Part shown: positions 1 to 51,350 of the stretch, one piece after another
Layout: every line of letters begins with the position of its first letter
Position numbering within the stretch: position 1 is the stretch's first letter
Source of the DNA: Streptomyces sp. NBC_01264
GTDB lineage: Bacteria > Actinomycetota > Actinomycetes > Streptomycetales > Streptomycetaceae
Assembly (NCBI RefSeq): GCF_026340675.1
Contig: NZ_JAPEOX010000009.1
Span: 1-51,350 of the forward strand
Direction: 5' to 3'
Length of the DNA: 51,350 nt
The notes under the pieces: model-generated
What the model was told of the DNA's origin: nothing
The model's input: only the letters and a program-made list of their open reading frames with translations
The model's database searches: none
Translations under genes and position numbers: made by a program

Positions 1-2
1 GG

Positions 3-380
3 GAGACCGATGATCTCTACTACAAGTACCAGTACTGCATGAAAGCAGTCTCCGAGGCTCAGCGGCCCCTGCTGGCCAAAACCCTGGCAAGCGAATCAAC
101 CTTTTCCATGGCTAAGGCGGCTGCCCTTGCTGGAATGCACGCATCACGACAACTGGAGGACGCACTTTTCCATCGAAAATCATCCACTAAAGAAGCACTT
201 GCCTGGGGTGCAGCATACAAGAAGAAGATAAAAAGAGAAGAATATAATATTCTCCTTGCTGTATTCAACTCGAAAAACGAAAAAATCGTCGCGGCGATCA
301 AGAATCTAGAGCTCGATCGATCGGACAGAAAGAAGCTGGCCGAGTATCTCCTGAAACCCAGCTTCGAATTTGAGGATTAA
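3..380 (+). CDS. C-terminal part of an unrecognised protein (cut by window edge)
   Basis: The frame is open from the left edge, so the first ATG at 39 is probably internal and the true start lies outside the window. The visible ~125 residues are charged, lysine- and glutamate-rich and predicted helical, with no membrane segment and no motif I recognise. Codon use is unusually AT-rich for this replicon (runs such as AAG AAG AAG ATA AAA), unlike the helicase that follows, which suggests separate ancestry. The stop is TAA at 378-380. Function unknown. Confidence 0.5.
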   Translation, partial: ETDDLYYKYQYCMKAVSEAQRPLLAKTLASESTFSMAKAAALAGMHASRQLEDALFHRKSSTKEALAWGAAYKKKIKREEYNILLAVFNSKNEKIVAAIKNLELDRSDRKKLAEYLLKPSFEFED

Positions 381-414
381 TCAGGTTGAACTCGTCGTTG
401 CCCCGACGGTCCCC

Positions 415-700
415 CGGGGCGAGCAGGGCGGTGAAGCCGGTGATCTAACCCGAAAATACCCACCTCGATCTCGGACGCCTGTCTGAGCTGAGGGGCCGAG
501 GGCGGCGAGGGTTGTGGCTATGCGGCCTTCGCGGTGAGGGTCACATCGTGACCGAGGGCCGTCGGACGGGCAGCCGCCACACGGCCCCATTTTCACGGCT
601 GCGCCGACGTCCGGTATGCCGGATACAGAAACTCGTTGGTTTTGTCCAGCACTCTCAGCTGGCTGACGGTTCAGCCGGCGGCCGTAGCGCAGGGGGCCCG
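415..700 (-). pseudogene. ISAs1-family transposase vestige, split by a ~188-bp insert
   Basis: Positions 415-444 and 633-700 match two adjacent stretches of the ISAs1-type transposase gene at 20643-21671, including the codons for TVSQLRV-DKTNE on the - strand, with one in-frame stop. In the better-preserved copy these stretches are contiguous; here about 188 bp (445-632) of unrelated DNA lies between them. The rest of 381-850 shows no convincing gene. It is the upstream region of the helicase. Confidence 0.6.
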
Positions 701-856
701 CGGGCTGGTTTGCTCCTGGTCGAGACCAACCAACCATAATGCATACACCATGGTGATGCACCATGTACTGTTGGCAGAAAGACGAGGCAGGGTCGGGGCC
801 GTTACCTCTGGTCTGAGGCGTAGTCACTGGGATCCGGTATCGGGGAAGGCATGCGA

Positions 857-3526
857 ATGTCTGGTATTCAGCTCAGGGAACATCAGGTGGACCAGCGGTC
901 GGCGATCCGGAAATGGGTTGGGGTGCCGGTGAAATCGGCCGTGCCGCCTCAGGGGCTGCGGGGGACGATCGTGTCCGCGACTGGCTCGGGGAAGACGATC
1001 ACCGCTGCTGCGAGTGCGCTGGAGTGCTTCCCGGGGGGCCGGATCCTGGTGACCGCCCCGACCCTGGATCTACTCGCTCAGACCGCGCAGGCCTGGCGCA
1101 CTGTCGGCCACCGCGCCCCGATGGTCGCGGTGTGCTCGCTGGAGAACGACGCGGTACTCACCGAACTCGTGGTGCGCACCACGACCAACCCCGTGCAGCT
1201 CGCCCTGTGGGCCGCACGGGGGCCCGTGGTCGTGTTCGCTACGTACGCCTCCCTGGTCGACCGTGAGGACGCCACCGACCCTGAGGCCGTCCAGAAGGTG
1301 CGCGGGCCCCTGGAGGCTGCTCTCTCGGGCGGGGAGCGGCTCTACGGGCAGCGCATGGATCCCTTCGACCTGGCCATCGTGGACGAAGCCCACGGGACGG
1401 CTGGGGACCTGGGCCGGCCCTGGGCCGCGATCCACGACAACACCCGGATCCCCGCCGACTTCCGCCTGTACCTCACCGCCACCCCCCGGATCCTCGCCGC
1501 AGCGCAGCCGCGGAAAGCCGCAGCCGGGCCGGCGCCCGACATCGCGTCGATGGCAGACGACCCCGAGGGCACCTACGGTCCGTGGCTCGCCGATCTAGGA
1601 CTGTCCGAGGCCATCGAGCGGGAGATCCTCGCCGGATTCGAAATCGACGTCTTGGAAATCCGGGACCCCACACCGCAGCGATTCGTACTCTCGGAGGAAT
1701 CACTGCGGGGACGGCGTCTCGCGCTTTTGCAGACCGCACTACTCGAACACGCCGCGCGGCACAATCTGAAAACCGTGATGACCTTTCATCAAAAGGTCGA
1801 AGAGGCCCGGGCCTTCGCTGAAAAGCTTCCCGCGACAGCAGCCGAGCTGTACGTCAGCGAGAGTGACCCTGTCGCGCTGGCGCGCGCCGAGGAGCTCCCG
1901 GAGTCGTCGATCGAAGCGGAGCCCTACGAACTGGAGGCAGGCCGGCACGTGCCCCCCGGCCGGGTGTGGTCGGCGTGGCTGTGCGGCGATCACCTCGTGT
2001 CCGAGCGGCGCGAGGTGCTGCGCCAGTTCGCCAACGGCATCGACCACACCGGGCACCGCGTGCACCGGGCGTTCCTCGCGTCCGTGCGCGTACTCGGGGA
2101 AGGAGTCGACATCACCGGCGAACGCGGCGTCGAAGCCATCTGCTTCGCGGACACCCGCGGGTCCCAGGTGGAGATCGTCCAGAACATCGGCCGTGCGCTG
2201 CGGCTCAACCGGGACGGCTCCACCAAGGTGGCCCGGATCATCGTCCCGGTCTTCCTGGAGCCCGGGGAGGACCCCAAGGACATGGTGGCGTCCGCTTCGT
2301 ACGCGGGCCTGGTCGCTGTCCTCCAGGGCCTGCGCAGTCATGACGAACGACTGGTCGAGCAACTCGCTTCGCGCGCTCTGAGCAGCGGGAAGCACACCGT
2401 GCACGTCCAGCGTGACGACCAGGGCCGGATCATCGGCGCCGCCGGCGGGGTCAAGGGGGACGACCAGGACCAGGAGGACGGGGCGGACGTCGCGGCGGAG
2501 TCCGCGTTGCTGCACTTCTCCACCCCGCGTGACGCTGCGGCTATCGCGGCCTTCCTGCGCACCCGCGTGTACCGGCCCGAATCCCTGGTCTGGCTTGAGG
2601 GCTACCAGGCACTCCTGCGCTGGCGCACCGAGCACGAAATCACCGGCCTGCACGCGGTCCCCTACGACACCGAGACGCCGGTGGGCGTCACGAAGAACTT
2701 CCCTCTCGGCCGGTGGGTCCACCAGCAGCGCAAGGCCCTGCGGGCCGGAGAACTGGAGGAGCGGCGCCAAAAGCTCCTGGACGCACCCGAAGCAGGCATG
2801 GTCTGGGAGCCGGGTGAAGAGGCCTGGGAGGACAAGCTTGCCGCGCTGCGCGCCTACCACCGGGCAAGCGGACACCTGGCACCCCGGCAGAACGCCCTGT
2901 GGGGCGAGGGCGAGACGATGGTGCCCATCGGGCAGCACATGGCCAACCTGCGGCGCAAGGGCGTCAAGAACGGCCTAGGGAAGGACGAAAAGACCGCAAC
3001 GACCCGAGCCGCGCAGCTCGCCGCGATCGATGAAGACTGGGACTGCCCGTGGCCGCTGGACTGGCAACGTAACTACCGGCTCCTCGCCGCCCTGGCCGAC
3101 GCTGACGGATCCCTCCCCGACATCGCCCCCGGAGTGACCATCGACGGCGACGACGTCGGCCGCTGGCTCCACCAGCACAAGCGCCCAGACGTCTGGGCAC
3201 AGCTCACCGCCGAGCAGCAGAAGCGGTTGTCCAAACTCGGCATTCGCCCCGCCCTGGCGCCGACCCCCACCGCCCCGAGCACGAAGGCGACTCCCAAAGC
3301 GCAGCAGGCGTTCCAGCGCGGACTCGCCGCGCTCGCCCAGTGGGTCGCGCGGGAAGGCACCCGACCGGTACCCCGCGGGCACACCGAAACAATCACCGCC
3401 GAAGGCGAGACAGAACCCACCGTGGTGAAACTCGGCGTATGGACCAGCAACACCAAGAGCCGGCGCGACAAGCTCACCGCCGAGCAACTCGGCGCGCTCG
3501 CGAAGCTGGGCGTGGACTGGGCGTAA
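857..3526 (+). CDS. DEAH-box superfamily 2 helicase with helicase-associated repeats
   Basis: A large SF2 ATPase of about 889 residues. The P-loop ATGSGKT lies near residues 41-47, the Walker B/DEAH box (VDEAH) at about 175-179, and a TATPR-type motif III follows. The second RecA-like domain includes the EGVDITG and QNIGRALR stretches. From about residue 560 to the end there are several W-x-x-x-L-A-A-L repeats of the helicase-associated (HA) type. Of the two starts six bases apart (851, 857), the second sits at a better distance from the GGGGAAGG ribosome-binding site. Helicases of this layout occur near the ends of Streptomyces linear replicons (TtrA-like, linked to conjugal transfer of ends), but that assignment is inference; a generic DNA helicase is equally possible. 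It converges on parB. Confidence 0.85.
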   Translation: MSGIQLREHQVDQRSAIRKWVGVPVKSAVPPQGLRGTIVSATGSGKTITAAASALECFPGGRILVTAPTLDLLAQTAQAWRTVGHRAPMVAVCSLENDAVLTELVVRTTTNPVQLALWAARGPVVVFATYASLVDREDATDPEAVQKVRGPLEAALSGGERLYGQRMDPFDLAIVDEAHGTAGDLGRPWAAIHDNTRIPADFRLYLTATPRILAAAQPRKAAAGPAPDIASMADDPEGTYGPWLADLGLSEAIEREILAGFEIDVLEIRDPTPQRFVLSEESLRGRRLALLQTALLEHAARHNLKTVMTFHQKVEEARAFAEKLPATAAELYVSESDPVALARAEELPESSIEAEPYELEAGRHVPPGRVWSAWLCGDHLVSERREVLRQFANGIDHTGHRVHRAFLASVRVLGEGVDITGERGVEAICFADTRGSQVEIVQNIGRALRLNRDGSTKVARIIVPVFLEPGEDPKDMVASASYAGLVAVLQGLRSHDERLVEQLASRALSSGKHTVHVQRDDQGRIIGAAGGVKGDDQDQEDGADVAAESALLHFSTPRDAAAIAAFLRTRVYRPESLVWLEGYQALLRWRTEHEITGLHAVPYDTETPVGVTKNFPLGRWVHQQRKALRAGELEERRQKLLDAPEAGMVWEPGEEAWEDKLAALRAYHRASGHLAPRQNALWGEGETMVPIGQHMANLRRKGVKNGLGKDEKTATTRAAQLAAIDEDWDCPWPLDWQRNYRLLAALADADGSLPDIAPGVTIDGDDVGRWLHQHKRPDVWAQLTAEQQKRLSKLGIRPALAPTPTAPSTKATPKAQQAFQRGLAALAQWVAREGTRPVPRGHTETITAEGETEPTVVKLGVWTSNTKSRRDKLTAEQLGALAKLGVDWA

Positions 3527-3547
3527 CCGCCCCCGCCCACCCGGCCC

Positions 3548-3580
3548 GCCGGCCCCCTAGGAACGAAAGAGGGGGTCGGC
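3548..3580 (+). terminator. Stem-loop after the helicase gene
   Basis: GCCGGCCCCCT (3548-3558) pairs with AGGGGGTCGGC (3570-3580), with one G-T pair and an 11-nt loop, 21 bp after the helicase stop. No U-tract follows, which is usual in Streptomyces. Confidence 0.5.
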
Positions 3581-3696
3581 CCGGCGGTACTGCCCCCGAT
3601 CGAAGCGGGCACCGGGCCTGACCCGCGCACGCCATATCGGCGCGGGCTGCACATACCCTAACCACCCTGACTGAGCCGAGCTGATGCCGCCAAGAA

Positions 3697-3728
3697 AGCG
3701 GGACTTCCCCAATTGGGGAAGTCCCGCT
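3697..3728. terminator. Perfect 32-bp palindrome between convergent genes
   Basis: The two 16-nt arms (3697-3712 and 3713-3728) are exact reverse complements centred on AATT. The position, between the helicase (+) and parB (-), fits a bidirectional terminator. A protein-binding palindrome is an alternative because there is no loop in the duplex form. Confidence 0.6.
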
Positions 3729-3759
3729 CAATACCGGGCTCAGCCCGTGACGGTTGGGG

Positions 3760-4725
3760 TCAAGAAGCCGCTTCCTCCGCTTCCTGGCGCACGGGGCGGA
3801 GGGCGTCCAGCGCGGCCAGCATCACCGATTCGGGAGTTGTTCCCGTAGCAACGGCTTCCGCAGCAAACACGGCGGAGAACTCGGCAACCGCATCGGCCGG
3901 CATGGTCCAGGTGTGCGCAGCCGACTCGGGGCGCTGTTCCGGCACGGACCGGCCGCGCGAATTTTCCGCGGAAAATTTCCCGGCCTTCGGCGGCTTGGTC
4001 TGCGTCGTCTTGCGCGCTGCGGCCTTGTCGTCAACGCGGAGCAGCCTCGCGAGTTCCTCGCGCTGTTCGGCGAGAGGCATGCTCTCGATGCCCTTCACTG
4101 CTCCTAGCCGGCGCGCGTCTCGGATGGCGAGGCCTTCGGCTCCACGTGCCTTCGCCCTCACGGCTTCGCGCAGTTCTGGGTGAATCTTGAGGAGGTTCTT
4201 TCGGTGGCTGATCCATGGCTCCGACCAGCCTTCGGCGCTGGCCGCCTCTTTGGCCGTGGCGTACGTGGTGACGATGTCCATCACGACGCGGGCCTCCTCG
4301 ATGGGGTCGAGGTCGGTCCGGCCGGCGTTCTCGTCGTAGGCCGCGCGAAGGACTGCCGCTTGGGAGGTGGCGAGGGTGTCGTCCGTGACGACGAGCAGTT
4401 CGTCACGCCCGTACTTCCGAGCGGCTGCGAGGCGGCGGTTGCCGTTGACGAACACGACGTCGTCGGGGCCCCCGCCGAGTGTCTGCGCGTCCTCGGGCCA
4501 GAGCTTCAGGTAGGCGGCCCGGGTGATGGCCAGGCAACTTTGGAGCTGACGATCCTTGATCGTGGCCAGGTCTGTCAGGTCGCCCACGGACTCGCGCGGG
4601 TTGCGGGGGTTGGGGAGACAGCGGTCGAGCGTCAGCCATCGGGCCTGCGGCCTGGTGTCCACCCCGGGCTGCTCCAGAACGGGATCGTCCGCCATGTCGG
4701 CGAAGGAGACACGGCGCCCCGCCAT
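3760..4725 (-). CDS. parB: ParB-like partition protein
   Basis: 321 residues. The N-terminal ParB/Srx-like fold includes the family box FVNGNRRLAAARKYG (residues ~93-107), corresponding to the G-E/N-R-R nucleotide-binding patch. A central helix-turn-helix region follows (EEARVVMDIV...EGWSEPWISHRKNLLKIHPELR). The C-terminal part is low-complexity and then helical. The start ATG overlaps the parA stop by one base (TGATG), so the two are translationally coupled. ParB would bind its centromere and stimulate ParA for plasmid segregation. A palindromic site lies inside this gene (3960-3977). Its length is normal for plasmid ParB proteins. Confidence 0.85.
   Translation of the reverse strand: MAGRRVSFADMADDPVLEQPGVDTRPQARWLTLDRCLPNPRNPRESVGDLTDLATIKDRQLQSCLAITRAAYLKLWPEDAQTLGGGPDDVVFVNGNRRLAAARKYGRDELLVVTDDTLATSQAAVLRAAYDENAGRTDLDPIEEARVVMDIVTTYATAKEAASAEGWSEPWISHRKNLLKIHPELREAVRAKARGAEGLAIRDARRLGAVKGIESMPLAEQREELARLLRVDDKAAARKTTQTKPPKAGKFSAENSRGRSVPEQRPESAAHTWTMPADAVAEFSAVFAAEAVATGTTPESVMLAALDALRPVRQEAEEAAS
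3960..3980. promoter_or_regulatory. parS: Candidate parS site 1 (inside parB)
   Basis: AATTTTCCGCGGAAAATT (3960-3977) is a perfect 18-bp palindrome, strikingly AT-rich for this GC-rich gene. The 20-mer 3961-3980 recurs at 5556-5575 upstream of parA with a single mismatch. This differs from the chromosomal Streptomyces parS (GTTTCACGTGAAAC). Assignment as the centromere of this ParB is inference from repetition, symmetry and location. Confidence 0.5.
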
Positions 4726-5423
4726 CAGGCACCGCCCTTGGCGGCCTGCGTGACGCTACCGCCGTAGCCGAGTTCAAGGGCGAGCTTGAAGTAGTCTTCA
4801 CGCCCCCGGTACGCGGTCTGGCTGTCGCGGTATTGCGTGACGACTGTCCCCTCAGCGATGGCGCGACTGTGGATCTTGTAGCGTCGGACGACGCCCCGCG
4901 CGACCGGCCACCCCTTCTTAACGATGTAGGCCCGGGTGTCGTCCAAGTCGGCCTTGCCGTCCCTCGGGTCCCAGTTGTTGATGATGACCCGGTACGGGAT
5001 CCCCCGCGGCTTGAGGACTTGCTCGATCGTGCGGGCGGTGGGGTCGAAGCAAAGCGGTTCGGTGATCATCGGCACCACGACGTCGTCGGCGATGTCCAGC
5101 GCTCTGTTCAGGATCTCCTCATCGGCGAGCGTGCCCGGGGTGTCGATGAAGATGTGCTGGTAGGTCTCCGTCTCGCCGAGCGAGTCATGCGTGACGGCAG
5201 CGAGATTGACCGTGGTGGTGGTCTTTCCCACCCCGCCCTTCTGGTTGGCGATGACGTGGATCCTCGCGCCGTGCTGCTTGAGCCTGACGAGCTGATCCGC
5301 CGCATGGTGTGCGGCCATGAAGTCGAAAGGCAGGCTGTCGCCTACCTTCTCGGCCCACGTGACCGCCGACCCCTGCGGGTCGGTGGACACGACGAGTACG
5401 GATGACTGCATGTCACATTCCAA
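4725..5423 (-). CDS. parA: ParA-family partition ATPase with swapped N-terminal segments
   Basis: About 228-232 residues, starting at TTG 5423 or more likely ATG 5411. The elements of a deviant Walker ParA are all present: KGGVGKTTTT (Walker A), STDPQGS (A') and HIFIDTPG (Walker B), followed by the usual C-terminal body (DDVVVPM, INNWDPRDG, LALELGYGG). Their order is abnormal. The A' segment (VLVVSTDPQGS through VRLKQ) comes first, at residues ~7-50, and the P-loop segment (RIHVIANQKGGVGKTT) follows at ~54-72. Family members of Streptomyces plasmids, as I know them, start with the P-loop. The two segments therefore look exchanged while the reading frame stays open. It may be a genuine natural permutation, a non-functional gene, or an assembly error. 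Confidence 0.8.
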   Translation of the reverse strand: MECDMQSSVLVVSTDPQGSAVTWAEKVGDSLPFDFMAAHHAADQLVRLKQHGARIHVIANQKGGVGKTTTTVNLAAVTHDSLGETETYQHIFIDTPGTLADEEILNRALDIADDVVVPMITEPLCFDPTARTIEQVLKPRGIPYRVIINNWDPRDGKADLDDTRAYIVKKGWPVARGVVRRYKIHSRAIAEGTVVTQYRDSQTAYRGREDYFKLALELGYGGSVTQAAKGGA

Positions 5424-5555
5424 TCTGTCCGTGGATTTCCCGGTACGAGCCCGGTACTCCGGAGTGCTGCTACCGCCGGATCGGCCGGGGGCAGGCCGGT
5501 CCAGGGTCTCAGATCAGCGGCATCCCTCCGGGAACGGGGGCCCGGCTGGCGCCCG

Positions 5556-5575
5556 ATTTTCCGCTGAAAATTTCC
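5556..5575. promoter_or_regulatory. parS: Candidate parS site 2 (upstream of parA)
   Basis: ATTTTCCGCTGAAAATTTCC matches 3961-3980 at 19 of 20 positions. It lies ~130 bp upstream of the parA start in the short gap between the transfer genes and parA. A ParB site here could serve both segregation and parAB autoregulation (inference). Confidence 0.5.
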
Positions 5576-5600
5576 AGGGGCAGAACCCCGCCACAACGCA

Positions 5601-5644
5601 AAGAGGCCCGGTCCCCCCGGATCTCCGGGGGGACCGGGCCTCTT
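5601..5644. terminator. Strong stem-loop terminator after the transfer genes
   Basis: A perfect 20-bp stem (5601-5620 against 5625-5644) closes a 4-nt ATCT loop, 19 bp downstream of the VirB4-like stop. It should separate the conjugation transcript from parAB. Confidence 0.85.
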
Positions 5645-5663
5645 CGTGCGTGCCGAGCAGTCG

Positions 5664-7916
5664 TCAGGCGCCGGGCAGGCGCTCGCCCGTGTCCGCGTCG
5701 AAAGCGGCCCCGGAAGGGGACAGGCGGATCTTCCGCTCGGTCCCCTTGGCGCCTTCCTTCCAGATCTTGCCGCCGATGACTATCCGGACCGTGACGTCCG
5801 CCAGCGGGTCACTGACCGGAACCTCCAACTGAGGATCCTTGATGTATCGGTCGGGTCCGCGGGTGCTAACGGCGCTTTGACCGTCTGCCTCGATGCGCAG
5901 GTACTGAGCGTTGGTTTCGAAGAACGAGCGGAGTTCGATGATGACGCGGTCGCGGTCCCGGGTCCACTGAGCAACAACGTCAGCGTCGACGTCGTCCATG
6001 AGCAGGCTCGCGCCGGACTGTCCCTTGTACGCGGCGGCTGTCTGTTGCCGTGCTTCGGTGGCCCGGTCGGTTTCGGCCTTCTGCCAGATGCCGCCGGCTG
6101 TCAAGGCCAGGACGGCGATCACGGCGATGTAGGGCCAGGTCCGCCGGCGCGGTGCCGAGGGGGCCTTCTCGCCCGTCGTGTCTTGGGAGGGGGCGGGGGG
6201 CGGGGTCCCGTAGAGCGGCTGTGCGGGTGCGGGTACCGGCATCGGAGTGCCGGTGTTCGCGGGTTGCTGCTCCCACCATTCAACGTCTCGTCCCATGCGG
6301 GTGACGTTAGCCCGTAGCAAGGTGGCTGTCTCCGGCCTTCCGTTGAGTTCGGCCAACTTGGCCCGGGTGGAGAGCCAGGACAGGGCCTGGTCGGAGTTGA
6401 TGCCGTGCGCGCGGATGTCCTGGGATTCACCCAGGACTGCCAGGTCGGATGCTTCAGCGTGCCGGCCTTCCCGCGCGGCCTGGACGACGTCGTGATGCCG
6501 ACTGTCGATGACGGTGGGCGGCATGTCGAAGTCCCAGGCTCCTCCGGTATCCCGGCCTGCGTGCTGCGCGGCCGGTGGCGCCAGCACGTAGTCACTGTCT
6601 TCACAGCGGGGGAGCTCTTCGGGGAGCTCCCCCGCGTCCGCGTGCTCCTGGTGCTCCTCCTCCTCGTGGTGCTGCTCGTCCTCCTGGTCGTCCTCCTCGA
6701 AGGCGCCGTCCGGGTCTTGGTCGTGCTCGGCCTGGTCGGCTGCGGCCTTCTGTGCCTGGCGGCGGCGGGAGGAGGTATCGGTGAGGCGCACCTCTTCCTC
6801 GGTTTCGAGGACGGTCTTGATGATGTCCACGTAGTGCGGACCGACCTTCCACACCGCCTCTCCCTGCTCAAGACGGGGGATCTGCTCGACGGCCCACTGG
6901 GGCAGGCCGAGCAGCTCCCCGACAAGGGCGGCTTCTGGCGGTGTGAGCCGTCCGACGTGCGCGATCTCGCACAGTTTGGCCAGGTCCTGCGCCTGACCCT
7001 CTCCGAGGTCGCTCAGGGTGTGCATGATCGCCTGAATCGACAAGGACGCCTTACGCGAGTTCTTCGCGATCCGCTGAATCAGCCCCGTGGTGGCCGGGTT
7101 GCGCAGGATCTCCCAGGCCTCTTCGAGGACGAGGTGGCGGTGGCTGGCCGGCGCCTGGGGGAGCCACACGTGTTCGATCCATACAGCCACTACGGACATC
7201 AGGGCCGGAATCGCGGGGCTGTTGCGGTCCAGGCCGGAGAAGTCGAACGTGGTCATCGGGGAATCGACCGGGGGCAGGCTCGCGTGGTCCCCGTCGAAGA
7301 GGCCGGCCAGCGATCCCGAGATGTAGCGGTCGAGGGCGATGGCCGCGCCTTCGCCCCACCGCCGGAGTTTCGCGGCGGGCCAGGTGCCTGCCTCCGGGTG
7401 GACCAGGGCGTCGCGTACTCCGCGCAGGTCCACGGCCTTCGGGTTCGCTACGGCGTGCTGGAGTGCGTGCGCGCACTGCGGGTTCATGGCCTGGGGCTCC
7501 ACCGCGAGGATGAGTGCGCGGATGAGTTCCTCCGGCACGCCGTGAGGGAGCACCGGCGAGCAGGGGTTGAGGGTGAACTCGCCGGCCCGGACGACCAGTC
7601 CGCCCAAGGCTTCGGTCACGGGTGTCCACTCACCGCCCTTGCGCTCTCCGAAGGAGTCAACAACGACGAACTGGTCTTGGTGCCGCCGGTTCTCCCGAAA
7701 GGCCCTGATCTTGTCCGTGGTGGACTTGCCGGAGCCGAGACCGCCCAGGGTGATCCCGATGGTGGACGGTAGGTCGCGCTGGTCCACAAGTACGGGGGAC
7801 AGGTCGAAGGCGCGGCCATCGAGCAGGGACTTGCCGATGCGGATGCCGGGGAAGGCGTCGACGGCGGCGGCGAAGGGGGCGGTGACGGCTGCGGCATTGG
7901 CCGGGAGGCGGATCAC
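5664..7916 (-). CDS. VirB4/TraC-type conjugation ATPase
   Basis: 750 residues. The ATPase core carries Walker A GGLGSGKST (residues 58-66), Walker B LVLEEAWEIL (~260-269) and a VirB4-like AKNSRKASLSIQAI segment. After about residue 390 comes a long acidic, histidine-rich linker. A single membrane segment follows (WPYIAVIAVLALTAGGIW, ~589-606), then a ~130-residue exported or periplasm-side domain. The ATPase core with an appended membrane-anchored tail is typical of actinobacterial conjugative type IV-like systems. The start overlaps the previous gene by 4 bp. It presumably powers DNA or protein transfer at the membrane. Confidence 0.8.
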   Translation of the reverse strand: MIRLPANAAAVTAPFAAAVDAFPGIRIGKSLLDGRAFDLSPVLVDQRDLPSTIGITLGGLGSGKSTTDKIRAFRENRRHQDQFVVVDSFGERKGGEWTPVTEALGGLVVRAGEFTLNPCSPVLPHGVPEELIRALILAVEPQAMNPQCAHALQHAVANPKAVDLRGVRDALVHPEAGTWPAAKLRRWGEGAAIALDRYISGSLAGLFDGDHASLPPVDSPMTTFDFSGLDRNSPAIPALMSVVAVWIEHVWLPQAPASHRHLVLEEAWEILRNPATTGLIQRIAKNSRKASLSIQAIMHTLSDLGEGQAQDLAKLCEIAHVGRLTPPEAALVGELLGLPQWAVEQIPRLEQGEAVWKVGPHYVDIIKTVLETEEEVRLTDTSSRRRQAQKAAADQAEHDQDPDGAFEEDDQEDEQHHEEEEHQEHADAGELPEELPRCEDSDYVLAPPAAQHAGRDTGGAWDFDMPPTVIDSRHHDVVQAAREGRHAEASDLAVLGESQDIRAHGINSDQALSWLSTRAKLAELNGRPETATLLRANVTRMGRDVEWWEQQPANTGTPMPVPAPAQPLYGTPPPAPSQDTTGEKAPSAPRRRTWPYIAVIAVLALTAGGIWQKAETDRATEARQQTAAAYKGQSGASLLMDDVDADVVAQWTRDRDRVIIELRSFFETNAQYLRIEADGQSAVSTRGPDRYIKDPQLEVPVSDPLADVTVRIVIGGKIWKEGAKGTERKIRLSPSGAAFDADTGERLPGA

Positions 7917-9019
7917 AGGACCGCTCCTTTCCGGGTCTGGGCTCCGTGGGGGCTGGTCATCACGTGGGCGCGGTGCTGCTGGCCGGCAAGCCAGTCCAGG
8001 CCGAGGCGGTGCCGGTCGGCGCCGATGTCGGTTTGCAGGCGGGCGGCGGTGACCTCCTCGGGGCTGTCTCCCCAGGTGGTCAGGTACGCGTCCAGGTCGA
8101 TCAGGGAGTCACCGGCAACGAGTGCACCGTGGGTCGTGTCGTCCGCGATGCTGTCGGCATCCGCCGCGACCTTGTCCATGCGGAATGCCTCGCTGATGGC
8201 GCGCGTCCACTTCGCTGAGCGCCGGGACTGGCCTTCGGGCAGCGGCCGGTACAGCACCGACAGGGACCGGTCGGGAAACGGCTCCGGGTTGGGGTTGAGG
8301 CGCCCTCGGACCGTGCCGAGCAGCAGATCCGGCATCAGGGTGCCGTCCGTCTGGGCCGGCCATCCGGTGATGCGGGCAGTGGACGCGTAGCGGCCGTCCA
8401 CGAGGCCGACCCAGCCAGGGCCGCGCTCGGCCACCTCGGGAACGTCATCCACGTCGACCGGGATGAGCACGCCCAGCGCTTCGAACTCGCCTTCCAGGGT
8501 GCCCATGATCCGATCGGCTTTGCCCAGGCTCTTGGGGACGTGGACGGAGATGGTCTGGGTGTGGGTGCGGTATCCGTCCACGGTGGTCGAGTGGTAGGTG
8601 ACGTGGACCTGGATGCCGGCCACCCGGGCCTGGTTCCCCGCGAAGGTCAGCGCGCGGCTGAGCGCCGCGTGGAAGCCGGCGCGGCGGGCGGGGTCCTGGA
8701 TGGTGCCCTGCCCGGGGTACAGGGCCCACGTCATCGTGGCCCCGTCCGCGCCGGTCATGCCGGGCGGGGCGGTGCGTTCGGTCAGGCGCCGGTACCCGAC
8801 CGTGGCCCAGCGGGCCAACGACCGGGGGCCCGGCGACATGTTGAGCAGCACCGCGGCTGCGCCGACCGCGCCGACCGACCAGAGCGGCGGGGGGCTGACG
8901 AATCCGCTGGCGAGCAGTACGCCCCCGACGCCGGCATTCACCTTGGCCAGCGCCAGTTCGGTGGGGCTCAGTCCGCGCTGAAGGGCCGGAACACGAAGGC
9001 CGGACGTCAGGGAGTACAT
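7913..9019 (-). CDS. SCO6880-like conjugation membrane protein
   Basis: 368 residues. One or two hydrophobic segments lie near the N-terminus (residues ~28-60: VGGVLLASGFV...AVGAAAVLL), followed by a soluble domain resembling the N-terminal part of VirB4-like proteins. Its place directly upstream of the ATPase, with a 4-bp overlap, matches the conserved SCO6881-SCO6880-ATPase order in Streptomyces integrative and plasmid elements. I take it to be an inner-membrane component of the transfer channel; the name rests on layout and overall look, not an alignment. Confidence 0.65.
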   Translation of the reverse strand: MYSLTSGLRVPALQRGLSPTELALAKVNAGVGGVLLASGFVSPPPLWSVGAVGAAAVLLNMSPGPRSLARWATVGYRRLTERTAPPGMTGADGATMTWALYPGQGTIQDPARRAGFHAALSRALTFAGNQARVAGIQVHVTYHSTTVDGYRTHTQTISVHVPKSLGKADRIMGTLEGEFEALGVLIPVDVDDVPEVAERGPGWVGLVDGRYASTARITGWPAQTDGTLMPDLLLGTVRGRLNPNPEPFPDRSLSVLYRPLPEGQSRRSAKWTRAISEAFRMDKVAADADSIADDTTHGALVAGDSLIDLDAYLTTWGDSPEEVTAARLQTDIGADRHRLGLDWLAGQQHRAHVMTSPHGAQTRKGAVL

Positions 9020-9028
9020 GGGTTCCTC

Positions 9029-10174
9029 CTACGGGGTGCGGGGCGGGGGCGGCGCCCCACGGCTCGGATTCGGTACGGGTGCAGGTGCGGGGGTGCGGGG
9101 CGGGCGGGGCCCGCCGGACGGGCCGGGCGCGGGGCCCGGCCCGGACTGGCCGCCCCCGGCCGGGGGCCGGGGGTTGGCTGCGGCGGCAGCCAAGTGGGCT
9201 TGGCGCCGTGCCTCGGTCACCTGCTGGCGGCGGGGTGCTTCCCGCTCCGCCTTGTCGATCGCGGATCGGGTCGTGAGCTGACCGTGCGGCTGTTTCGCCC
9301 GGATCCCGAAGGCGCCGGCGAGCAGGGCCCCGTGTTGGCTCGCGGCCCGGCCCGGGGTGTCGACCGTGCGGGGCTGGCGGGGCGTGTTCTCGTTCTCGTA
9401 GAACGTGGGCACACCCGCCTTGACCACGGCCCGAGCAACGCGGTTGCTGGTGTTCTGCTCCACCGCGTCCCGGACTGCGTGACCAATCCGCGGCCCGAAG
9501 TACGGGATGCCGTGGAAGATCATCCGGAGCATGATGACGTCGGCCAGGCAGAGCAGGACCGCGTCCGCGATCAAAGCCCCCTGAAACCCCGCCACCAAGG
9601 GGGTGATGAGGATCATTGCGAACGGCGCGAAGATCAGCCCCAGCAACACCCTCACCCACGCTTTGACCGCGCGGGTGTCGCCCGCGCGGGCCAGCGAGGC
9701 CAGCACCAGAGGTGCGGAGCAGACCCACGCCAAAATGGCCAGGTTCCGGACCGCGAACACGATCGCCGCGAACCCGAGCGCGACCACCAGAGCCCCCATG
9801 AGGAGCATCCAGGCCAACGGATTCGCCTTGTCCGCCCCATGGTCCATGTCCGTCCGGATCGCGGCGAGCACGGTCCCCTCGCCACCGTCGAACATGGCCT
9901 TAAAGGCCCCGTTCACCGCCTTGCTGAGCAGCGCGACGATGCCGGGAACCGAGATCATGCCGACGACCGCCGCGAACGTCCAGCCGGTCGTCAGACCCAT
10001 CTCTTTGAGCCGGGGCGATCCCTGCCACGCCGTCAGGCCACACGCCACAACGACACAAATGAAGATCGCGACGGCTAGATGTTGCCCGAGCCACAGAAAC
10101 GGGCTGTAGATCCCGTCCGCCGTCTCCGGCGCCCACGAGCGCTCAGGCGCCAGGAGACGTCTCAGGCTCGTCAT
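9029..10174 (-). CDS. TrbL/SCO6881-like polytopic conjugation protein
   Basis: About 381 residues, starting at ATG 10174 (MTSLRRLLAPERSW). Five to seven hydrophobic helices lie between residues ~30 and 210 (for example VAIFICVVVACGLTAW, LAWMLLMGALVVALGFAAIV, LIFAPFAMILITPLVAG). A Pro/Gly/Ala-rich cytoplasmic tail begins at about residue 290. It leads the transfer run, 9 bp before the next gene. The TA target of an IS630 element abuts its start codon (TA at 10175-10176), so its native promoter and ribosome-binding site have been displaced. Expression may now depend on the IS. Confidence 0.7.
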   Translation of the reverse strand: MTSLRRLLAPERSWAPETADGIYSPFLWLGQHLAVAIFICVVVACGLTAWQGSPRLKEMGLTTGWTFAAVVGMISVPGIVALLSKAVNGAFKAMFDGGEGTVLAAIRTDMDHGADKANPLAWMLLMGALVVALGFAAIVFAVRNLAILAWVCSAPLVLASLARAGDTRAVKAWVRVLLGLIFAPFAMILITPLVAGFQGALIADAVLLCLADVIMLRMIFHGIPYFGPRIGHAVRDAVEQNTSNRVARAVVKAGVPTFYENENTPRQPRTVDTPGRAASQHGALLAGAFGIRAKQPHGQLTTRSAIDKAEREAPRRQQVTEARRQAHLAAAAANPRPPAGGGQSGPGPAPGPSGGPRPPRTPAPAPVPNPSRGAPPPPRTP

Positions 10175-10176
10175 TA

Positions 10177-11343
10177 CTGACTTCAGCTCTTTGGGGTGAA
10201 TGTTTGCGAAGTCCCTGATGGGTCTGGGTGGGTGGCTGTATCCGTGGTGTGTGAAATATGCGGATGGGGGCGGGCTGACTCCTGCGGGACGTCGGCGCCG
10301 GGAGACGGTTCGTATGCAGGCGGCTGAGCTGTTCGAGCAGAAGATCAATCCGTCGGAGGTCGCACGGCGGCTTCGGGTGAGCGTGAAGTCGGCTTATCAA
10401 TGGCATCAGTTGTGGCGGGATGGTGGTGTTCAGGCTCTGGCCTCCCGCGGTCCGAGCGGTCCACGGTGCCGTCTGTCCCCGCGGTGTCTGGAGAAGCTGG
10501 CCGCGTATCTGGAGCAGGGCCCGGCCGCTCATGGCTGGGTGGAGGACCAGGTGTGGACCGCGTCGAGGGTGGCCACGCTGATCGGCCGGAAGTTCCACGT
10601 CACCTACAGCGTCTCGGGCGCTACCCGGTTGATGCACCGGCTCGGCTTCAGCCCGCAGGTCCCCGCCCGGCGGGTCGCCGAACGCGATGAGCAGGCCGTG
10701 AGTATGTGGCGGGAGGCGACCTGGCCGGAGGTAAAAGGGCGAGGGCGGCCTGCGGGGGCTACGTCTGCTTCGAAGACGAAGCCGGGTTCACCCGCAGGCC
10801 GCCCCGGGGGCGTACCTGGGGCCGGCGAGGAGTGACTCCGGTCGTCACCATCAGCGGCCGGCGGTCGGGACGGCTGTCGGTGGCCGGGCTGATCGCGATG
10901 CGGCCAGGCTCGAGGACCCGGCTGTGTCACCGCCTACGGACCCATCCCGCGGGCAAGGGAACACGTCGCAGCATGAGCGAGCGGGACTTCATCGCGCTCG
11001 TCGACGGAGTCCACCAGCCGGTCAGGGCACCGATCGTGCTGGTCTGGGACCGGCTGAACACCCACGTCTCCCGCAGGATGCGCGACTTCGTCGCCGAGCG
11101 TGAATGGCTGACCGTGTTCCTGTTGCCCGCCTACTCACCCGAACTCAACCCAGTCGAGTGGGTATGGGCCCACGTCAAACGCAGCCTCGCCAACCTCGCC
11201 GTCATGGCCCTCGACCGCCTCGAAGCCCTCGTCCGCAACCGCCTCAAACGCCTTCAATACCGGCCCCACACCCTCGACGGCTTCATAGCTGGCACCGGCC
11301 TGACCCTCGACGCACCACCCTCACCCTGAAAAGCCGAAGTCAG
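10177..11343 (+). mobile_element. IS630-family insertion sequence, complete
   Basis: 1167 bp bounded by inverted ends CTGACTTC...GAAGTCAG, with left arm ACTTCAGCTCTTTGGGGTG and right-end counterpart CACCCTGAAAAGCCGAAGT. It is flanked on both sides by the dinucleotide TA (10175-10176 and 11344-11345), the target duplication typical of IS630/Tc1-type transposition. A 3'-truncated inverted copy lies at 21808-22583. Confidence 0.9.
10200..11329 (+). CDS. IS630-family transposase, made by -1 frameshift
   Basis: The first frame (10200 to ~10736) encodes an N-terminal helix-turn-helix DNA-binding part (INPSEVARRLRVSVKSAYQW). The second (to 11329) encodes the DDE nuclease: D in CFEDEAGF, D in LVWDRLNTH, E in YSPELNPVEWVWAHVK. 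The frames differ by -1 and join at A-AAA-GG (10733-10739), giving ...WPEVK-RARAACGGYVCFEDE. The same arrangement is present in the second copy, so this is more likely programmed frameshifting than damage. Confidence 0.85.
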
Positions 11344-11685
11344 TAGAAAGTCGGCAAATCCTTTGAGTACCTGATCCTGAAGCCTGCATGACAACTCCGG
11401 GCGCATGGGGATCCCAACGGAGCCGGCACCGAGTTGCCTCGTGATGATTGGTCGAGGCGAGGGCAGGATGTGCCTGGCATCCCCGGGTGGACCGGCCGAT
11501 CGGGGGATGCCTGGTGTCGGTGTCGGCTGTGAAGATCAAAGGGATGCCGATCCAGGTGTTCGGTGTGTTGTCGAGTCTTTGGAGTCCTGCTGTGCGAATC
11601 GAAGTGTGTGTGAGCGCCATCGCCCGTGACGGGCTTTCGTTCCCCGCTTCGGTTTCCGGCGCCGTTTGGTGCGGCCGGGGCGGGC
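11344..11685. other. Intergenic stretch right of IS630
   Basis: No convincing gene. A short open tail ending KSFEYLILKPA-stop (~11350-11391, +) could be the 3' end of a gene cut by the IS630 insertion, but it is too short to identify. The remaining ~290 bp precede the exporter gene and should hold its promoter; I see no clear -35/-10 pair. Confidence 0.3.
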
Positions 11686-13122
11686 ATGCCAAGGACACGA
11701 CTGAAATTGCACCGCCTGCTTCGTAACCTCACGTCTTCCGGCTCGCCCGCGAGCCCTCAGACAGCGCTGTACGCGCTGTGCGTCAGCTTCTTCATGATCT
11801 GCCTGGACGCCACGGTCGTGAACGTGGCAGTCCCCGACATCCAAGCCTCGCTCGGGGCGTCCCTCAACGGGGCCGTCTGGGTCAACAGCGCCTACGCCCT
11901 CTGCTACGCCGTGCCGCTGATCCTCGCGGGACGGCTCGGCGACCGCTACGGCCCCAAGCGGATCTTCCTGACCGGCCTGGCCGGATTCACCGTGGCCTCG
12001 CTGGCCTGTGCACTCGCCCCGAGCCCTGAGGTGCTGATCGCGGCACGGGCCGTCCAGGGTCTGACCGCCGCGCTGATCGCGCCCCAGACCATGTCGATGA
12101 TCGTGCACATGTTCCCCGCCGAGCGCCGCGGCAAGGCGCTCGGGGTGTGGGGTGCGGTCGGCGGTGCGGCGATGGCCGCGGGCCCCGTGATCGGAGGTCT
12201 GCTGATCACGTGGACCGGATGGCGCGGCATCTTCCTGGTCAACATCCCCGTCGGGATCCTCGGCTGGATCGCGGCAGCCCGACTGCTGCCCGACTGGCGG
12301 CCCGCCAAGGAGCACCGTCTCGACCTGTGGGGTATCGCGCTCAGCGGCCTGGGGCTGACCGCCCTGGTCTTCGGGGTGCAGAGCGGTGAGGCGTACGACT
12401 GGGGCACGGTTGCCGGACCGGTGACGATCCCCTTGATCCTGGTCTTCGGCCTCCTGTGTCTGGCGGTGTTCGTGTGGTGGCAGCACCACAACACCCGCGA
12501 GCCGCTCCTGCCGCTGCGGCTCTTCCACAACCGGAACTTCTCCGCCGCCTCCGTCGCGGGCGGTGCCATGGGAGCCGCCATGGGCGGACTGTTCCTGCCG
12601 CTGATGATCTACCTGCAGAGCGACCTCGGCTACAGCCCGCTGGCGGCCGGCGCCGCCACCGTCCCGATGTTCACCCTGTCCTCCATGTGCGCGCGTCTGG
12701 CCGGGAAGTGGTCCGACACCACAAGTCCCCGCGCCCTCGCGGCCCTGGGCTTCGCCCTGCTCACCCTGGGCACCGCCACTCTCGCCTGGCTGCTGCACCC
12801 CGGAATCCGCCTCTGGGTGCTGATGCCGTCGCTCCTCGTGGCCGGTATCGGGGTCGGCCTGGTCTCGGCGCCGCTTGCCGGGATCGCCACCCGGACCCTG
12901 GAGCCATCCCTGGTCGGCGCGGCCTCAGGAGTCTTCAACACCACCCGGCAACTCGGCGGAGCACTCGGCAGCGCCGCCACCGGCGTCCTCCTCCAGGCAC
13001 ACCTCGGCGACACCCCCACCACCGCCACCCAAGCGGCGCTGGCCTTCCCCGTGGCCATGCTCCTGATCGGACTCGCCTGCTGCACCGTCGTCAGGCCGGT
13101 CCCCAAGGCTCAGACCGTCTGA
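11686..13122 (+). CDS. DHA2-type MFS drug exporter (EmrB/QacA-like)
   Basis: 478 residues from ATG 11686; a GTG at 11626 in the same frame would add 20 residues. About 14 hydrophobic helices are visible, as in the 14-TMS drug:H+ antiporter family. Diagnostic motifs are LDATVVNVAVPDI in helix 1, the loop GRLGDRYGPKRIF (motif A), and GPVIGGLLITWTGWRGIFLV, the family signature in helices 5-6. It would export drugs or metabolites across the inner membrane using the proton gradient. No TetR regulator is adjacent. It looks like intact accessory cargo between IS630 and an IS5 remnant. Confidence 0.85.
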   Translation: MPRTRLKLHRLLRNLTSSGSPASPQTALYALCVSFFMICLDATVVNVAVPDIQASLGASLNGAVWVNSAYALCYAVPLILAGRLGDRYGPKRIFLTGLAGFTVASLACALAPSPEVLIAARAVQGLTAALIAPQTMSMIVHMFPAERRGKALGVWGAVGGAAMAAGPVIGGLLITWTGWRGIFLVNIPVGILGWIAAARLLPDWRPAKEHRLDLWGIALSGLGLTALVFGVQSGEAYDWGTVAGPVTIPLILVFGLLCLAVFVWWQHHNTREPLLPLRLFHNRNFSAASVAGGAMGAAMGGLFLPLMIYLQSDLGYSPLAAGAATVPMFTLSSMCARLAGKWSDTTSPRALAALGFALLTLGTATLAWLLHPGIRLWVLMPSLLVAGIGVGLVSAPLAGIATRTLEPSLVGAASGVFNTTRQLGGALGSAATGVLLQAHLGDTPTTATQAALAFPVAMLLIGLACCTVVRPVPKAQTV

Positions 13123-13294
13123 TGACCCCGATCCGTGCATGACAAATTCGTCCGGAGGTGAGGACAGGTTGGGGTTGTCCGCGGGGACGTTCCTCGCTCT
13201 GGTGAAGTGAAGGATGAGCGGCCTCGCCTGGAGCTCGTTGTGTCAGAGTGAAGAGGCGGGGCAAGCCAGGTGCGGTTGGTGGCGGGGAACTCGG

Positions 13295-13657
13295 TCAGTC
13301 CCGGGTGTGTTCGCGGGGGGCCGGCTGGTTGGCCCGGCGGGACTGCCGGCGGGTGATGCGCCTGGTCATGAGGGTGATCGCGGCCCAGGTGATCAGGGTT
13401 TCGGAGTGCTGGACGAGACGTTCGTAGTCGCGGGCGTGACGGCGGGCGTGCATGACCCAGGCGTGCGATCTCTCGACGACCCAGCGGCGGGGCAGGACGA
13501 CGAACCCGACCGCCTCCTTGGGCCGGCTCACGGTCTTCACTGTCAGGTTCAGGTACTTCTTCGCCCAGGTGACGAGTTGTCCGGCGTAGGCGGAGTCGGC
13601 CCAGACGATCGTGATCTCGGGGTGCATGAGCCGCAGGCGGAAGAGGACTTCCTTGGC
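13295..13657 (-). pseudogene. IS5-family transposase C-terminal fragment
   Basis: Encodes the distal catalytic part (VWADSAYAG, then PRRWVVERSHAWVMHARRHARDYE, the family's R-W-V-V-E-R-x-x-x-W box carrying the catalytic E). The 5' end is cut exactly at the IS6 copy beginning at 13658. Confidence 0.8.
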
Positions 13658-14522
13658 GGTGCTGTCACGTTGTCGGTGGTGTGATCGTTTGATGGCGCGT
13701 CAGGCCGTGCGGGGGTAGCCGGCGGCTGGTTGCTCAGGCCGCGGAGGGCATGGCGGCGGCGCCGGTGATCTGGTCCCAGATCGTGAAGCGGACGGTCATC
13801 TCAAGGCGGTGGCGGCGGGCGGCCATCAGGTGGCGTCCGGTTCGGAAGTGGGGTGAGATCCCGGTGAACGCGGCCAGGAACCGCTGCGCTCCGCCGACGC
13901 TGCGGAAGCCTTTCATCGCCCGTTCCCGCTGCCTCGTCGGCTGGTGCGAGTTCTCCGCCCGGTTGTTCAAACCCTTATGGGCACGGTGCTCGACCGAGGG
14001 CATCACCTCACGGTGCGCTGCCCCGTACGAGGCGAGCTTGTCGGTGATGATCACCCTCGGCACCTGCCCGGTTGTGGTGAGGAGCCGGCGGAAGAAACGC
14101 CTGGCAGCAGCCTTGTCACGCCGGCTCTGGACCAGGATGTCGAGCACGTTGCCGTCGGCGTCGACGGCCCGCCACAAGTACTTCTGCTTCCCGCCGATCT
14201 TGATGAACACCTCGTCGAGATGCCACTTGTCACCGGGCTGCGGGCGCCTGCGGCGCAGCGCGTTCGCGTAGGCCTGGCCGAACTTCAGACACCACCGGCG
14301 GATGCTCTCGTACGAGACGATCACACCCCGCTCGAGCATCATCTCCTCCACCTCACGGAAGCTGAGGGGGAAGCGGAAGTACAGCCACACACAGTGCGAA
14401 ATGATCTCCACCGGGTAACGGTGATTCGCATACGACAGCGTGCTCGACGACACGAATCAGACCCTTCGCCGGACGGACAACCCGAAGATCATCCCACCCC
14501 GCCCCGACAACGTGACAAGGCC
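13658..14522 (-). mobile_element. IS6-family element, copy A (complete)
   Basis: 865 bp from GGTGCTGTCACGTTGTCGG to the inverted end (CCGACAACGTGACAAGGCC). No 8-bp target duplication is seen (TCCTTGGC against TCCCAGCC), as expected after IS6-type replicative rearrangement or recombination between copies. Confidence 0.9.
13734..14453 (-). CDS. IS6-family transposase (copy A)
   Basis: 239 residues starting at GTG. The N-terminal helix-turn-helix region (FREVEEMMLERGVIVSYESI) is followed by the DDE core: D in WHLDEVFIKI, D in IITDKLASYG, E in NNRAENSHQPTR. It is identical in protein sequence to the copies at 19424 and 23218, so spread within this replicon is recent. Confidence 0.95.
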   Translation of the reverse strand: MSSSTLSYANHRYPVEIISHCVWLYFRFPLSFREVEEMMLERGVIVSYESIRRWCLKFGQAYANALRRRRPQPGDKWHLDEVFIKIGGKQKYLWRAVDADGNVLDILVQSRRDKAAARRFFRRLLTTTGQVPRVIITDKLASYGAAHREVMPSVEHRAHKGLNNRAENSHQPTRQRERAMKGFRSVGGAQRFLAAFTGISPHFRTGRHLMAARRHRLEMTVRFTIWDQITGAAAMPSAA

Positions 14523-15179
14523 TCCCAGCCCTCTGGAGCGGGGAACCCGCCGGGTCTGGAGACCAGGGAGCTGGAGCCGGAATATCTGCTGACGGTTCCG
14601 CAGGGCGAGGCGGCCCGGAGGCTTCTGGCTTATGTGACGGGGCTGGGCCTGGACGGTCCGGACGCGCAGCTGCTGGCCGTGGTCATCGCGATCCGTGCTG
14701 CTCGTACGGGGGCGGGCAACCTGAGCGGCCAGGACCTCGGCTCACTGCGCCTGACGGACCCGCAATCCGCTGTGTGGGCCCTGGAAGGCCTGGGATGGCG
14801 GCCGGCGGCCGATCTGCCGGGGGAAGACCCCAGCGTGCCCGTGGCGGTCGCCGTACCCGGCCTGGGCGGTCCTGAAAGCGCCCTGCCGTTCGGGAAGCTG
14901 GTCCGCTCCCGTGTATCGGGGTGGACGACTCGTACTGTGTCGGTGAAGCCGTTGAAGAAGACCGGGCCGGCGGTACGGCTGGCAGGCCTGTTCCTCGCCG
15001 CTCATGCCCCTGATGGCAACAGGCCGGCACCACTGCCCCCGGCCCTGCCCGGACACTGCCACGACGCGCTGCCCGAACTGCTCGCCAGGGGTTTCCTCGA
15101 CAGCCTCAACGGCGATACCTACCGGCTGAACCCGGCCCTGCGCCACCACTCCGGGCGCTGCGCGGACGCCATCACCTGA
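14523..15179 (+). CDS. Unrecognised protein, 5' end removed by IS6
   Basis: An open frame of 218 codons runs directly out of the IS6 right end, so the original start is lost. The visible protein (from ETRELEPEYLLTVPQGEAARRLLAYV) is soluble, rich in Ala/Leu/Pro, with an AVVIAIRAARTGAGNLSGQDLGS stretch that resembles a small winged-helix, and KKTGPAVRLAGLFLAAHAP in the middle. I do not recognise the family. GC-rich codon use is consistent with Streptomyces. It is probably the leading gene of the 14.5-19.3 kb block. Confidence 0.55.
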   Translation, partial: SQPSGAGNPPGLETRELEPEYLLTVPQGEAARRLLAYVTGLGLDGPDAQLLAVVIAIRAARTGAGNLSGQDLGSLRLTDPQSAVWALEGLGWRPAADLPGEDPSVPVAVAVPGLGGPESALPFGKLVRSRVSGWTTRTVSVKPLKKTGPAVRLAGLFLAAHAPDGNRPAPLPPALPGHCHDALPELLARGFLDSLNGDTYRLNPALRHHSGRCADAIT

Positions 15180-15319
15180 TGAGACACAGGTTTTCGGCCT
15201 TGGCGGCGGACCGGTTGATGACCGCCGGCGGTTGCTGGCGCTCAAACGGTCTTTCGGCCCCAACCGCCAGTGGAGGTGGAAGCGCGGCTTCTGGGCGTGG
15301 GTGCTTTGCGGTGTGTTCG

Positions 15320-15331
15320 TAGAATGGTCGG
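15320..15331 (+). promoter_or_regulatory. Possible -10 box giving a leaderless message
   Basis: TAGAAT at 15320-15325 ends six bases before the ATG at 15332, the spacing expected if transcription starts at the start codon; leaderless mRNAs are common in Streptomyces. No clear ribosome-binding site precedes the ATG. The -35 is not convincing. Confidence 0.35.
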
Positions 15332-16756
15332 ATGCCAGTCTCTAAGCCGCGTAAGAAGAAGCCGTCACGGTCTGTCGCCAAGGCGAGGCGGTCGGGGAGT
15401 CCCGCTGCTCGGGAGGCCGACAGGAGGGCACCTTCATCGGGACAGTCGACGCGGGGCACATGGGGCGATTTTCGCGATTTGGGGGAGCATCGTCGCTCGC
15501 TCGATCGGCGGCGGATGGATTTCGCGGCTCGCGACGCCGACCCCCTCGTCGCGAGCCTGGTAGCTGCGGACGACTCGGCGTCCGCGTCCTGGACCGAGGA
15601 GGAGTTGTGCCGCGGTTTGGGTCGGGTGCTTTCCGCGCAGGACGCGTCAAGAGACGCACGGCGGGAATCAGGGGTCTCCGGGATCCTTGACGATTACAGC
15701 CCGGACCAGCTGCTCGATGCTGTGACCGATGCCGCCGTGCAAGCGGCCTTCCAGACGGTCACGGCCGCCGAGCCGGAGTCCTCGGACGGCACGTGGCGGG
15801 TGCTCTTGGCCCTGGCCAGGATCACCCCGCACCCTGCGGCCCAGGTTGCCATCAAGGCCGTCGCGGATCTGCGGGGGCGTGTCGCCTCGGTTGCGAACGG
15901 GTCCATCGACAGCGCGCCGACTGGTACAGCCCTGTGGTGCCGGGACGTCTACGGCACCCGGTTTGCCGTCATCGCGCCGTTCGCCGCCGTGGGCGGCCCG
16001 GACCGGTGGTATCTGTGGGACATCGACGCTTGCGGCAATGACGCGCTGACCGTCGGTGCCGGCTACTTCCCCGATGCTGAGCAGGCCTTGGCCGCTTGGC
16101 GGGCCGCGGCCGGACCCGTCGCCACGTCCGGGTGTCGTCTCGAACCGGTCTCCGACCCTTACCTGGCCGCACGGCTGCTCCCGGGCCCGGCAGATTTCTT
16201 CCATCCCGGGGGAGAGTCGGAACCGCAGTACGCGGAATTCCACCGTTGCCGACGGCTGGCCCAAGAGCTGCGCCGCTCGGACTTTCTGGACGGGAGTACA
16301 GCGGCCACCACCGGCGCCGCTGTACTGGCTCAGCCGGTCGACAAGGACGCGTGGATCTCCGAGTTCGCGGCCTGGCGCGCCAAGTTCCGCCCCGGCCACA
16401 ACGTGGTCCCTGATGACTTCCCGGTCGAGGAGGAGGACGAGGCGCCTCCCACCGAGGATGACGTCTACCAGGAGCTGGCCGGCAGCTGGCTCAGCACCGA
16501 GTTCCCTGAATTCGCCCATGCCTGCTCCCCGCACCGGATCGCCCTCCTGGCCGCGAACGTCCGCGATTTCTACACCAGCGACTTCGCACTGCTAGTGCTG
16601 CGTCTCGTCCCGGATTTGGCAGCCTGGCTCACCGAACGGTCCGAGCTACCGGCCGAGGCAAGCGGACGCACTCTGGCCTACGCCGAGAGCACGGCTATTC
16701 CAGATGCGGATTTGGGCTACCGCGCTCACAGCGCCCTAACGCCGGTACACGAGTAG
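15332..16756 (+). CDS. Unrecognised 474-residue protein
   Basis: The N-terminus is strongly basic (MPVSKPRKKKPSRSVAKARR). The middle holds an RWYLWDIDACGNDALTVGAGYF segment that resembles an anchored alpha/beta module. An acidic patch (VEEEDEAPPTEDD, ~370-383) precedes a C-terminal helical part rich in W, L and A. It has no signal peptide or membrane helix. It is the first intact gene of a three-gene + strand block and is followed by a long hairpin. Function unknown. The basic tail suggests nucleic-acid contact, but that is speculation. Confidence 0.7.
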   Translation: MPVSKPRKKKPSRSVAKARRSGSPAAREADRRAPSSGQSTRGTWGDFRDLGEHRRSLDRRRMDFAARDADPLVASLVAADDSASASWTEEELCRGLGRVLSAQDASRDARRESGVSGILDDYSPDQLLDAVTDAAVQAAFQTVTAAEPESSDGTWRVLLALARITPHPAAQVAIKAVADLRGRVASVANGSIDSAPTGTALWCRDVYGTRFAVIAPFAAVGGPDRWYLWDIDACGNDALTVGAGYFPDAEQALAAWRAAAGPVATSGCRLEPVSDPYLAARLLPGPADFFHPGGESEPQYAEFHRCRRLAQELRRSDFLDGSTAATTGAAVLAQPVDKDAWISEFAAWRAKFRPGHNVVPDDFPVEEEDEAPPTEDDVYQELAGSWLSTEFPEFAHACSPHRIALLAANVRDFYTSDFALLVLRLVPDLAAWLTERSELPAEASGRTLAYAESTAIPDADLGYRAHSALTPVHE

Positions 16757-16793
16757 AGACGGGTAGCGAAACGGACCGAGGGCTGTGAAACGG

Positions 16794-16844
16794 CCGTTCC
16801 CCCCACGCACGGGCGGGAATCCTGCCCGTGCGTGGGGGGAACGG
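16794..16844. terminator. Perfect 21-bp stem-loop between two unknown genes
   Basis: Arms 16794-16814 and 16824-16844 are exact reverse complements around a 9-nt loop. Each arm contains a run of six C or G next to ACGCAC/GTGCGT. It sits 37 bp after the stop at 16756 and ends 12 bp before the next start, so it may terminate the first message or act as an attenuator for the second. Confidence 0.6.
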
Positions 16845-16856
16845 CGAGAGCGGAGT

Positions 16857-18155
16857 GTGGCGGTGTTGGCGGAAGACACGGCGATGGTGCAGCGGTTGTT
16901 GGGCTGGCTGGTGCCCGACGGGGACCCACTCGCTGTGCTTTCCGCAGCTGGGGTCGAACGTTTCTGCTGGTATGAGCTGCCCTGCAAGTGGGACGCGGCC
17001 GCAGCTGAGCAGCACCGGGCCGTCGTGGTCTTGGCGGTCCTGCTGGCCGGTGCCGGCCGCGTGCGGGCTGCCGCGGTGTGCACGAGCGAGGTCACCGCCG
17101 AGGTGCTGGCGGCCTGGGAGCGTTCCGAGGAGGCGGGCTTCGCGGCCTACCGCAGGGCTGCGGCGGCCTCTCCTACGACCCCGCAGGATGTACCCGAGCT
17201 GAGCTGGGGCCAGGTCATGGGAGTCCAGGAGACGCTGGCCTACGCCAGCCTCGAACGTCGGCTCGAGCAGGCCCTGGACGAGGGCGAGCTCGACCCGGAT
17301 GGGCGTACCTTCCCGGACGTGCGCCGACGGCTCGTCCAACACTGGCTCACCACTGCGCAGCCCGTGTTCGGGGGCCGTACCCCACTGGAGGAAATCCGCT
17401 GCGAACGGAGAGCATGGTGGGCTGCTGCGCCTCCCATGGAACGCCGTGTTCTGCTGGCTGCCGTCCTGCCTGCCCTGGAGGAGGCTTCTGCGGCACCTGC
17501 GGACACGGCTGAGCCGCTGAAGTGGCTGCTGGAGCAGATCGGTGACGGCGTCACCCTGACGCAGGCCGGCTACCTGCCGCGGGAACTGGTGGCCGCTGCG
17601 TTCGCCCGTTACCCGCACTGGTACCCGATCGGTAAGGGCCCGCGTTCAGAGGCGGACCTGTTCCAGCTGGCCCACCTGCGCGAACTCGCCCGCGCACACA
17701 GGCTGGTGGCCAAGCGCCATCGCGTGCTCAAGCTCTCAGCTGCTGGCCGCGCCCAGCTGGCGGATCCCCGTCTGCGTGAGCGCACGGCCGCGCTGGCGTG
17801 GCTCGGCAGTACCGCTGCCGAGCGGCAGGTGGCAGAGTCTGCCCTGTGCGCCCTATGGGCGGAGCCCCGCCTCCGCGAAGACCTGTGCGACGTTGTGCAT
17901 CCGGTGCTTTCCGCGAGCTTCGCCCGTAGCGACGGCCCGGTGGAAGTGACGGAAACCGAGCGGCTGCTGTGGAGGTTCTGGCACACGGGCCGCGAGCTTG
18001 GATACCTCGAACAGGAACGGTCCCCCGACGCCCCGATCTCCCTGACCGCCACTGGCCGCCCAGCCGCCCTCACAGCCCTCCGCCTCCTGGCCGAGGGCCC
18101 ACACGGTCACCTGCCCCATGTGCGGGCGCACTGTGACGAGCGGTCAGAGCGGTAA
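16857..18155 (+). CDS. Unrecognised ~432-residue protein
   Basis: The frame is open from 16785, but GTG 16857 is chosen because it follows GAGAGCGGAG and leaves the hairpin outside the gene. The protein is mainly helical. It carries W-rich segments (FCWYELPCKWDAAAAEQ, LVQHWLTTAQPVFGG) and two similar LKLSAAGR / ISLTATGR stretches, each with a following helix, that look like wings of winged-helix domains (~290-310 and ~395-410). No membrane helix is seen. It could be a DNA-binding regulator, but I do not recognise a family. Its end overlaps the next gene by 38 bp. Confidence 0.65.
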   Translation: MAVLAEDTAMVQRLLGWLVPDGDPLAVLSAAGVERFCWYELPCKWDAAAAEQHRAVVVLAVLLAGAGRVRAAAVCTSEVTAEVLAAWERSEEAGFAAYRRAAAASPTTPQDVPELSWGQVMGVQETLAYASLERRLEQALDEGELDPDGRTFPDVRRRLVQHWLTTAQPVFGGRTPLEEIRCERRAWWAAAPPMERRVLLAAVLPALEEASAAPADTAEPLKWLLEQIGDGVTLTQAGYLPRELVAAAFARYPHWYPIGKGPRSEADLFQLAHLRELARAHRLVAKRHRVLKLSAAGRAQLADPRLRERTAALAWLGSTAAERQVAESALCALWAEPRLREDLCDVVHPVLSASFARSDGPVEVTETERLLWRFWHTGRELGYLEQERSPDAPISLTATGRPAALTALRLLAEGPHGHLPHVRAHCDERSER

Positions 18156-18952
18156 CACCACACGCTGTCCCAAGACGCGCGGCGGCTGGGGAGCGGCCAT
18201 TCCGGTCCCGGCCGGGGTCACCCGCCCGCCGGTAGGTGTTGACTGCCGCGAATGCGGCTACACCTGGGCCACTCGCGCCAAGGGTGGTGCCACCATTCGG
18301 TGTCCCGAGTGCGCCCACCCCCGCCGGGTCCCCGCCGCCGCCCGCACCGCCGCCGTACCGGCCAACTCCCCGGCGGGCCCCCGCGCCCCGGCCCGCCCCT
18401 CGTGCCGCCGCTCTCGACGAATGGGGCGAGGACGGCCTCGAGTCGGGCCAGGTGCGCGTGGAGCGTCGTGCGGCTACCCGCCGCGTCCTGGAGGAGTTGA
18501 AGGCGCTCCGGCGCCCCGCTCCAGGCCCTGCCCGGGATCCCGTGCCCGCTCCGGTCCTGGCTCCGGCCCCGCGGCTCGTCCGTTCTGCGCCGCAGCCGGC
18601 CCCGATGTCCGGGCGCCGCTTCACCCCGCGCCCGGTGTCCGCACCGGTCTCCGTGACGGCCCCGGCCACCGCTCGGCGCCGGACCGCAGCAGCCGCGTTC
18701 CTGGACGCCCTCGGCGGCGCCCTGCAAATCCGTACGGACGCCCCGCACGGCGGCTGCGAGGTGACCGACCCCGCGCAGGCACCCGGGCGCCGCGCCTGCG
18801 GCCAACAGGCGGCCCTGACCGTCCACTACACCGACCAGCGCAAGCGCCGCACCTTCGTGTACGCCTGCGCCACCCACGCCGAGCCCTTGCGCTACCTGGC
18901 CACCGCCCGCCCCGGCGTGCAGGCGGCCATCCGCAGCTACAGCCCCGGGTGA
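18118..18952 (+). CDS. Zinc-ribbon protein, probably frameshifted
   Basis: The frame from ATG 18118 carries CxxC-like pairs (RCPKTRGGWG..., then DCRECGYTW...IRCPECAHPRR), a typical small zinc-ribbon. After about 18330-18420 its sense is lost. The +1 frame becomes protein-like instead (LDEWGEDGLESGQVRVERRAATRRVLEEL, then CEVTDPAQAPGRRACGQQAALTVHY with RTFVYACATHAEPL) and runs to 18952. The two parts joined would give one ~277-residue protein: zinc ribbon, Pro/Ala linker and a C-terminal Cys/His domain. A one-base error, real or in sequencing, lies in the Pro/Ala-rich GC-dense stretch. Function unknown. Confidence 0.5.
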
Positions 18953-19187
18953 CCGGTCCCGGCGGTCGCGCACCTGAAACGCACATCGACCACACATGGA
19001 CTGAGGAATCCATGGGATACAAGACCAGCGAGGCTGGCCCAGGACGACCAGGAGCGAGGCCTGGGCCGGCTCCGGGGGTTCACTGAGATTCAGGCCGGAA
19101 GGATTCCCCTTCGAGCCATGTAATTCGTTCGAGGTGGTGTGAACTGTAGTGGTAAGTTCGACTGCCCTAAATTCGGGAGAAGATTTT

Positions 19188-19347
19188 ATGGCATCCATCG
19201 TTTTTGAGGGTCACGGACAGTTCTACCCTTCCGTCTCTCCTCCGATTTGTACCGTGCCTGAAAATTCGGCGATATTTTTCTTTACGGAAGGCCTTAAAGG
19301 CCTGTCCCGAGGTGATGCGGAGGAGTTGCTGTCTAAGGACTCATTTG
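19188..19347 (+). pseudogene. N-terminal fragment of a small Stv-adhesin-like protein
   Basis: Starts at ATG 19188 after GGGAGAAG. The 53 visible residues (MASIVFEGHGQFYP...CTVPENSAIFFFTEGLKGLS) resemble the putative-adhesin Stv domain: a GHG box, then VP-x-x-x-x-I-x-F-x-T. The reading frame is broken by IS6 copy B starting at 19348. Low GC compared with its neighbours suggests transfer. The similarity is from memory of the family and is modest. Confidence 0.4.
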
Positions 19348-20212
19348 GGTGCTGTCACGTTGTCGGTGGCGTGATCGTTTGATGGCGCGTCAGGCCGTGC
19401 GGGGGTAGCCGGCGGCTGGTTGCTCAGGCCGCGGAGGGCATGGCGGCGGCGCCGGTGATCTGGTCCCAGATCGTGAAGCGGACGGTCATCTCAAGGCGGT
19501 GGCGGCGGGCGGCCATCAGGTGGCGTCCGGTTCGGAAGTGGGGTGAGATCCCGGTGAACGCGGCCAGGAACCGCTGCGCTCCGCCGACGCTGCGGAAGCC
19601 TTTCATCGCCCGTTCCCGCTGCCTCGTCGGCTGGTGCGAGTTCTCCGCCCGGTTGTTCAAACCCTTATGGGCACGGTGCTCGACCGAGGGCATCACCTCA
19701 CGGTGCGCTGCCCCGTACGAGGCGAGCTTGTCGGTGATGATCACCCTCGGCACCTGCCCGGTTGTGGTGAGGAGCCGGCGGAAGAAACGCCTGGCAGCAG
19801 CCTTGTCACGCCGGCTCTGGACCAGGATGTCGAGCACGTTGCCGTCGGCGTCGACGGCCCGCCACAAGTACTTCTGCTTCCCGCCGATCTTGATGAACAC
19901 CTCGTCGAGATGCCACTTGTCACCGGGCTGCGGGCGCCTGCGGCGCAGCGCGTTCGCGTAGGCCTGGCCGAACTTCAGACACCACCGGCGGATGCTCTCG
20001 TACGAGACGATCACACCCCGCTCGAGCATCATCTCCTCCACCTCACGGAAGCTGAGGGGGAAGCGGAAGTACAGCCACACACAGTGCGAAATGATCTCCA
20101 CCGGGTAACGGTGATTCGCATACGACAGCGTGCTCGACGACACGAATCAGACCCTTCGCCGGACGGACAACCCGAAGATCATCCCACCCCGCCCCGACAA
20201 CGTGACAAGGCC
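19348..20212 (-). mobile_element. IS6-family element, copy B (complete)
   Basis: 865 bp with the same ends as copy A and in the same orientation. Together A and B form direct repeats around 14523-19347. It separates the truncated Stv-like gene (left) from the headless secreted-protein gene (right). Confidence 0.9.
19424..20143 (-). CDS. IS6-family transposase (copy B)
   Basis: 239 residues, identical to the copy A protein, with the DDE residues intact (WHLDEVF, ITDKLAS, NNRAENS). Start is GTG. Confidence 0.95.
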   Translation of the reverse strand: MSSSTLSYANHRYPVEIISHCVWLYFRFPLSFREVEEMMLERGVIVSYESIRRWCLKFGQAYANALRRRRPQPGDKWHLDEVFIKIGGKQKYLWRAVDADGNVLDILVQSRRDKAAARRFFRRLLTTTGQVPRVIITDKLASYGAAHREVMPSVEHRAHKGLNNRAENSHQPTRQRERAMKGFRSVGGAQRFLAAFTGISPHFRTGRHLMAARRHRLEMTVRFTIWDQITGAAAMPSAA

Positions 20213-20602
20213 CCGGCGGGCAACCGCGTGTGTGCGACAGTCGTAAACAACTCGACGAGCTCAAGCCCAATTACATTGACCGGCGGATCGAGCTCCGCAC
20301 AAGGGACACAGACCGGCCAGGTCGATCCCACCCTCAGCCCTGGAGAGCGGACAACAGTATGCGCAATCGAAACGAACCTGAATCTGATCCCAACAGTTAC
20401 TATTTCATATTCGGGGCTTCAATGGTCACTTCCCGCTGCTGGGGGTGCGAGTTCCTATACCGCATCAGGCTACGCGGTCAACTGCCCTACGGCCCTGCAC
20501 ACTGGCCCTCTCCTCCTTGGCGTCCAAACCTCCACTCCGGTTTGTGGAAGCATGAGCCAGGGATATTACGACCACTCCGCCGTATTCAGCTTCACCCTCT
20601 GA
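20213..20602 (+). pseudogene. C-terminal domain of a secreted protein, N-terminus removed by IS6
   Basis: An open frame runs out of the IS6 end for 129 codons (PAGNRVCATVVNNSTSSSP...) to a stop at 20602. The polar, Ser/Thr-rich, beta-strand-like sequence has a VVNNST motif, a later LSPGERTTV and paired cysteines. It resembles the C-terminal part of the secreted protein at 30142 (FTVMNNSSF... IDNGKQTTI). Signal peptide and N-terminal module are missing. GC is low for the replicon, like the other secreted genes. Confidence 0.55.
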
Positions 20603-20615
20603 GACGCAGGGCCCC

Positions 20616-21807
20616 GGCAGGGCTAATTCATAGTCTGGTTGATCATGTCCCGTTGCAGGTCAGGGGCAGTCCGAGCAGGTCGAGTGGCCGGGTGAACGGC
20701 GTATAGGAGACCTCTCGGAGTCCCGCTGCGATGCTGTGGTGGCCGGCGTCCCGGAGAGTGTTGATCGCAAGGTTCCGTAGCGTGGCCATGTTCTCCGGTC
20801 CGTGTCCGGTCCGGATCTTGGAGGCGTCCTCGGCGAACGTTGTGTCCCGGACGTGGTGGACGGCCTCGATGCCCCATTGCGCTCTGGCGATACGGCTGAT
20901 GAGCTGCGGCGATGCCTCAGCCGACGTCATGTCGGTGATGGCGTGGACGGTCTGCCGGGTGACCTTGCCGGTCTTCAGATCGGTGCGGTGCCGGTGGATC
21001 TTCACGGCTTGGACCAGGTACGGGAAGTCCAGGCCGAGGCCGGTGACGGTGAGTGTGCGTACCGAGCGGGTCTCGCGACGCCCGTGTCCGCGCTCGCGGT
21101 CGTATCGGCGGGCGGTCACCTCCTTCCACGGCAGGGCTCTGACGGCTGCGTGGAGTTTCGGCTGGTTGCCCTTGACGACCATCAGGTAGTGGGCGTTCTT
21201 CTCCTCCACCAGCCATTTCGCGTGTTCGCGCTGGGTGTGGAGGGCGTCGGCGGTGACCACGGTGCCGGTCAGGTCGAACGGTGCGAGCAGCGCGGTGAAG
21301 CCTGTGATTTCGTTGGTTTTGTCCGGTACCCGGAGCTGGCTGACGGTCCGGCCTGCGGCCGTGACGGCGGACAGGAGGTGGGCGGCCGGAGCGGTTTCGG
21401 TGCGTGAACCGCGGGCGGTCTTGCCGTCGACCGAGACGGACTCCGTGCCGGCCGGGCCGTGGCCGAGGAGGTCGGCGAGCCCGCCGGGACACACCAGAAC
21501 CAGCACCCGGCGCACGGTCGAGGGCGAGGCCGGACGGCGCACGCCGAGGGGTCCGCGCGCGTGAAACCCCAGGCGGGAGAGGGTGTCCTGGGGTGCGTGG
21601 CTGGCCCACTGCCCGATAGCAAGATACGAGCGGGCCCCGGCCAGGACCGCGCACGCGGCGGTCAGTAACACCGAGGCGAGGGTATAACGGCGTCCGCGCC
21701 GGTCACGGGGATCGGGCAGGACTGCCAGCCGGGCCGCCGTGCCGGCAAGTTCACGGTGTTCACGCGAGGGCGGCTTGATCAGACAGACGGTGGCAGACTG
21801 GCCTCAC
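20616..21807 (-). mobile_element. ISAs1-family element, 5' end truncated
   Basis: The left end is near CAGGGCTAATTCATAG (20615 onward). The transposase frame stays open upstream through PDPRDRRGRRYTLAS to a junction at about 21807, where it abuts a truncated IS630. Boundaries are approximate. Confidence 0.65.
20643..21671 (-). CDS. ISAs1-family transposase (start missing)
   Basis: The catalytic layout is D in VSVDGKTARGS, D in VTADALHTQ, followed by HYLMVVKGNQP, and E in QWGIEAVHHVRD. The stated start is an internal GTG. The frame continues ~45 codons upstream to the IS630 junction, so the native N-terminus is lost. Damaged relatives lie at 415-700 and ~41490-41600. Confidence 0.8.
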   Translation of the reverse strand: MLLTAACAVLAGARSYLAIGQWASHAPQDTLSRLGFHARGPLGVRRPASPSTVRRVLVLVCPGGLADLLGHGPAGTESVSVDGKTARGSRTETAPAAHLLSAVTAAGRTVSQLRVPDKTNEITGFTALLAPFDLTGTVVTADALHTQREHAKWLVEEKNAHYLMVVKGNQPKLHAAVRALPWKEVTARRYDRERGHGRRETRSVRTLTVTGLGLDFPYLVQAVKIHRHRTDLKTGKVTRQTVHAITDMTSAEASPQLISRIARAQWGIEAVHHVRDTTFAEDASKIRTGHGPENMATLRNLAINTLRDAGHHSIAAGLREVSYTPFTRPLDLLGLPLTCNGT

Positions 21808-22583
21808 CCGCGGGATGGGTCCGTAGGCGGTGACACAGCCGGGTCCTCGAGCCTGGCCGCATCGCGATCAGCCCGGCCACCGACAGCCGTCCCGACCGCC
21901 GGCCGCTGATGGTGACGACCGGAGTCACTCCTCGCCGGCCCCAGGTACGCCCCCGGGGCGGCCTGCGGGTGAACCCGGCTTCGTCTTCGAAGCAGACGTA
22001 GCCCCCGCAGGCCGCCCTCGCCCTTTTACCTCCGGCCAGGTCGCCTCCCGCCACATACTCACGGCCTGCTCATCGCGTTCGGCGACCCGCCGGGCGGGGA
22101 CCTGCGGGCTGAAGCCGAGCCGGTGCATCAACCGGGTAGCGCCCGAGACGCTGTAGGTGACGTGGAACTTCCGGCCGATCAGCGTGGCCACCCTCGACGC
22201 GGTCCACACCTGGTCCTCCACCCAGCCATGAGCGGCCGGGCCCTGCTCCAGATACGCGGCCAGCTTCTCCAGACACCGCGGGGACAGACGGCACCGTGGA
22301 CCGCTCGGACCGCGGGAGGCCAGAGCCTGAACACCACCATCCCGCCACAACTGATGCCATTGATAAGCCGACTTCACGCTCACCCGAAGCCGCCGTGCGA
22401 CCTCCGACGGATTGATCTTCTGCTCGAACAGCTCAGCCGCCTGCATACGAACCGTCTCCCGGCGCCGACGTCCCGCAGGAGTCAGCCCGCCCCCATCCGC
22501 ATATTTCACACACCACGGATACAGCCACCCACCCAGACCCATCAGGGACTTCGCAAACATTCACCCCAAAGAGCTGAAGTCAG
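21808..22583 (-). pseudogene. IS630 second copy, 3' part missing
   Basis: Matches the complete IS630 (10177-11343) from its left end through the codons for RLRTHPAG, then stops where it meets the ISAs1 element. The outer inverted end (CTGACTTCAGCTC on the - strand) and an adjoining TA (22584-22585) are intact. The same -1 frameshift site is kept. The second catalytic Asp and the Glu are lost, so it is inactive. Confidence 0.85.
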
Positions 22584-23065
22584 TAGACGTGGGGGAGCCA
22601 GCCCTTGGTGAAGTCGGAGCGTTCCCGTGTGCGCTGTGCTTTTTCTTCGAGGAGTCGGCGGAAGCCTGCGATGGCGTAGCGTTCGCCGGTGCTTGTTCTG
22701 GGTCCGGGGATGCCGGCCACGGTGGCCATGCACTGCTGGGGCTGGGTCTGCCAGCCGGTGACCATAACCCGTAGCTGCATGCGCTCCGCGCGCCGGTGCA
22801 GGTCCAGGAGGTGGAGCAGGCCGTCGACGTTCATGGCCGTGATGGCGTGCAGGTCCACCAGGAGATCGCGTTCGTCCATGGTCACGTAGTCCAGAGCGCG
22901 CTGGAAGACTTCTCCCGCGCCCTCGTCGAGTTCCCCGGTGGCGCTGATCACCACCGCGCTGCGGCAGTGCTGGACGTCCACGTTAATCAAGATGCTGCTC
23001 CCGTCACCCGAAAGGCTCCGTACCCACGGCCCCCCATCCTTGCCCGGTCGGCGCAGGGCCGGCAT
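22580..23065 (-). CDS. STAS-domain protein (anti-sigma-antagonist-like), 3' end altered by IS630
   Basis: About 161 residues. A STAS fold lies at ~25-115: ILINVDVQHCRSAVVISATGELD, DERDLLVDLHAITAMNVDGLLHLLDLHRRA, LRVMVTGWQ. In SpoIIAA-type antagonists the loop after the second strand is D-S/T-S/T-G with a phosphorylated Ser/Thr. Here it is N-V-D-G, so partner-switching control by phosphorylation is doubtful. The stop codon falls within the first bases of the inverted IS630, so the last residues may not be native. Streptomyces encodes many such regulators of alternative sigma factors and stress. Confidence 0.65.
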   Translation of the reverse strand: MPALRRPGKDGGPWVRSLSGDGSSILINVDVQHCRSAVVISATGELDEGAGEVFQRALDYVTMDERDLLVDLHAITAMNVDGLLHLLDLHRRAERMQLRVMVTGWQTQPQQCMATVAGIPGPRTSTGERYAIAGFRRLLEEKAQRTRERSDFTKGWLPHVY

Positions 23066-23148
23066 GCGGCGCGCTGAAGTGCGTAGCAGACCGGGTCCAG
23101 GGCCGGGGCACCGAGAGGGGCCAGACGGCGGGGTCAGGCCAAACCCAG

Positions 23149-24013
23149 GGCCTTGTCACGTTGTCGGGGCGGGGTGGGATGATCTTCGGGTTGTCCGTCC
23201 GGCGAAGGGTCTGATTCGTGTCGTCGAGCACGCTGTCGTATGCGAATCACCGTTACCCGGTGGAGATCATTTCGCACTGTGTGTGGCTGTACTTCCGCTT
23301 CCCCCTCAGCTTCCGTGAGGTGGAGGAGATGATGCTCGAGCGGGGTGTGATCGTCTCGTACGAGAGCATCCGCCGGTGGTGTCTGAAGTTCGGCCAGGCC
23401 TACGCGAACGCGCTGCGCCGCAGGCGCCCGCAGCCCGGTGACAAGTGGCATCTCGACGAGGTGTTCATCAAGATCGGCGGGAAGCAGAAGTACTTGTGGC
23501 GGGCCGTCGACGCCGACGGCAACGTGCTCGACATCCTGGTCCAGAGCCGGCGTGACAAGGCTGCTGCCAGGCGTTTCTTCCGCCGGCTCCTCACCACAAC
23601 CGGGCAGGTGCCGAGGGTGATCATCACCGACAAGCTCGCCTCGTACGGGGCAGCGCACCGTGAGGTGATGCCCTCGGTCGAGCACCGTGCCCATAAGGGT
23701 TTGAACAACCGGGCGGAGAACTCGCACCAGCCGACGAGGCAGCGGGAACGGGCGATGAAAGGCTTCCGCAGCGTCGGCGGAGCGCAGCGGTTCCTGGCCG
23801 CGTTCACCGGGATCTCACCCCACTTCCGAACCGGACGCCACCTGATGGCCGCCCGCCGCCACCGCCTTGAGATGACCGTCCGCTTCACGATCTGGGACCA
23901 GATCACCGGCGCCGCCGCCATGCCCTCCGCGGCCTGAGCAACCAGCCGCCGGCTACCCCCGCACGGCCTGACGCGCCATCAAACGATCACACCACCGACA
24001 ACGTGACAGCACC
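23149..24013 (+). mobile_element. IS6-family element, copy C (complete, inverted relative to A and B)
   Basis: 865 bp, GGCCTTGTCACGTTGTCGG to CCGACAACGTGACAGCACC. It faces copy B across 20213-23148, so recombination between the two would invert that segment. Confidence 0.9.
23218..23937 (+). CDS. IS6-family transposase (copy C)
   Basis: 239 residues, GTG start, identical in protein sequence to copies A and B, with all DDE residues present. Presumed active. Confidence 0.95.
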   Translation: MSSSTLSYANHRYPVEIISHCVWLYFRFPLSFREVEEMMLERGVIVSYESIRRWCLKFGQAYANALRRRRPQPGDKWHLDEVFIKIGGKQKYLWRAVDADGNVLDILVQSRRDKAAARRFFRRLLTTTGQVPRVIITDKLASYGAAHREVMPSVEHRAHKGLNNRAENSHQPTRQRERAMKGFRSVGGAQRFLAAFTGISPHFRTGRHLMAARRHRLEMTVRFTIWDQITGAAAMPSAA

Positions 24014-24298
24014 TCCGGCAGAGCATGGGCGCGATCGGATCCAGCGCCGACAACGCAGCCGCAGAAAGCTTCAACGCCGCCTTCAAGAGGGAGACACTCA
24101 AAGGCCGCAAAGCCTGGTCGAGCGAGCGCGAGGCCAGGCTGGACGCGTTCCGCTGGCTGACCCGATACAACACCCGCCGCCGACACTCCCGCCTCGGCCA
24201 CCGGTCCCCGATCGCCTACGAGAACGACCTCCAGCCAGCTGCAACTACCCTGACCCCAAGCCGCATAGACGTGTTCAAAATCCGGGGTCAAGGCCCCC
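24014..24298 (+). pseudogene. IS3-family orfB 3' fragment
   Basis: Encodes the DDE C-terminus (SMGAIGSSADNAAAESFNAA, containing the catalytic E, then RRRHSRLGHRSPIAYE). It is cut on the left by IS6 copy C. The right end (GGGGTCAAGGCCC) matches the end of the IS3 element at the right edge of the window (50667 onward), so both belong to one IS type. Confidence 0.75.
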
Positions 24299-24316
24299 AG
24301 AAGATGCCCCCGAGAA

Positions 24317-24750
24317 TCACTCAACCTGACAACGCCCCCCGTCGCCGTCATCGAGCAGGTCCACGGCCCAGGCCGCCATCCGCTCCAGCACCGATTCCTG
24401 GTCCCACACCGCACGGGAGAGCAGATGGTGCAGCCGGTGTGGGCCCTGCTCACCGATCGCTTCCGCCAGGCTCCAGCAGTTCACGTCCTCGAGCTCCATC
24501 AGCATGCCCCGCGTCATCCGCGCGAACGTCTCCCGCGTTTCCGAGCGGGCGAAGCAGCCGGCCAACGAGGCCAACAGAGACCCGAAGCCAGCCTCATGGC
24601 CGACCGTGGCCGAAGCGGCCGTCACGTTCTGATGTTGAGTCACACCACGTCATGATCGAGACGGCCGTCCTCATGCCCGCCCCCACCCCCGTCAACACGC
24701 TGACCAGCCACGACGAGCCCAGATACAGCTATCTACAGCTGCCGTGTCAG
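24317..24750 (-). pseudogene. IS701-family element 5' fragment
   Basis: From GTG 24643 the frame encodes the family N-terminus (LASLAGCFARSETRETFARMTRGML, NCWSLAEAIGEQGPHRLHHLLSRAVWD) and breaks off before the catalytic VVDETG. The terminal DNA out to TACAGCTGCCGTGTCAG (24734-24750) matches the end of the second IS701 remnant (40219-40235). Confidence 0.75.
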
Positions 24751-25193
24751 GACGTGAACATGAGCTTGCTGACGGAGCCGATGAAGTCGCCGCTCCACGG
24801 GTCGTGGGGGTTGCCGTACATGACCTGCACGAAGCGCTGCTGGGAGGTCAGGGTGAAGGAGACGCCGCGCCAGTCGCCGGTGGAGGTCTTGCCGGCCATG
24901 GGGATGACGCGGTTCGTGAGGACGTCCAGGAGGTAGAACTCGCCGTCGGCGCAGTTCTGGGGCGCGTCGGAAAGGCGGTATACGGCACGGGCGTTGACCG
25001 GGGGGGCATCCGTGCGGTAAAAGGCGTCGATGTTGGTCAGGGCGTAGTGGTCGGCCGTGGTCCTGCTCTGCCTCGTCTCCACCGCACACGTCTGCGCGGG
25101 GGCGGGGGCGGCCTGGGCGGCCTGCAGACCGAAAATGCCGGTGCTTATGGCGGCGGCCGCGAGGGTGACCGCGATCCTACGGGTGGTACGCAT
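24747..25193 (-). CDS. Small secreted protein of unknown function
   Basis: 148 residues. A classical signal peptide (MRTTRRIAVTLAAAAISTGIFG...AQA, cleavage near residue 28) leads a ~120-residue mature domain with two cysteines (TCAVET, QNCADGEFY), likely one disulfide. Strand-like segments follow (FYRTDAPPVNARAVYRL, WRGVSFTLTSQQRFVQVMYG). AGGTG lies five bases before the ATG. The stop falls at the tip of the IS701 remnant, so the last residue or two may be altered. No family recognised; it is a possible member of the exported cargo of this island. Confidence 0.7.
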   Translation of the reverse strand: MRTTRRIAVTLAAAAISTGIFGLQAAQAAPAPAQTCAVETRQSRTTADHYALTNIDAFYRTDAPPVNARAVYRLSDAPQNCADGEFYLLDVLTNRVIPMAGKTSTGDWRGVSFTLTSQQRFVQVMYGNPHDPWSGDFIGSVSKLMFTS

Positions 25194-25588
25194 GGGACAC
25201 CTAACAGTAAATGGCGGAGATCTTCCGCTGGTGGATGCAATCGAGAGGAGGTCTTACGGTCAGAGGGTTTCTCCGCCGTGATCTCCACACTTAAGTTACT
25301 GTGCAGTAGATCTGTTGTGGACGCCACCCCGACCCTCGGGAACCAGCCGGCGCCGACACGACGGAGAACAGGACTCCACGACACTCCCTCCCGACCCCTC
25401 CCCCCGACCGCCCCACACTGGCGAAATGAGGCTCCCCGCCACCACCCATACACGTACACCGCCCACCTCCGACATGCGCCCGCCCGATGCTGGTTTGAGC
25501 CTATATATACCCCTCTTCCGAGCAGTCGCGGTTGGCTCATACCCGACCCTGTAAGGGGCACCGCCACAACCCCCAGACCCCACACACA
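25194..25588. other. Non-coding stretch upstream of the secreted gene
   Basis: Holds the promoter region of the - strand gene at 24747-25193 plus ~250 bp with no credible gene. CTATATATA at 25502-25510 is an AT-rich spot in otherwise GC-rich DNA. No matched inverted repeat is evident. Confidence 0.35.
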
Positions 25589-25621
25589 GGCACTGTCACG
25601 TTGTTGGGGGCGGTCTGGGAT
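25589..25621 (+). mobile_element. 33-bp IS6 terminal remnant
   Basis: GGCACTGTCACGTTGTTGGG followed by the IS6 subterminal GCGGTCTGGGAT. It breaks off where an IS3 element begins, recording an IS3 insertion into a former IS6 copy. Confidence 0.7.
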
Positions 25622-25645
25622 GTGAACCGCTCCGGGTTCGAGACT

Positions 25646-26596
25646 TCAGCTTGTGGCTTTGATCTGCTGGTTTGGTTGTTGCTTGTAGTGGTTGGCCTCG
25701 TACTCGGCGGGCGGGATGTGGCCGAGCTCACTGAAGAGGCGGCAGTTGTTGAACCAGTCGACCCACTCGGCGGTGGCGATCTCGACATCGGTAGGGGTCT
25801 TCCAGGGGCCGAGTCGCTTGATGACCTCGGTCTTGTACAGTCCGATGATCGATTCCATCAGGGCGTTGTCCAGGGCGTCGCCGACCGAGCCGATGCTCGC
25901 CGCGATCTCCTCCCGGGCCAGGTGGGCAGCCAGACGGAAACTCGTGTACTGGGAGCCGGCATCGCTGTGATGTATCAACTCCCTTGGAAGGACGGGCTGT
26001 CCGTCGCGTTCGCGGCGCCACAGCCCATCTCCAGGGCGGACAGGATCAGAGGCGTCTGCTTGTTCGTCGCGGCCGACCAGCCGACGATCGCGCGGGAGAA
26101 TGTGTCCACGACGAACGCGACGTATACCGTGCCCGACCAGGCCCCCACATACGTGAAGTCCGCCACCCAGACGCGATTGGGCGCGGTGGCGACGAAGGCG
26201 CGGTTCAGCAGGTCCGGCGCCCGGTCGGCGGTCTTGTCAGACACGGTGGTGACGACCTTCTTTCCGCGCACGGCCCCGGCCAGGCCGGCCGTCCTCATCA
26301 GCCGGGCGACGGTGCAGCGGGCCACGCCGGTGTGACCGGCTCGCTTGAGTGCGGCCCACATCTTGCGGACCCCGTACACGCTGTAGTTCTCCTCGTGGAT
26401 CTCCTTGATGACCGCGATCAGCTCGGCGTCGCGCACCGCCCGCGCGGACGGTACGGCCTTGTGATGGGCGTAGTAGGTGGACGGGTGGATGCCGCAGCCG
26501 TGCCCGGTGAGCGCTCTGCAGATCTACTCGACCCCGCCGAGGCGGTCCCGGTGCTCGTCGATGAACGCTACGAGCGTCGTTGTGGCCGGCGGTCGA
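25646..26596 (-). pseudogene. IS3-family orfB, inactivated
   Basis: The transposase is readable from the upstream linker (GIHPSTYYAHHK) through D in VWVADFTYVGAW, D in IHHSDAGSQYT and E in ALDNALMESIIGLYKTE to its stop. Two lesions are visible: an in-frame TAG at 26525-26527 and a one-base deletion near 26021-26024 that splits LEMG from WRRERDG. The upstream orfA is missing. Confidence 0.85.
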
Positions 26597-26700
26597 GCTC
26601 CGCCGACCCCGTGACCGTCACCCCGGCCACCTGCACTTCACCAGGCCGGCAACCAGGGACAGAGTCCCGCGAGTGCACGGCGACCGGCACAATTGACGGT

Positions 26701-26883
26701 ATGAGCAGTGACGATTCCCTGGAAGCAGCAGACCAGACCCTCCGCCAGGCGCAGGAAGCGCTGCACGCGGCCCGCCGGAACCTGGCCGCGGCCGTCCTCG
26801 ACGCCTACGCGAACGGGGAGACCGTCGTCCGGATCGCCGAGCGCACCGGCAGAACTGCCACCGAGGTCTGGAACACCCTCGCC
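26701..26883 (+). pseudogene. Small helix-turn-helix-like protein truncated by IS6
   Basis: ATG 26701 opens 61 codons (MSSDDSLEAADQTLRQAQEAL..., then ETVVRIAERTGRTATEVWNTLA). The first half is a coiled-coil-like helix; the second resembles a sigma-region-4 or resolvase-type HTH. The frame then enters IS6 copy D. Small Streptomyces proteins of this design are often ~65-75 residues, so only a few residues may be lost. Confidence 0.5.
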
Positions 26884-27446
26884 GGTGCTGTCACGTTGTC
26901 GGTGGTGTGATCGTTTGATGGCGCGTCAGGCCGTGCGGGGGTAGCCGGCGGCTGGTTGCTCAGGCCGCGGAGGGCATGGCGGCGGCGCCGGTGATCTGGT
27001 CCCAGATCGTGAAGCGGACGGTCATCTCAAGGCGGTGGCGGCGGGCGGCCATCAGGTGGCGTCCGGTTCGGAAGTGGGGTGAGATCCCGGTGAACGCGGC
27101 CAGGAACCGCTGCGCTCCGCCGACGCTGCGGAAGCCTTTCATCGCCCGTTCCCGCTGCCTCGTCGGCTGGTGCGAGTTCTCCGCCCGGTTGTTCAAACCC
27201 TTATGGGCACGGTGCTCGACCGAGGGCATCACCTCACGGTGCGCTGCCCCGTACGAGGCGAGCTTGTCGGTGATGATCACCCTCGGCACCTGCCCGGTTG
27301 TGGTGAGGAGCCGGCGGAAGAAACGCCTGGCAGCAGCCTTGTCACGCCGGCTCTGGACCAGGATGTCGAGCACGTTGCCGTCGGCGTCGACGGCCCGCCA
27401 CAAGTACTTCTGCTTCCCGCCGATCTTGATGAACACCTCGTCGAGA
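26884..27446 (-). mobile_element. IS6 copy D, 563-bp truncated copy
   Basis: Sequence as in copies A-C from its left end to the codons for LDEVFIKIGG. There another IS6 (copy E) begins in the same orientation. The transposase N-terminus is lost, so it is inactive. Confidence 0.9.
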
Positions 27447-27769
27447 GGTGCTGTCACGTTGTCGGTGGTGTGATCGTTTGATGGCGCGTCAGGCCGTGCG
27501 GGGGTAGCCGGCGGCTGGTTGCTCAGGCCGCGGAGGGCATGGCGGCGGCGCCGGTGATCTGGTCCCAGATCGTGAAGCGGACGGTCATCTCAAGGCGGTG
27601 GCGGCGGGCGGCCATCAGGTGGCGTCCGGTTCGGAAGTGGGGTGAGATCCCGGTGAACGCGGCCAGGAACCGCTGCGCTCCGCCGACGCTGCGGAAGCCT
27701 TTCATCGCCCGTTCCCGCTGCCTCGTCGGCTGGTGCGAGTTCTCCGCCCGGTTGTTCAAACCCTTATGG
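27447..27769 (-). mobile_element. IS6 copy E, 323-bp truncated copy
   Basis: Begins with a fresh GGTGCTGTCACG end directly inside copy D and stops at CCCTTATGG where the IS1182 element starts. It contains only the C-terminal third of the transposase, from HKGLNNRAENS onward. Confidence 0.9.
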
Positions 27770-29626
27770 ATCCTGCTGGCCAAATGTGGGGGGCAGTCAG
27801 GCCGTGAGGGTGAGGTCAAGTCTCGCGAGGTGACTGGTGCGGGTGTGGTCGAGGGGTTGGTTGTTCCACCAGGCGTCGAGGCGGATGAGGTTGAGGGCGA
27901 CGGCGGAGTAGACGTGTTCGAGGTGGGTCTTCGCGAGGCCGCGATAGCGGGCCCTGCGGTTACCGGTGACGGCTGTGGCCTGGCGGATGGTGCCCTCGAC
28001 GCCGGCGCGCAGGGCGTATGTGGTCTGCCAGTCGGCGTCCTGCTGGGCGGCGTGGTTCGTGTTGATCAGTTCCTGCAGGTCCCGTGGGCGCAGGGTGAGC
28101 TGGCGGCCCTGGCGTGTGGCGTCGGTGCATGCCGCTCTGACCGGGCAGGGGCCGCAGTCGGCCTCGTCGAAGCGGACCGCGATCCCTTCGCGGCCGTGTT
28201 GCCGGGCCGGGCTCCAGAACCTGCTGGTGGCGCCCTGGGGGCAGGTGGCTTGCTCGGCGTCCCAGTCGATGGTGAAGGCTTCGCGCTGGTAACCGGCGTT
28301 CTCCCGGTCCTGGCGGGAGGTGCCCGCCAGGAGCGGTGCGACCAGGGTGATCCCGAAGGCGGCCCGGGCCCCGGCGAGGAGTTCCGCGCTTGCGTAGCCG
28401 GAGTCGAGGTAGTGCTCGGCGGGCAGCAGGCCCCGGTCGGCGAGGGCCCGGTGGACGGGCTCGACCAGCTTCACATCGGGCACGGTCGCGTCCGTGGTCG
28501 CGACATGTGTGATCACGTTCGGGATGTCCGGACGCGCCCGGCGTCCCGGCCGCGGGGTCCCTCCGCCGGGCCGGGGCCGCTGGCAGACCTCGCTGATGTG
28601 CAGTTTGTACCCGGTCCAGTGTAGGGCGTTCTTGGTGCCGTTGCGGGCGTCGAGGTCGTAGGGCGAGGCCAGGCGCAGTCTGCCGGGCGGGAGACCCTCC
28701 TTGTCCGCCTCCCGCCGCTTGACCACCTCCCGCCCGTCGCCGCCGGTGGTGACCAGGTAGTTCTGCACAGTGATCCGGCGCAGGACCTGGACCGCGGGCA
28801 GCTCGCGCAGCCACAGGGGCGAGTGAGGGTTGTGGACCGCCCGCAGCAGGGCCACCGCGTCACGGCCGTAGTCCAGTACGAGTTCGTCCCGCTTGGCTTT
28901 GGAGCTGGCGGGACGCCAGCTCTCGTCGATGCGCCGCCCGTAGCGGCGGTTCCACCCACGGACGTCCACGGCCTGCGCCACCCAGTGCGGGGCCGCGGCG
29001 GACAGCGCCTCCAGCGCGGCCCGCACCGACTCCCCGCACAGCTCGAGGCGGTTCAGGTCCCGCACCGCCGCCAGTACGTGGGTGGAGTCGGTCCGCTGCT
29101 TACCCCCAGCCTTGACCAGGCCCTTGCCCTTCAATGCCGCCAGCAGCAGATCCAGTACCCGCTCCTCCAGGCCGTGCTCGACCACCCGGGTGCGGAACTC
29201 CGAGAGCACCGAGGCATCGAAGCCGACGTCCTCCAACTCCAGGCCAAGGCAGTACTTCCACGACAGGTCGAACCGGACCCGGTGGGCGGCGGCGCGGTCG
29301 GTCAGGTTCTCCGCCATCTGCAGCACCGTCACCATCGCCAGCCGCCCCGGCGACCAGCCCCGCCGGCCCCGCAGACCGAACGCCCCGGCGAACTCGGCAT
29401 CCGCGAACAGCCCGCCCAGCTCATCCCGCACCCGCATAGCCAACGGCGGCGCCCCACGACCAGCCACCGCCCGCGCGACCCGCACCGTCACCTCAGGGAC
29501 CTCGGGCCACTGCTCCGGCAGCAACGACATGACTCCCACCCCACCAGCCGGGAACGACAGAACCGGCCACCACCATGCCAACCGCCCGCCCTCACCGCAG
29601 GACACGACATTTGGCCAGCAGGATCC
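27768..29626 (-). mobile_element. IS1182-family element, complete
   Basis: About 1.86 kb with perfect 20-bp inverted ends GGATCCTGCTGGCCAAATGT (27768-27787 and 29607-29626). Both flanks are transposase 3' halves of IS6 elements in opposite orientation, cut at the same codon. Confidence 0.85.
27797..29530 (-). CDS. IS1182-family transposase
   Basis: 577 residues from ATG 29530 (MSLLPEQWPEVPEVTVRVAR). The frame is open further upstream, but that part is antisense to an IS6 remnant. Catalytic residues are D in QRTDSTHVLAAV, D in HYLDSGYASAEL and E in RAGVEGTIRQA. A C-terminal Cys cluster is present (CPQG, CGPCPVRAAC). The length is normal for the family and no lesions are seen, so it is probably active. 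Confidence 0.9.
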   Translation of the reverse strand: MSLLPEQWPEVPEVTVRVARAVAGRGAPPLAMRVRDELGGLFADAEFAGAFGLRGRRGWSPGRLAMVTVLQMAENLTDRAAAHRVRFDLSWKYCLGLELEDVGFDASVLSEFRTRVVEHGLEERVLDLLLAALKGKGLVKAGGKQRTDSTHVLAAVRDLNRLELCGESVRAALEALSAAAPHWVAQAVDVRGWNRRYGRRIDESWRPASSKAKRDELVLDYGRDAVALLRAVHNPHSPLWLRELPAVQVLRRITVQNYLVTTGGDGREVVKRREADKEGLPPGRLRLASPYDLDARNGTKNALHWTGYKLHISEVCQRPRPGGGTPRPGRRARPDIPNVITHVATTDATVPDVKLVEPVHRALADRGLLPAEHYLDSGYASAELLAGARAAFGITLVAPLLAGTSRQDRENAGYQREAFTIDWDAEQATCPQGATSRFWSPARQHGREGIAVRFDEADCGPCPVRAACTDATRQGRQLTLRPRDLQELINTNHAAQQDADWQTTYALRAGVEGTIRQATAVTGNRRARYRGLAKTHLEHVYSAVALNLIRLDAWWNNQPLDHTRTSHLARLDLTLTA

Positions 29627-29935
29627 ACAGGGGACTGAACAACCGGGCGGAGAACTCACACCAGCCCACCAGGCAGCGCGAACGCGCGATGAAGGGCTTC
29701 CGCAGTCCAGGCGGGGCGCAACGGTCCTGTCCGCGTTCATCGGAATCTCACCCCACTTCCGACCCGGACGCCACCTCATGACAGCCGGACGTCACCGCTT
29801 CGAAGTGAGCCTCCGCTTCACCACCTGGAACCACATCACCGGTGCCGACGGCCTGCCCGCCACGGCCTGAACAACAGACCGCCGGCGCCTCTCCCCGCCC
29901 CCAGATGATCATGTCCCCGATAACGTGACAGCACC
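29627..29935 (+). mobile_element. IS6 copy F, divergent 3' fragment
   Basis: Encodes GLNNRAENSHQPTRQRERAMKGFRS and further to the right end CGATAACGTGACAGCACC. It differs in many bases from copies A-E and carries a frameshift near ARTVL (GAQRSCPRSSESH instead of GAQRFLAAFTGISPH). Its left edge is at the IS1182 terminus. Confidence 0.8.
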
Positions 29936-29978
29936 TCTCCGGGGCTGGTTCGACGTGGAGCGCAGCGGAAGCAGTGCG

Positions 29979-30000
29979 AGTCCGGAGCGAAGCGCAGGAC
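29979..30000 (-). repeat. Copy 1 of a 22-nt hairpin repeat
   Basis: The reverse complement of GTCCTGCGCTTCGCTCCGGA and two flanking bases; it matches 41989-42015 and 42709-42735 over 22 of 22 nt. The core GCGCTTCGC can form a small hairpin inside an AGTCC/GGACT stem. Confidence 0.6.
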
Positions 30001-30141
30001 GTCCAGCCCAGGGCTCCCGCGCTCCGCACGGGAGTTGACGCCCCATCCGGGCCATCGCGATTGCCGCGCCTCCCCGCCCCACGTCCCCAACAGGCCCAAA
30101 CTTAATAGACGTCACCTACAACGACCGGAAAGGGACATCAC

Positions 30142-30639
30142 ATGCGATATGCACGCACCTCACTCGCCGCCGCCACCGTACTTCTCGCCCTCACCACCCT
30201 CAACGGCACCGCACACGCCAACAACGACCACGGTGACGGTGGCGACACCAAAACCTGCACCATCAATAACACCGGCAATCACAACACCGGAGCCTGCGGC
30301 GACATCAGCCACGGCGACAACGCCACCACCGGACAGTGGCACACGATTGGAGCCACGCAATTTCCTGCCCACGCTACCTTCACTGTCATGAATAACAGCA
30401 GCTTCGACCATATGGCCATTGTCTGTACCCCTCAATCGGCATGCCTGTACCCCGACCTTGGCGTTATTGACAACGGGAAGCAAACCACCATTTATGTCCT
30501 CGCGAGCACGACACTCAAAGGCCAGGTAAATGGAGCAACTTTGGGCTCTGCGAATATCGCCTATAGCAACAATACGGCCGTGGCCACCTGTACTACAGGA
30601 TGTAGCGCCGTCGGATCCGTCATCAACTTTCTGCCGTAG
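30142..30639 (+). CDS. Secreted modular protein P1
   Basis: 165 residues, ATG 30142 after GGAAAGGG. A signal peptide (MRYARTSLAAATVLLALTTL...AHA, ~26 residues) is followed by the family module: CTINNTGNHNTGACGDI then GDNATTGQWHTIG (~38-70). Next comes a beta-rich C-terminal domain with FTVMNNSS, several cysteines (VCTPQSAC, ATCTTGC) and IDNGKQTTIYVL. The module is shared with P2, P3 and P4, while the C-terminus is not. Unlike those, its upstream DNA is unrelated to the common leader. Role unknown; the secreted, disulfide-rich design suggests a surface or extracellular effector. Confidence 0.75.
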   Translation: MRYARTSLAAATVLLALTTLNGTAHANNDHGDGGDTKTCTINNTGNHNTGACGDISHGDNATTGQWHTIGATQFPAHATFTVMNNSSFDHMAIVCTPQSACLYPDLGVIDNGKQTTIYVLASTTLKGQVNGATLGSANIAYSNNTAVATCTTGCSAVGSVINFLP

Positions 30640-30825
30640 CCCGGTCTGCGGGAGTAGGGTCTGACCCTCGATCCTTCAGCCGTCTTCGTGGGGTGATCGG
30701 CTGGCCGCGTCGGCGACTCCGTGTGAGTCCTTGGGGTTCACTTGAGGGTAATGCGGTCCTGGAAGTAGATCGAGAATGTTACTTTATGGGGCGGCTGGTG
30801 CGGGTCCGGGGTGGAACGCAGTGCA

Positions 30826-31732
30826 GGCACTGAGCCTTTTCCAACCTCATGTTGAGGCGTGGTGGAGGGCGAGGACGGCCTTCACGATGTCGGTGATCCG
30901 GTTGGTGCTGCAGCGGAGCTTCCGTAGAAGACGCCAGGCCTTCAAGACGGCCATGGCCTGCTCGCCGACGCACCGAATCTTGGCGTGATTGCTGTTGTGC
31001 TGTCGCTTCCACTGCTTGAGCCGGCGGCCCCGGAAGGGGACTCGGATGTGCCGGCCGGCGCCTTGGCAGGCCAGGCCTTGTCCGCCCAGCACTTCAGGCC
31101 CAGGGCGGCGAGCGCGTCGACGATGCCATGGCTTCGGGCCGCGGTCAGGTCGTGAGTGGCTCCGGGCAGGGCTGGGGATGCCCAGAGCAGTCGGCCGAAC
31201 GGGTCGGTGAGGACCTGGACGTTCATGCCGTGCCGCTTGCGTTTTCCCGAGTAGCAGGGGGTGCCGGCGGCGATCCGGTCGATCGGCAACAGCGTGCCGT
31301 CCAGGATCACGAACGCCTTCGTCCGGGCCGTCTCCATCACCTCGGCCAGGGTCGGTGCGCGAGAGGCCAGGACTTCGATGGCCTCGCGTATGTACCGGTA
31401 AACGGTCGCGATGCCGATTCCGAACCCGGCGGCAAGCTGGGCGTAGGTGCCGCCGCACCGCAAGTGGGACAGGGCGAGCAGGGCCTGACGGCCGGCGGGC
31501 AGCCGTCGCCACCGCGTACCGATCTCCCGTTGCCGAACTGCGAGCTGCTCGGTCAGGTGCCGCAGGGTTCTGCTGGACAGATCGATCGAGGACGGGTAGA
31601 CGAGCACGCGAAGCTCCTGGCGGCACGGGTGATCTTGGTCGAGAACCCGTCTACCAGGAGCTTCGTCGTTCCGTACAGCCCACACCGACCAACACCACAG
31701 CCCCACCGGCAGGTTGAAAAGGGCTCAGTGCC
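30826..31732 (-). mobile_element. IS5-family element with intact ends
   Basis: 907 bp between inverted ends GGCACTGAGCCTTTTCCAAC (left) and the near-identical inverted right end at ~31711-31732. It appears to have landed beside an IS3 remnant. Confidence 0.8.
30847..31607 (-). pseudogene. IS5-family transposase, frameshifted by a 5-bp duplication
   Basis: Start is GTG 31607 after CAGGAG. The first frame carries the HTH (TYAQLAAGFGIGIATVYRYI), D in FVILDGTLLPID and D in CWADKAW. The sequence then leaves frame and continues 30847-ward as GRHIRVPFRGRRLKQWKRQHN with NRITDIVKAVLALHH. At 31067-31076 the pentamer CAGGC occurs twice in tandem; removing one copy restores an uninterrupted frame (ADKA-C-QGAGRHIRVPFRG). 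This looks like a recent inactivating slip. Confidence 0.85.
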
Positions 31733-31749
31733 GACCAGTGCCGAACGCG

Positions 31750-31824
31750 AGGAACTCGGGACTTGGTTACAAAGCCCCGCACGAAGTCTATCTCGAATAC
31801 GAGAAGATGCAGCTCGCAGCGTAA
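31750..31824 (+). pseudogene. IS3-family transposase 3' tail
   Basis: The last codons of an IS3 orfB (RNSGLGYKAPHEVYLEYEKM...AA-stop), resembling the tail of the fragment at 42110-42590 (HSGLGYRTPREVHDEYLNQQ). The upstream part was displaced by the IS5 element. Confidence 0.55.
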
Positions 31825-31871
31825 GTAACTCGCGCAAGCGCTGTCCGTTTTCTTCGGGGCCGCTCACTGGG

Positions 31872-32426
31872 CTATGGGGTGGGGGTGACGGTAATTGTTT
31901 TTGGGCCACCGTTGACGGTGCAGGTCCATCCGGATTTCGGTTGGCATCCGATCACGATGATGGTCAGGTCGGGCAAGTTGGGGTCGCCGCTCGGCTCCGT
32001 GATGGTGGTGCCAAACAGTGTTGCGATTGTTTGATCGGGAGTCTCGAGTGTCCCCGTGCCATTTCCCCGCATTCTGACCGTTGCGGTGCCGGGGATGGTG
32101 GGGGTGGTGGGGGTGGTGGCTGGGATGGTCGCGTTGCAGATTCCTGTGCACGTTAGTTCTTGCGTTGAGTGGTTTGTGATGGTGTAGACGGCGGTGGTGG
32201 GCGGGAGGGCTCCGAGTCCGCCGGTGGTGTGTCCTTGTCCGGTGGTGGCGTGGTCGCCGAAGGTGATGTTGCCGCAGGCGATGTTGCTGTGGTCTCCGAT
32301 GGTGCCGATGGTGATGGTGCAGTTGTTCCTTTTGGTGGTGTCGTCGGCGTGTGCGGTGGTGCCGCCGAGTGTGGTAAGGGCGAGGAGTGTGGTGGCGATG
32401 GCGAGTGCGGTGCGTGTGTAGCGCAT
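31872..32426 (-). CDS. Secreted modular protein P2
   Basis: 184 residues, ATG 32426 after GAGAGGAAA. The signal peptide (MRYTRTALAIATTLLALTTL...AHA) is almost identical to P4's. The module reads CTITIGTIGDHSNIACGNI then GDHATTGQGHTTGG. The C-terminal region is Thr/Pro-rich and beta-like (VYTITNHSTQELTCTGIC, ... GCQPKSGWTCTVNGGPKTI) with four cysteines. Its upstream leader (32427-32538) is homologous to those of P3 and P4 and is cut by an IS6 fragment. Function unknown. Confidence 0.8.
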   Translation of the reverse strand: MRYTRTALAIATTLLALTTLGGTTAHADDTTKRNNCTITIGTIGDHSNIACGNITFGDHATTGQGHTTGGLGALPPTTAVYTITNHSTQELTCTGICNATIPATTPTTPTIPGTATVRMRGNGTGTLETPDQTIATLFGTTITEPSGDPNLPDLTIIVIGCQPKSGWTCTVNGGPKTITVTPTP

Positions 32427-32538
32427 CTGGTTTCCTCTCGTTTCTGTTGGGTGTGGTTGTTGTATTTTGGGTGGGGTGTGGTGGTGGGCTGGAGGAGGCT
32501 TGGCCGTTCGGTTGGGTGAATTGGTGGAGTGTCTTGGT
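32427..32538 (-). promoter_or_regulatory. Conserved upstream leader of P2
   Basis: Read on the - strand it contains CCAATTCACCCAACCGAACG, then GGCCAAGCCTCC and a C/A-rich tract with CCACCACCACA leading to the ribosome-binding site. The same order occurs before P3 (40313-40423) and P4 (42931-43039). Homology continues right up to the IS6 end at 32539. Confidence 0.6.
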
Positions 32539-32719
32539 GGTGCTGTCACGTTGTCGGGGGTGTGATCGTTTGATGGTGTGTCAGGGTGTGCCGTGGCCTG
32601 GAGGGGCCGTGGTTCAGACCGTCGCGGGCATGCCGGCGACGCCGGTGATCTGATCCCAGATCGTGAAGCGGACCCTCATTTCGAAGCGGTGGCGGCTGGC
32701 GCTCATGAGGTGCCGGTGG
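32539..32719 (-). mobile_element. IS6 copy G, 181-bp terminal fragment
   Basis: GGTGCTGTCACGTTGTCGGG end plus the last transposase codons (ITGVAGMPATV-like). It is interrupted by IS6 copy H in the same orientation. Confidence 0.85.
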
Positions 32720-33583
32720 GGTGCTGTCACCTTGTCGGTGGTGTGATCGTTTGATTGCGCGTCAGGCCGTGCGGGGGTCGTCGGCGGCTGGTTGCTCAGA
32801 CCGTCGCGGGCATGCCGGCGACGCCGGTGATCTGGTCCCAGATCGCGAAGCGGACGGTCATTTCGAGGCGGTGGCGGCGGGCGGTCATGAGGTGCCGTCC
32901 GGGTCTGAAGTGGGGTGAGATCCCGGTGAACGCGGCCAGGAACCGTTGCGCCCCACCCGGGCTGCGGAACCCTTTCATAGCCCGTTCCCGCTGCCTCGTT
33001 GGCTGGTGCGAGTTCTCCGCCCGGTTGTTCAAACCCTTGTGGGAACGGTGCTCCACCGAGGGCATCACCTCGCGGTGCGCTGCCCCGTACGACTTCAGCT
33101 TGTCGGTGACGACCACCCGGGGCACCTGCCCGGTGGAGGTGAGGAGCCGACGGAAGAAACGCCTGGCCGCAGCCTTGTCACGTCGATTCTGCACCAGGAT
33201 GTCGAGGACGTTCCCGTCGGCGTCCACAGCCCGCCACAAGTACTTCCGCACCCCGCCGATCTTGACGAAGACCTCGTCCAAGTGCCACTTGTCGCCGGGC
33301 TGCGGGCGCCGCCGGCGCAACGCGTTGGCGTAGACCTGGCCGAACTTCAGACACCACCGGCGGATTGTCTCGTAGGAGACGACCACGCCCCGCTCGAGCA
33401 TCATCTCCTCCACCTCACGGAAGGAGAGCGGGAACCGGAAGTACAGCCACACACAGTGCGAAATGATCTCCACCGGGTAACGGTGATTCGCATACGACGG
33501 CATGCTCGACGACACGAATCAGGCCCCTCTCCGGACGGACAACCCGAAGATCATCTCACCCTGCCCGACAACGTGACAGTGCC
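32720..33583 (-). mobile_element. IS6 copy H, complete variant
   Basis: 864 bp with left end GGTGCTGTCACCTTGTCGG (one C for G change) and right end CGACAACGTGACAGTGCC. About 10% of bases differ from copies A-C, so it is an older or separately acquired lineage. Confidence 0.9.
32796..33515 (-). CDS. IS6-family transposase (copy H)
   Basis: 239 residues with intact DDE residues (WHLDEVFVKI, VVTDKLKSYG, NNRAENS). Relative to copies A-C it has GVRKYLWRA for GKQKYLWRA and KLKSYG for KLASYG. Confidence 0.95.
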   Translation of the reverse strand: MSSSMPSYANHRYPVEIISHCVWLYFRFPLSFREVEEMMLERGVVVSYETIRRWCLKFGQVYANALRRRRPQPGDKWHLDEVFVKIGGVRKYLWRAVDADGNVLDILVQNRRDKAAARRFFRRLLTSTGQVPRVVVTDKLKSYGAAHREVMPSVEHRSHKGLNNRAENSHQPTRQRERAMKGFRSPGGAQRFLAAFTGISPHFRPGRHLMTARRHRLEMTVRFAIWDQITGVAGMPATV

Positions 33584-34208
33584 CTTCGATGGAATCCTGA
33601 GCCTCCTTGCCGACCACTTGGGCCAAGGTCCCGAGGTTGCCCCTCAAGCAACCAAGCGTGGGCGCGGGCCCAAGGTCAACATCAGCATCGACTACGACGA
33701 CCCCAAGCCGACCACGACGCACACCATGGCCGGCAACACGGGCTACAGCCTCACCAGCAACTGGTTCGCCCAGCGAATGGGCCAGTTGATCGTGGCCCGA
33801 CGCGTTTCTGCATCCCAGATCGCGGTGTTCATGTACGTCGCCGGAGGCCAGAAGAAGGGCACCGGAATCACGTCGTACACCCAGCAGCAGATCACCGACG
33901 GGCTCAACGAAGAAGCGGTCAAGATTCCCGACGGCAAGAAGATCACGCGCCCGACGGTGAACAAAGCGGTCAAGGCGCTCTGCGACTGGGGATGGCTGGA
34001 GAGCGCAGGCTATGGTCGCATCCGGCTCAACGTCACCCTGTGGTTCAACGGGAACAGCGGGGAGCAGAAGGAAGTCCTGCAGGGGATCGCGTCCGACCAC
34101 GGCAACGATCCTGAGGGCTTCCCCCACAAGATCGGCCCCCGTGACATCCCCGGGCAGCAGGAGCTCGACTTCGAAAACCTGCCCCACGCCCGGGAGGCGA
34201 CAGGGTGA
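33584..34208 (+). CDS. Replication- or regulator-like winged-helix protein, 5' end cut by IS6
   Basis: The open frame runs out of the IS6 end for ~207 codons. The central region SNWFAQRMGQLIVARRVSASQIAVFMYVAG...SYTQQQITDGL...ITRPTVNKAVKALCDWGWLE is a winged-helix of the type found in plasmid replication initiators (RepL-like) and some plasmid regulators, with a recognition helix around RPTVNKAVKAL. An acidic tail ends at 34208. The start is lost. The next gene, 46 bp on, is another winged-helix, suggesting a two-gene plasmid maintenance or copy-control unit (inference). Confidence 0.55.
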
Positions 34209-34254
34209 TAAGAAACCGAATCCACCCACGAGGCGACCAAGGAGAGAAGACCCG

Positions 34255-34554
34255 ATGGCCAAGCCGGTGATGTCCCCACTTGTGACCGAACGCATCTGGG
34301 CCCTCCCCATCGGAGGCGCCGCGGTGAAGTTTCTCTCCTACCTGGTGTTCAGGAGCGAGCCTGGAAGCGGCGTGCTGCCCTCTCAAAAGACGATGGCGAT
34401 CGAGTACAACGTCAGCCCCTCGGCCATCAGCAACCTGCTGGATCCCCTATTTGAGCTAAACATCGTTCTGCGCACGCCGAGCGAACGTAGCAAGAGGGCC
34501 AACAGGTACAGCCTCCACCTGAGGTTCCCCCGTTGTTCGGGAGTTGCTGATTAG
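34255..34554 (+). CDS. Small winged-helix DNA-binding protein
   Basis: 99 residues, ATG 34255 after AAGGAGAGAAG, a strong ribosome-binding site. The sequence (LPIGGAAVKFLSYLVFR...LPSQKTMAIEYNVSPSAISNLLDPLFELNIVLR) is a GntR/MarR-like winged helix with the recognition helix at SPSAISNLLDPL. The last residues (PRCSGVAD) may be encoded by the left end of the neighbouring IS3 element, so the native C-terminus could be longer. It pairs with the preceding winged-helix gene. Confidence 0.6.
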   Translation: MAKPVMSPLVTERIWALPIGGAAVKFLSYLVFRSEPGSGVLPSQKTMAIEYNVSPSAISNLLDPLFELNIVLRTPSERSKRANRYSLHLRFPRCSGVAD

Positions 34555-35468
34555 CTGGTCAGGAGGGGTTGACGGGTGTTCAGGTTCGCTGGTTCGGCCG
34601 TCGCCTGGTTGGCGTAGTGCTTCTCTTCGTACTCGATCGGGCTGAGGAAGCCGAGCCGTTCCTGGATGCGACGGGAGTTGTAGAAGCCATCGATGTACTC
34701 GAAGAGCGCGAGGTTCGCCTCAGCCCGGGTGGTGAAGGTCCGGCCACGGAGGCCCTCGGTTTTGATGAGCATCCAGAGGTTCTCCGCGAGAGCGTTATCG
34801 TATGAGTCGCCGATCGAGCCCATGGACGCTTCAACTCCAGCTCTCATTAGCCGGGTTGTGAGCTTGATAGACGTGTATTGACAGCCGTGGTCCGCGTGAT
34901 GAATCAGCTGGCCGGGCTCGACCTCGCGGGACGCGAGGGCGTACTCCAGGGTGGTCAGCACCAGGTCGGCGTCCGCGCGGGCGGAAGTCTCCCAGGCGAC
35001 CACCCGGCGGGAGAAGGCGTCGCGGATCGCCGAGAGCCACAGAGGCCCCTCACCGGTGGAGATCATGGTGAGGTCGGTGACCCACAACCGGTTCGGAGCC
35101 GGTGCGGTGAAGTCCCTGTTGACCAGGTCCGGGGCCAGGGTGGCCTTCGGGTCCCGGCGCGTGAAGCCCTTGCGCCGTGGGCTGACCCCCGCGATGTCGG
35201 CCTCGCGCATCAGGCGCTCGACCCGCTTGCGGCCCACGTGGACACCCTCACGCTTGAGGACGGCGTGTACCCGCGGCGAGCCGTAGTTGCCGCCGGAATC
35301 CGCGTGGATCTCTTTGATCCGCTCGGTCAGCTCGACGTCACGGCGCCTTCGCTCGCACGGCTCGGCCTCTGCACGGCGCCAGCGGTAGTAGGTGGAGGAG
35401 GGGATGTGCAGTTCCCGAAGTACGCACTCGACTCCCAGGCACGGGTGCTCGTCAACGAGCGCCGTCAC
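34551..35468 (-). CDS. IS3-family orfB (integrase-core transposase)
   Basis: 305 residues. A linker HTH (YGSPRVHAVLKREGVHVGRKRVERLM) precedes the rve core: D in LWVTDLTMIS, D in IHHADHGCQYTS and E in YDNALAENLWMLIK. It is normally made as an OrfAB fusion by -1 frameshifting from the upstream orfA, which overlaps it by four bases. Confidence 0.9.
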   Translation of the reverse strand: MTALVDEHPCLGVECVLRELHIPSSTYYRWRRAEAEPCERRRRDVELTERIKEIHADSGGNYGSPRVHAVLKREGVHVGRKRVERLMREADIAGVSPRRKGFTRRDPKATLAPDLVNRDFTAPAPNRLWVTDLTMISTGEGPLWLSAIRDAFSRRVVAWETSARADADLVLTTLEYALASREVEPGQLIHHADHGCQYTSIKLTTRLMRAGVEASMGSIGDSYDNALAENLWMLIKTEGLRGRTFTTRAEANLALFEYIDGFYNSRRIQERLGFLSPIEYEEKHYANQATAEPANLNTRQPLLTS

Positions 35469-35773
35469 CTGGGCCGGGTCGGGTCGAGTTGCGCCGCGAA
35501 AAACGCCGAGGCCGTCCGCAGTACGTCGTTGGCCCGCTTGAGCTGGACATTCTCCTTGCGCAGGGCCGCGAGCTCGGCGCGTTCGTCGGTGGTGAGCCGG
35601 TCATCGCGTTCGCCGGCATCCGCCTCCGCCTGGCGGATCCACCCGCGCAGGGCCTCGGGATGCACGCCGAAGTCGACAGCCAGCTTCTTGATCTGGGGCT
35701 TCGGCTCCGCGGTGCGATACATCCGTACCGCACGCTCACGCAACTCGAGCGAGTATTTCCGGGGTGCAGCCAT
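35465..35773 (-). CDS. IS3-family orfA
   Basis: 102 residues from ATG 35773 (MAAPRKYSLELRERAVRMYR). The HTH_Tnp_1 fold (KKLAVDFGVHPEALRGWIRQ) is followed by a leucine-zipper-like coil (ELAALRKENVQLKRANDVLRTAS). Confidence 0.85.
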   Translation of the reverse strand: MAAPRKYSLELRERAVRMYRTAEPKPQIKKLAVDFGVHPEALRGWIRQAEADAGERDDRLTTDERAELAALRKENVQLKRANDVLRTASAFFAAQLDPTRPR

Positions 35774-35922
35774 GGCCACTGGTCCTCTCATGAGTCCCAT
35801 CTGACCCGATGTCAACACTCTCCGCATCCCGGGGGAACCTCACTGCGGCTGCGCCGGGTTCCACGGCCCGGAGACTGCGAGTCTTCTCCTTCCTGGTCCT
35901 CGTTGGGACGCTTTTGTGCTGG

Positions 35923-36744
35923 TCAGGTGGTCTGCGGCTGGCAGGTGAGCCGGTTCCAGGCGAGGGTGAACGTGGTGGCCCAGGGCCATGACGCGTCGAG
36001 GCGGAGGTGCCGGACACGGGCATGGCGGGCGAGGCGCCCGGCCTGGTGGTAGATCCGCATCCGCATGGTCTGGGGCTCGGCGTCGGCAAGGTCGTCCTGG
36101 TCGTGGAGGGCAAGGAGCCGGAGCCAGGCGTCGAGGTCGGCGGCGACGTTCGCGGCGAGCATCCAACTACGATTTGCCGTCCAGGATTTGGCGGGCAGGT
36201 TGTGCAGGCCCATGGCCTTGTTCGTGCGGACGCGGTCCTCGACGACGGCGTGGTGCCGGTGCAAAGCGTCGATCCACTGCACCTGGTGGCTGCCGGCGAC
36301 GCCCCACAGCTTGGTGATGTTGGTCGCGATGATCGAGTATTTCCAGCCGGTCTTCTTCTCGAGGCTGGTGAGGTTCTCGGTGTGCCGGCCCGAGGGCCGG
36401 ACGCGGCGGACGATCAGCCGCATGCCCTTCAGCCAGCCCTCCCGCCGGTTGAGGCCGGTGAGTTCCGCGACGCCACTGTGGTCGTCGTCGTGGAGGTCGC
36501 CGTCTTGTTTGAGGCTGTATTCCCAGGCGTGTTCGGGTAGTTCGGCGATGGCGGTCTCGTCGGTCGGGGTGATGGTCCAGCCGGTGGTGAAGCGGACGCG
36601 CCGTCGGGTGGTGGTCAGCTTCTCCATGTGTTCGTGCAGGTCGTGGGTGGCTCCCGCCCCGTCGAGGCGGATGAGGATCTTCGCACTGGAAGATCCGGGG
36701 ATCTGGGCGAGGGCTTGGTCGAGGACGGTGATGTGGTCGGTGGC
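35923..36744 (-). pseudogene. IS1380-family transposase, C-terminal part
   Basis: Carries the distal family segments: RLDGAGATHDLHEHMEKL, then RRVRFTTGWTIT, and HHAVVEDRVRTNKAMGLHNLP with WMLAANVAADLDAW and a final FTLAWNRLTCQP. The 5' half is missing where a small IS6-ended element (36745) begins. Confidence 0.8.
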
Positions 36745-36908
36745 GGCGCTGTCACGTTATCGATGTATGGCATGGACGCGTCAGTGGATATTTCGGTGGG
36801 CGCCCTGGATCGCATCGTCAGGCGAGAGATTTTCCGTGTCGGACACCTCGGAGGAGGTGCCCAGATTTCCTGACGTGGTCACGCCAATTTCGATAACGTG
36901 ACAGCGCC
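36745..36908. mobile_element. 164-bp MITE-like element with IS6-type ends
   Basis: Perfect 19-bp inverted ends GGCGCTGTCACGTTATCGA and TCGATAACGTGACAGCGCC bound 126 bp with no resemblance to the IS6 transposase. The ends match the termini of the resident IS6 family, so the transposase could move it in trans. The internal DNA is unrelated to other parts of the window that I can see. Confidence 0.7.
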
Positions 36909-37059
36909 AACCCCAGAACACACCACAAGACAGCACCCCGAATACCCACAAACCCACACATAACTTGTGAATAACAGGCAAAACTCATCTTTCTCGTTAA
37001 TTCGCCAGACCGGAACCAGACACCGCGCCCCAATCCCGGACTGAACAACCGGCCTTAAC

Positions 37060-38679
37060 CTTGAGTTTTATCCTGTTCGGCGGGGTTTGGTGCCGACCTC
37101 GTGGTGGGCGGGTCGCTGGTAGGGCTGGCCTGTGACGAGGACTCTTCCCACGTTGTGGCGTGCTGCGGGGTGCCGGTTCTTCGATCCGGGTGGCCGTCCG
37201 GGGCCGGGGCGGGCGGGTTTGGGTGCACCGGCTGGTGAACCAGTGGCGGTTCGGATGTTCCTGAACCCGCGTCGGACCCGGGCGGGGGTGAGTCGTTCGG
37301 GTGGGGTCGGCTTCTCCCAGGGATGCCGGAGGTCCTGTGCGAGCGGCCGGGCGAGATTGAGCTGGGTGTGGGCGGCAACCAGGAGCCATGTCCACCGGTC
37401 TGCGGCCTCGGGGCTGCGGAGCTTGGGGCGGGTCCAGCCCAGGGTCTGCTTCCAGAAGCGGAATGTGTGCTCGACGTCGAACCTTCGCAGGAAGGCCTGC
37501 CAGCAGCGGTCGACGTCAGCCGCGGTGGCGCCGGTCCTGGACCACCACAGCCACACCGGCTTCGGGTCTCCGCCCGAGGGCAGGTGCCCGACCTTCAGGC
37601 GGATGACGGTGCCCTCGATGACGGGCAGCTCGGCAGAATGGTCGATCCAGGCCGCCCGGCGGGTCAGCCGAGGATGGAGCCGGTCCCACGCTTGCGCGGT
37701 CGCTTTCCCGTAGCGGCGGGTGTCGGTGACGGTGACCGCCTGCTCGCCGCCCCAGGTGTCCGGCCGGCCGAAGACGAACTCGCCTCCGTGCCTGGGCGGG
37801 CGTCCGCCGGCGGGGTGGTCCCGGTGGAATTCCTCGCGGGAGGGCGCCGGCCGGCGCATCACCCGGTCCGATCGCGTCCGGCCCAGGATCTCGAGGGGCA
37901 GGTCGGCCAGCAGGTGGGCCAGGCGCGGAGCGTCATAGCCCGCGTCGACCACGATCATGATGTCGGGATCGCCCTCCCGCCACTGGCCCGCTTCGACGAG
38001 GCGATCGACGACCTCTCTGATCTGGGCGGTGGTAACCGCGGCGACGTCGGCGCCCGGCTCGATCCGGATCGCGTCCAGCACGGCGGTCCACGAGGTCCGG
38101 CCCGTCTCCAGAGCGGCCACGATCTGGTAGGGCCAGCCCGGGATCATCAGATGCTTGTTGTCGCCGTACCCGTAGGTATGGCAAAAGCACCGCTCAGGGG
38201 CGGTGTCCGCATCCGGCCGCAACCACGGCGAGACATCGACGGCCAGGACCAGACGGCCGTCGGCCGCCTTCGGCAGCGGGACAGAGACCAGGGCCCTCCG
38301 TAACCGGCCCACATCCAGTCGCCCATGATTCAGCCCGGCATACAGGGCTCCATGGCCACGCCGGTGCTCCGGCGCAAGTGCCAGACCGACCAGCGTCTTC
38401 ACCGGACCGTCCGCACACAGCACCGCGTCGGTCAACTCGAACAGTGCGTCGCCACGGGCCGTCATCGACGCGTACAACTCCGTCCGGAAGCGTGACAACA
38501 CCCCGAACGGCTCCCGCTGGACATCGTGATACAGCAGACTCACCCCTACGGCCTTCGGCTGATTTCGTGCCTCTGTGACGGAGCACAGGATCAGACGAAG
38601 GCCGCCCTGCCGTACGGGAGTTACCACCACGAGTGGTCAAGTTCGAAGAACGATTCGACCCTCGAGGATAAAACTCAAG
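37060..38679 (-). mobile_element. NF041680-type insertion element
   Basis: Bounded by inverted ends TTGAGTTTTATCC (37061-37073) and GGATAAAACTCAAG (ending 38680), each next to TTAA, a possible target duplication. Confidence 0.75.
37068..38543 (-). CDS. NF041680-family DDE transposase
   Basis: About 491 residues from GTG 38543 (VSLLYHDVQREPFGVLSRF), the family's usual beginning; the open frame extends 29 codons further upstream. Catalytic candidates are D in LAVDVSPWLRPDA, D in IMIVVDAGYDAPR and E in FDVEHTFRFWKQTLGW. The C-terminal tail is basic and Pro-rich (GRPPGSKNRHPAAR). No lesions are visible. This is a widespread Streptomyces transposase group. Confidence 0.85.
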   Translation of the reverse strand: MSLLYHDVQREPFGVLSRFRTELYASMTARGDALFELTDAVLCADGPVKTLVGLALAPEHRRGHGALYAGLNHGRLDVGRLRRALVSVPLPKAADGRLVLAVDVSPWLRPDADTAPERCFCHTYGYGDNKHLMIPGWPYQIVAALETGRTSWTAVLDAIRIEPGADVAAVTTAQIREVVDRLVEAGQWREGDPDIMIVVDAGYDAPRLAHLLADLPLEILGRTRSDRVMRRPAPSREEFHRDHPAGGRPPRHGGEFVFGRPDTWGGEQAVTVTDTRRYGKATAQAWDRLHPRLTRRAAWIDHSAELPVIEGTVIRLKVGHLPSGGDPKPVWLWWSRTGATAADVDRCWQAFLRRFDVEHTFRFWKQTLGWTRPKLRSPEAADRWTWLLVAAHTQLNLARPLAQDLRHPWEKPTPPERLTPARVRRGFRNIRTATGSPAGAPKPARPGPGRPPGSKNRHPAARHNVGRVLVTGQPYQRPAHHEVGTKPRRTG

Positions 38680-38727
38680 TTAACTGCCTGTTTCTCAACC
38701 GCAGGCACGAACTGACGCAGGTCAACG

Positions 38728-38765
38728 CTTTGACGGTTCCGGCGGATCTGCCGGAACCGTCAAAG
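38728..38765. terminator. 16-bp stem-loop after the SRPBCC gene
   Basis: CTTTGACGGTTCCGGC (38728-38743) pairs perfectly with 38750-38765 around a GGATCT loop, 31 bp beyond the stop of the - strand SRPBCC gene. Confidence 0.75.
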
Positions 38766-38796
38766 GGCTTGTAGCGCGGGGGTTGTTGGGCCAGGT

Positions 38797-39216
38797 TCAG
38801 GCGCCGGTTTCGAGGATGCGCTTGAGGGTAGCGAGCTCGGAATCGACCAGGGCGACCTGCTCGTCGAAGAAGGCGTCGGTGAAGGCCGGGGGCTGGAAGA
38901 AGGTGATCATGAATTCGGAGCCGGTGCTGTTGGCGACGACGCGGGCGGGGACCTGCCAGGATGCCTGGTCCTCGACGTAGTCGTGGTCGAGGATTCCGAG
39001 TTCTACGTTTCCGCGGATGCGGAGCCTGGCGGGGCCGTGCGGGGTGGCCATCAGCCACCAGTCCGGGTCGTCGGTGGGCTCGATCGCCTTGACGTTGACT
39101 ATCGCCCAGGCGGGCCAGTTGGCCGCGTTGGCGAGGAAGGCGAAGACGTCGGCGACGGGACGCTCGACGGTGACGGTCTTGGTGACCGAGCGGGCGGTGG
39201 TGGGGGCGGTGCTCAT
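38797..39216 (-). CDS. SRPBCC-fold protein
   Basis: 139 residues. Helix-grip START/polyketide-cyclase-like pattern: KTVTVERPVADVFAFLANAANWPAWAI at the start, WWLMATPHGPARLRI in the middle, and a long C-terminal helix (FFDEQVALVDSELATLKRIL). Such proteins bind small hydrophobic ligands. It lies 11 bp after the MarR gene, so the pair is an operon in which MarR probably controls both. Ligand unknown. Confidence 0.8.
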   Translation of the reverse strand: MSTAPTTARSVTKTVTVERPVADVFAFLANAANWPAWAIVNVKAIEPTDDPDWWLMATPHGPARLRIRGNVELGILDHDYVEDQASWQVPARVVANSTGSEFMITFFQPPAFTDAFFDEQVALVDSELATLKRILETGA

Positions 39217-39227
39217 GGTGGCGTCTT

Positions 39228-39689
39228 TCAGGAGGTTGGTGGTGCGGTGGGCCGTGGGAGGGCTTCACCGAGTAGGCGGCGTATCCATTCCTCCAGCTGG
39301 TGGCGCTGGGCCGGGTCGAGGCTGGCGAAGAAGTGGGCGTCGTTGCGGTCGGCGATCTCGGCCAGCTGCGGGGCCAGGTCGCGGCCGGTGTCGGTCAGTG
39401 CCAGCCGCAGCGTGCGGCGGGATGTGGGGTCTGGTTCGCGGGTCATCAGGCCTTTGGCGGCCAGGCGGTCGACCAGGCGGGAGACCGCGCCGGCGTCGAT
39501 GTCCATGTACCGGGCCACTTCCCGGGTGGTGGTGGCGTCGCCGCGGTGAACGGTGATCAGGACTGCCCACTGGGAGACGGTCACGTCATGTTGGGCGAGT
39601 TCGCGTTCGAACCGGCTGTGGACTTCGTCGGAGAGGCGGCGGAGCCAGTAGCCGAGATGATCACGCAGGCCGCTGCTGGAAGCTGTCAC
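39228..39689 (-). CDS. MarR-family transcriptional regulator
   Basis: 153 residues from GTG 39689. The winged helix includes VSQWAVLITVHRGDATTTREVARYMDIDAGAVSRLVDRLAAKGLM and the wing REPDPTSRRTLRLALT; long N- and C-terminal helices form the dimer region (HLGYWLRRLSDEVHSRFEREL, RHQLEEWIRRLL). A palindrome overlaps a promoter-like -35 just upstream, suggesting autorepression. The start has almost no spacing from GGAAGG, so initiation may be leaderless. Its upstream region is truncated by an IS701 remnant at ~39757. Confidence 0.85.
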   Translation of the reverse strand: MTASSSGLRDHLGYWLRRLSDEVHSRFERELAQHDVTVSQWAVLITVHRGDATTTREVARYMDIDAGAVSRLVDRLAAKGLMTREPDPTSRRTLRLALTDTGRDLAPQLAEIADRNDAHFFASLDPAQRHQLEEWIRRLLGEALPRPTAPPTS

Positions 39690-39695
39690 CCTTCC

Positions 39696-39724
39696 AGATT
39701 GAATGCCGCGACAACTGTTGTCAA
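39696..39724 (-). promoter_or_regulatory. MarR promoter and candidate operator
   Basis: On the - strand TTGACA (39724-39719), a 17-bp gap and CAATCT (39701-39696) form a plausible promoter. The palindrome GACAACTGTTGTC (39710-39722) overlaps the -35 and is a typical MarR-operator arrangement. The predicted transcript starts at or near the GTG. Confidence 0.5.
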
Positions 39725-39756
39725 GGCAACAATGGGTTCTTGCCGGGGATGACCAC

Positions 39757-40235
39757 CTATTTGCGAGTTCTCGTCGCCCGTCTCGTCCACCACAAGCATC
39801 ACGTCCATGGAGCCGAGCTGCTCCACCGTCCATGCCGCGGCCGACCGGCGTATCGCCTCGGTGTCGAAGCGGGCACGGGAGAGGAAGTGCTGCAGAACGT
39901 GCGGACCGGTGTGGCCGATGGCCTCGGCCAGCGACCAGCAGTTCGCCGAGTCCTTGACCATCAGCAGCCCCTGAACCATGTTCCGGCAGGTCAGCCGCGT
40001 CTCCCGGCGTGGGAAACAGCCCGCGACCCGGCCCATCAAGGCCTCGAAGGACTCGACCCACAGGCCGTGTACTACCGTGGCCTGCGCGGCCACCGCCTCT
40101 TGATCTGTCTTCACAAACGATCACGATGCAGGTGGCCGCACCTCTGCCCGCAGGCACCCCACCCACCACGCTGACCAGCGACGACGTCCTACGCCTCACG
40201 AACTACAGCTGCCGTGACTACAGCTGCCGTGTCAG
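39757..40235 (-). pseudogene. IS701-family element 5' fragment
   Basis: From ~40114 the frame encodes the family N-terminus (GRVAGCFPRRETRLTCRNMVQGLL, NCWSLAEAIGHTGPHVLQHFLSRARFD) up to LVVDETGDENS, the first catalytic Asp. It then runs into MarR upstream DNA. Terminal DNA to TACAGCTGCCGTGTCAG (40219-40235) matches the remnant at 24734-24750. Confidence 0.75.
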
Positions 40236-40312
40236 AAGTCGCGCTCGTCCTGCAACCAGCCACATCAAACCGGGGCAGAACGACTCAAGGGAGAACTACG
40301 CCGGGGCCGTGG

Positions 40313-40423
40313 AATCAAGACACGCCACCAATTCACCCAACCGAACGGCCAAGCTTCCCCCACCCCACCACCACATCCCACCCAAAATTCAAAAACCACA
40401 CCCAACAGAAAAAGGAAACTCGG
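40313..40423 (+). promoter_or_regulatory. Conserved upstream leader of P3
   Basis: AATCAAGACAC followed by CCAATTCACCCAACCGAACG, GGCCAAGC and a C/A-rich stretch ending AGAAAAAGGAAACTCGG before the ATG. It is colinear with the leaders of P2 and P4. It probably carries the promoter and ribosome-binding site of the family. Confidence 0.6.
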
Positions 40424-41443
40424 ATGCGTTCCACACGCCCGGCACTCGCCATCACCACAACACTCCTCGCACTCAGCAGCCTGGGAACCATCGCCTACGC
40501 CGACACCAGCGACCCCGAACACGGCGATAAAAAATGCAATATCGTTAACAGCGGCAACAACGACAACATTTCCTGCGAAAGCATGATCATCGGAGACAAC
40601 AACACCACCGGCACCGGACACGTTGTTGGGCTCGCAGCCCTGAACCCACCGCTCTCTCAACCACAATGCAGCGTCGTCAGCGGGAACAGCGCCCAATGCG
40701 TCTTCAACATTGCAGGAAGCTACACTTTCCAGATTCCGGAAGGTGTGCAATCGGTGAACGTTTCCGCTACGGGCGCCAGCGGCGCCAGCGCATATCGAGC
40801 CGCGGGCGGGCTTGGCGCAGAGGTCACAGGCACTCTCAGCGTGCCCCCAACCAGAATCTTCTACGTACTCGTCGGCGGCACCCCCACCACGGGCAATTGC
40901 CGTGTACCCACCCTACCCTGCATCGGCGGATTCAACGGAGGCGGCAACAGCTTTGAAGGCGGAGGAGGCGGAGGCGCAAGCGACATCCGCACAACCGCCC
41001 CAGGAAGCCAGGGAAGCCTACAATCACGCCAAATCGTGGCAGCAGGCGGCGGCGGAGTCAGCACCCCGACTCTGAATACGAGTCAGCCCTGTCCTGAAGC
41101 TACGCCCGGAGGTAACGCAGGCATGCCAGGAGGCGCCAACCCCTGCGGTGGCGGCACCAGCGGACAAGCCGGCACCATGAACGCCGGCGGCACCGGAGGA
41201 ACACCCCGTGGCCTCCCCGGAGTTCTCGGAGCGGGCGGCAACGGCGGCGGAACCGGAGGGGGCGGCGGCGGAGGCGGACTCTACGGCGGAGGCGGTGGCG
41301 GCGACACCATTCGATTCGGAAATGAAGCCTTGGGCGGCGGCGGAGGAGGCGGCGGCTCCTCACTCACCCCCACCAACGGAACCGCACCAACAAACACCAC
41401 AAACCCCGCAAACATCACCATCACATACACTATCCCCGGATAA
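40424..41443 (+). CDS. Secreted modular protein P3 with a glycine-rich domain
   Basis: 339 residues, ATG 40424. A signal peptide (MRSTRPALAITTTLLALSSL...AYA) leads the family module: CNIVNSGNNDNISCESM then GDNNTTGTGHVVG. A ~270-residue domain follows, opening with a beta-strand region (CVFNIAGSYTFQIPEGVQSVNVSATGASG). It continues into long Gly-rich runs (FEGGGGGGASDIRT, GGGGGGGLYGGGGGGD) and ends in TITYTIPG. That architecture resembles the glycine-rich (PF12810-like) domain of bacterial and animal extracellular proteins, with the DIRT and VAAGGGG motifs. Long Gly runs and asparagines suggest adhesive or matrix behaviour, which is inference. In-frame sequence upstream of 40424 is leader DNA. 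Confidence 0.8.
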   Translation: MRSTRPALAITTTLLALSSLGTIAYADTSDPEHGDKKCNIVNSGNNDNISCESMIIGDNNTTGTGHVVGLAALNPPLSQPQCSVVSGNSAQCVFNIAGSYTFQIPEGVQSVNVSATGASGASAYRAAGGLGAEVTGTLSVPPTRIFYVLVGGTPTTGNCRVPTLPCIGGFNGGGNSFEGGGGGGASDIRTTAPGSQGSLQSRQIVAAGGGGVSTPTLNTSQPCPEATPGGNAGMPGGANPCGGGTSGQAGTMNAGGTGGTPRGLPGVLGAGGNGGGTGGGGGGGGLYGGGGGGDTIRFGNEALGGGGGGGGSSLTPTNGTAPTNTTNPANITITYTIPG

Positions 41444-41489
41444 TGCTGAGATTCCCCCGGAATTTGCGACAACCGACTTCCCTTGCCGA

Positions 41490-41600
41490 ATGGTCCCCGG
41501 CCGCCGGTGCGGCCGGCCTCCTCGGCCAGGACACCCTGGCCCGCCCGGGGTTTCATCCGCGCAGCCCCCTCGGGGTCCGCGGGATGGAGGCGTTAGCCTT
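41490..41600 (+). pseudogene. ISAs1-family transposase vestige
   Basis: Encodes LLGQDTLARPGFHPRSPLGVRG, matching QDTLSRLGFHARGPLGVRR of the ISAs1 transposase at 20643-21671. Flanking frame is lost. No other gene is credible between 41444 and 42110. Confidence 0.6.
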
Positions 41601-41988
41601 CCCGTCAGTCGTGGCGACGGCAACCGCGGCGTTGACGACGATGTTCGCGTGCGCTCGGCACGCTTCCACTCCCACTGAACCTCGGACTGCCACACGCGGA
41701 TCCGCGTCAACCGGCCGCGGCAGCAGGGCCCTGGCCGAAGCGCGGTACGTCTGCCGCAGTCACATCGAGGCGCAGTCGCTTGAAGCGCAGCGGGTGGCGG
41801 AACACTCCGCCGTGGTCTGAGACGCCCCGAACCTTCCGGGCAGTGTTCCAACTGGCGCGGCGTACAACGTCATTGCCCCCGCCTCGCGGGGCGGGCGGGC
41901 GGGCGCCCGCTTCGCAGGCTTCGGCCAGCTTTCTAGAGCGAAGCGGAAGAAAGCTGGCCGGCTTCGCCGCCCTGGTGCCAGCCTTCGG

Positions 41989-42015
41989 CCGGAGTCCTGC
42001 GCTTCGCTCCGGACT
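41989..42015 (+). repeat. Copy 2 of the hairpin repeat
   Basis: A 27-nt segment beginning CCGGAGTCCTGCGCTTCGCT, identical to 42709-42735 and, over 22 nt inverted, to 29979-30000. The DNA following (CCCACCC-GGTCCTT-CGGCTCCG) is also repeated at ~42848-42878. Confidence 0.75.
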
Positions 42016-42109
42016 TGGGGACCGCTCCCCCACCCGGGTCCTTACGGCTCCGTCTCCAGGGCCAACGCAGCCGCGCCTCCCCCAACGCGCACGCCCACCC
42101 CCCCCAAGA

Positions 42110-42590
42110 TGCAAGTGCCAGACCCATCCCCTGGGAAGGCTGGGTATTCCTCGCCACCGTCATCGACTGCCACACCAAAGCCGTCATCGGGTGGGCCATG
42201 GACGACAACTACAAGACCCCACTCATCGAATCAGCCATCAAAATGATGGCACGCAACCATCCACTCGCCGAAGACGCCATCTTCCACTCGGACCGCGGCA
42301 GCAATTACACCTCGGCCCAGTTCGCCCATACACTGACCGAACTGGGAATCCGGCAATCCGTTGGACGAACCGGAATCTGCTACGACAACGCCATGGCAGA
42401 ATCATTCTTCGCGACCCTGAAAAATGAACGTGTCCACCGGACCATCTACCCCACCCGCGAACACACCTACCGCGACATCGCCCGCTACATAGAGGTCCGC
42501 TACAATACGAAGCGCCGTCACTCAGGACTCGGATACCGGACCCCACGAGAGGTCCACGACGAGTACCTGAACCAGCAGATCGCAGCCTGA
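42110..42590 (+). pseudogene. IS3-family orfB C-terminal fragment
   Basis: Carries the second catalytic Asp (IFHSDRGSNYTS) and the Glu (CYDNAMAESFFATLKNERV), plus the terminal HSGLGYRTPREVHDEYLNQQIAA. The first Asp region is lost; sequence before WEGWVFLATVIDCHTKAV is unrelated. Confidence 0.8.
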
Positions 42591-42599
42591 ATTAACTAA

Positions 42600-42880
42600 T
42601 TGGCAGCTGTCCGGAAAACGCGGGGCCCCTCAAACGGCCTCGCTGCGCTCGGCCGGGCCCTTCGGCCCGGCTCTCCGCTTCGCTCCGAGCAAGAGCCGGC
42701 CCTTCGGGCCGGAGTCCTGCGCTTCGCTCCGGACTAGTTCGGGGTTCCGCTTCGCTCCACCCCGAACGGCCCGCTCCGCGGGCCAGAGTGACCCCGTTTC
42801 ACGGGGTTCAGGGCCTTCGGCCCGTTGGGCAGGCTTGCTCTGCTCCCCACCCAGGTCCTTCCGGCTCCGCCTCCAGGACC
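42600..42880. repeat. Cluster of short GC-rich hairpins
   Basis: Successive perfect inverted repeats with TTCG or GCTTCGC loops include CGGGCCCTTCGGCCCGG (~42654-42670) and CCGGCCCTTCGGGCCGG (~42695-42711). Others are the 27-nt repeat at 42709-42735, CGGGG-TTCCGCTTCGCTCCA-CCCCG and CCCCGTTTCACGGGG. No open frame makes sense. It lies between an IS3 fragment and the P4 leader and shares blocks with 41940-42060. Confidence 0.65.
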
Positions 42881-42930
42881 AGCCCCTCCGCTTGCCTGCA
42901 TCATTCTGAATTCAAAGATAGACCCTGGAA

Positions 42931-43039
42931 TTAAGACACTCACCCAATTCACCCGACCGAACGGCCAAGCCTCCCCACCCCACCACCACACCTCAACCAA
43001 AATACAACAGCCACACAGACCAGAAAAAAGGAAAGCCGA
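42931..43039 (+). promoter_or_regulatory. Conserved upstream leader of P4
   Basis: AATTAAGACAC, then CCAATTCACCCGACCGAACG, GGCCAAGCCTCC, a CCACCACCACA tract and AGAAAAAAGGAAAG before the ATG. Colinear with the P2 and P3 leaders. Confidence 0.6.
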
Positions 43040-43699
43040 ATGCGCTACACACGCACCGCACTCGCCACCGCCACAGCCCTACTCGCCCTCACCAGCCTCG
43101 CCACCACCGCACACGCCAACAGTGACGGCAAGGACAAAGACGGGAAAAGCAACATCTGCTACATCCACGTCGAAGGCAACCACAACCACAACGCCTGCGG
43201 CAGCATCAAATACGGCAACAACGCCACCACCGGCTCAGGACACAACGTGCGGGGCCTATCAGACTATCCATACCAATGGAACATGTGCGCCGGAATTCAG
43301 AACCTGGACACAACCGGCAACTTGACCATGGAAAATTTCGAGTGGACCTCAGACATCAACGACGCAAACTCTGCTCTCGCCAATGTGACTCCTGGCTTCA
43401 TCAGCAACAACCGAAATGATCCTGACGACGGCGGAAGCCTAGGAAATGGACAGAGCGCAGGCGCATGCATTTCCGCCATTGAACCACCACGATTCACCCT
43501 TTCGGCTACCATTCACGACGCCCGCAATAATAGGGATACTCGAGTATCATTCAGCCTTCTACACCCAGGTCAAAACGTCTACAACCAGCCCCCGACTCTC
43601 GCAATCGTCGGAGGGCGCCCTTACACCTTCGTCACCTCCACCAGCACCGCTAATAACACTCCCGCTGGAACCTTCGGCCTCCAGAACCCGCCAGTTTAA
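43040..43699 (+). CDS. Secreted modular protein P4
   Basis: 219 residues, ATG 43040 after AAAGGAAAG. A signal peptide (MRYTRTALATATALLALTSL...AHA) precedes the module CYIHVEGNHNHNACGSI then GNNATTGSGHNVRG. The C-terminal domain (~150 residues) has Asn- and Asp-rich strands (MENFEWTSDINDANSALANV, PRFTLSATIHDARNNRDTRVSFSLLH, RPYTFVTSTSTANN) and two further cysteines. It is unlike the C-termini of P1-P3. Function unknown. GC is lower than the plasmid backbone. Confidence 0.8.
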   Translation: MRYTRTALATATALLALTSLATTAHANSDGKDKDGKSNICYIHVEGNHNHNACGSIKYGNNATTGSGHNVRGLSDYPYQWNMCAGIQNLDTTGNLTMENFEWTSDINDANSALANVTPGFISNNRNDPDDGGSLGNGQSAGACISAIEPPRFTLSATIHDARNNRDTRVSFSLLHPGQNVYNQPPTLAIVGGRPYTFVTSTSTANNTPAGTFGLQNPPV

Positions 43700-43780
43700 C
43701 AACAACAAGGAAATCCTCAATAAGTCAGCTGCTTATTCTGCAAAATCCATTCGCGAAATAAGCAGCTGACTATCGGGGGT

Positions 43781-44576
43781 GGTGCTGTCACGTTGCCGGT
43801 GGCGGTCTGGGATAATCTTCGGGTTGTCCGTCCGGGGAGGGGTCCGAGCATGCCGTCCGCTACGCCGTCGTACGCGAACCACCCCCGGCCGAGATCATCG
43901 CGCATTGCGTGTGGCTGTACTTCCGCTTCCCGCTCTCCTTCCGCGAGGTTGAGGAGATGATGCTCGAGCGGGGCGTCGTCGTCTCCTACGAGACCATCCG
44001 CCGGTGGTGTCTGAAGTTCGGCCAGGCTTACGCGAACGCGCTGCGCCGCCGGCGCCCGCAGCCCGGCGACAAGTGGCATCTCGACGAGGTCTTCATCAAA
44101 ATCGGCGGGGTGCACAAGTACCTGTGGCGGGCCGTCGACGCCCATGGCAACGTGCTCGACATCCTGGTCCAGAACCGGCGGGACAAGCCGGCGGCCAGGC
44201 GCTTCCTCCGCCGGCTCCTCACCACCACCAGGCAGGTCCCGAGGGTGATCGTCACCGACAAACTGAAGTCGTACGGGGCAGCGCACCGCGAGGTGATGCC
44301 CTCGGTGGAACACCGCTCCCATACAGGGTTGAACAACCGGGCAGAGAACTCCCACCAGCCCACCCGTCAGCGCGAACGCGCGATGAAGGGGTTCCGCAGC
44401 CCCGGGTGGAGCGCAACGCCCGCCACCGCCTCGAAATGACCGTCCGCTTCAGATCTGGAACCACATCACCGGCGCCGCCGGCATGCCCGCCATGGTCTGA
44501 ACCCCGGCCCCTCCAGGCCCCGGCTCACCCCTGACGCACCATCAAACGATCACGCCGCCGACAACGTGACAACGCC
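43781..44576 (+). mobile_element. IS6 copy I, degenerate
   Basis: Ends GGTGCTGTCACGTTGCCGG and CGACAACGTGACAACGCC are present. The transposase is damaged: its start region is frameshifted before HCVWLYFRFPLSFREVEEMM, and a deletion after KGFRSPG removes the GAQRFLAAFTGISPHF-GRHLM segment. Readable codons span 43909-44439. Confidence 0.85.
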
Positions 44577-44724
44577 CGCCGACCTGCCCGTGGAGGTGCC
44601 TTTGCGTACCTAGCGCGACGACTCACAAAGATCCAGAGTTGACGTCTACCTACCGCCTGGAACTCTACGGTTACCGGGCCAGCACATGACTGTTTTCCAG
44701 ACAAAGCGGCAAAGAATTAACAAA

Positions 44725-45099
44725 ATGAATCACATGAAAACCCTCATTGCGCTCGCAATCATTCCATGGCTTACGTTCACGTCAATCGGGATGGCGCATG
44801 CCGCCGAATCTGATCCGACGCCTCACCGCGAAACAAAGCCGTACACCATTGTAAATAAGACTCAAAATTTTTACAGTGTTACATGCACTGGCTGCACTTC
44901 ATCCAGGATCGTCATAGACCCTGGAGGCTCGACAGAAATAACTAACATCGAACCCTCTGCCAGTGTTGATCTCAACGCCCCAACCACCGCACTGCGAATC
45001 GGCCTCGACACCGGTGCATGCACTGCAATAATCAAGCCCCTACCCCTGTGCACGGTTGATGCTGTCCCCCCCACGGAGACCACCGTAGGCGGACCATAA
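44725..45099 (+). CDS. Small secreted protein P5 (family-like C-terminal domain)
   Basis: 124 residues from ATG 44725 (an ATG at 44686 would add 13). A signal peptide (MNHMKTLIALAIIPWLTFTS...AHA) leads a compact beta-like domain: YTIVNKTQNFYSVTCTGCTSS, IVIDPGGSTEI, and a Cys pair near the end (GACTAIIKPLPLCTV). It lacks the ATTG-x-GH module, but the pattern Y-T-I-x-N...C-x-x-C...I-D-x-G-x-x-T-x-I recalls P1 and P2 C-termini. Codon use is AT-rich for this genome. Function unknown. Confidence 0.65.
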   Translation: MNHMKTLIALAIIPWLTFTSIGMAHAAESDPTPHRETKPYTIVNKTQNFYSVTCTGCTSSRIVIDPGGSTEITNIEPSASVDLNAPTTALRIGLDTGACTAIIKPLPLCTVDAVPPTETTVGGP

Positions 45100-45135
45100 C
45101 CTCGGTCCGTCACGGTACTGATGCCCCTATGGATG

Positions 45136-45823
45136 TCAAGGGGTGGTTGAGGCGGGGGCCGCCGGCTCACTGGGCGTGATGGCGGGGACGAGGAGTTTGT
45201 ACACCTCTCGTGCGACGTAGCGCTTCAGGCATCGGATGATCTCCCGCTTGGTCTTGCCTTCGGCTGTGCGCCGTTGCAGGTAGTCCTGGGTACGTGGGTC
45301 CCAGCGCAGGCGTGACAGGACGGCGCGGTAAAGGGCGGCGTTGGCCAGGCGGTCGCCGCCGCGGTTGAGCCGGCGACGCTGGGTCTTACCGGAGGACTGC
45401 TCGACGGGACTGACCCCGCACAAGGCAGCGAAGGCGGCCTCACTGGTGAGGCGTTCGGGATTGTCACCGGCCGCGATCAGCAGGGCTGCGGCGCTGTCCG
45501 GGCCGATACCGCGCACCTCGAGCAAAGCGGGACGGCTGCTCTTCAAGGCCTGGGTTATCCGCTTGACCAGGTCGTCTATCTCCTCGGTCAGGTGCTGGAT
45601 ACGGCGGGCCAGCAGCCGCAGCGTGTGGCGGGCGGCGCCAGCCGGGCCCGCGGAGCCGAGGTCGTCCAGCCCTGCGCAGTGCTTGATCAGGTGGGGGTTG
45701 GCCAGTCCGGCGAGGTCCTCGCGTAGCGCCGGGTCGGCGCAGACCAGGATGCTTTTGAGCTGGTTGATGGCCTGGGTGCGGGCCTTGACCGCGGATTGGC
45801 CTTCCCCTCGTAGCGTGGAGTCG
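45136..45823 (-). pseudogene. IS110-family transposase, C-terminal part
   Basis: Contains the Transposase_20 region (LLEVRGIGPDSAAALLIAAGD, AFAALCGVSPVEQSSGKTQRRR, NRGGDRLANAALYRAV), preceded by the coiled linker AINQLKSILV...LRLLARRIQHLTEEIDDL. The N-terminal DEDD catalytic domain is missing where an IS3 element begins (~45825). Confidence 0.85.
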
Positions 45824-45844
45824 TGACCCGATAAGGAGTTGAGG

Positions 45845-46144
45845 GTGGGGAAGCGACGTAGCTATGACGCGGAGTTCCGTGACGGGGCTGTGGGGATCGT
45901 GTTGGAGACCGGGAAGCCGGCGGCGGAGGTTGCTCGGGATCTGGGTGTGCACGAGGGGACGCTGCAGACCTGGGTGAGTAGGGCCCGCGGGGCGGCGGAA
46001 ATGGGTACGGGCCCGCTGGAGGAGTCCGAGCGGGAGGAACTGGCCCGTCTGCGGTCGGAGAATCAGCGGCTGCGCAAGGAGACCGTGGAGCTGGGGATGG
46101 AGCGTGATGTCCTCAAGCGATGCATGGTCCTGTGGGTGAAGTAG
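45845..46144 (+). CDS. IS3-family orfA
   Basis: About 99 residues from GTG 45845, with an HTH (GVGIVLETGKPAAEVARDLGVHEGTLQTWV) and a C-terminal coil (ELARLRSENQRLRKETVELGMERDVLK). It overlaps orfB by 25 bp in the -1 frame, the arrangement for a frameshifted OrfAB product. Confidence 0.85.
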   Translation: MGKRRSYDAEFRDGAVGIVLETGKPAAEVARDLGVHEGTLQTWVSRARGAAEMGTGPLEESEREELARLRSENQRLRKETVELGMERDVLKRCMVLWVK

Positions 46145-47070
46145 CTGAGACGGACCCGGCGGTGCTCGTCGGGGTGATCAGTGACTGCAGGACCGAGGAG
46201 AAGATCCCGCACACCGTGGCCTGCCGCGCGCTGGGCGTGTCACCGGCCTGGTACTACAAGTGGCGCGGCAGGCCCGCGAATCCGACGAAGCGTGAGGTCA
46301 GACGGGCTGCGCTGACCGAGCGGATCAAGCACTTCTTCGACGCCTCGGGCCAGACGTACGGCTCGCCCAGGATCACGCTCGATCTGTGGGCGGAGGGCTG
46401 GCAGGTGTCGGTGAACACCGTCGCCGAGGTCATGGCGGAGGAGGGCTGGTACGGCCGTGAGCCGAAGAAGCGCCGGAACCTGACCCGGCAGGGCAAGCGG
46501 CGTGCCGCCCGTGACCTGGTCGGACGGCACTTCGACGCGATCGCTCCCGACGTGCTCTGGGTAGGAGACATGACCGAGATCGACACCGGCGAGGGCAAGC
46601 TGTATCTGGCCACCGTCATCGACCTGTTCTCCCGCCGCTGCCTCGGCTATGCCATGGACGCTCACCACGACGCGGCCCTGGTGAGCGCGTCCCTGCGGAT
46701 GGCCACCGCGACCCGGGGCGGCGCCGTGGACGGAGTGATCTTCCACAGCGACAGGGGCAGCGAATACACCTCCGCCGCCTACAACAGCCTGTGCGACCGC
46801 CTCGGTGTGGTCCAGTCCATGGGCCGGGTGGGGTCCTGCTTCGACAACGCCGCCGCCGAGGCGTTCAACTCGACGATCAAGGTCGAGTACATCCACCGGC
46901 ACCGGTTCACGACCCGGGCCGAGGCCCGGATCAAGATCGCCACCTGGATCGCCGACTTCTACAACACCAGACGCCGCCACACCCGTGCCGGCGGACTCCC
47001 GCCCGCGGAGTTCGAGCAGAAGATCAGACAGCAACGCTGCCAAGCCCACCAGAGGGCCGAAGCCGCATAG
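46120..47070 (+). CDS. IS3-family orfB (integrase-core transposase)
   Basis: 316 residues. The rve core is complete: D in VLWVGDMTEIDTG, D in IFHSDRGSEYTS, E in CFDNAAAEAFNSTIK. With orfA it forms an apparently intact IS3 element inserted between an IS110 fragment and an IS6 remnant. Confidence 0.9.
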   Translation: MHGPVGEVAETDPAVLVGVISDCRTEEKIPHTVACRALGVSPAWYYKWRGRPANPTKREVRRAALTERIKHFFDASGQTYGSPRITLDLWAEGWQVSVNTVAEVMAEEGWYGREPKKRRNLTRQGKRRAARDLVGRHFDAIAPDVLWVGDMTEIDTGEGKLYLATVIDLFSRRCLGYAMDAHHDAALVSASLRMATATRGGAVDGVIFHSDRGSEYTSAAYNSLCDRLGVVQSMGRVGSCFDNAAAEAFNSTIKVEYIHRHRFTTRAEARIKIATWIADFYNTRRRHTRAGGLPPAEFEQKIRQQRCQAHQRAEAA

Positions 47071-47110
47071 AAGAGGACTCTACGTTTCCAGGGGATTGAC
47101 ATCAGCCCTG

Positions 47111-47286
47111 CGCCGGATGGTCTCGTAGGAGACGACGACGCTCCGCTCGAGCATCATCTCCTCCACCTCGCGAAAGGAGAGCGGGAAGCGGAAGTACGGC
47201 CACACGCAATGCGCGATGACCCACACCCCTCTCGGACACCCATAACCTCAAGATCATCCCAGACCGCCGAACAAGGTGACAGTGCC
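47111..47286 (-). mobile_element. IS6 copy J, ~176-bp right-end remnant
   Basis: Antisense of the transposase N-terminus (FREVEEMMLERSVVVSYETI) with the flanking end ...CAAGGTGACAGTGCC. The rest was displaced by the IS3 element. Confidence 0.75.
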
Positions 47287-47307
47287 TTTTCCCCTTCGCT
47301 GACTTCT

Positions 47308-48414
47308 CTATTCGGAGATGCAGTCACCTGCGGACAGGCCGCCGGGAATCCACGTCCACGCGCCGGTGAATCCTGCACCGGTGGGCACTGCTTCCTCGCG
47401 GGACCACGGGAGCTCGGTCGCCGCGTCGCCGATCCTCATGACGGCCATTCCGCTCATCACTCGGATCACGGGCGAGTGATAGAGCTGCATGGATGATTTG
47501 CCGGGAACATTGGTGGGCACCTGTTCCTCGAACCTGGTGGTCTCGGAACTCTCCCACGAGGTCTCCGTCTTGATGGCCTGCTCGAGCTTCGCCTCGACCC
47601 CGGGCCACTTGCCGGTGATCCCGTACGACGTGGTGACCCCGAACGTGAAACTGGAGCTGTTGGTCCACGTGTGACCTGCCCACACCGTCATGGTCTGTGC
47701 GGTGTCGGAGCAGTTCACCGGGCGTGCGGTGAGGACCTTGGGGCCGTTCTTGTAGGTGATGGCTGGATCCGCTATGAAAATACAGGCGAGGAGCGCCCCG
47801 CCAGCGTTGCAGGACGAGACGAACTCCTCCGGCGTGGGCGTGTAGCCGAAGCGGATGGAGCTGTAGGTGTTGAAGGGAATCGACCCTTCCGCAGTCGTGG
47901 TTCTGGGCATCCGGGACTGCAGGTGCGCCCCGCTGTAATTGGCGTCTTGGGCCAGGCCGCTGGAGCATCCGTTCATCCCGATCGTGGAATTGAACCGATT
48001 GTCCCAAGCCGGTCTGGATCCGAACTTTTTTTCCAGCGGGCTGAAGTTAATCGTCCAACTGGTCCCCTTCGTTCGGCAGGAGTGCGGACCGACGAAGATG
48101 GCGCTTGAGCCGGCGTACGTGGAGCCGGCGAAGGCTATCCCGGCGATCTGCGGATTCGCAGATTCCATCCTCTTCACCAGGGAGTTCGGCATCGCAGCGG
48201 CTTCCGCCGAGCTGGCAATGATCTTGCCGGACGTCGCGTCCTTGATGGCTTCGGGAAGACTCCCGTAACACTTGTTCGCGAACGTGACAATGTTGTTGCG
48301 GAGCACGCAATGGGTGGGTGTCTCGGCGGCGGCACCGGCTACAGCCGGGGTCGCCAGAACACCTGCTGCTGCCATGACCAAAGTGGTCGTGGCGGTAACG
48401 GACCTTCGCATCAT
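47308..48414 (-). CDS. Secreted protein with an aerolysin/ETX-MTX2-like pore-forming pattern
   Basis: About 368 residues. Start ATG 48414 is chosen because AAGG lies nine bases upstream; ATG 48423 overlaps it. The signal peptide is MMRRSVTATTTLVMAAAGVL...VAGA. An N-terminal Cys-containing half (HCVLRNN, NKCYGSL, HSCRTKG, GCSSGL) is followed by a long alternating Ser/Thr beta region: QTMTVWAGHTWTNSSSFTF, GVTTSYGITGKWPGVEAKLE, SWESSETTRFEEQVP, then SMQLYHSPVIRVMSGMAVM. This order (amphipathic strand, polar loop, strand, V-P-x-x-x strand) is what the stem and core strands of aerolysin-family beta-pore toxins look like. No sequence signature is decisive. It could also be a different secreted beta protein. 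Confidence 0.55.
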   Translation of the reverse strand: MMRRSVTATTTLVMAAAGVLATPAVAGAAAETPTHCVLRNNIVTFANKCYGSLPEAIKDATSGKIIASSAEAAAMPNSLVKRMESANPQIAGIAFAGSTYAGSSAIFVGPHSCRTKGTSWTINFSPLEKKFGSRPAWDNRFNSTIGMNGCSSGLAQDANYSGAHLQSRMPRTTTAEGSIPFNTYSSIRFGYTPTPEEFVSSCNAGGALLACIFIADPAITYKNGPKVLTARPVNCSDTAQTMTVWAGHTWTNSSSFTFGVTTSYGITGKWPGVEAKLEQAIKTETSWESSETTRFEEQVPTNVPGKSSMQLYHSPVIRVMSGMAVMRIGDAATELPWSREEAVPTGAGFTGAWTWIPGGLSAGDCISE

Positions 48415-48649
48415 CTCCGACATCCTTAAGCTGATGGCAGCGTCCGGGATGGACTCCCCAACCGGCGAGCACCGACGCGTGCGGAGCAGTCGGCGGAGCT
48501 CGCAGGATGTGGTATGCCGCGTTGAGGGCACCAACGATGACGGGCCACGTGCCCGAACTCCATCCACCGAACGGCTCCACCCACCACATCGCCCATCGGG
48601 CTACGGGTGAACACGATCGCGACTGGCGGGTGCGCCTGGCCCCCACCCG

Positions 48650-48750
48650 GGTGCTGTCACCTTGTCGGTGGTGTGATCGTTTGATTGCGCGTCAGGCCGT
48701 GCGGGGGTCGTCGGCGGCTGGTTGCTCAGACCGTCGCGGGCATGCCGGCG
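48650..48750 (-). mobile_element. IS6 101-bp left-end fragment
   Basis: Identical in sequence to the left end of copy H (GGTGCTGTCACCTTGTCGG... through CGGGCATGCCGGCG), then broken by a second IS6-type end. Confidence 0.85.
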
Positions 48751-48861
48751 GGTGCTGTCACGTTATCGAGGGTGTGATCGTCTGAGGGTGCACCAGGGCG
48801 GGACAGGGCCGGGGGAAACCCCAAGATCATCCCAGACCGCCCCCGACAACGTGACAGTTGC
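48751..48861. mobile_element. IS6 deletion derivative, ~111 bp
   Basis: Left end GGTGCTGTCACGTTATCGAG and right end CCCCGACAACGTGACAGTTGC flank only the two subterminal stretches of IS6 (GTGTGATCGTCTGAGGGT-; AAGATCATCCCAGACCGCC). The whole transposase gene is missing. Confidence 0.75.
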
Positions 48862-48863
48862 AC

Positions 48864-49721
48864 TCAGCTGGATGCGCACACAGCAACTGCACCGAGCACG
48901 ACAACGAAGGACTCTTGATTCTCCGCAGCAACCGTCCATCCGACACCTTGAGAATTCGGGATGATCGGCACGGGAGAACTATAGGCAATGTTAACCGTGG
49001 GGTAAAGGTCTCCCCCTTCCACGGTGGGACTAAGGGTATAGCCGCCCCCTGTAACTTTAGTTCCTTCGGGGCAGGTCGCAAAGGCAGTACCACTACCCCC
49101 AGGGCTGAGAATTACAGGCGCCCCGAAAATACTTTGTGTTGTCACCGGACCTGCTGGACCCGTAGATCCGGTAGCTCCGGTCGCGCCTGCTGGACCCTGG
49201 GCTCCCGCAGTGCCCGCTGCACCGGTCGCACCTGGCGGCCCTTCCGCGCCAGTTGCCCCTGCCGGACCGGCCGGCCCCACCGCGCCGGCAGCGCCGGTCG
49301 CACCCGCCGGACCGGGTGAGCCCGGGGCCCCCGGCGCGCCAGGCGCACCTGGGGAACCGGGTGCGCCTGGGGCGCCGGCGGGGCCTTGTGGGCCGGTGGG
49401 TCCTAGAGGCCCGGGGTGGCCATGGGGGCCGTGGGGGCCTTCGTGTCTGTCGGGGTGAGGAGGGTCAAGGGGGTTGTCGGGTGGCGTGTCGCACGAGTTG
49501 GCCCACGGGGCGGACTCGCATCCGTTAATCGGGCGGGGATCCGCGGCCACCATCGCGTGCGCGGTCGTGTCCCCGACGGTGGGGAAGGTGCTCGCAGCGG
49601 CTGTCGTGCCGGCGAGTGCACAGTCCGCGAGCGCCAGGAACACGAGCGTTCCGCGCACCACGGACGCCCGATGCCGCAGCTGATGGTTTGTTCGACCGCG
49701 CCTGCCATGTTGAGCAGCCAT
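48864..49721 (-). CDS. Secreted collagen-like protein
   Basis: 285 residues. The N-terminus has a basic, then hydrophobic stretch ([24 protein letters not shown]) fitting a signal peptide. A short Cys-containing linker ([16 protein letters not shown]) follows. Residues 95-193 are 33 uninterrupted Gly-X-Y triplets, Pro-rich first ([15 protein letters not shown]), then Ala/Thr-rich ([15 protein letters not shown]). The C-terminal ~90 residues are beta-like ([43 protein letters not shown]), a domain commonly found after bacterial collagen repeats. It would form an extracellular triple-helical rod. The stop lies 3 bp from an IS6 derivative, so the last residues may be altered. Confidence 0.85.
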
Positions 49722-49860
49722 GTTGTCCGTTCCGAAGCACTCTGCGTGACGTGAGGCTCATGCCCCACGACCGCTCCCATCCATGCCCCCCAGAACATGA
49801 ACCCCTTCAAGCGAACACAGAAATTCATGCAGACAGATCAGGCGAAACTGCTTGTGTCAG

Positions 49861-50666
49861 GGCACTGTCACGTTGTCGGCGGCGTGATCGTTTGATTGCG
49901 CGTCAGGGTGTGCCAGGGCCTGGTAGAGGGCGTAATTCAGGCCGCGGCAAGCAGGCTCCTCGTGCTGCCGGTGATCTGGTTCCAGACGGTGAAGTGGATC
50001 ATCATCTCGAAGCGGTGGCCGCCGGCGGTCATCAGGTGCCGGTGGGGCCGGAAGTGGGGTGAGATTCCGGTGAACGCGGCCAGGAACCGTTGCGCCCCAC
50101 CCGGGCTGCGGAACCCTTTCATCGCGCGTTCCCGCTGCCTCGTTGGCTGGTGGGAGTTCTCGGCCCGGTTGTTCAAGCCCTTGTGGGCACGGTGCTCCAC
50201 GGAGGGCATCACTTCCCGGTGCGCCGCCCCGTACGACCTCAGCTTGTCGGTCACGACCACCCGGGGTACCTGCCCGGTGGAGGTGAGGAGCCGACGGAAG
50301 AAACGCCTGGCCGCAGCCTTGTCACGCCGGCTCTGGACCAGGATGTCCAGGACGTTTCCGTCGGCATCGACGGCCCGCCACAAGTACTTCTGCTTCCCGC
50401 CGATCTTGATGAACACCTCGTCGAGATGCCACTTGTCGCCGGGCTGCGGGCGCCTGCGGCGCAGCGCGTTGGCGTAGGCCTGGCCGAACTTCAGACACCA
50501 CCGGCGGATGCTCTCGTACGAGACGATCACGCCCCGCTCGAGCATCATCTCCTCCACCTCACGGAAGGAGAGCGGGAAGCGGAAGTACAGCCACACACAG
50601 TGCGAAATGATCTCCACCGGGTAACGGTGATTCGCATACGACGGCGTGCTGGACGACACGAACCCG
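49861..50666 (-). mobile_element. IS6 copy K, right end replaced by IS3
   Basis: Left end GGCACTGTCACGTTGTCGG. The right subterminal region stops just upstream of the transposase GTG, where an IS3 end (GGGCCTTGACCCCG) begins. It is lineage-divergent from A-C. Confidence 0.85.
49937..50659 (-). CDS. IS6-family transposase (copy K)
   Basis: 240 residues from GTG 50659 (VSSSTPSYANHRYPVEII), DDE residues intact. The C-terminus differs from the others (ITGSTRSLLAAA). Its upstream region is displaced, so transcription from its own promoter is doubtful. In-frame sequence beyond 50659 belongs to the IS3 end. Confidence 0.9.
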   Translation of the reverse strand: MSSSTPSYANHRYPVEIISHCVWLYFRFPLSFREVEEMMLERGVIVSYESIRRWCLKFGQAYANALRRRRPQPGDKWHLDEVFIKIGGKQKYLWRAVDADGNVLDILVQSRRDKAAARRFFRRLLTSTGQVPRVVVTDKLRSYGAAHREVMPSVEHRAHKGLNNRAENSHQPTRQRERAMKGFRSPGGAQRFLAAFTGISPHFRPHRHLMTAGGHRFEMMIHFTVWNQITGSTRSLLAAA

Positions 50667-50694
50667 GGCCTTGACCCCGAATCCTGAACACGGG

Positions 50695-51350
50695 TTATGC
50701 GGCTGGTGTCAGCGTAGTTGGTGTGAGGTGGAGGGCGTTTTCGAAGGCGATCGGTGATCGTTGTCCGAGGCGGGAGTGTCGGCGTCGGGTGTTGTATCGG
50801 GTCAGCCATCGGAAGGCGTCGAGTCGGGCTTCGCACTCGTCTGGCCAGCTCTTTCGTCCCTGCAGGGTTTCGCGTTTGAAGGTCGCGTTGAAGGACTCGG
50901 CGAGTGCGTTGTCCGCGCTGGACCCGACCGCGCTCATGCTTCGCCGGACCCCTGCTGACCTGCAGGCTTCGGCGAATGCCCTGCTCGTGTACTGGGCTCC
51001 GTGGTCGGTGTGCATGATCGATCCGGCAAGGCTGCCGCGCGTGCGGATCGCTGCGGCCAGGGCGTCGGTGACGAGGTCCGCGCGCATGTGGCCGGCGATC
51101 GCCCAGCCGGCCAACCGGCGCGAGGCGAGGTCGATGACGGTCGCCAGGTAGCAGAACTTCCCGCCGTCGATGGGCAGGTAGGTGATGTCGCCGACGTACT
51201 TCGTGTTCGGGATTTCGGCGGTGAAGTCGCGGCCGATCAGGTCCGGCGCCTTGGCCGCGGTCGGGTCGGGGACGGTGGTGCGGTGCCGGCGGCGCAACCG
51301 GACTCCTTCGATCCCGGACGCCCGCATGAGTCTGGCGACCCGCTTGTGGT
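50695..51350 (-). CDS. IS3-family orfB, cut by the window edge
   Basis: Reads on the - strand from the edge (HKRVARLMRASGIEGVRLRRRH) through D in KYVGDITYLPID, D in IMHTDHGAQYTS and E in SADNALAESFNATFK to a stop at 50695. Its end sequence and protein tail match the fragment at 24014-24298. The 5' part and orfA are outside the window. Confidence 0.85.
   Translation of the reverse strand, partial: HKRVARLMRASGIEGVRLRRRHRTTVPDPTAAKAPDLIGRDFTAEIPNTKYVGDITYLPIDGGKFCYLATVIDLASRRLAGWAIAGHMRADLVTDALAAAIRTRGSLAGSIMHTDHGAQYTSRAFAEACRSAGVRRSMSAVGSSADNALAESFNATFKRETLQGRKSWPDECEARLDAFRWLTRYNTRRRHSRLGQRSPIAFENALHLTPTTLTPAA

Follow-up and report, generated by a model that had tools for sequence, protein, structure and literature searches.

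A secreted Streptomyces protein family with a constant N-terminal DNA block and highly variable C-terminal domains on IS6-rich replicons

Polymorphic toxin systems combine a constant N-terminal export part with interchangeable C-termini (PMC3482391). In the Streptomyces UmbA proteins the N-terminal docking domain is constant, and the C-terminal lectins are highly divergent and used promiscuously in one particle (PMC11062931). Aegerolysins, in turn, have been proposed to act in competitive exclusion (PMC9505663). We studied a secreted family that also has a constant N-terminal export part and interchangeable C-termini, in a window of 51,350 nucleotides from Streptomyces sp. NBC_01264. The window is the whole stretch of DNA that was analysed, and is referred to as contig C9.

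The window contains four ORFs of this family, at the positions given in an earlier sequence-only reading. P1 (30142..30639, + strand, 165 aa) consists of a signal peptide, a module (residues 39-69; 30256..30348, +) and a 96-residue C-terminal domain that is predicted to be a beta-sandwich by an AF2 model. P2 (31872..32426, - strand, 184 aa) combines a signal peptide and a module (residues 36-68; 32223..32321, -) with a Thr/Pro-rich C-terminus starting with YTITNHST. In P3 (40424..41443, + strand, 339 aa) the signal peptide and module (residues 38-68; 40535..40627, +) are followed by a Gly-rich C-terminus matching PF12810 (ALK_LTK_GRD, 1.5e-15), and in P4 (43040..43699, + strand, 219 aa; module at residues 40-70, 43157..43249, +) by an Asn-rich C-terminus. 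The four proteins share the proposed signal peptide, MR[YS]xRxxLA...A[HY]A, as well as the proposed module, C-x-I...G[ND]xN...C...G[DN]xx-T-T-G-x-x-H, in which the Cys, Gly, Thr-Gly and His positions are invariant. Their N-terminal architecture comprises a Sec signal peptide, a linker of ~12 residues and a Gly/Asn-rich module of ~32 residues. Judging from these sequences, P1-P4 are presumably exported by Sec. Another ORF, P5 (44686..45099, + strand), encodes a secreted protein of 137 aa without the module, and its mature part has a YTIVNKT sequence as in payload starts. It was negative in a profile test, and is possibly a module-less relative, though an unproven candidate.

The whole genome (10,673,219 bases in 10 contigs) was searched with the 70-aa N-terminus of P4. 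Ten copies were found (E 2.6e-42 to 2.9e-10); C9 carries four of them, and C5 (162,044 bases) and C7 (102,342 bases) carry three each. That ten copies share this N-terminus is not due to chance. A profile search added the weak members C5:101396 and C8:20611 (half-modules) and C7:7866, the last of which was strong under a wider module profile (E 8.8e-11), giving at least three remoter members beyond the ten copies. All 13 profile matches at E 10 were located on C5, C7, C8 (63,221 bases) and C9, which make up ~3.6% of the genome.

C9 starts with a helicase with a helicase-associated domain (851..3526, +); 155 plasmid records matched this helicase, and in all 15 of the records listed the match lay within ~6.4 kb of a record end. 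C9 also carries ParB-like (just under the cut-off) and ParA-like partition genes (3760..5423, -) and a gene weakly similar to a VirB4-like ATPase. The ends of C5 are imperfect terminal inverted repeats built of palindromes, a feature of linear Streptomyces replicons. The ends of C7 share repeats in both orientations, and its completeness is unproven, as is that of C9, where no inverted repeat was common to the 3-kb ends. The best explanation is a multi-copy family whose carriers in this genome are small replicons, rich in IS elements and, at least in part, linear. Two more unnamed ORFs in the window, at 24747-25193 (-, with a signal-peptide-like start) and 47308-48567 (-), matched neither Pfam (E 0.01) nor NCBIfam (E 0.001).

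We calculated mean pairwise DNA identities among the ten own-genome copies, using shuffled sequence as control. Identity was 0.45 (shuffled 0.36) from -260 to -116, 0.62 (0.42) from -115 to -1 and 0.72 (0.41) in the block coding for the signal peptide and module. It was only 0.37 (0.38) over the initial 240 nt of tail sequence, and 0.38 (0.37) in the 150 nt past the stop. The onset lies ~110 bp upstream of the start codon, and identity falls to background within about three codons after the last His of TGxxH. Hence, what stays constant is a block of DNA consisting of a 5′ leader of ~110 bp, the signal peptide and the module. The identities of block versus tails (0.72 vs 0.37) bear out the earlier suggestion that a constant export cassette carries variable payloads; the anchor role proposed with it is hypothetical.

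Within the block, 4-fold degenerate sites were 0.70 identical (0.53 expected), and the median dN, dS and dN/dS were 0.30, 0.42 and 0.74, respectively. Mean dN divided by mean dS was 0.60 for the signal peptide, 1.05 for the linker (computable for 37 of the 45 pairs) and 0.67 for the module. Third-position GC ranged from 0.72 to 0.85 in nine N-blocks, with 0.62 in that of C5_99600, and from 0.60 to 0.72 in the tails. Because the leader and the 4-fold sites are conserved besides the protein, these results imply that the block was shared recently and that selection on the protein alone is insufficient as an explanation of this conservation.

The leader contains an 18-mer, CAATTCACCCAACCGAAC, that occurred eight times with <=3 mismatches in the 10.67 Mb, against once for a reversed-pattern control. 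All eight occurrences were 76-86 nt upstream of family start codons (8 of 10 members; P1 and C7_28277 lack it). In the window they precede P2 (32506..32523, -, 0 mismatches), P3 (40329..40346, +, 0 mismatches) and P4 (42945..42962, +, 1 mismatch). No known RNA element matched the leader in Rfam at gathering score over 29800-43800.

The window contains 21 IS6 terminal repeats, compared to 0.18 expected; the IS6 transposase was identified by NF033587. Six of the 12 members tested had an IS6 end <=400 bp upstream in the same orientation as the gene, and none had one facing the other way. For positions drawn at random from these stretches the mean was 1.0, and none of 20,000 draws attained six. 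The IS6-end motif had been spotted in the alignment before this placement test. The association of family copies with IS6 ends, a check suggested in the sequence-only reading, is supported. An IS6-type terminal repeat points toward P1, 211 bp before its start (29917..29931, +, 1 mismatch), and another (32543..32557, -) directly adjoins the P2 block, 117 bp ahead of the start of that gene. Beside P2 lies an IS6 element with terminal repeats at both ends (32724..33579, -; transposase 32796-33515), and 86 bp downstream of P4 a further IS6 element (43785..44572, +; transposase ORF 43909-44439). The six scanned ORFs flanking P1-P4 were transposase-like (27797-29779, 30942-31706, 32796-33515, 39686-40114, 42015-42590 and 43909-44439). 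The genome as a whole has a very high load, with 188 sites of one IS6-type terminal repeat; among the 100 sites listed, those on C1 were all but one in its first 253 kb, and the remainder were on C2-C9.

Neither Pfam nor NCBIfam placed the module in a named family over the cut-off, and no PDB sequence matched it, in agreement with the earlier reading, which knew of no named family with it. A single JCM17656 protein gave the only sub-threshold Pfam overlaps of a module, with MreC (E 0.011) and DCTN5 (E 0.22). No Pfam curlin match was obtained, and the best match to CsgB (NF007506), on P4 residues 21-63, reached E 0.071 and 12.9 bits against a cut-off of 165. Two findings that would have spoken against the original proposal, a module inside a known family with conserved C-termini or N-termini resembling merely generic signal peptides, did not emerge. 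We recognised no description of the module family in the open-licence PMC literature. The module is kept in two subfamilies with different signal peptides, and the Cys-type and Cys-less modules are homologous (hhalign 97.1%, E 7.5e-11) according to alignments without shared rows (A4/A5); a second comparison (A7/A6) had rows in common and was discounted. Since the module is short, conserved across subfamilies and predicted to be unstructured alone in both structure models, it fits a docking or self-association element, and may serve as one.

A protein search with P4 residues 1-72 yielded 16 proteins, four in the own genome, seven in Streptomyces sp. NPDC086023 and five in Streptomyces sp. IBSNAI002. 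NRRL F-2664 has one contig with a family member. In Streptomyces sp. JCM17656, a linear plasmid of 192 kb has eight copies, of which one is Cys-type and seven belong to the Cys-less subfamily; in five of these seven (one decayed) DNA identity was 0.73 (shuffled 0.42) for the N-block and 0.47 (0.40) for the tails. Further relatives were found in S. osmaniensis, S. massasporeus and NPDC048384. This recurrence of the family in other Streptomyces (NPDC086023, IBSNAI002 and others) with other C-termini supports the sequence-only reading. Some members are located off small contigs: an 8.57-Mb contig carries two of the five in IBSNAI002, and a 10.1-Mb contig carries P0023 and P0027.

In a Streptomycetaceae sample, the N-block profile matched 9 of 394 genomes at E 0.001. 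Whole-block matches were found in the own genome and two others (E 1.1e-19 and 4.4e-11), while the other six were partial and weak (E 8e-5 to 1e-3; model positions 1-35 to 2-63 of 71); G371, the one translated among these six, was a different protein. The module profile matched six of the 394 at E 0.01. Three of 100 genomes matched in a sample of relatives (the own genome, G411 and a false match), and three of 396, including the own genome, in a phylum-wide module search. The phylum-wide match in G653 was false, being a metallophosphatase-like ORF by our reading. Among the relatives, the match in G449 (E 9.3e-5) proved on translation to be another kind of protein. The weak match in G048 (E 0.0026) is plausibly a real member. 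Hence, the family is rare in the sampled genomes and found in a few Streptomycetaceae.

A broad plasmid family was not found by tblastn against 72,556 plasmid records (queries P4, P0018, P0017, P0029, C7_7866 and P3; E limits 0.1 to 0.001), which gave one family-bearing record, CP075613.1, in a set from which the own-genome records may be absent; another match, in Azospirillum, was to a low-complexity part of P0017. A viral origin was rejected, as IMG/VR gave no relative with either subfamily alignment and the phage records none with P0003. Two other Streptomyces have a variant (L028 1501-1989 and L015 1495-1983) with the first half of the module followed by GTGHVTGxNHT; their C-termini are similar and SH3-like, and the G389 copy lies on a 9.9-Mb contig. 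Two apparently decayed members, P0002 and the CP075613.1 copy near 125 kb (L038 24860-25159), have short, out-of-pattern C-termini; the upstream DNA of the latter is 98-99% the same as that of the copy at 125558-126130. The CP075613.1 member at 145657-146370 (L038 45657-46370) has several GSGPGYAHD-like repeats between signal peptide and module.

The tails had been described as completely divergent, which is not supported in that wording: 30 of the 39 payloads examined share a first-strand motif, a pattern chosen after looking. Several tails probably represent a single fold in variant forms and not unrelated domains. For one payload class, structure models confidently predict an actinoporin/aegerolysin-type fold, which this class would share with actinoporins, aegerolysins and Cry34Ab1. 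The P4 tail has a weak profile link to the subfamily B payloads, the class with this predicted fold, and the P1 tail a weak match to the same class at the level of modelled structure. Among nine candidates from a protein search the P1 tail matched only itself; a P4-tail search of 297 genomes gave two weak matches besides the own genome, and the frames read there had no module. The aegerolysin model (PF06355) matched nothing in the genome at E 1 and none of the 30 members scanned with Pfam, and PDB sequence matches at E 10 included no aegerolysin and no actinoporin. The predicted fold suggests lipid or glycan binding; lysis by the payloads is possible, but not implied.

True tail replacement is clear for the Gly-rich tails of P3, C7_10940 and P0016; PF12810 (cut-off 24.5) scored 58.3 bits in P3 and 43.4 bits in C7_10940, in the C-terminal domain only. 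Replacement is likely for the SH3-like tails of G389 and G411, which are alike (G411 SH3-like at E 0.04, below the cut-off), and possible for the C7_26981 class. Pairwise phmmer of tails gave many weak pairs, with decoys to 4e-5, and only pairs of ~1e-6 or better were used. In the profile test, G4 and P0009 beat all shuffles, over alignments of just 24 and 15 columns, and were given no weight. Eight pooled tails showed third-position GC bias (0.53/0.52/0.64).

Among 23 sequences, mean N-block identity was about equal within strains (62.9% over 76 pairs) and between them (63.5% over 177 pairs). The blocks of P0005 and P0009 are 90% identical, and their tails do not match at E 0.5. In the Gly-rich trio, the tail of P0016 is closer to P3 (50%) than to C7_10940 (41%), whereas its block is closer to C7_10940 (61%) than to P3 (42%); this opposite order means that block and tail relatedness are discordant. 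In two own-genome pairs with homologous tails, dS of block and tail was 0.46/0.90 and 0.55/1.13, with 0.5% of bootstraps of the difference at or below zero for each pair; 4-fold counts by themselves gave no support for this difference (p 0.15 each). Thus, the block is common at neutral sites and in protein and the tails are not, similar blocks carry different tails, and the Gly-rich tail class is borne by blocks of discordant relatedness. The best explanation is that each gene is a mosaic of a constant 5′ block joined to a very variable C-terminal domain.

We give about an even chance to the reading that this mosaic family forms a set of extracellular proteins that serve recognition and possibly lysis. 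Recombination would spread or homogenise the block, assisted by flanking IS6 elements, and after export the module would let the protein dock or self-associate, either on the hypha or as part of a multiprotein particle. The C-terminal domain would then bind lipid or glycan on the surface of a neighbour, prey or host; in several members this domain is a putative actinoporin/aegerolysin/lectin-type beta-sandwich. Alternatively, the family might consist of secreted toxins, pore-forming or lytic, in which the module is a trafficking or partner-binding element. We think this unlikely. The predicted fold shared with actinoporins, aegerolysins and Cry34Ab1 agrees with it, as does the competitive-exclusion role proposed for aegerolysins (PMC9505663). 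No toxin domain over the cut-off and no enzymatic toxin domain were found, and the own genome had no MACPF partner at E 0.1. An anti-phage defence role was dismissed after PADLOC gave no match for P1-P4, P0021 and P0025. The module may also be a short motif that polymerises in the manner of amyloid or curlin into a surface layer, where the tails would decorate the coat and not act in recognition or attack. The pair of G[ND]xN-type elements flanking hydrophobic residues, the weak match of P4 to the curli minor subunit CsgB and the lack of modelled structure in the module alone are consistent with this, yet the missing Pfam and PDB matches argue against it, and we consider it rather improbable.

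Two further explanations concern the origin of the tails. If IS6 elements copied a promoter-leader-signal block before arbitrary DNA, the tails would be non-functional read-through and their variety debris. IS6 ends upstream of members, the two apparently decayed copies and a P1 tail without relatives among its nine candidates would agree with this. However, tails with third-position GC bias, a known domain (PF12810), classes recurring across strains, a strand motif at a similar place and one class with a confident predicted fold make it very unlikely. We assign even less probability to a single family that diverged without recombination, with its N-block under selection and its tails evolving fast: the invariant residues of the module and the fold that many tails may share accord with it, but conservation extends to the non-coding leader and 4-fold sites with a median dN/dS of 0.74, identity falls off abruptly, base composition differs across the junction, and the Gly-rich trio shows discordant relatedness. 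Returning to the recognition repertoire, a more specific and rather doubtful version is that small replicons act as reservoirs, in which the leader, export and docking block is repeatedly recombined with IS6 help onto an actinoporin/lectin-type scaffold that diversifies until its sequence is no longer recognisable, giving every strain a separate set of binders to display or release.

If true, this would be a bacterial counterpart of constant/variable surface systems, and a genus known for small-molecule weapons would also keep mobile, reassorting sets of secreted actinoporin/lectin-like proteins. Most of the source annotations examined list these proteins as hypothetical. The block boundary, family-specific leader and IS6 flanks offer handles for studying extracellular protein diversification in bacteria, and the module is directly testable for docking or polymerisation.

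The comparison with known systems shows both likenesses and differences. Chaplins, curlins and other functional amyloids resemble the module in having a short, secreted, Gly/Asn-rich, possibly beta-forming motif and a Cys pair, here in subfamily A; the present module, however, lacks a profile match over the cut-off, and chaplins are not known to have a variable globular tail. By analogy, the umbrella toxin UmbA is likewise a secreted Streptomyces family with a constant N-part and variable C-terminal domains. Yet the N-domain of UmbA is trypsin-like, and its lectins in S. coelicolor are mostly beta-propellers (PMC11062931), whereas the present family has a ~32-residue module, no Pfam match in the N-block, and small predicted beta-sandwich or Gly-rich tails. 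Unlike aegerolysins (PF06355) and actinoporins, our proteins have no such Pfam match or PDB sequence match at E 10, and their payloads are fused to a constant module in a hypervariable multi-copy family. The family shares with polymorphic toxins a constant N-terminus and recombining C-terminus; it differs in payloads that look like binding folds in the models, and no recognisable immunity gene was found among the six ORFs scanned beside P1-P4, where a small unrecognised one is possible. Its distinctive features are a mosaic boundary at neutral sites, a leader element confined to the family and, under some unalignable tails, a likely actinoporin-type scaffold.
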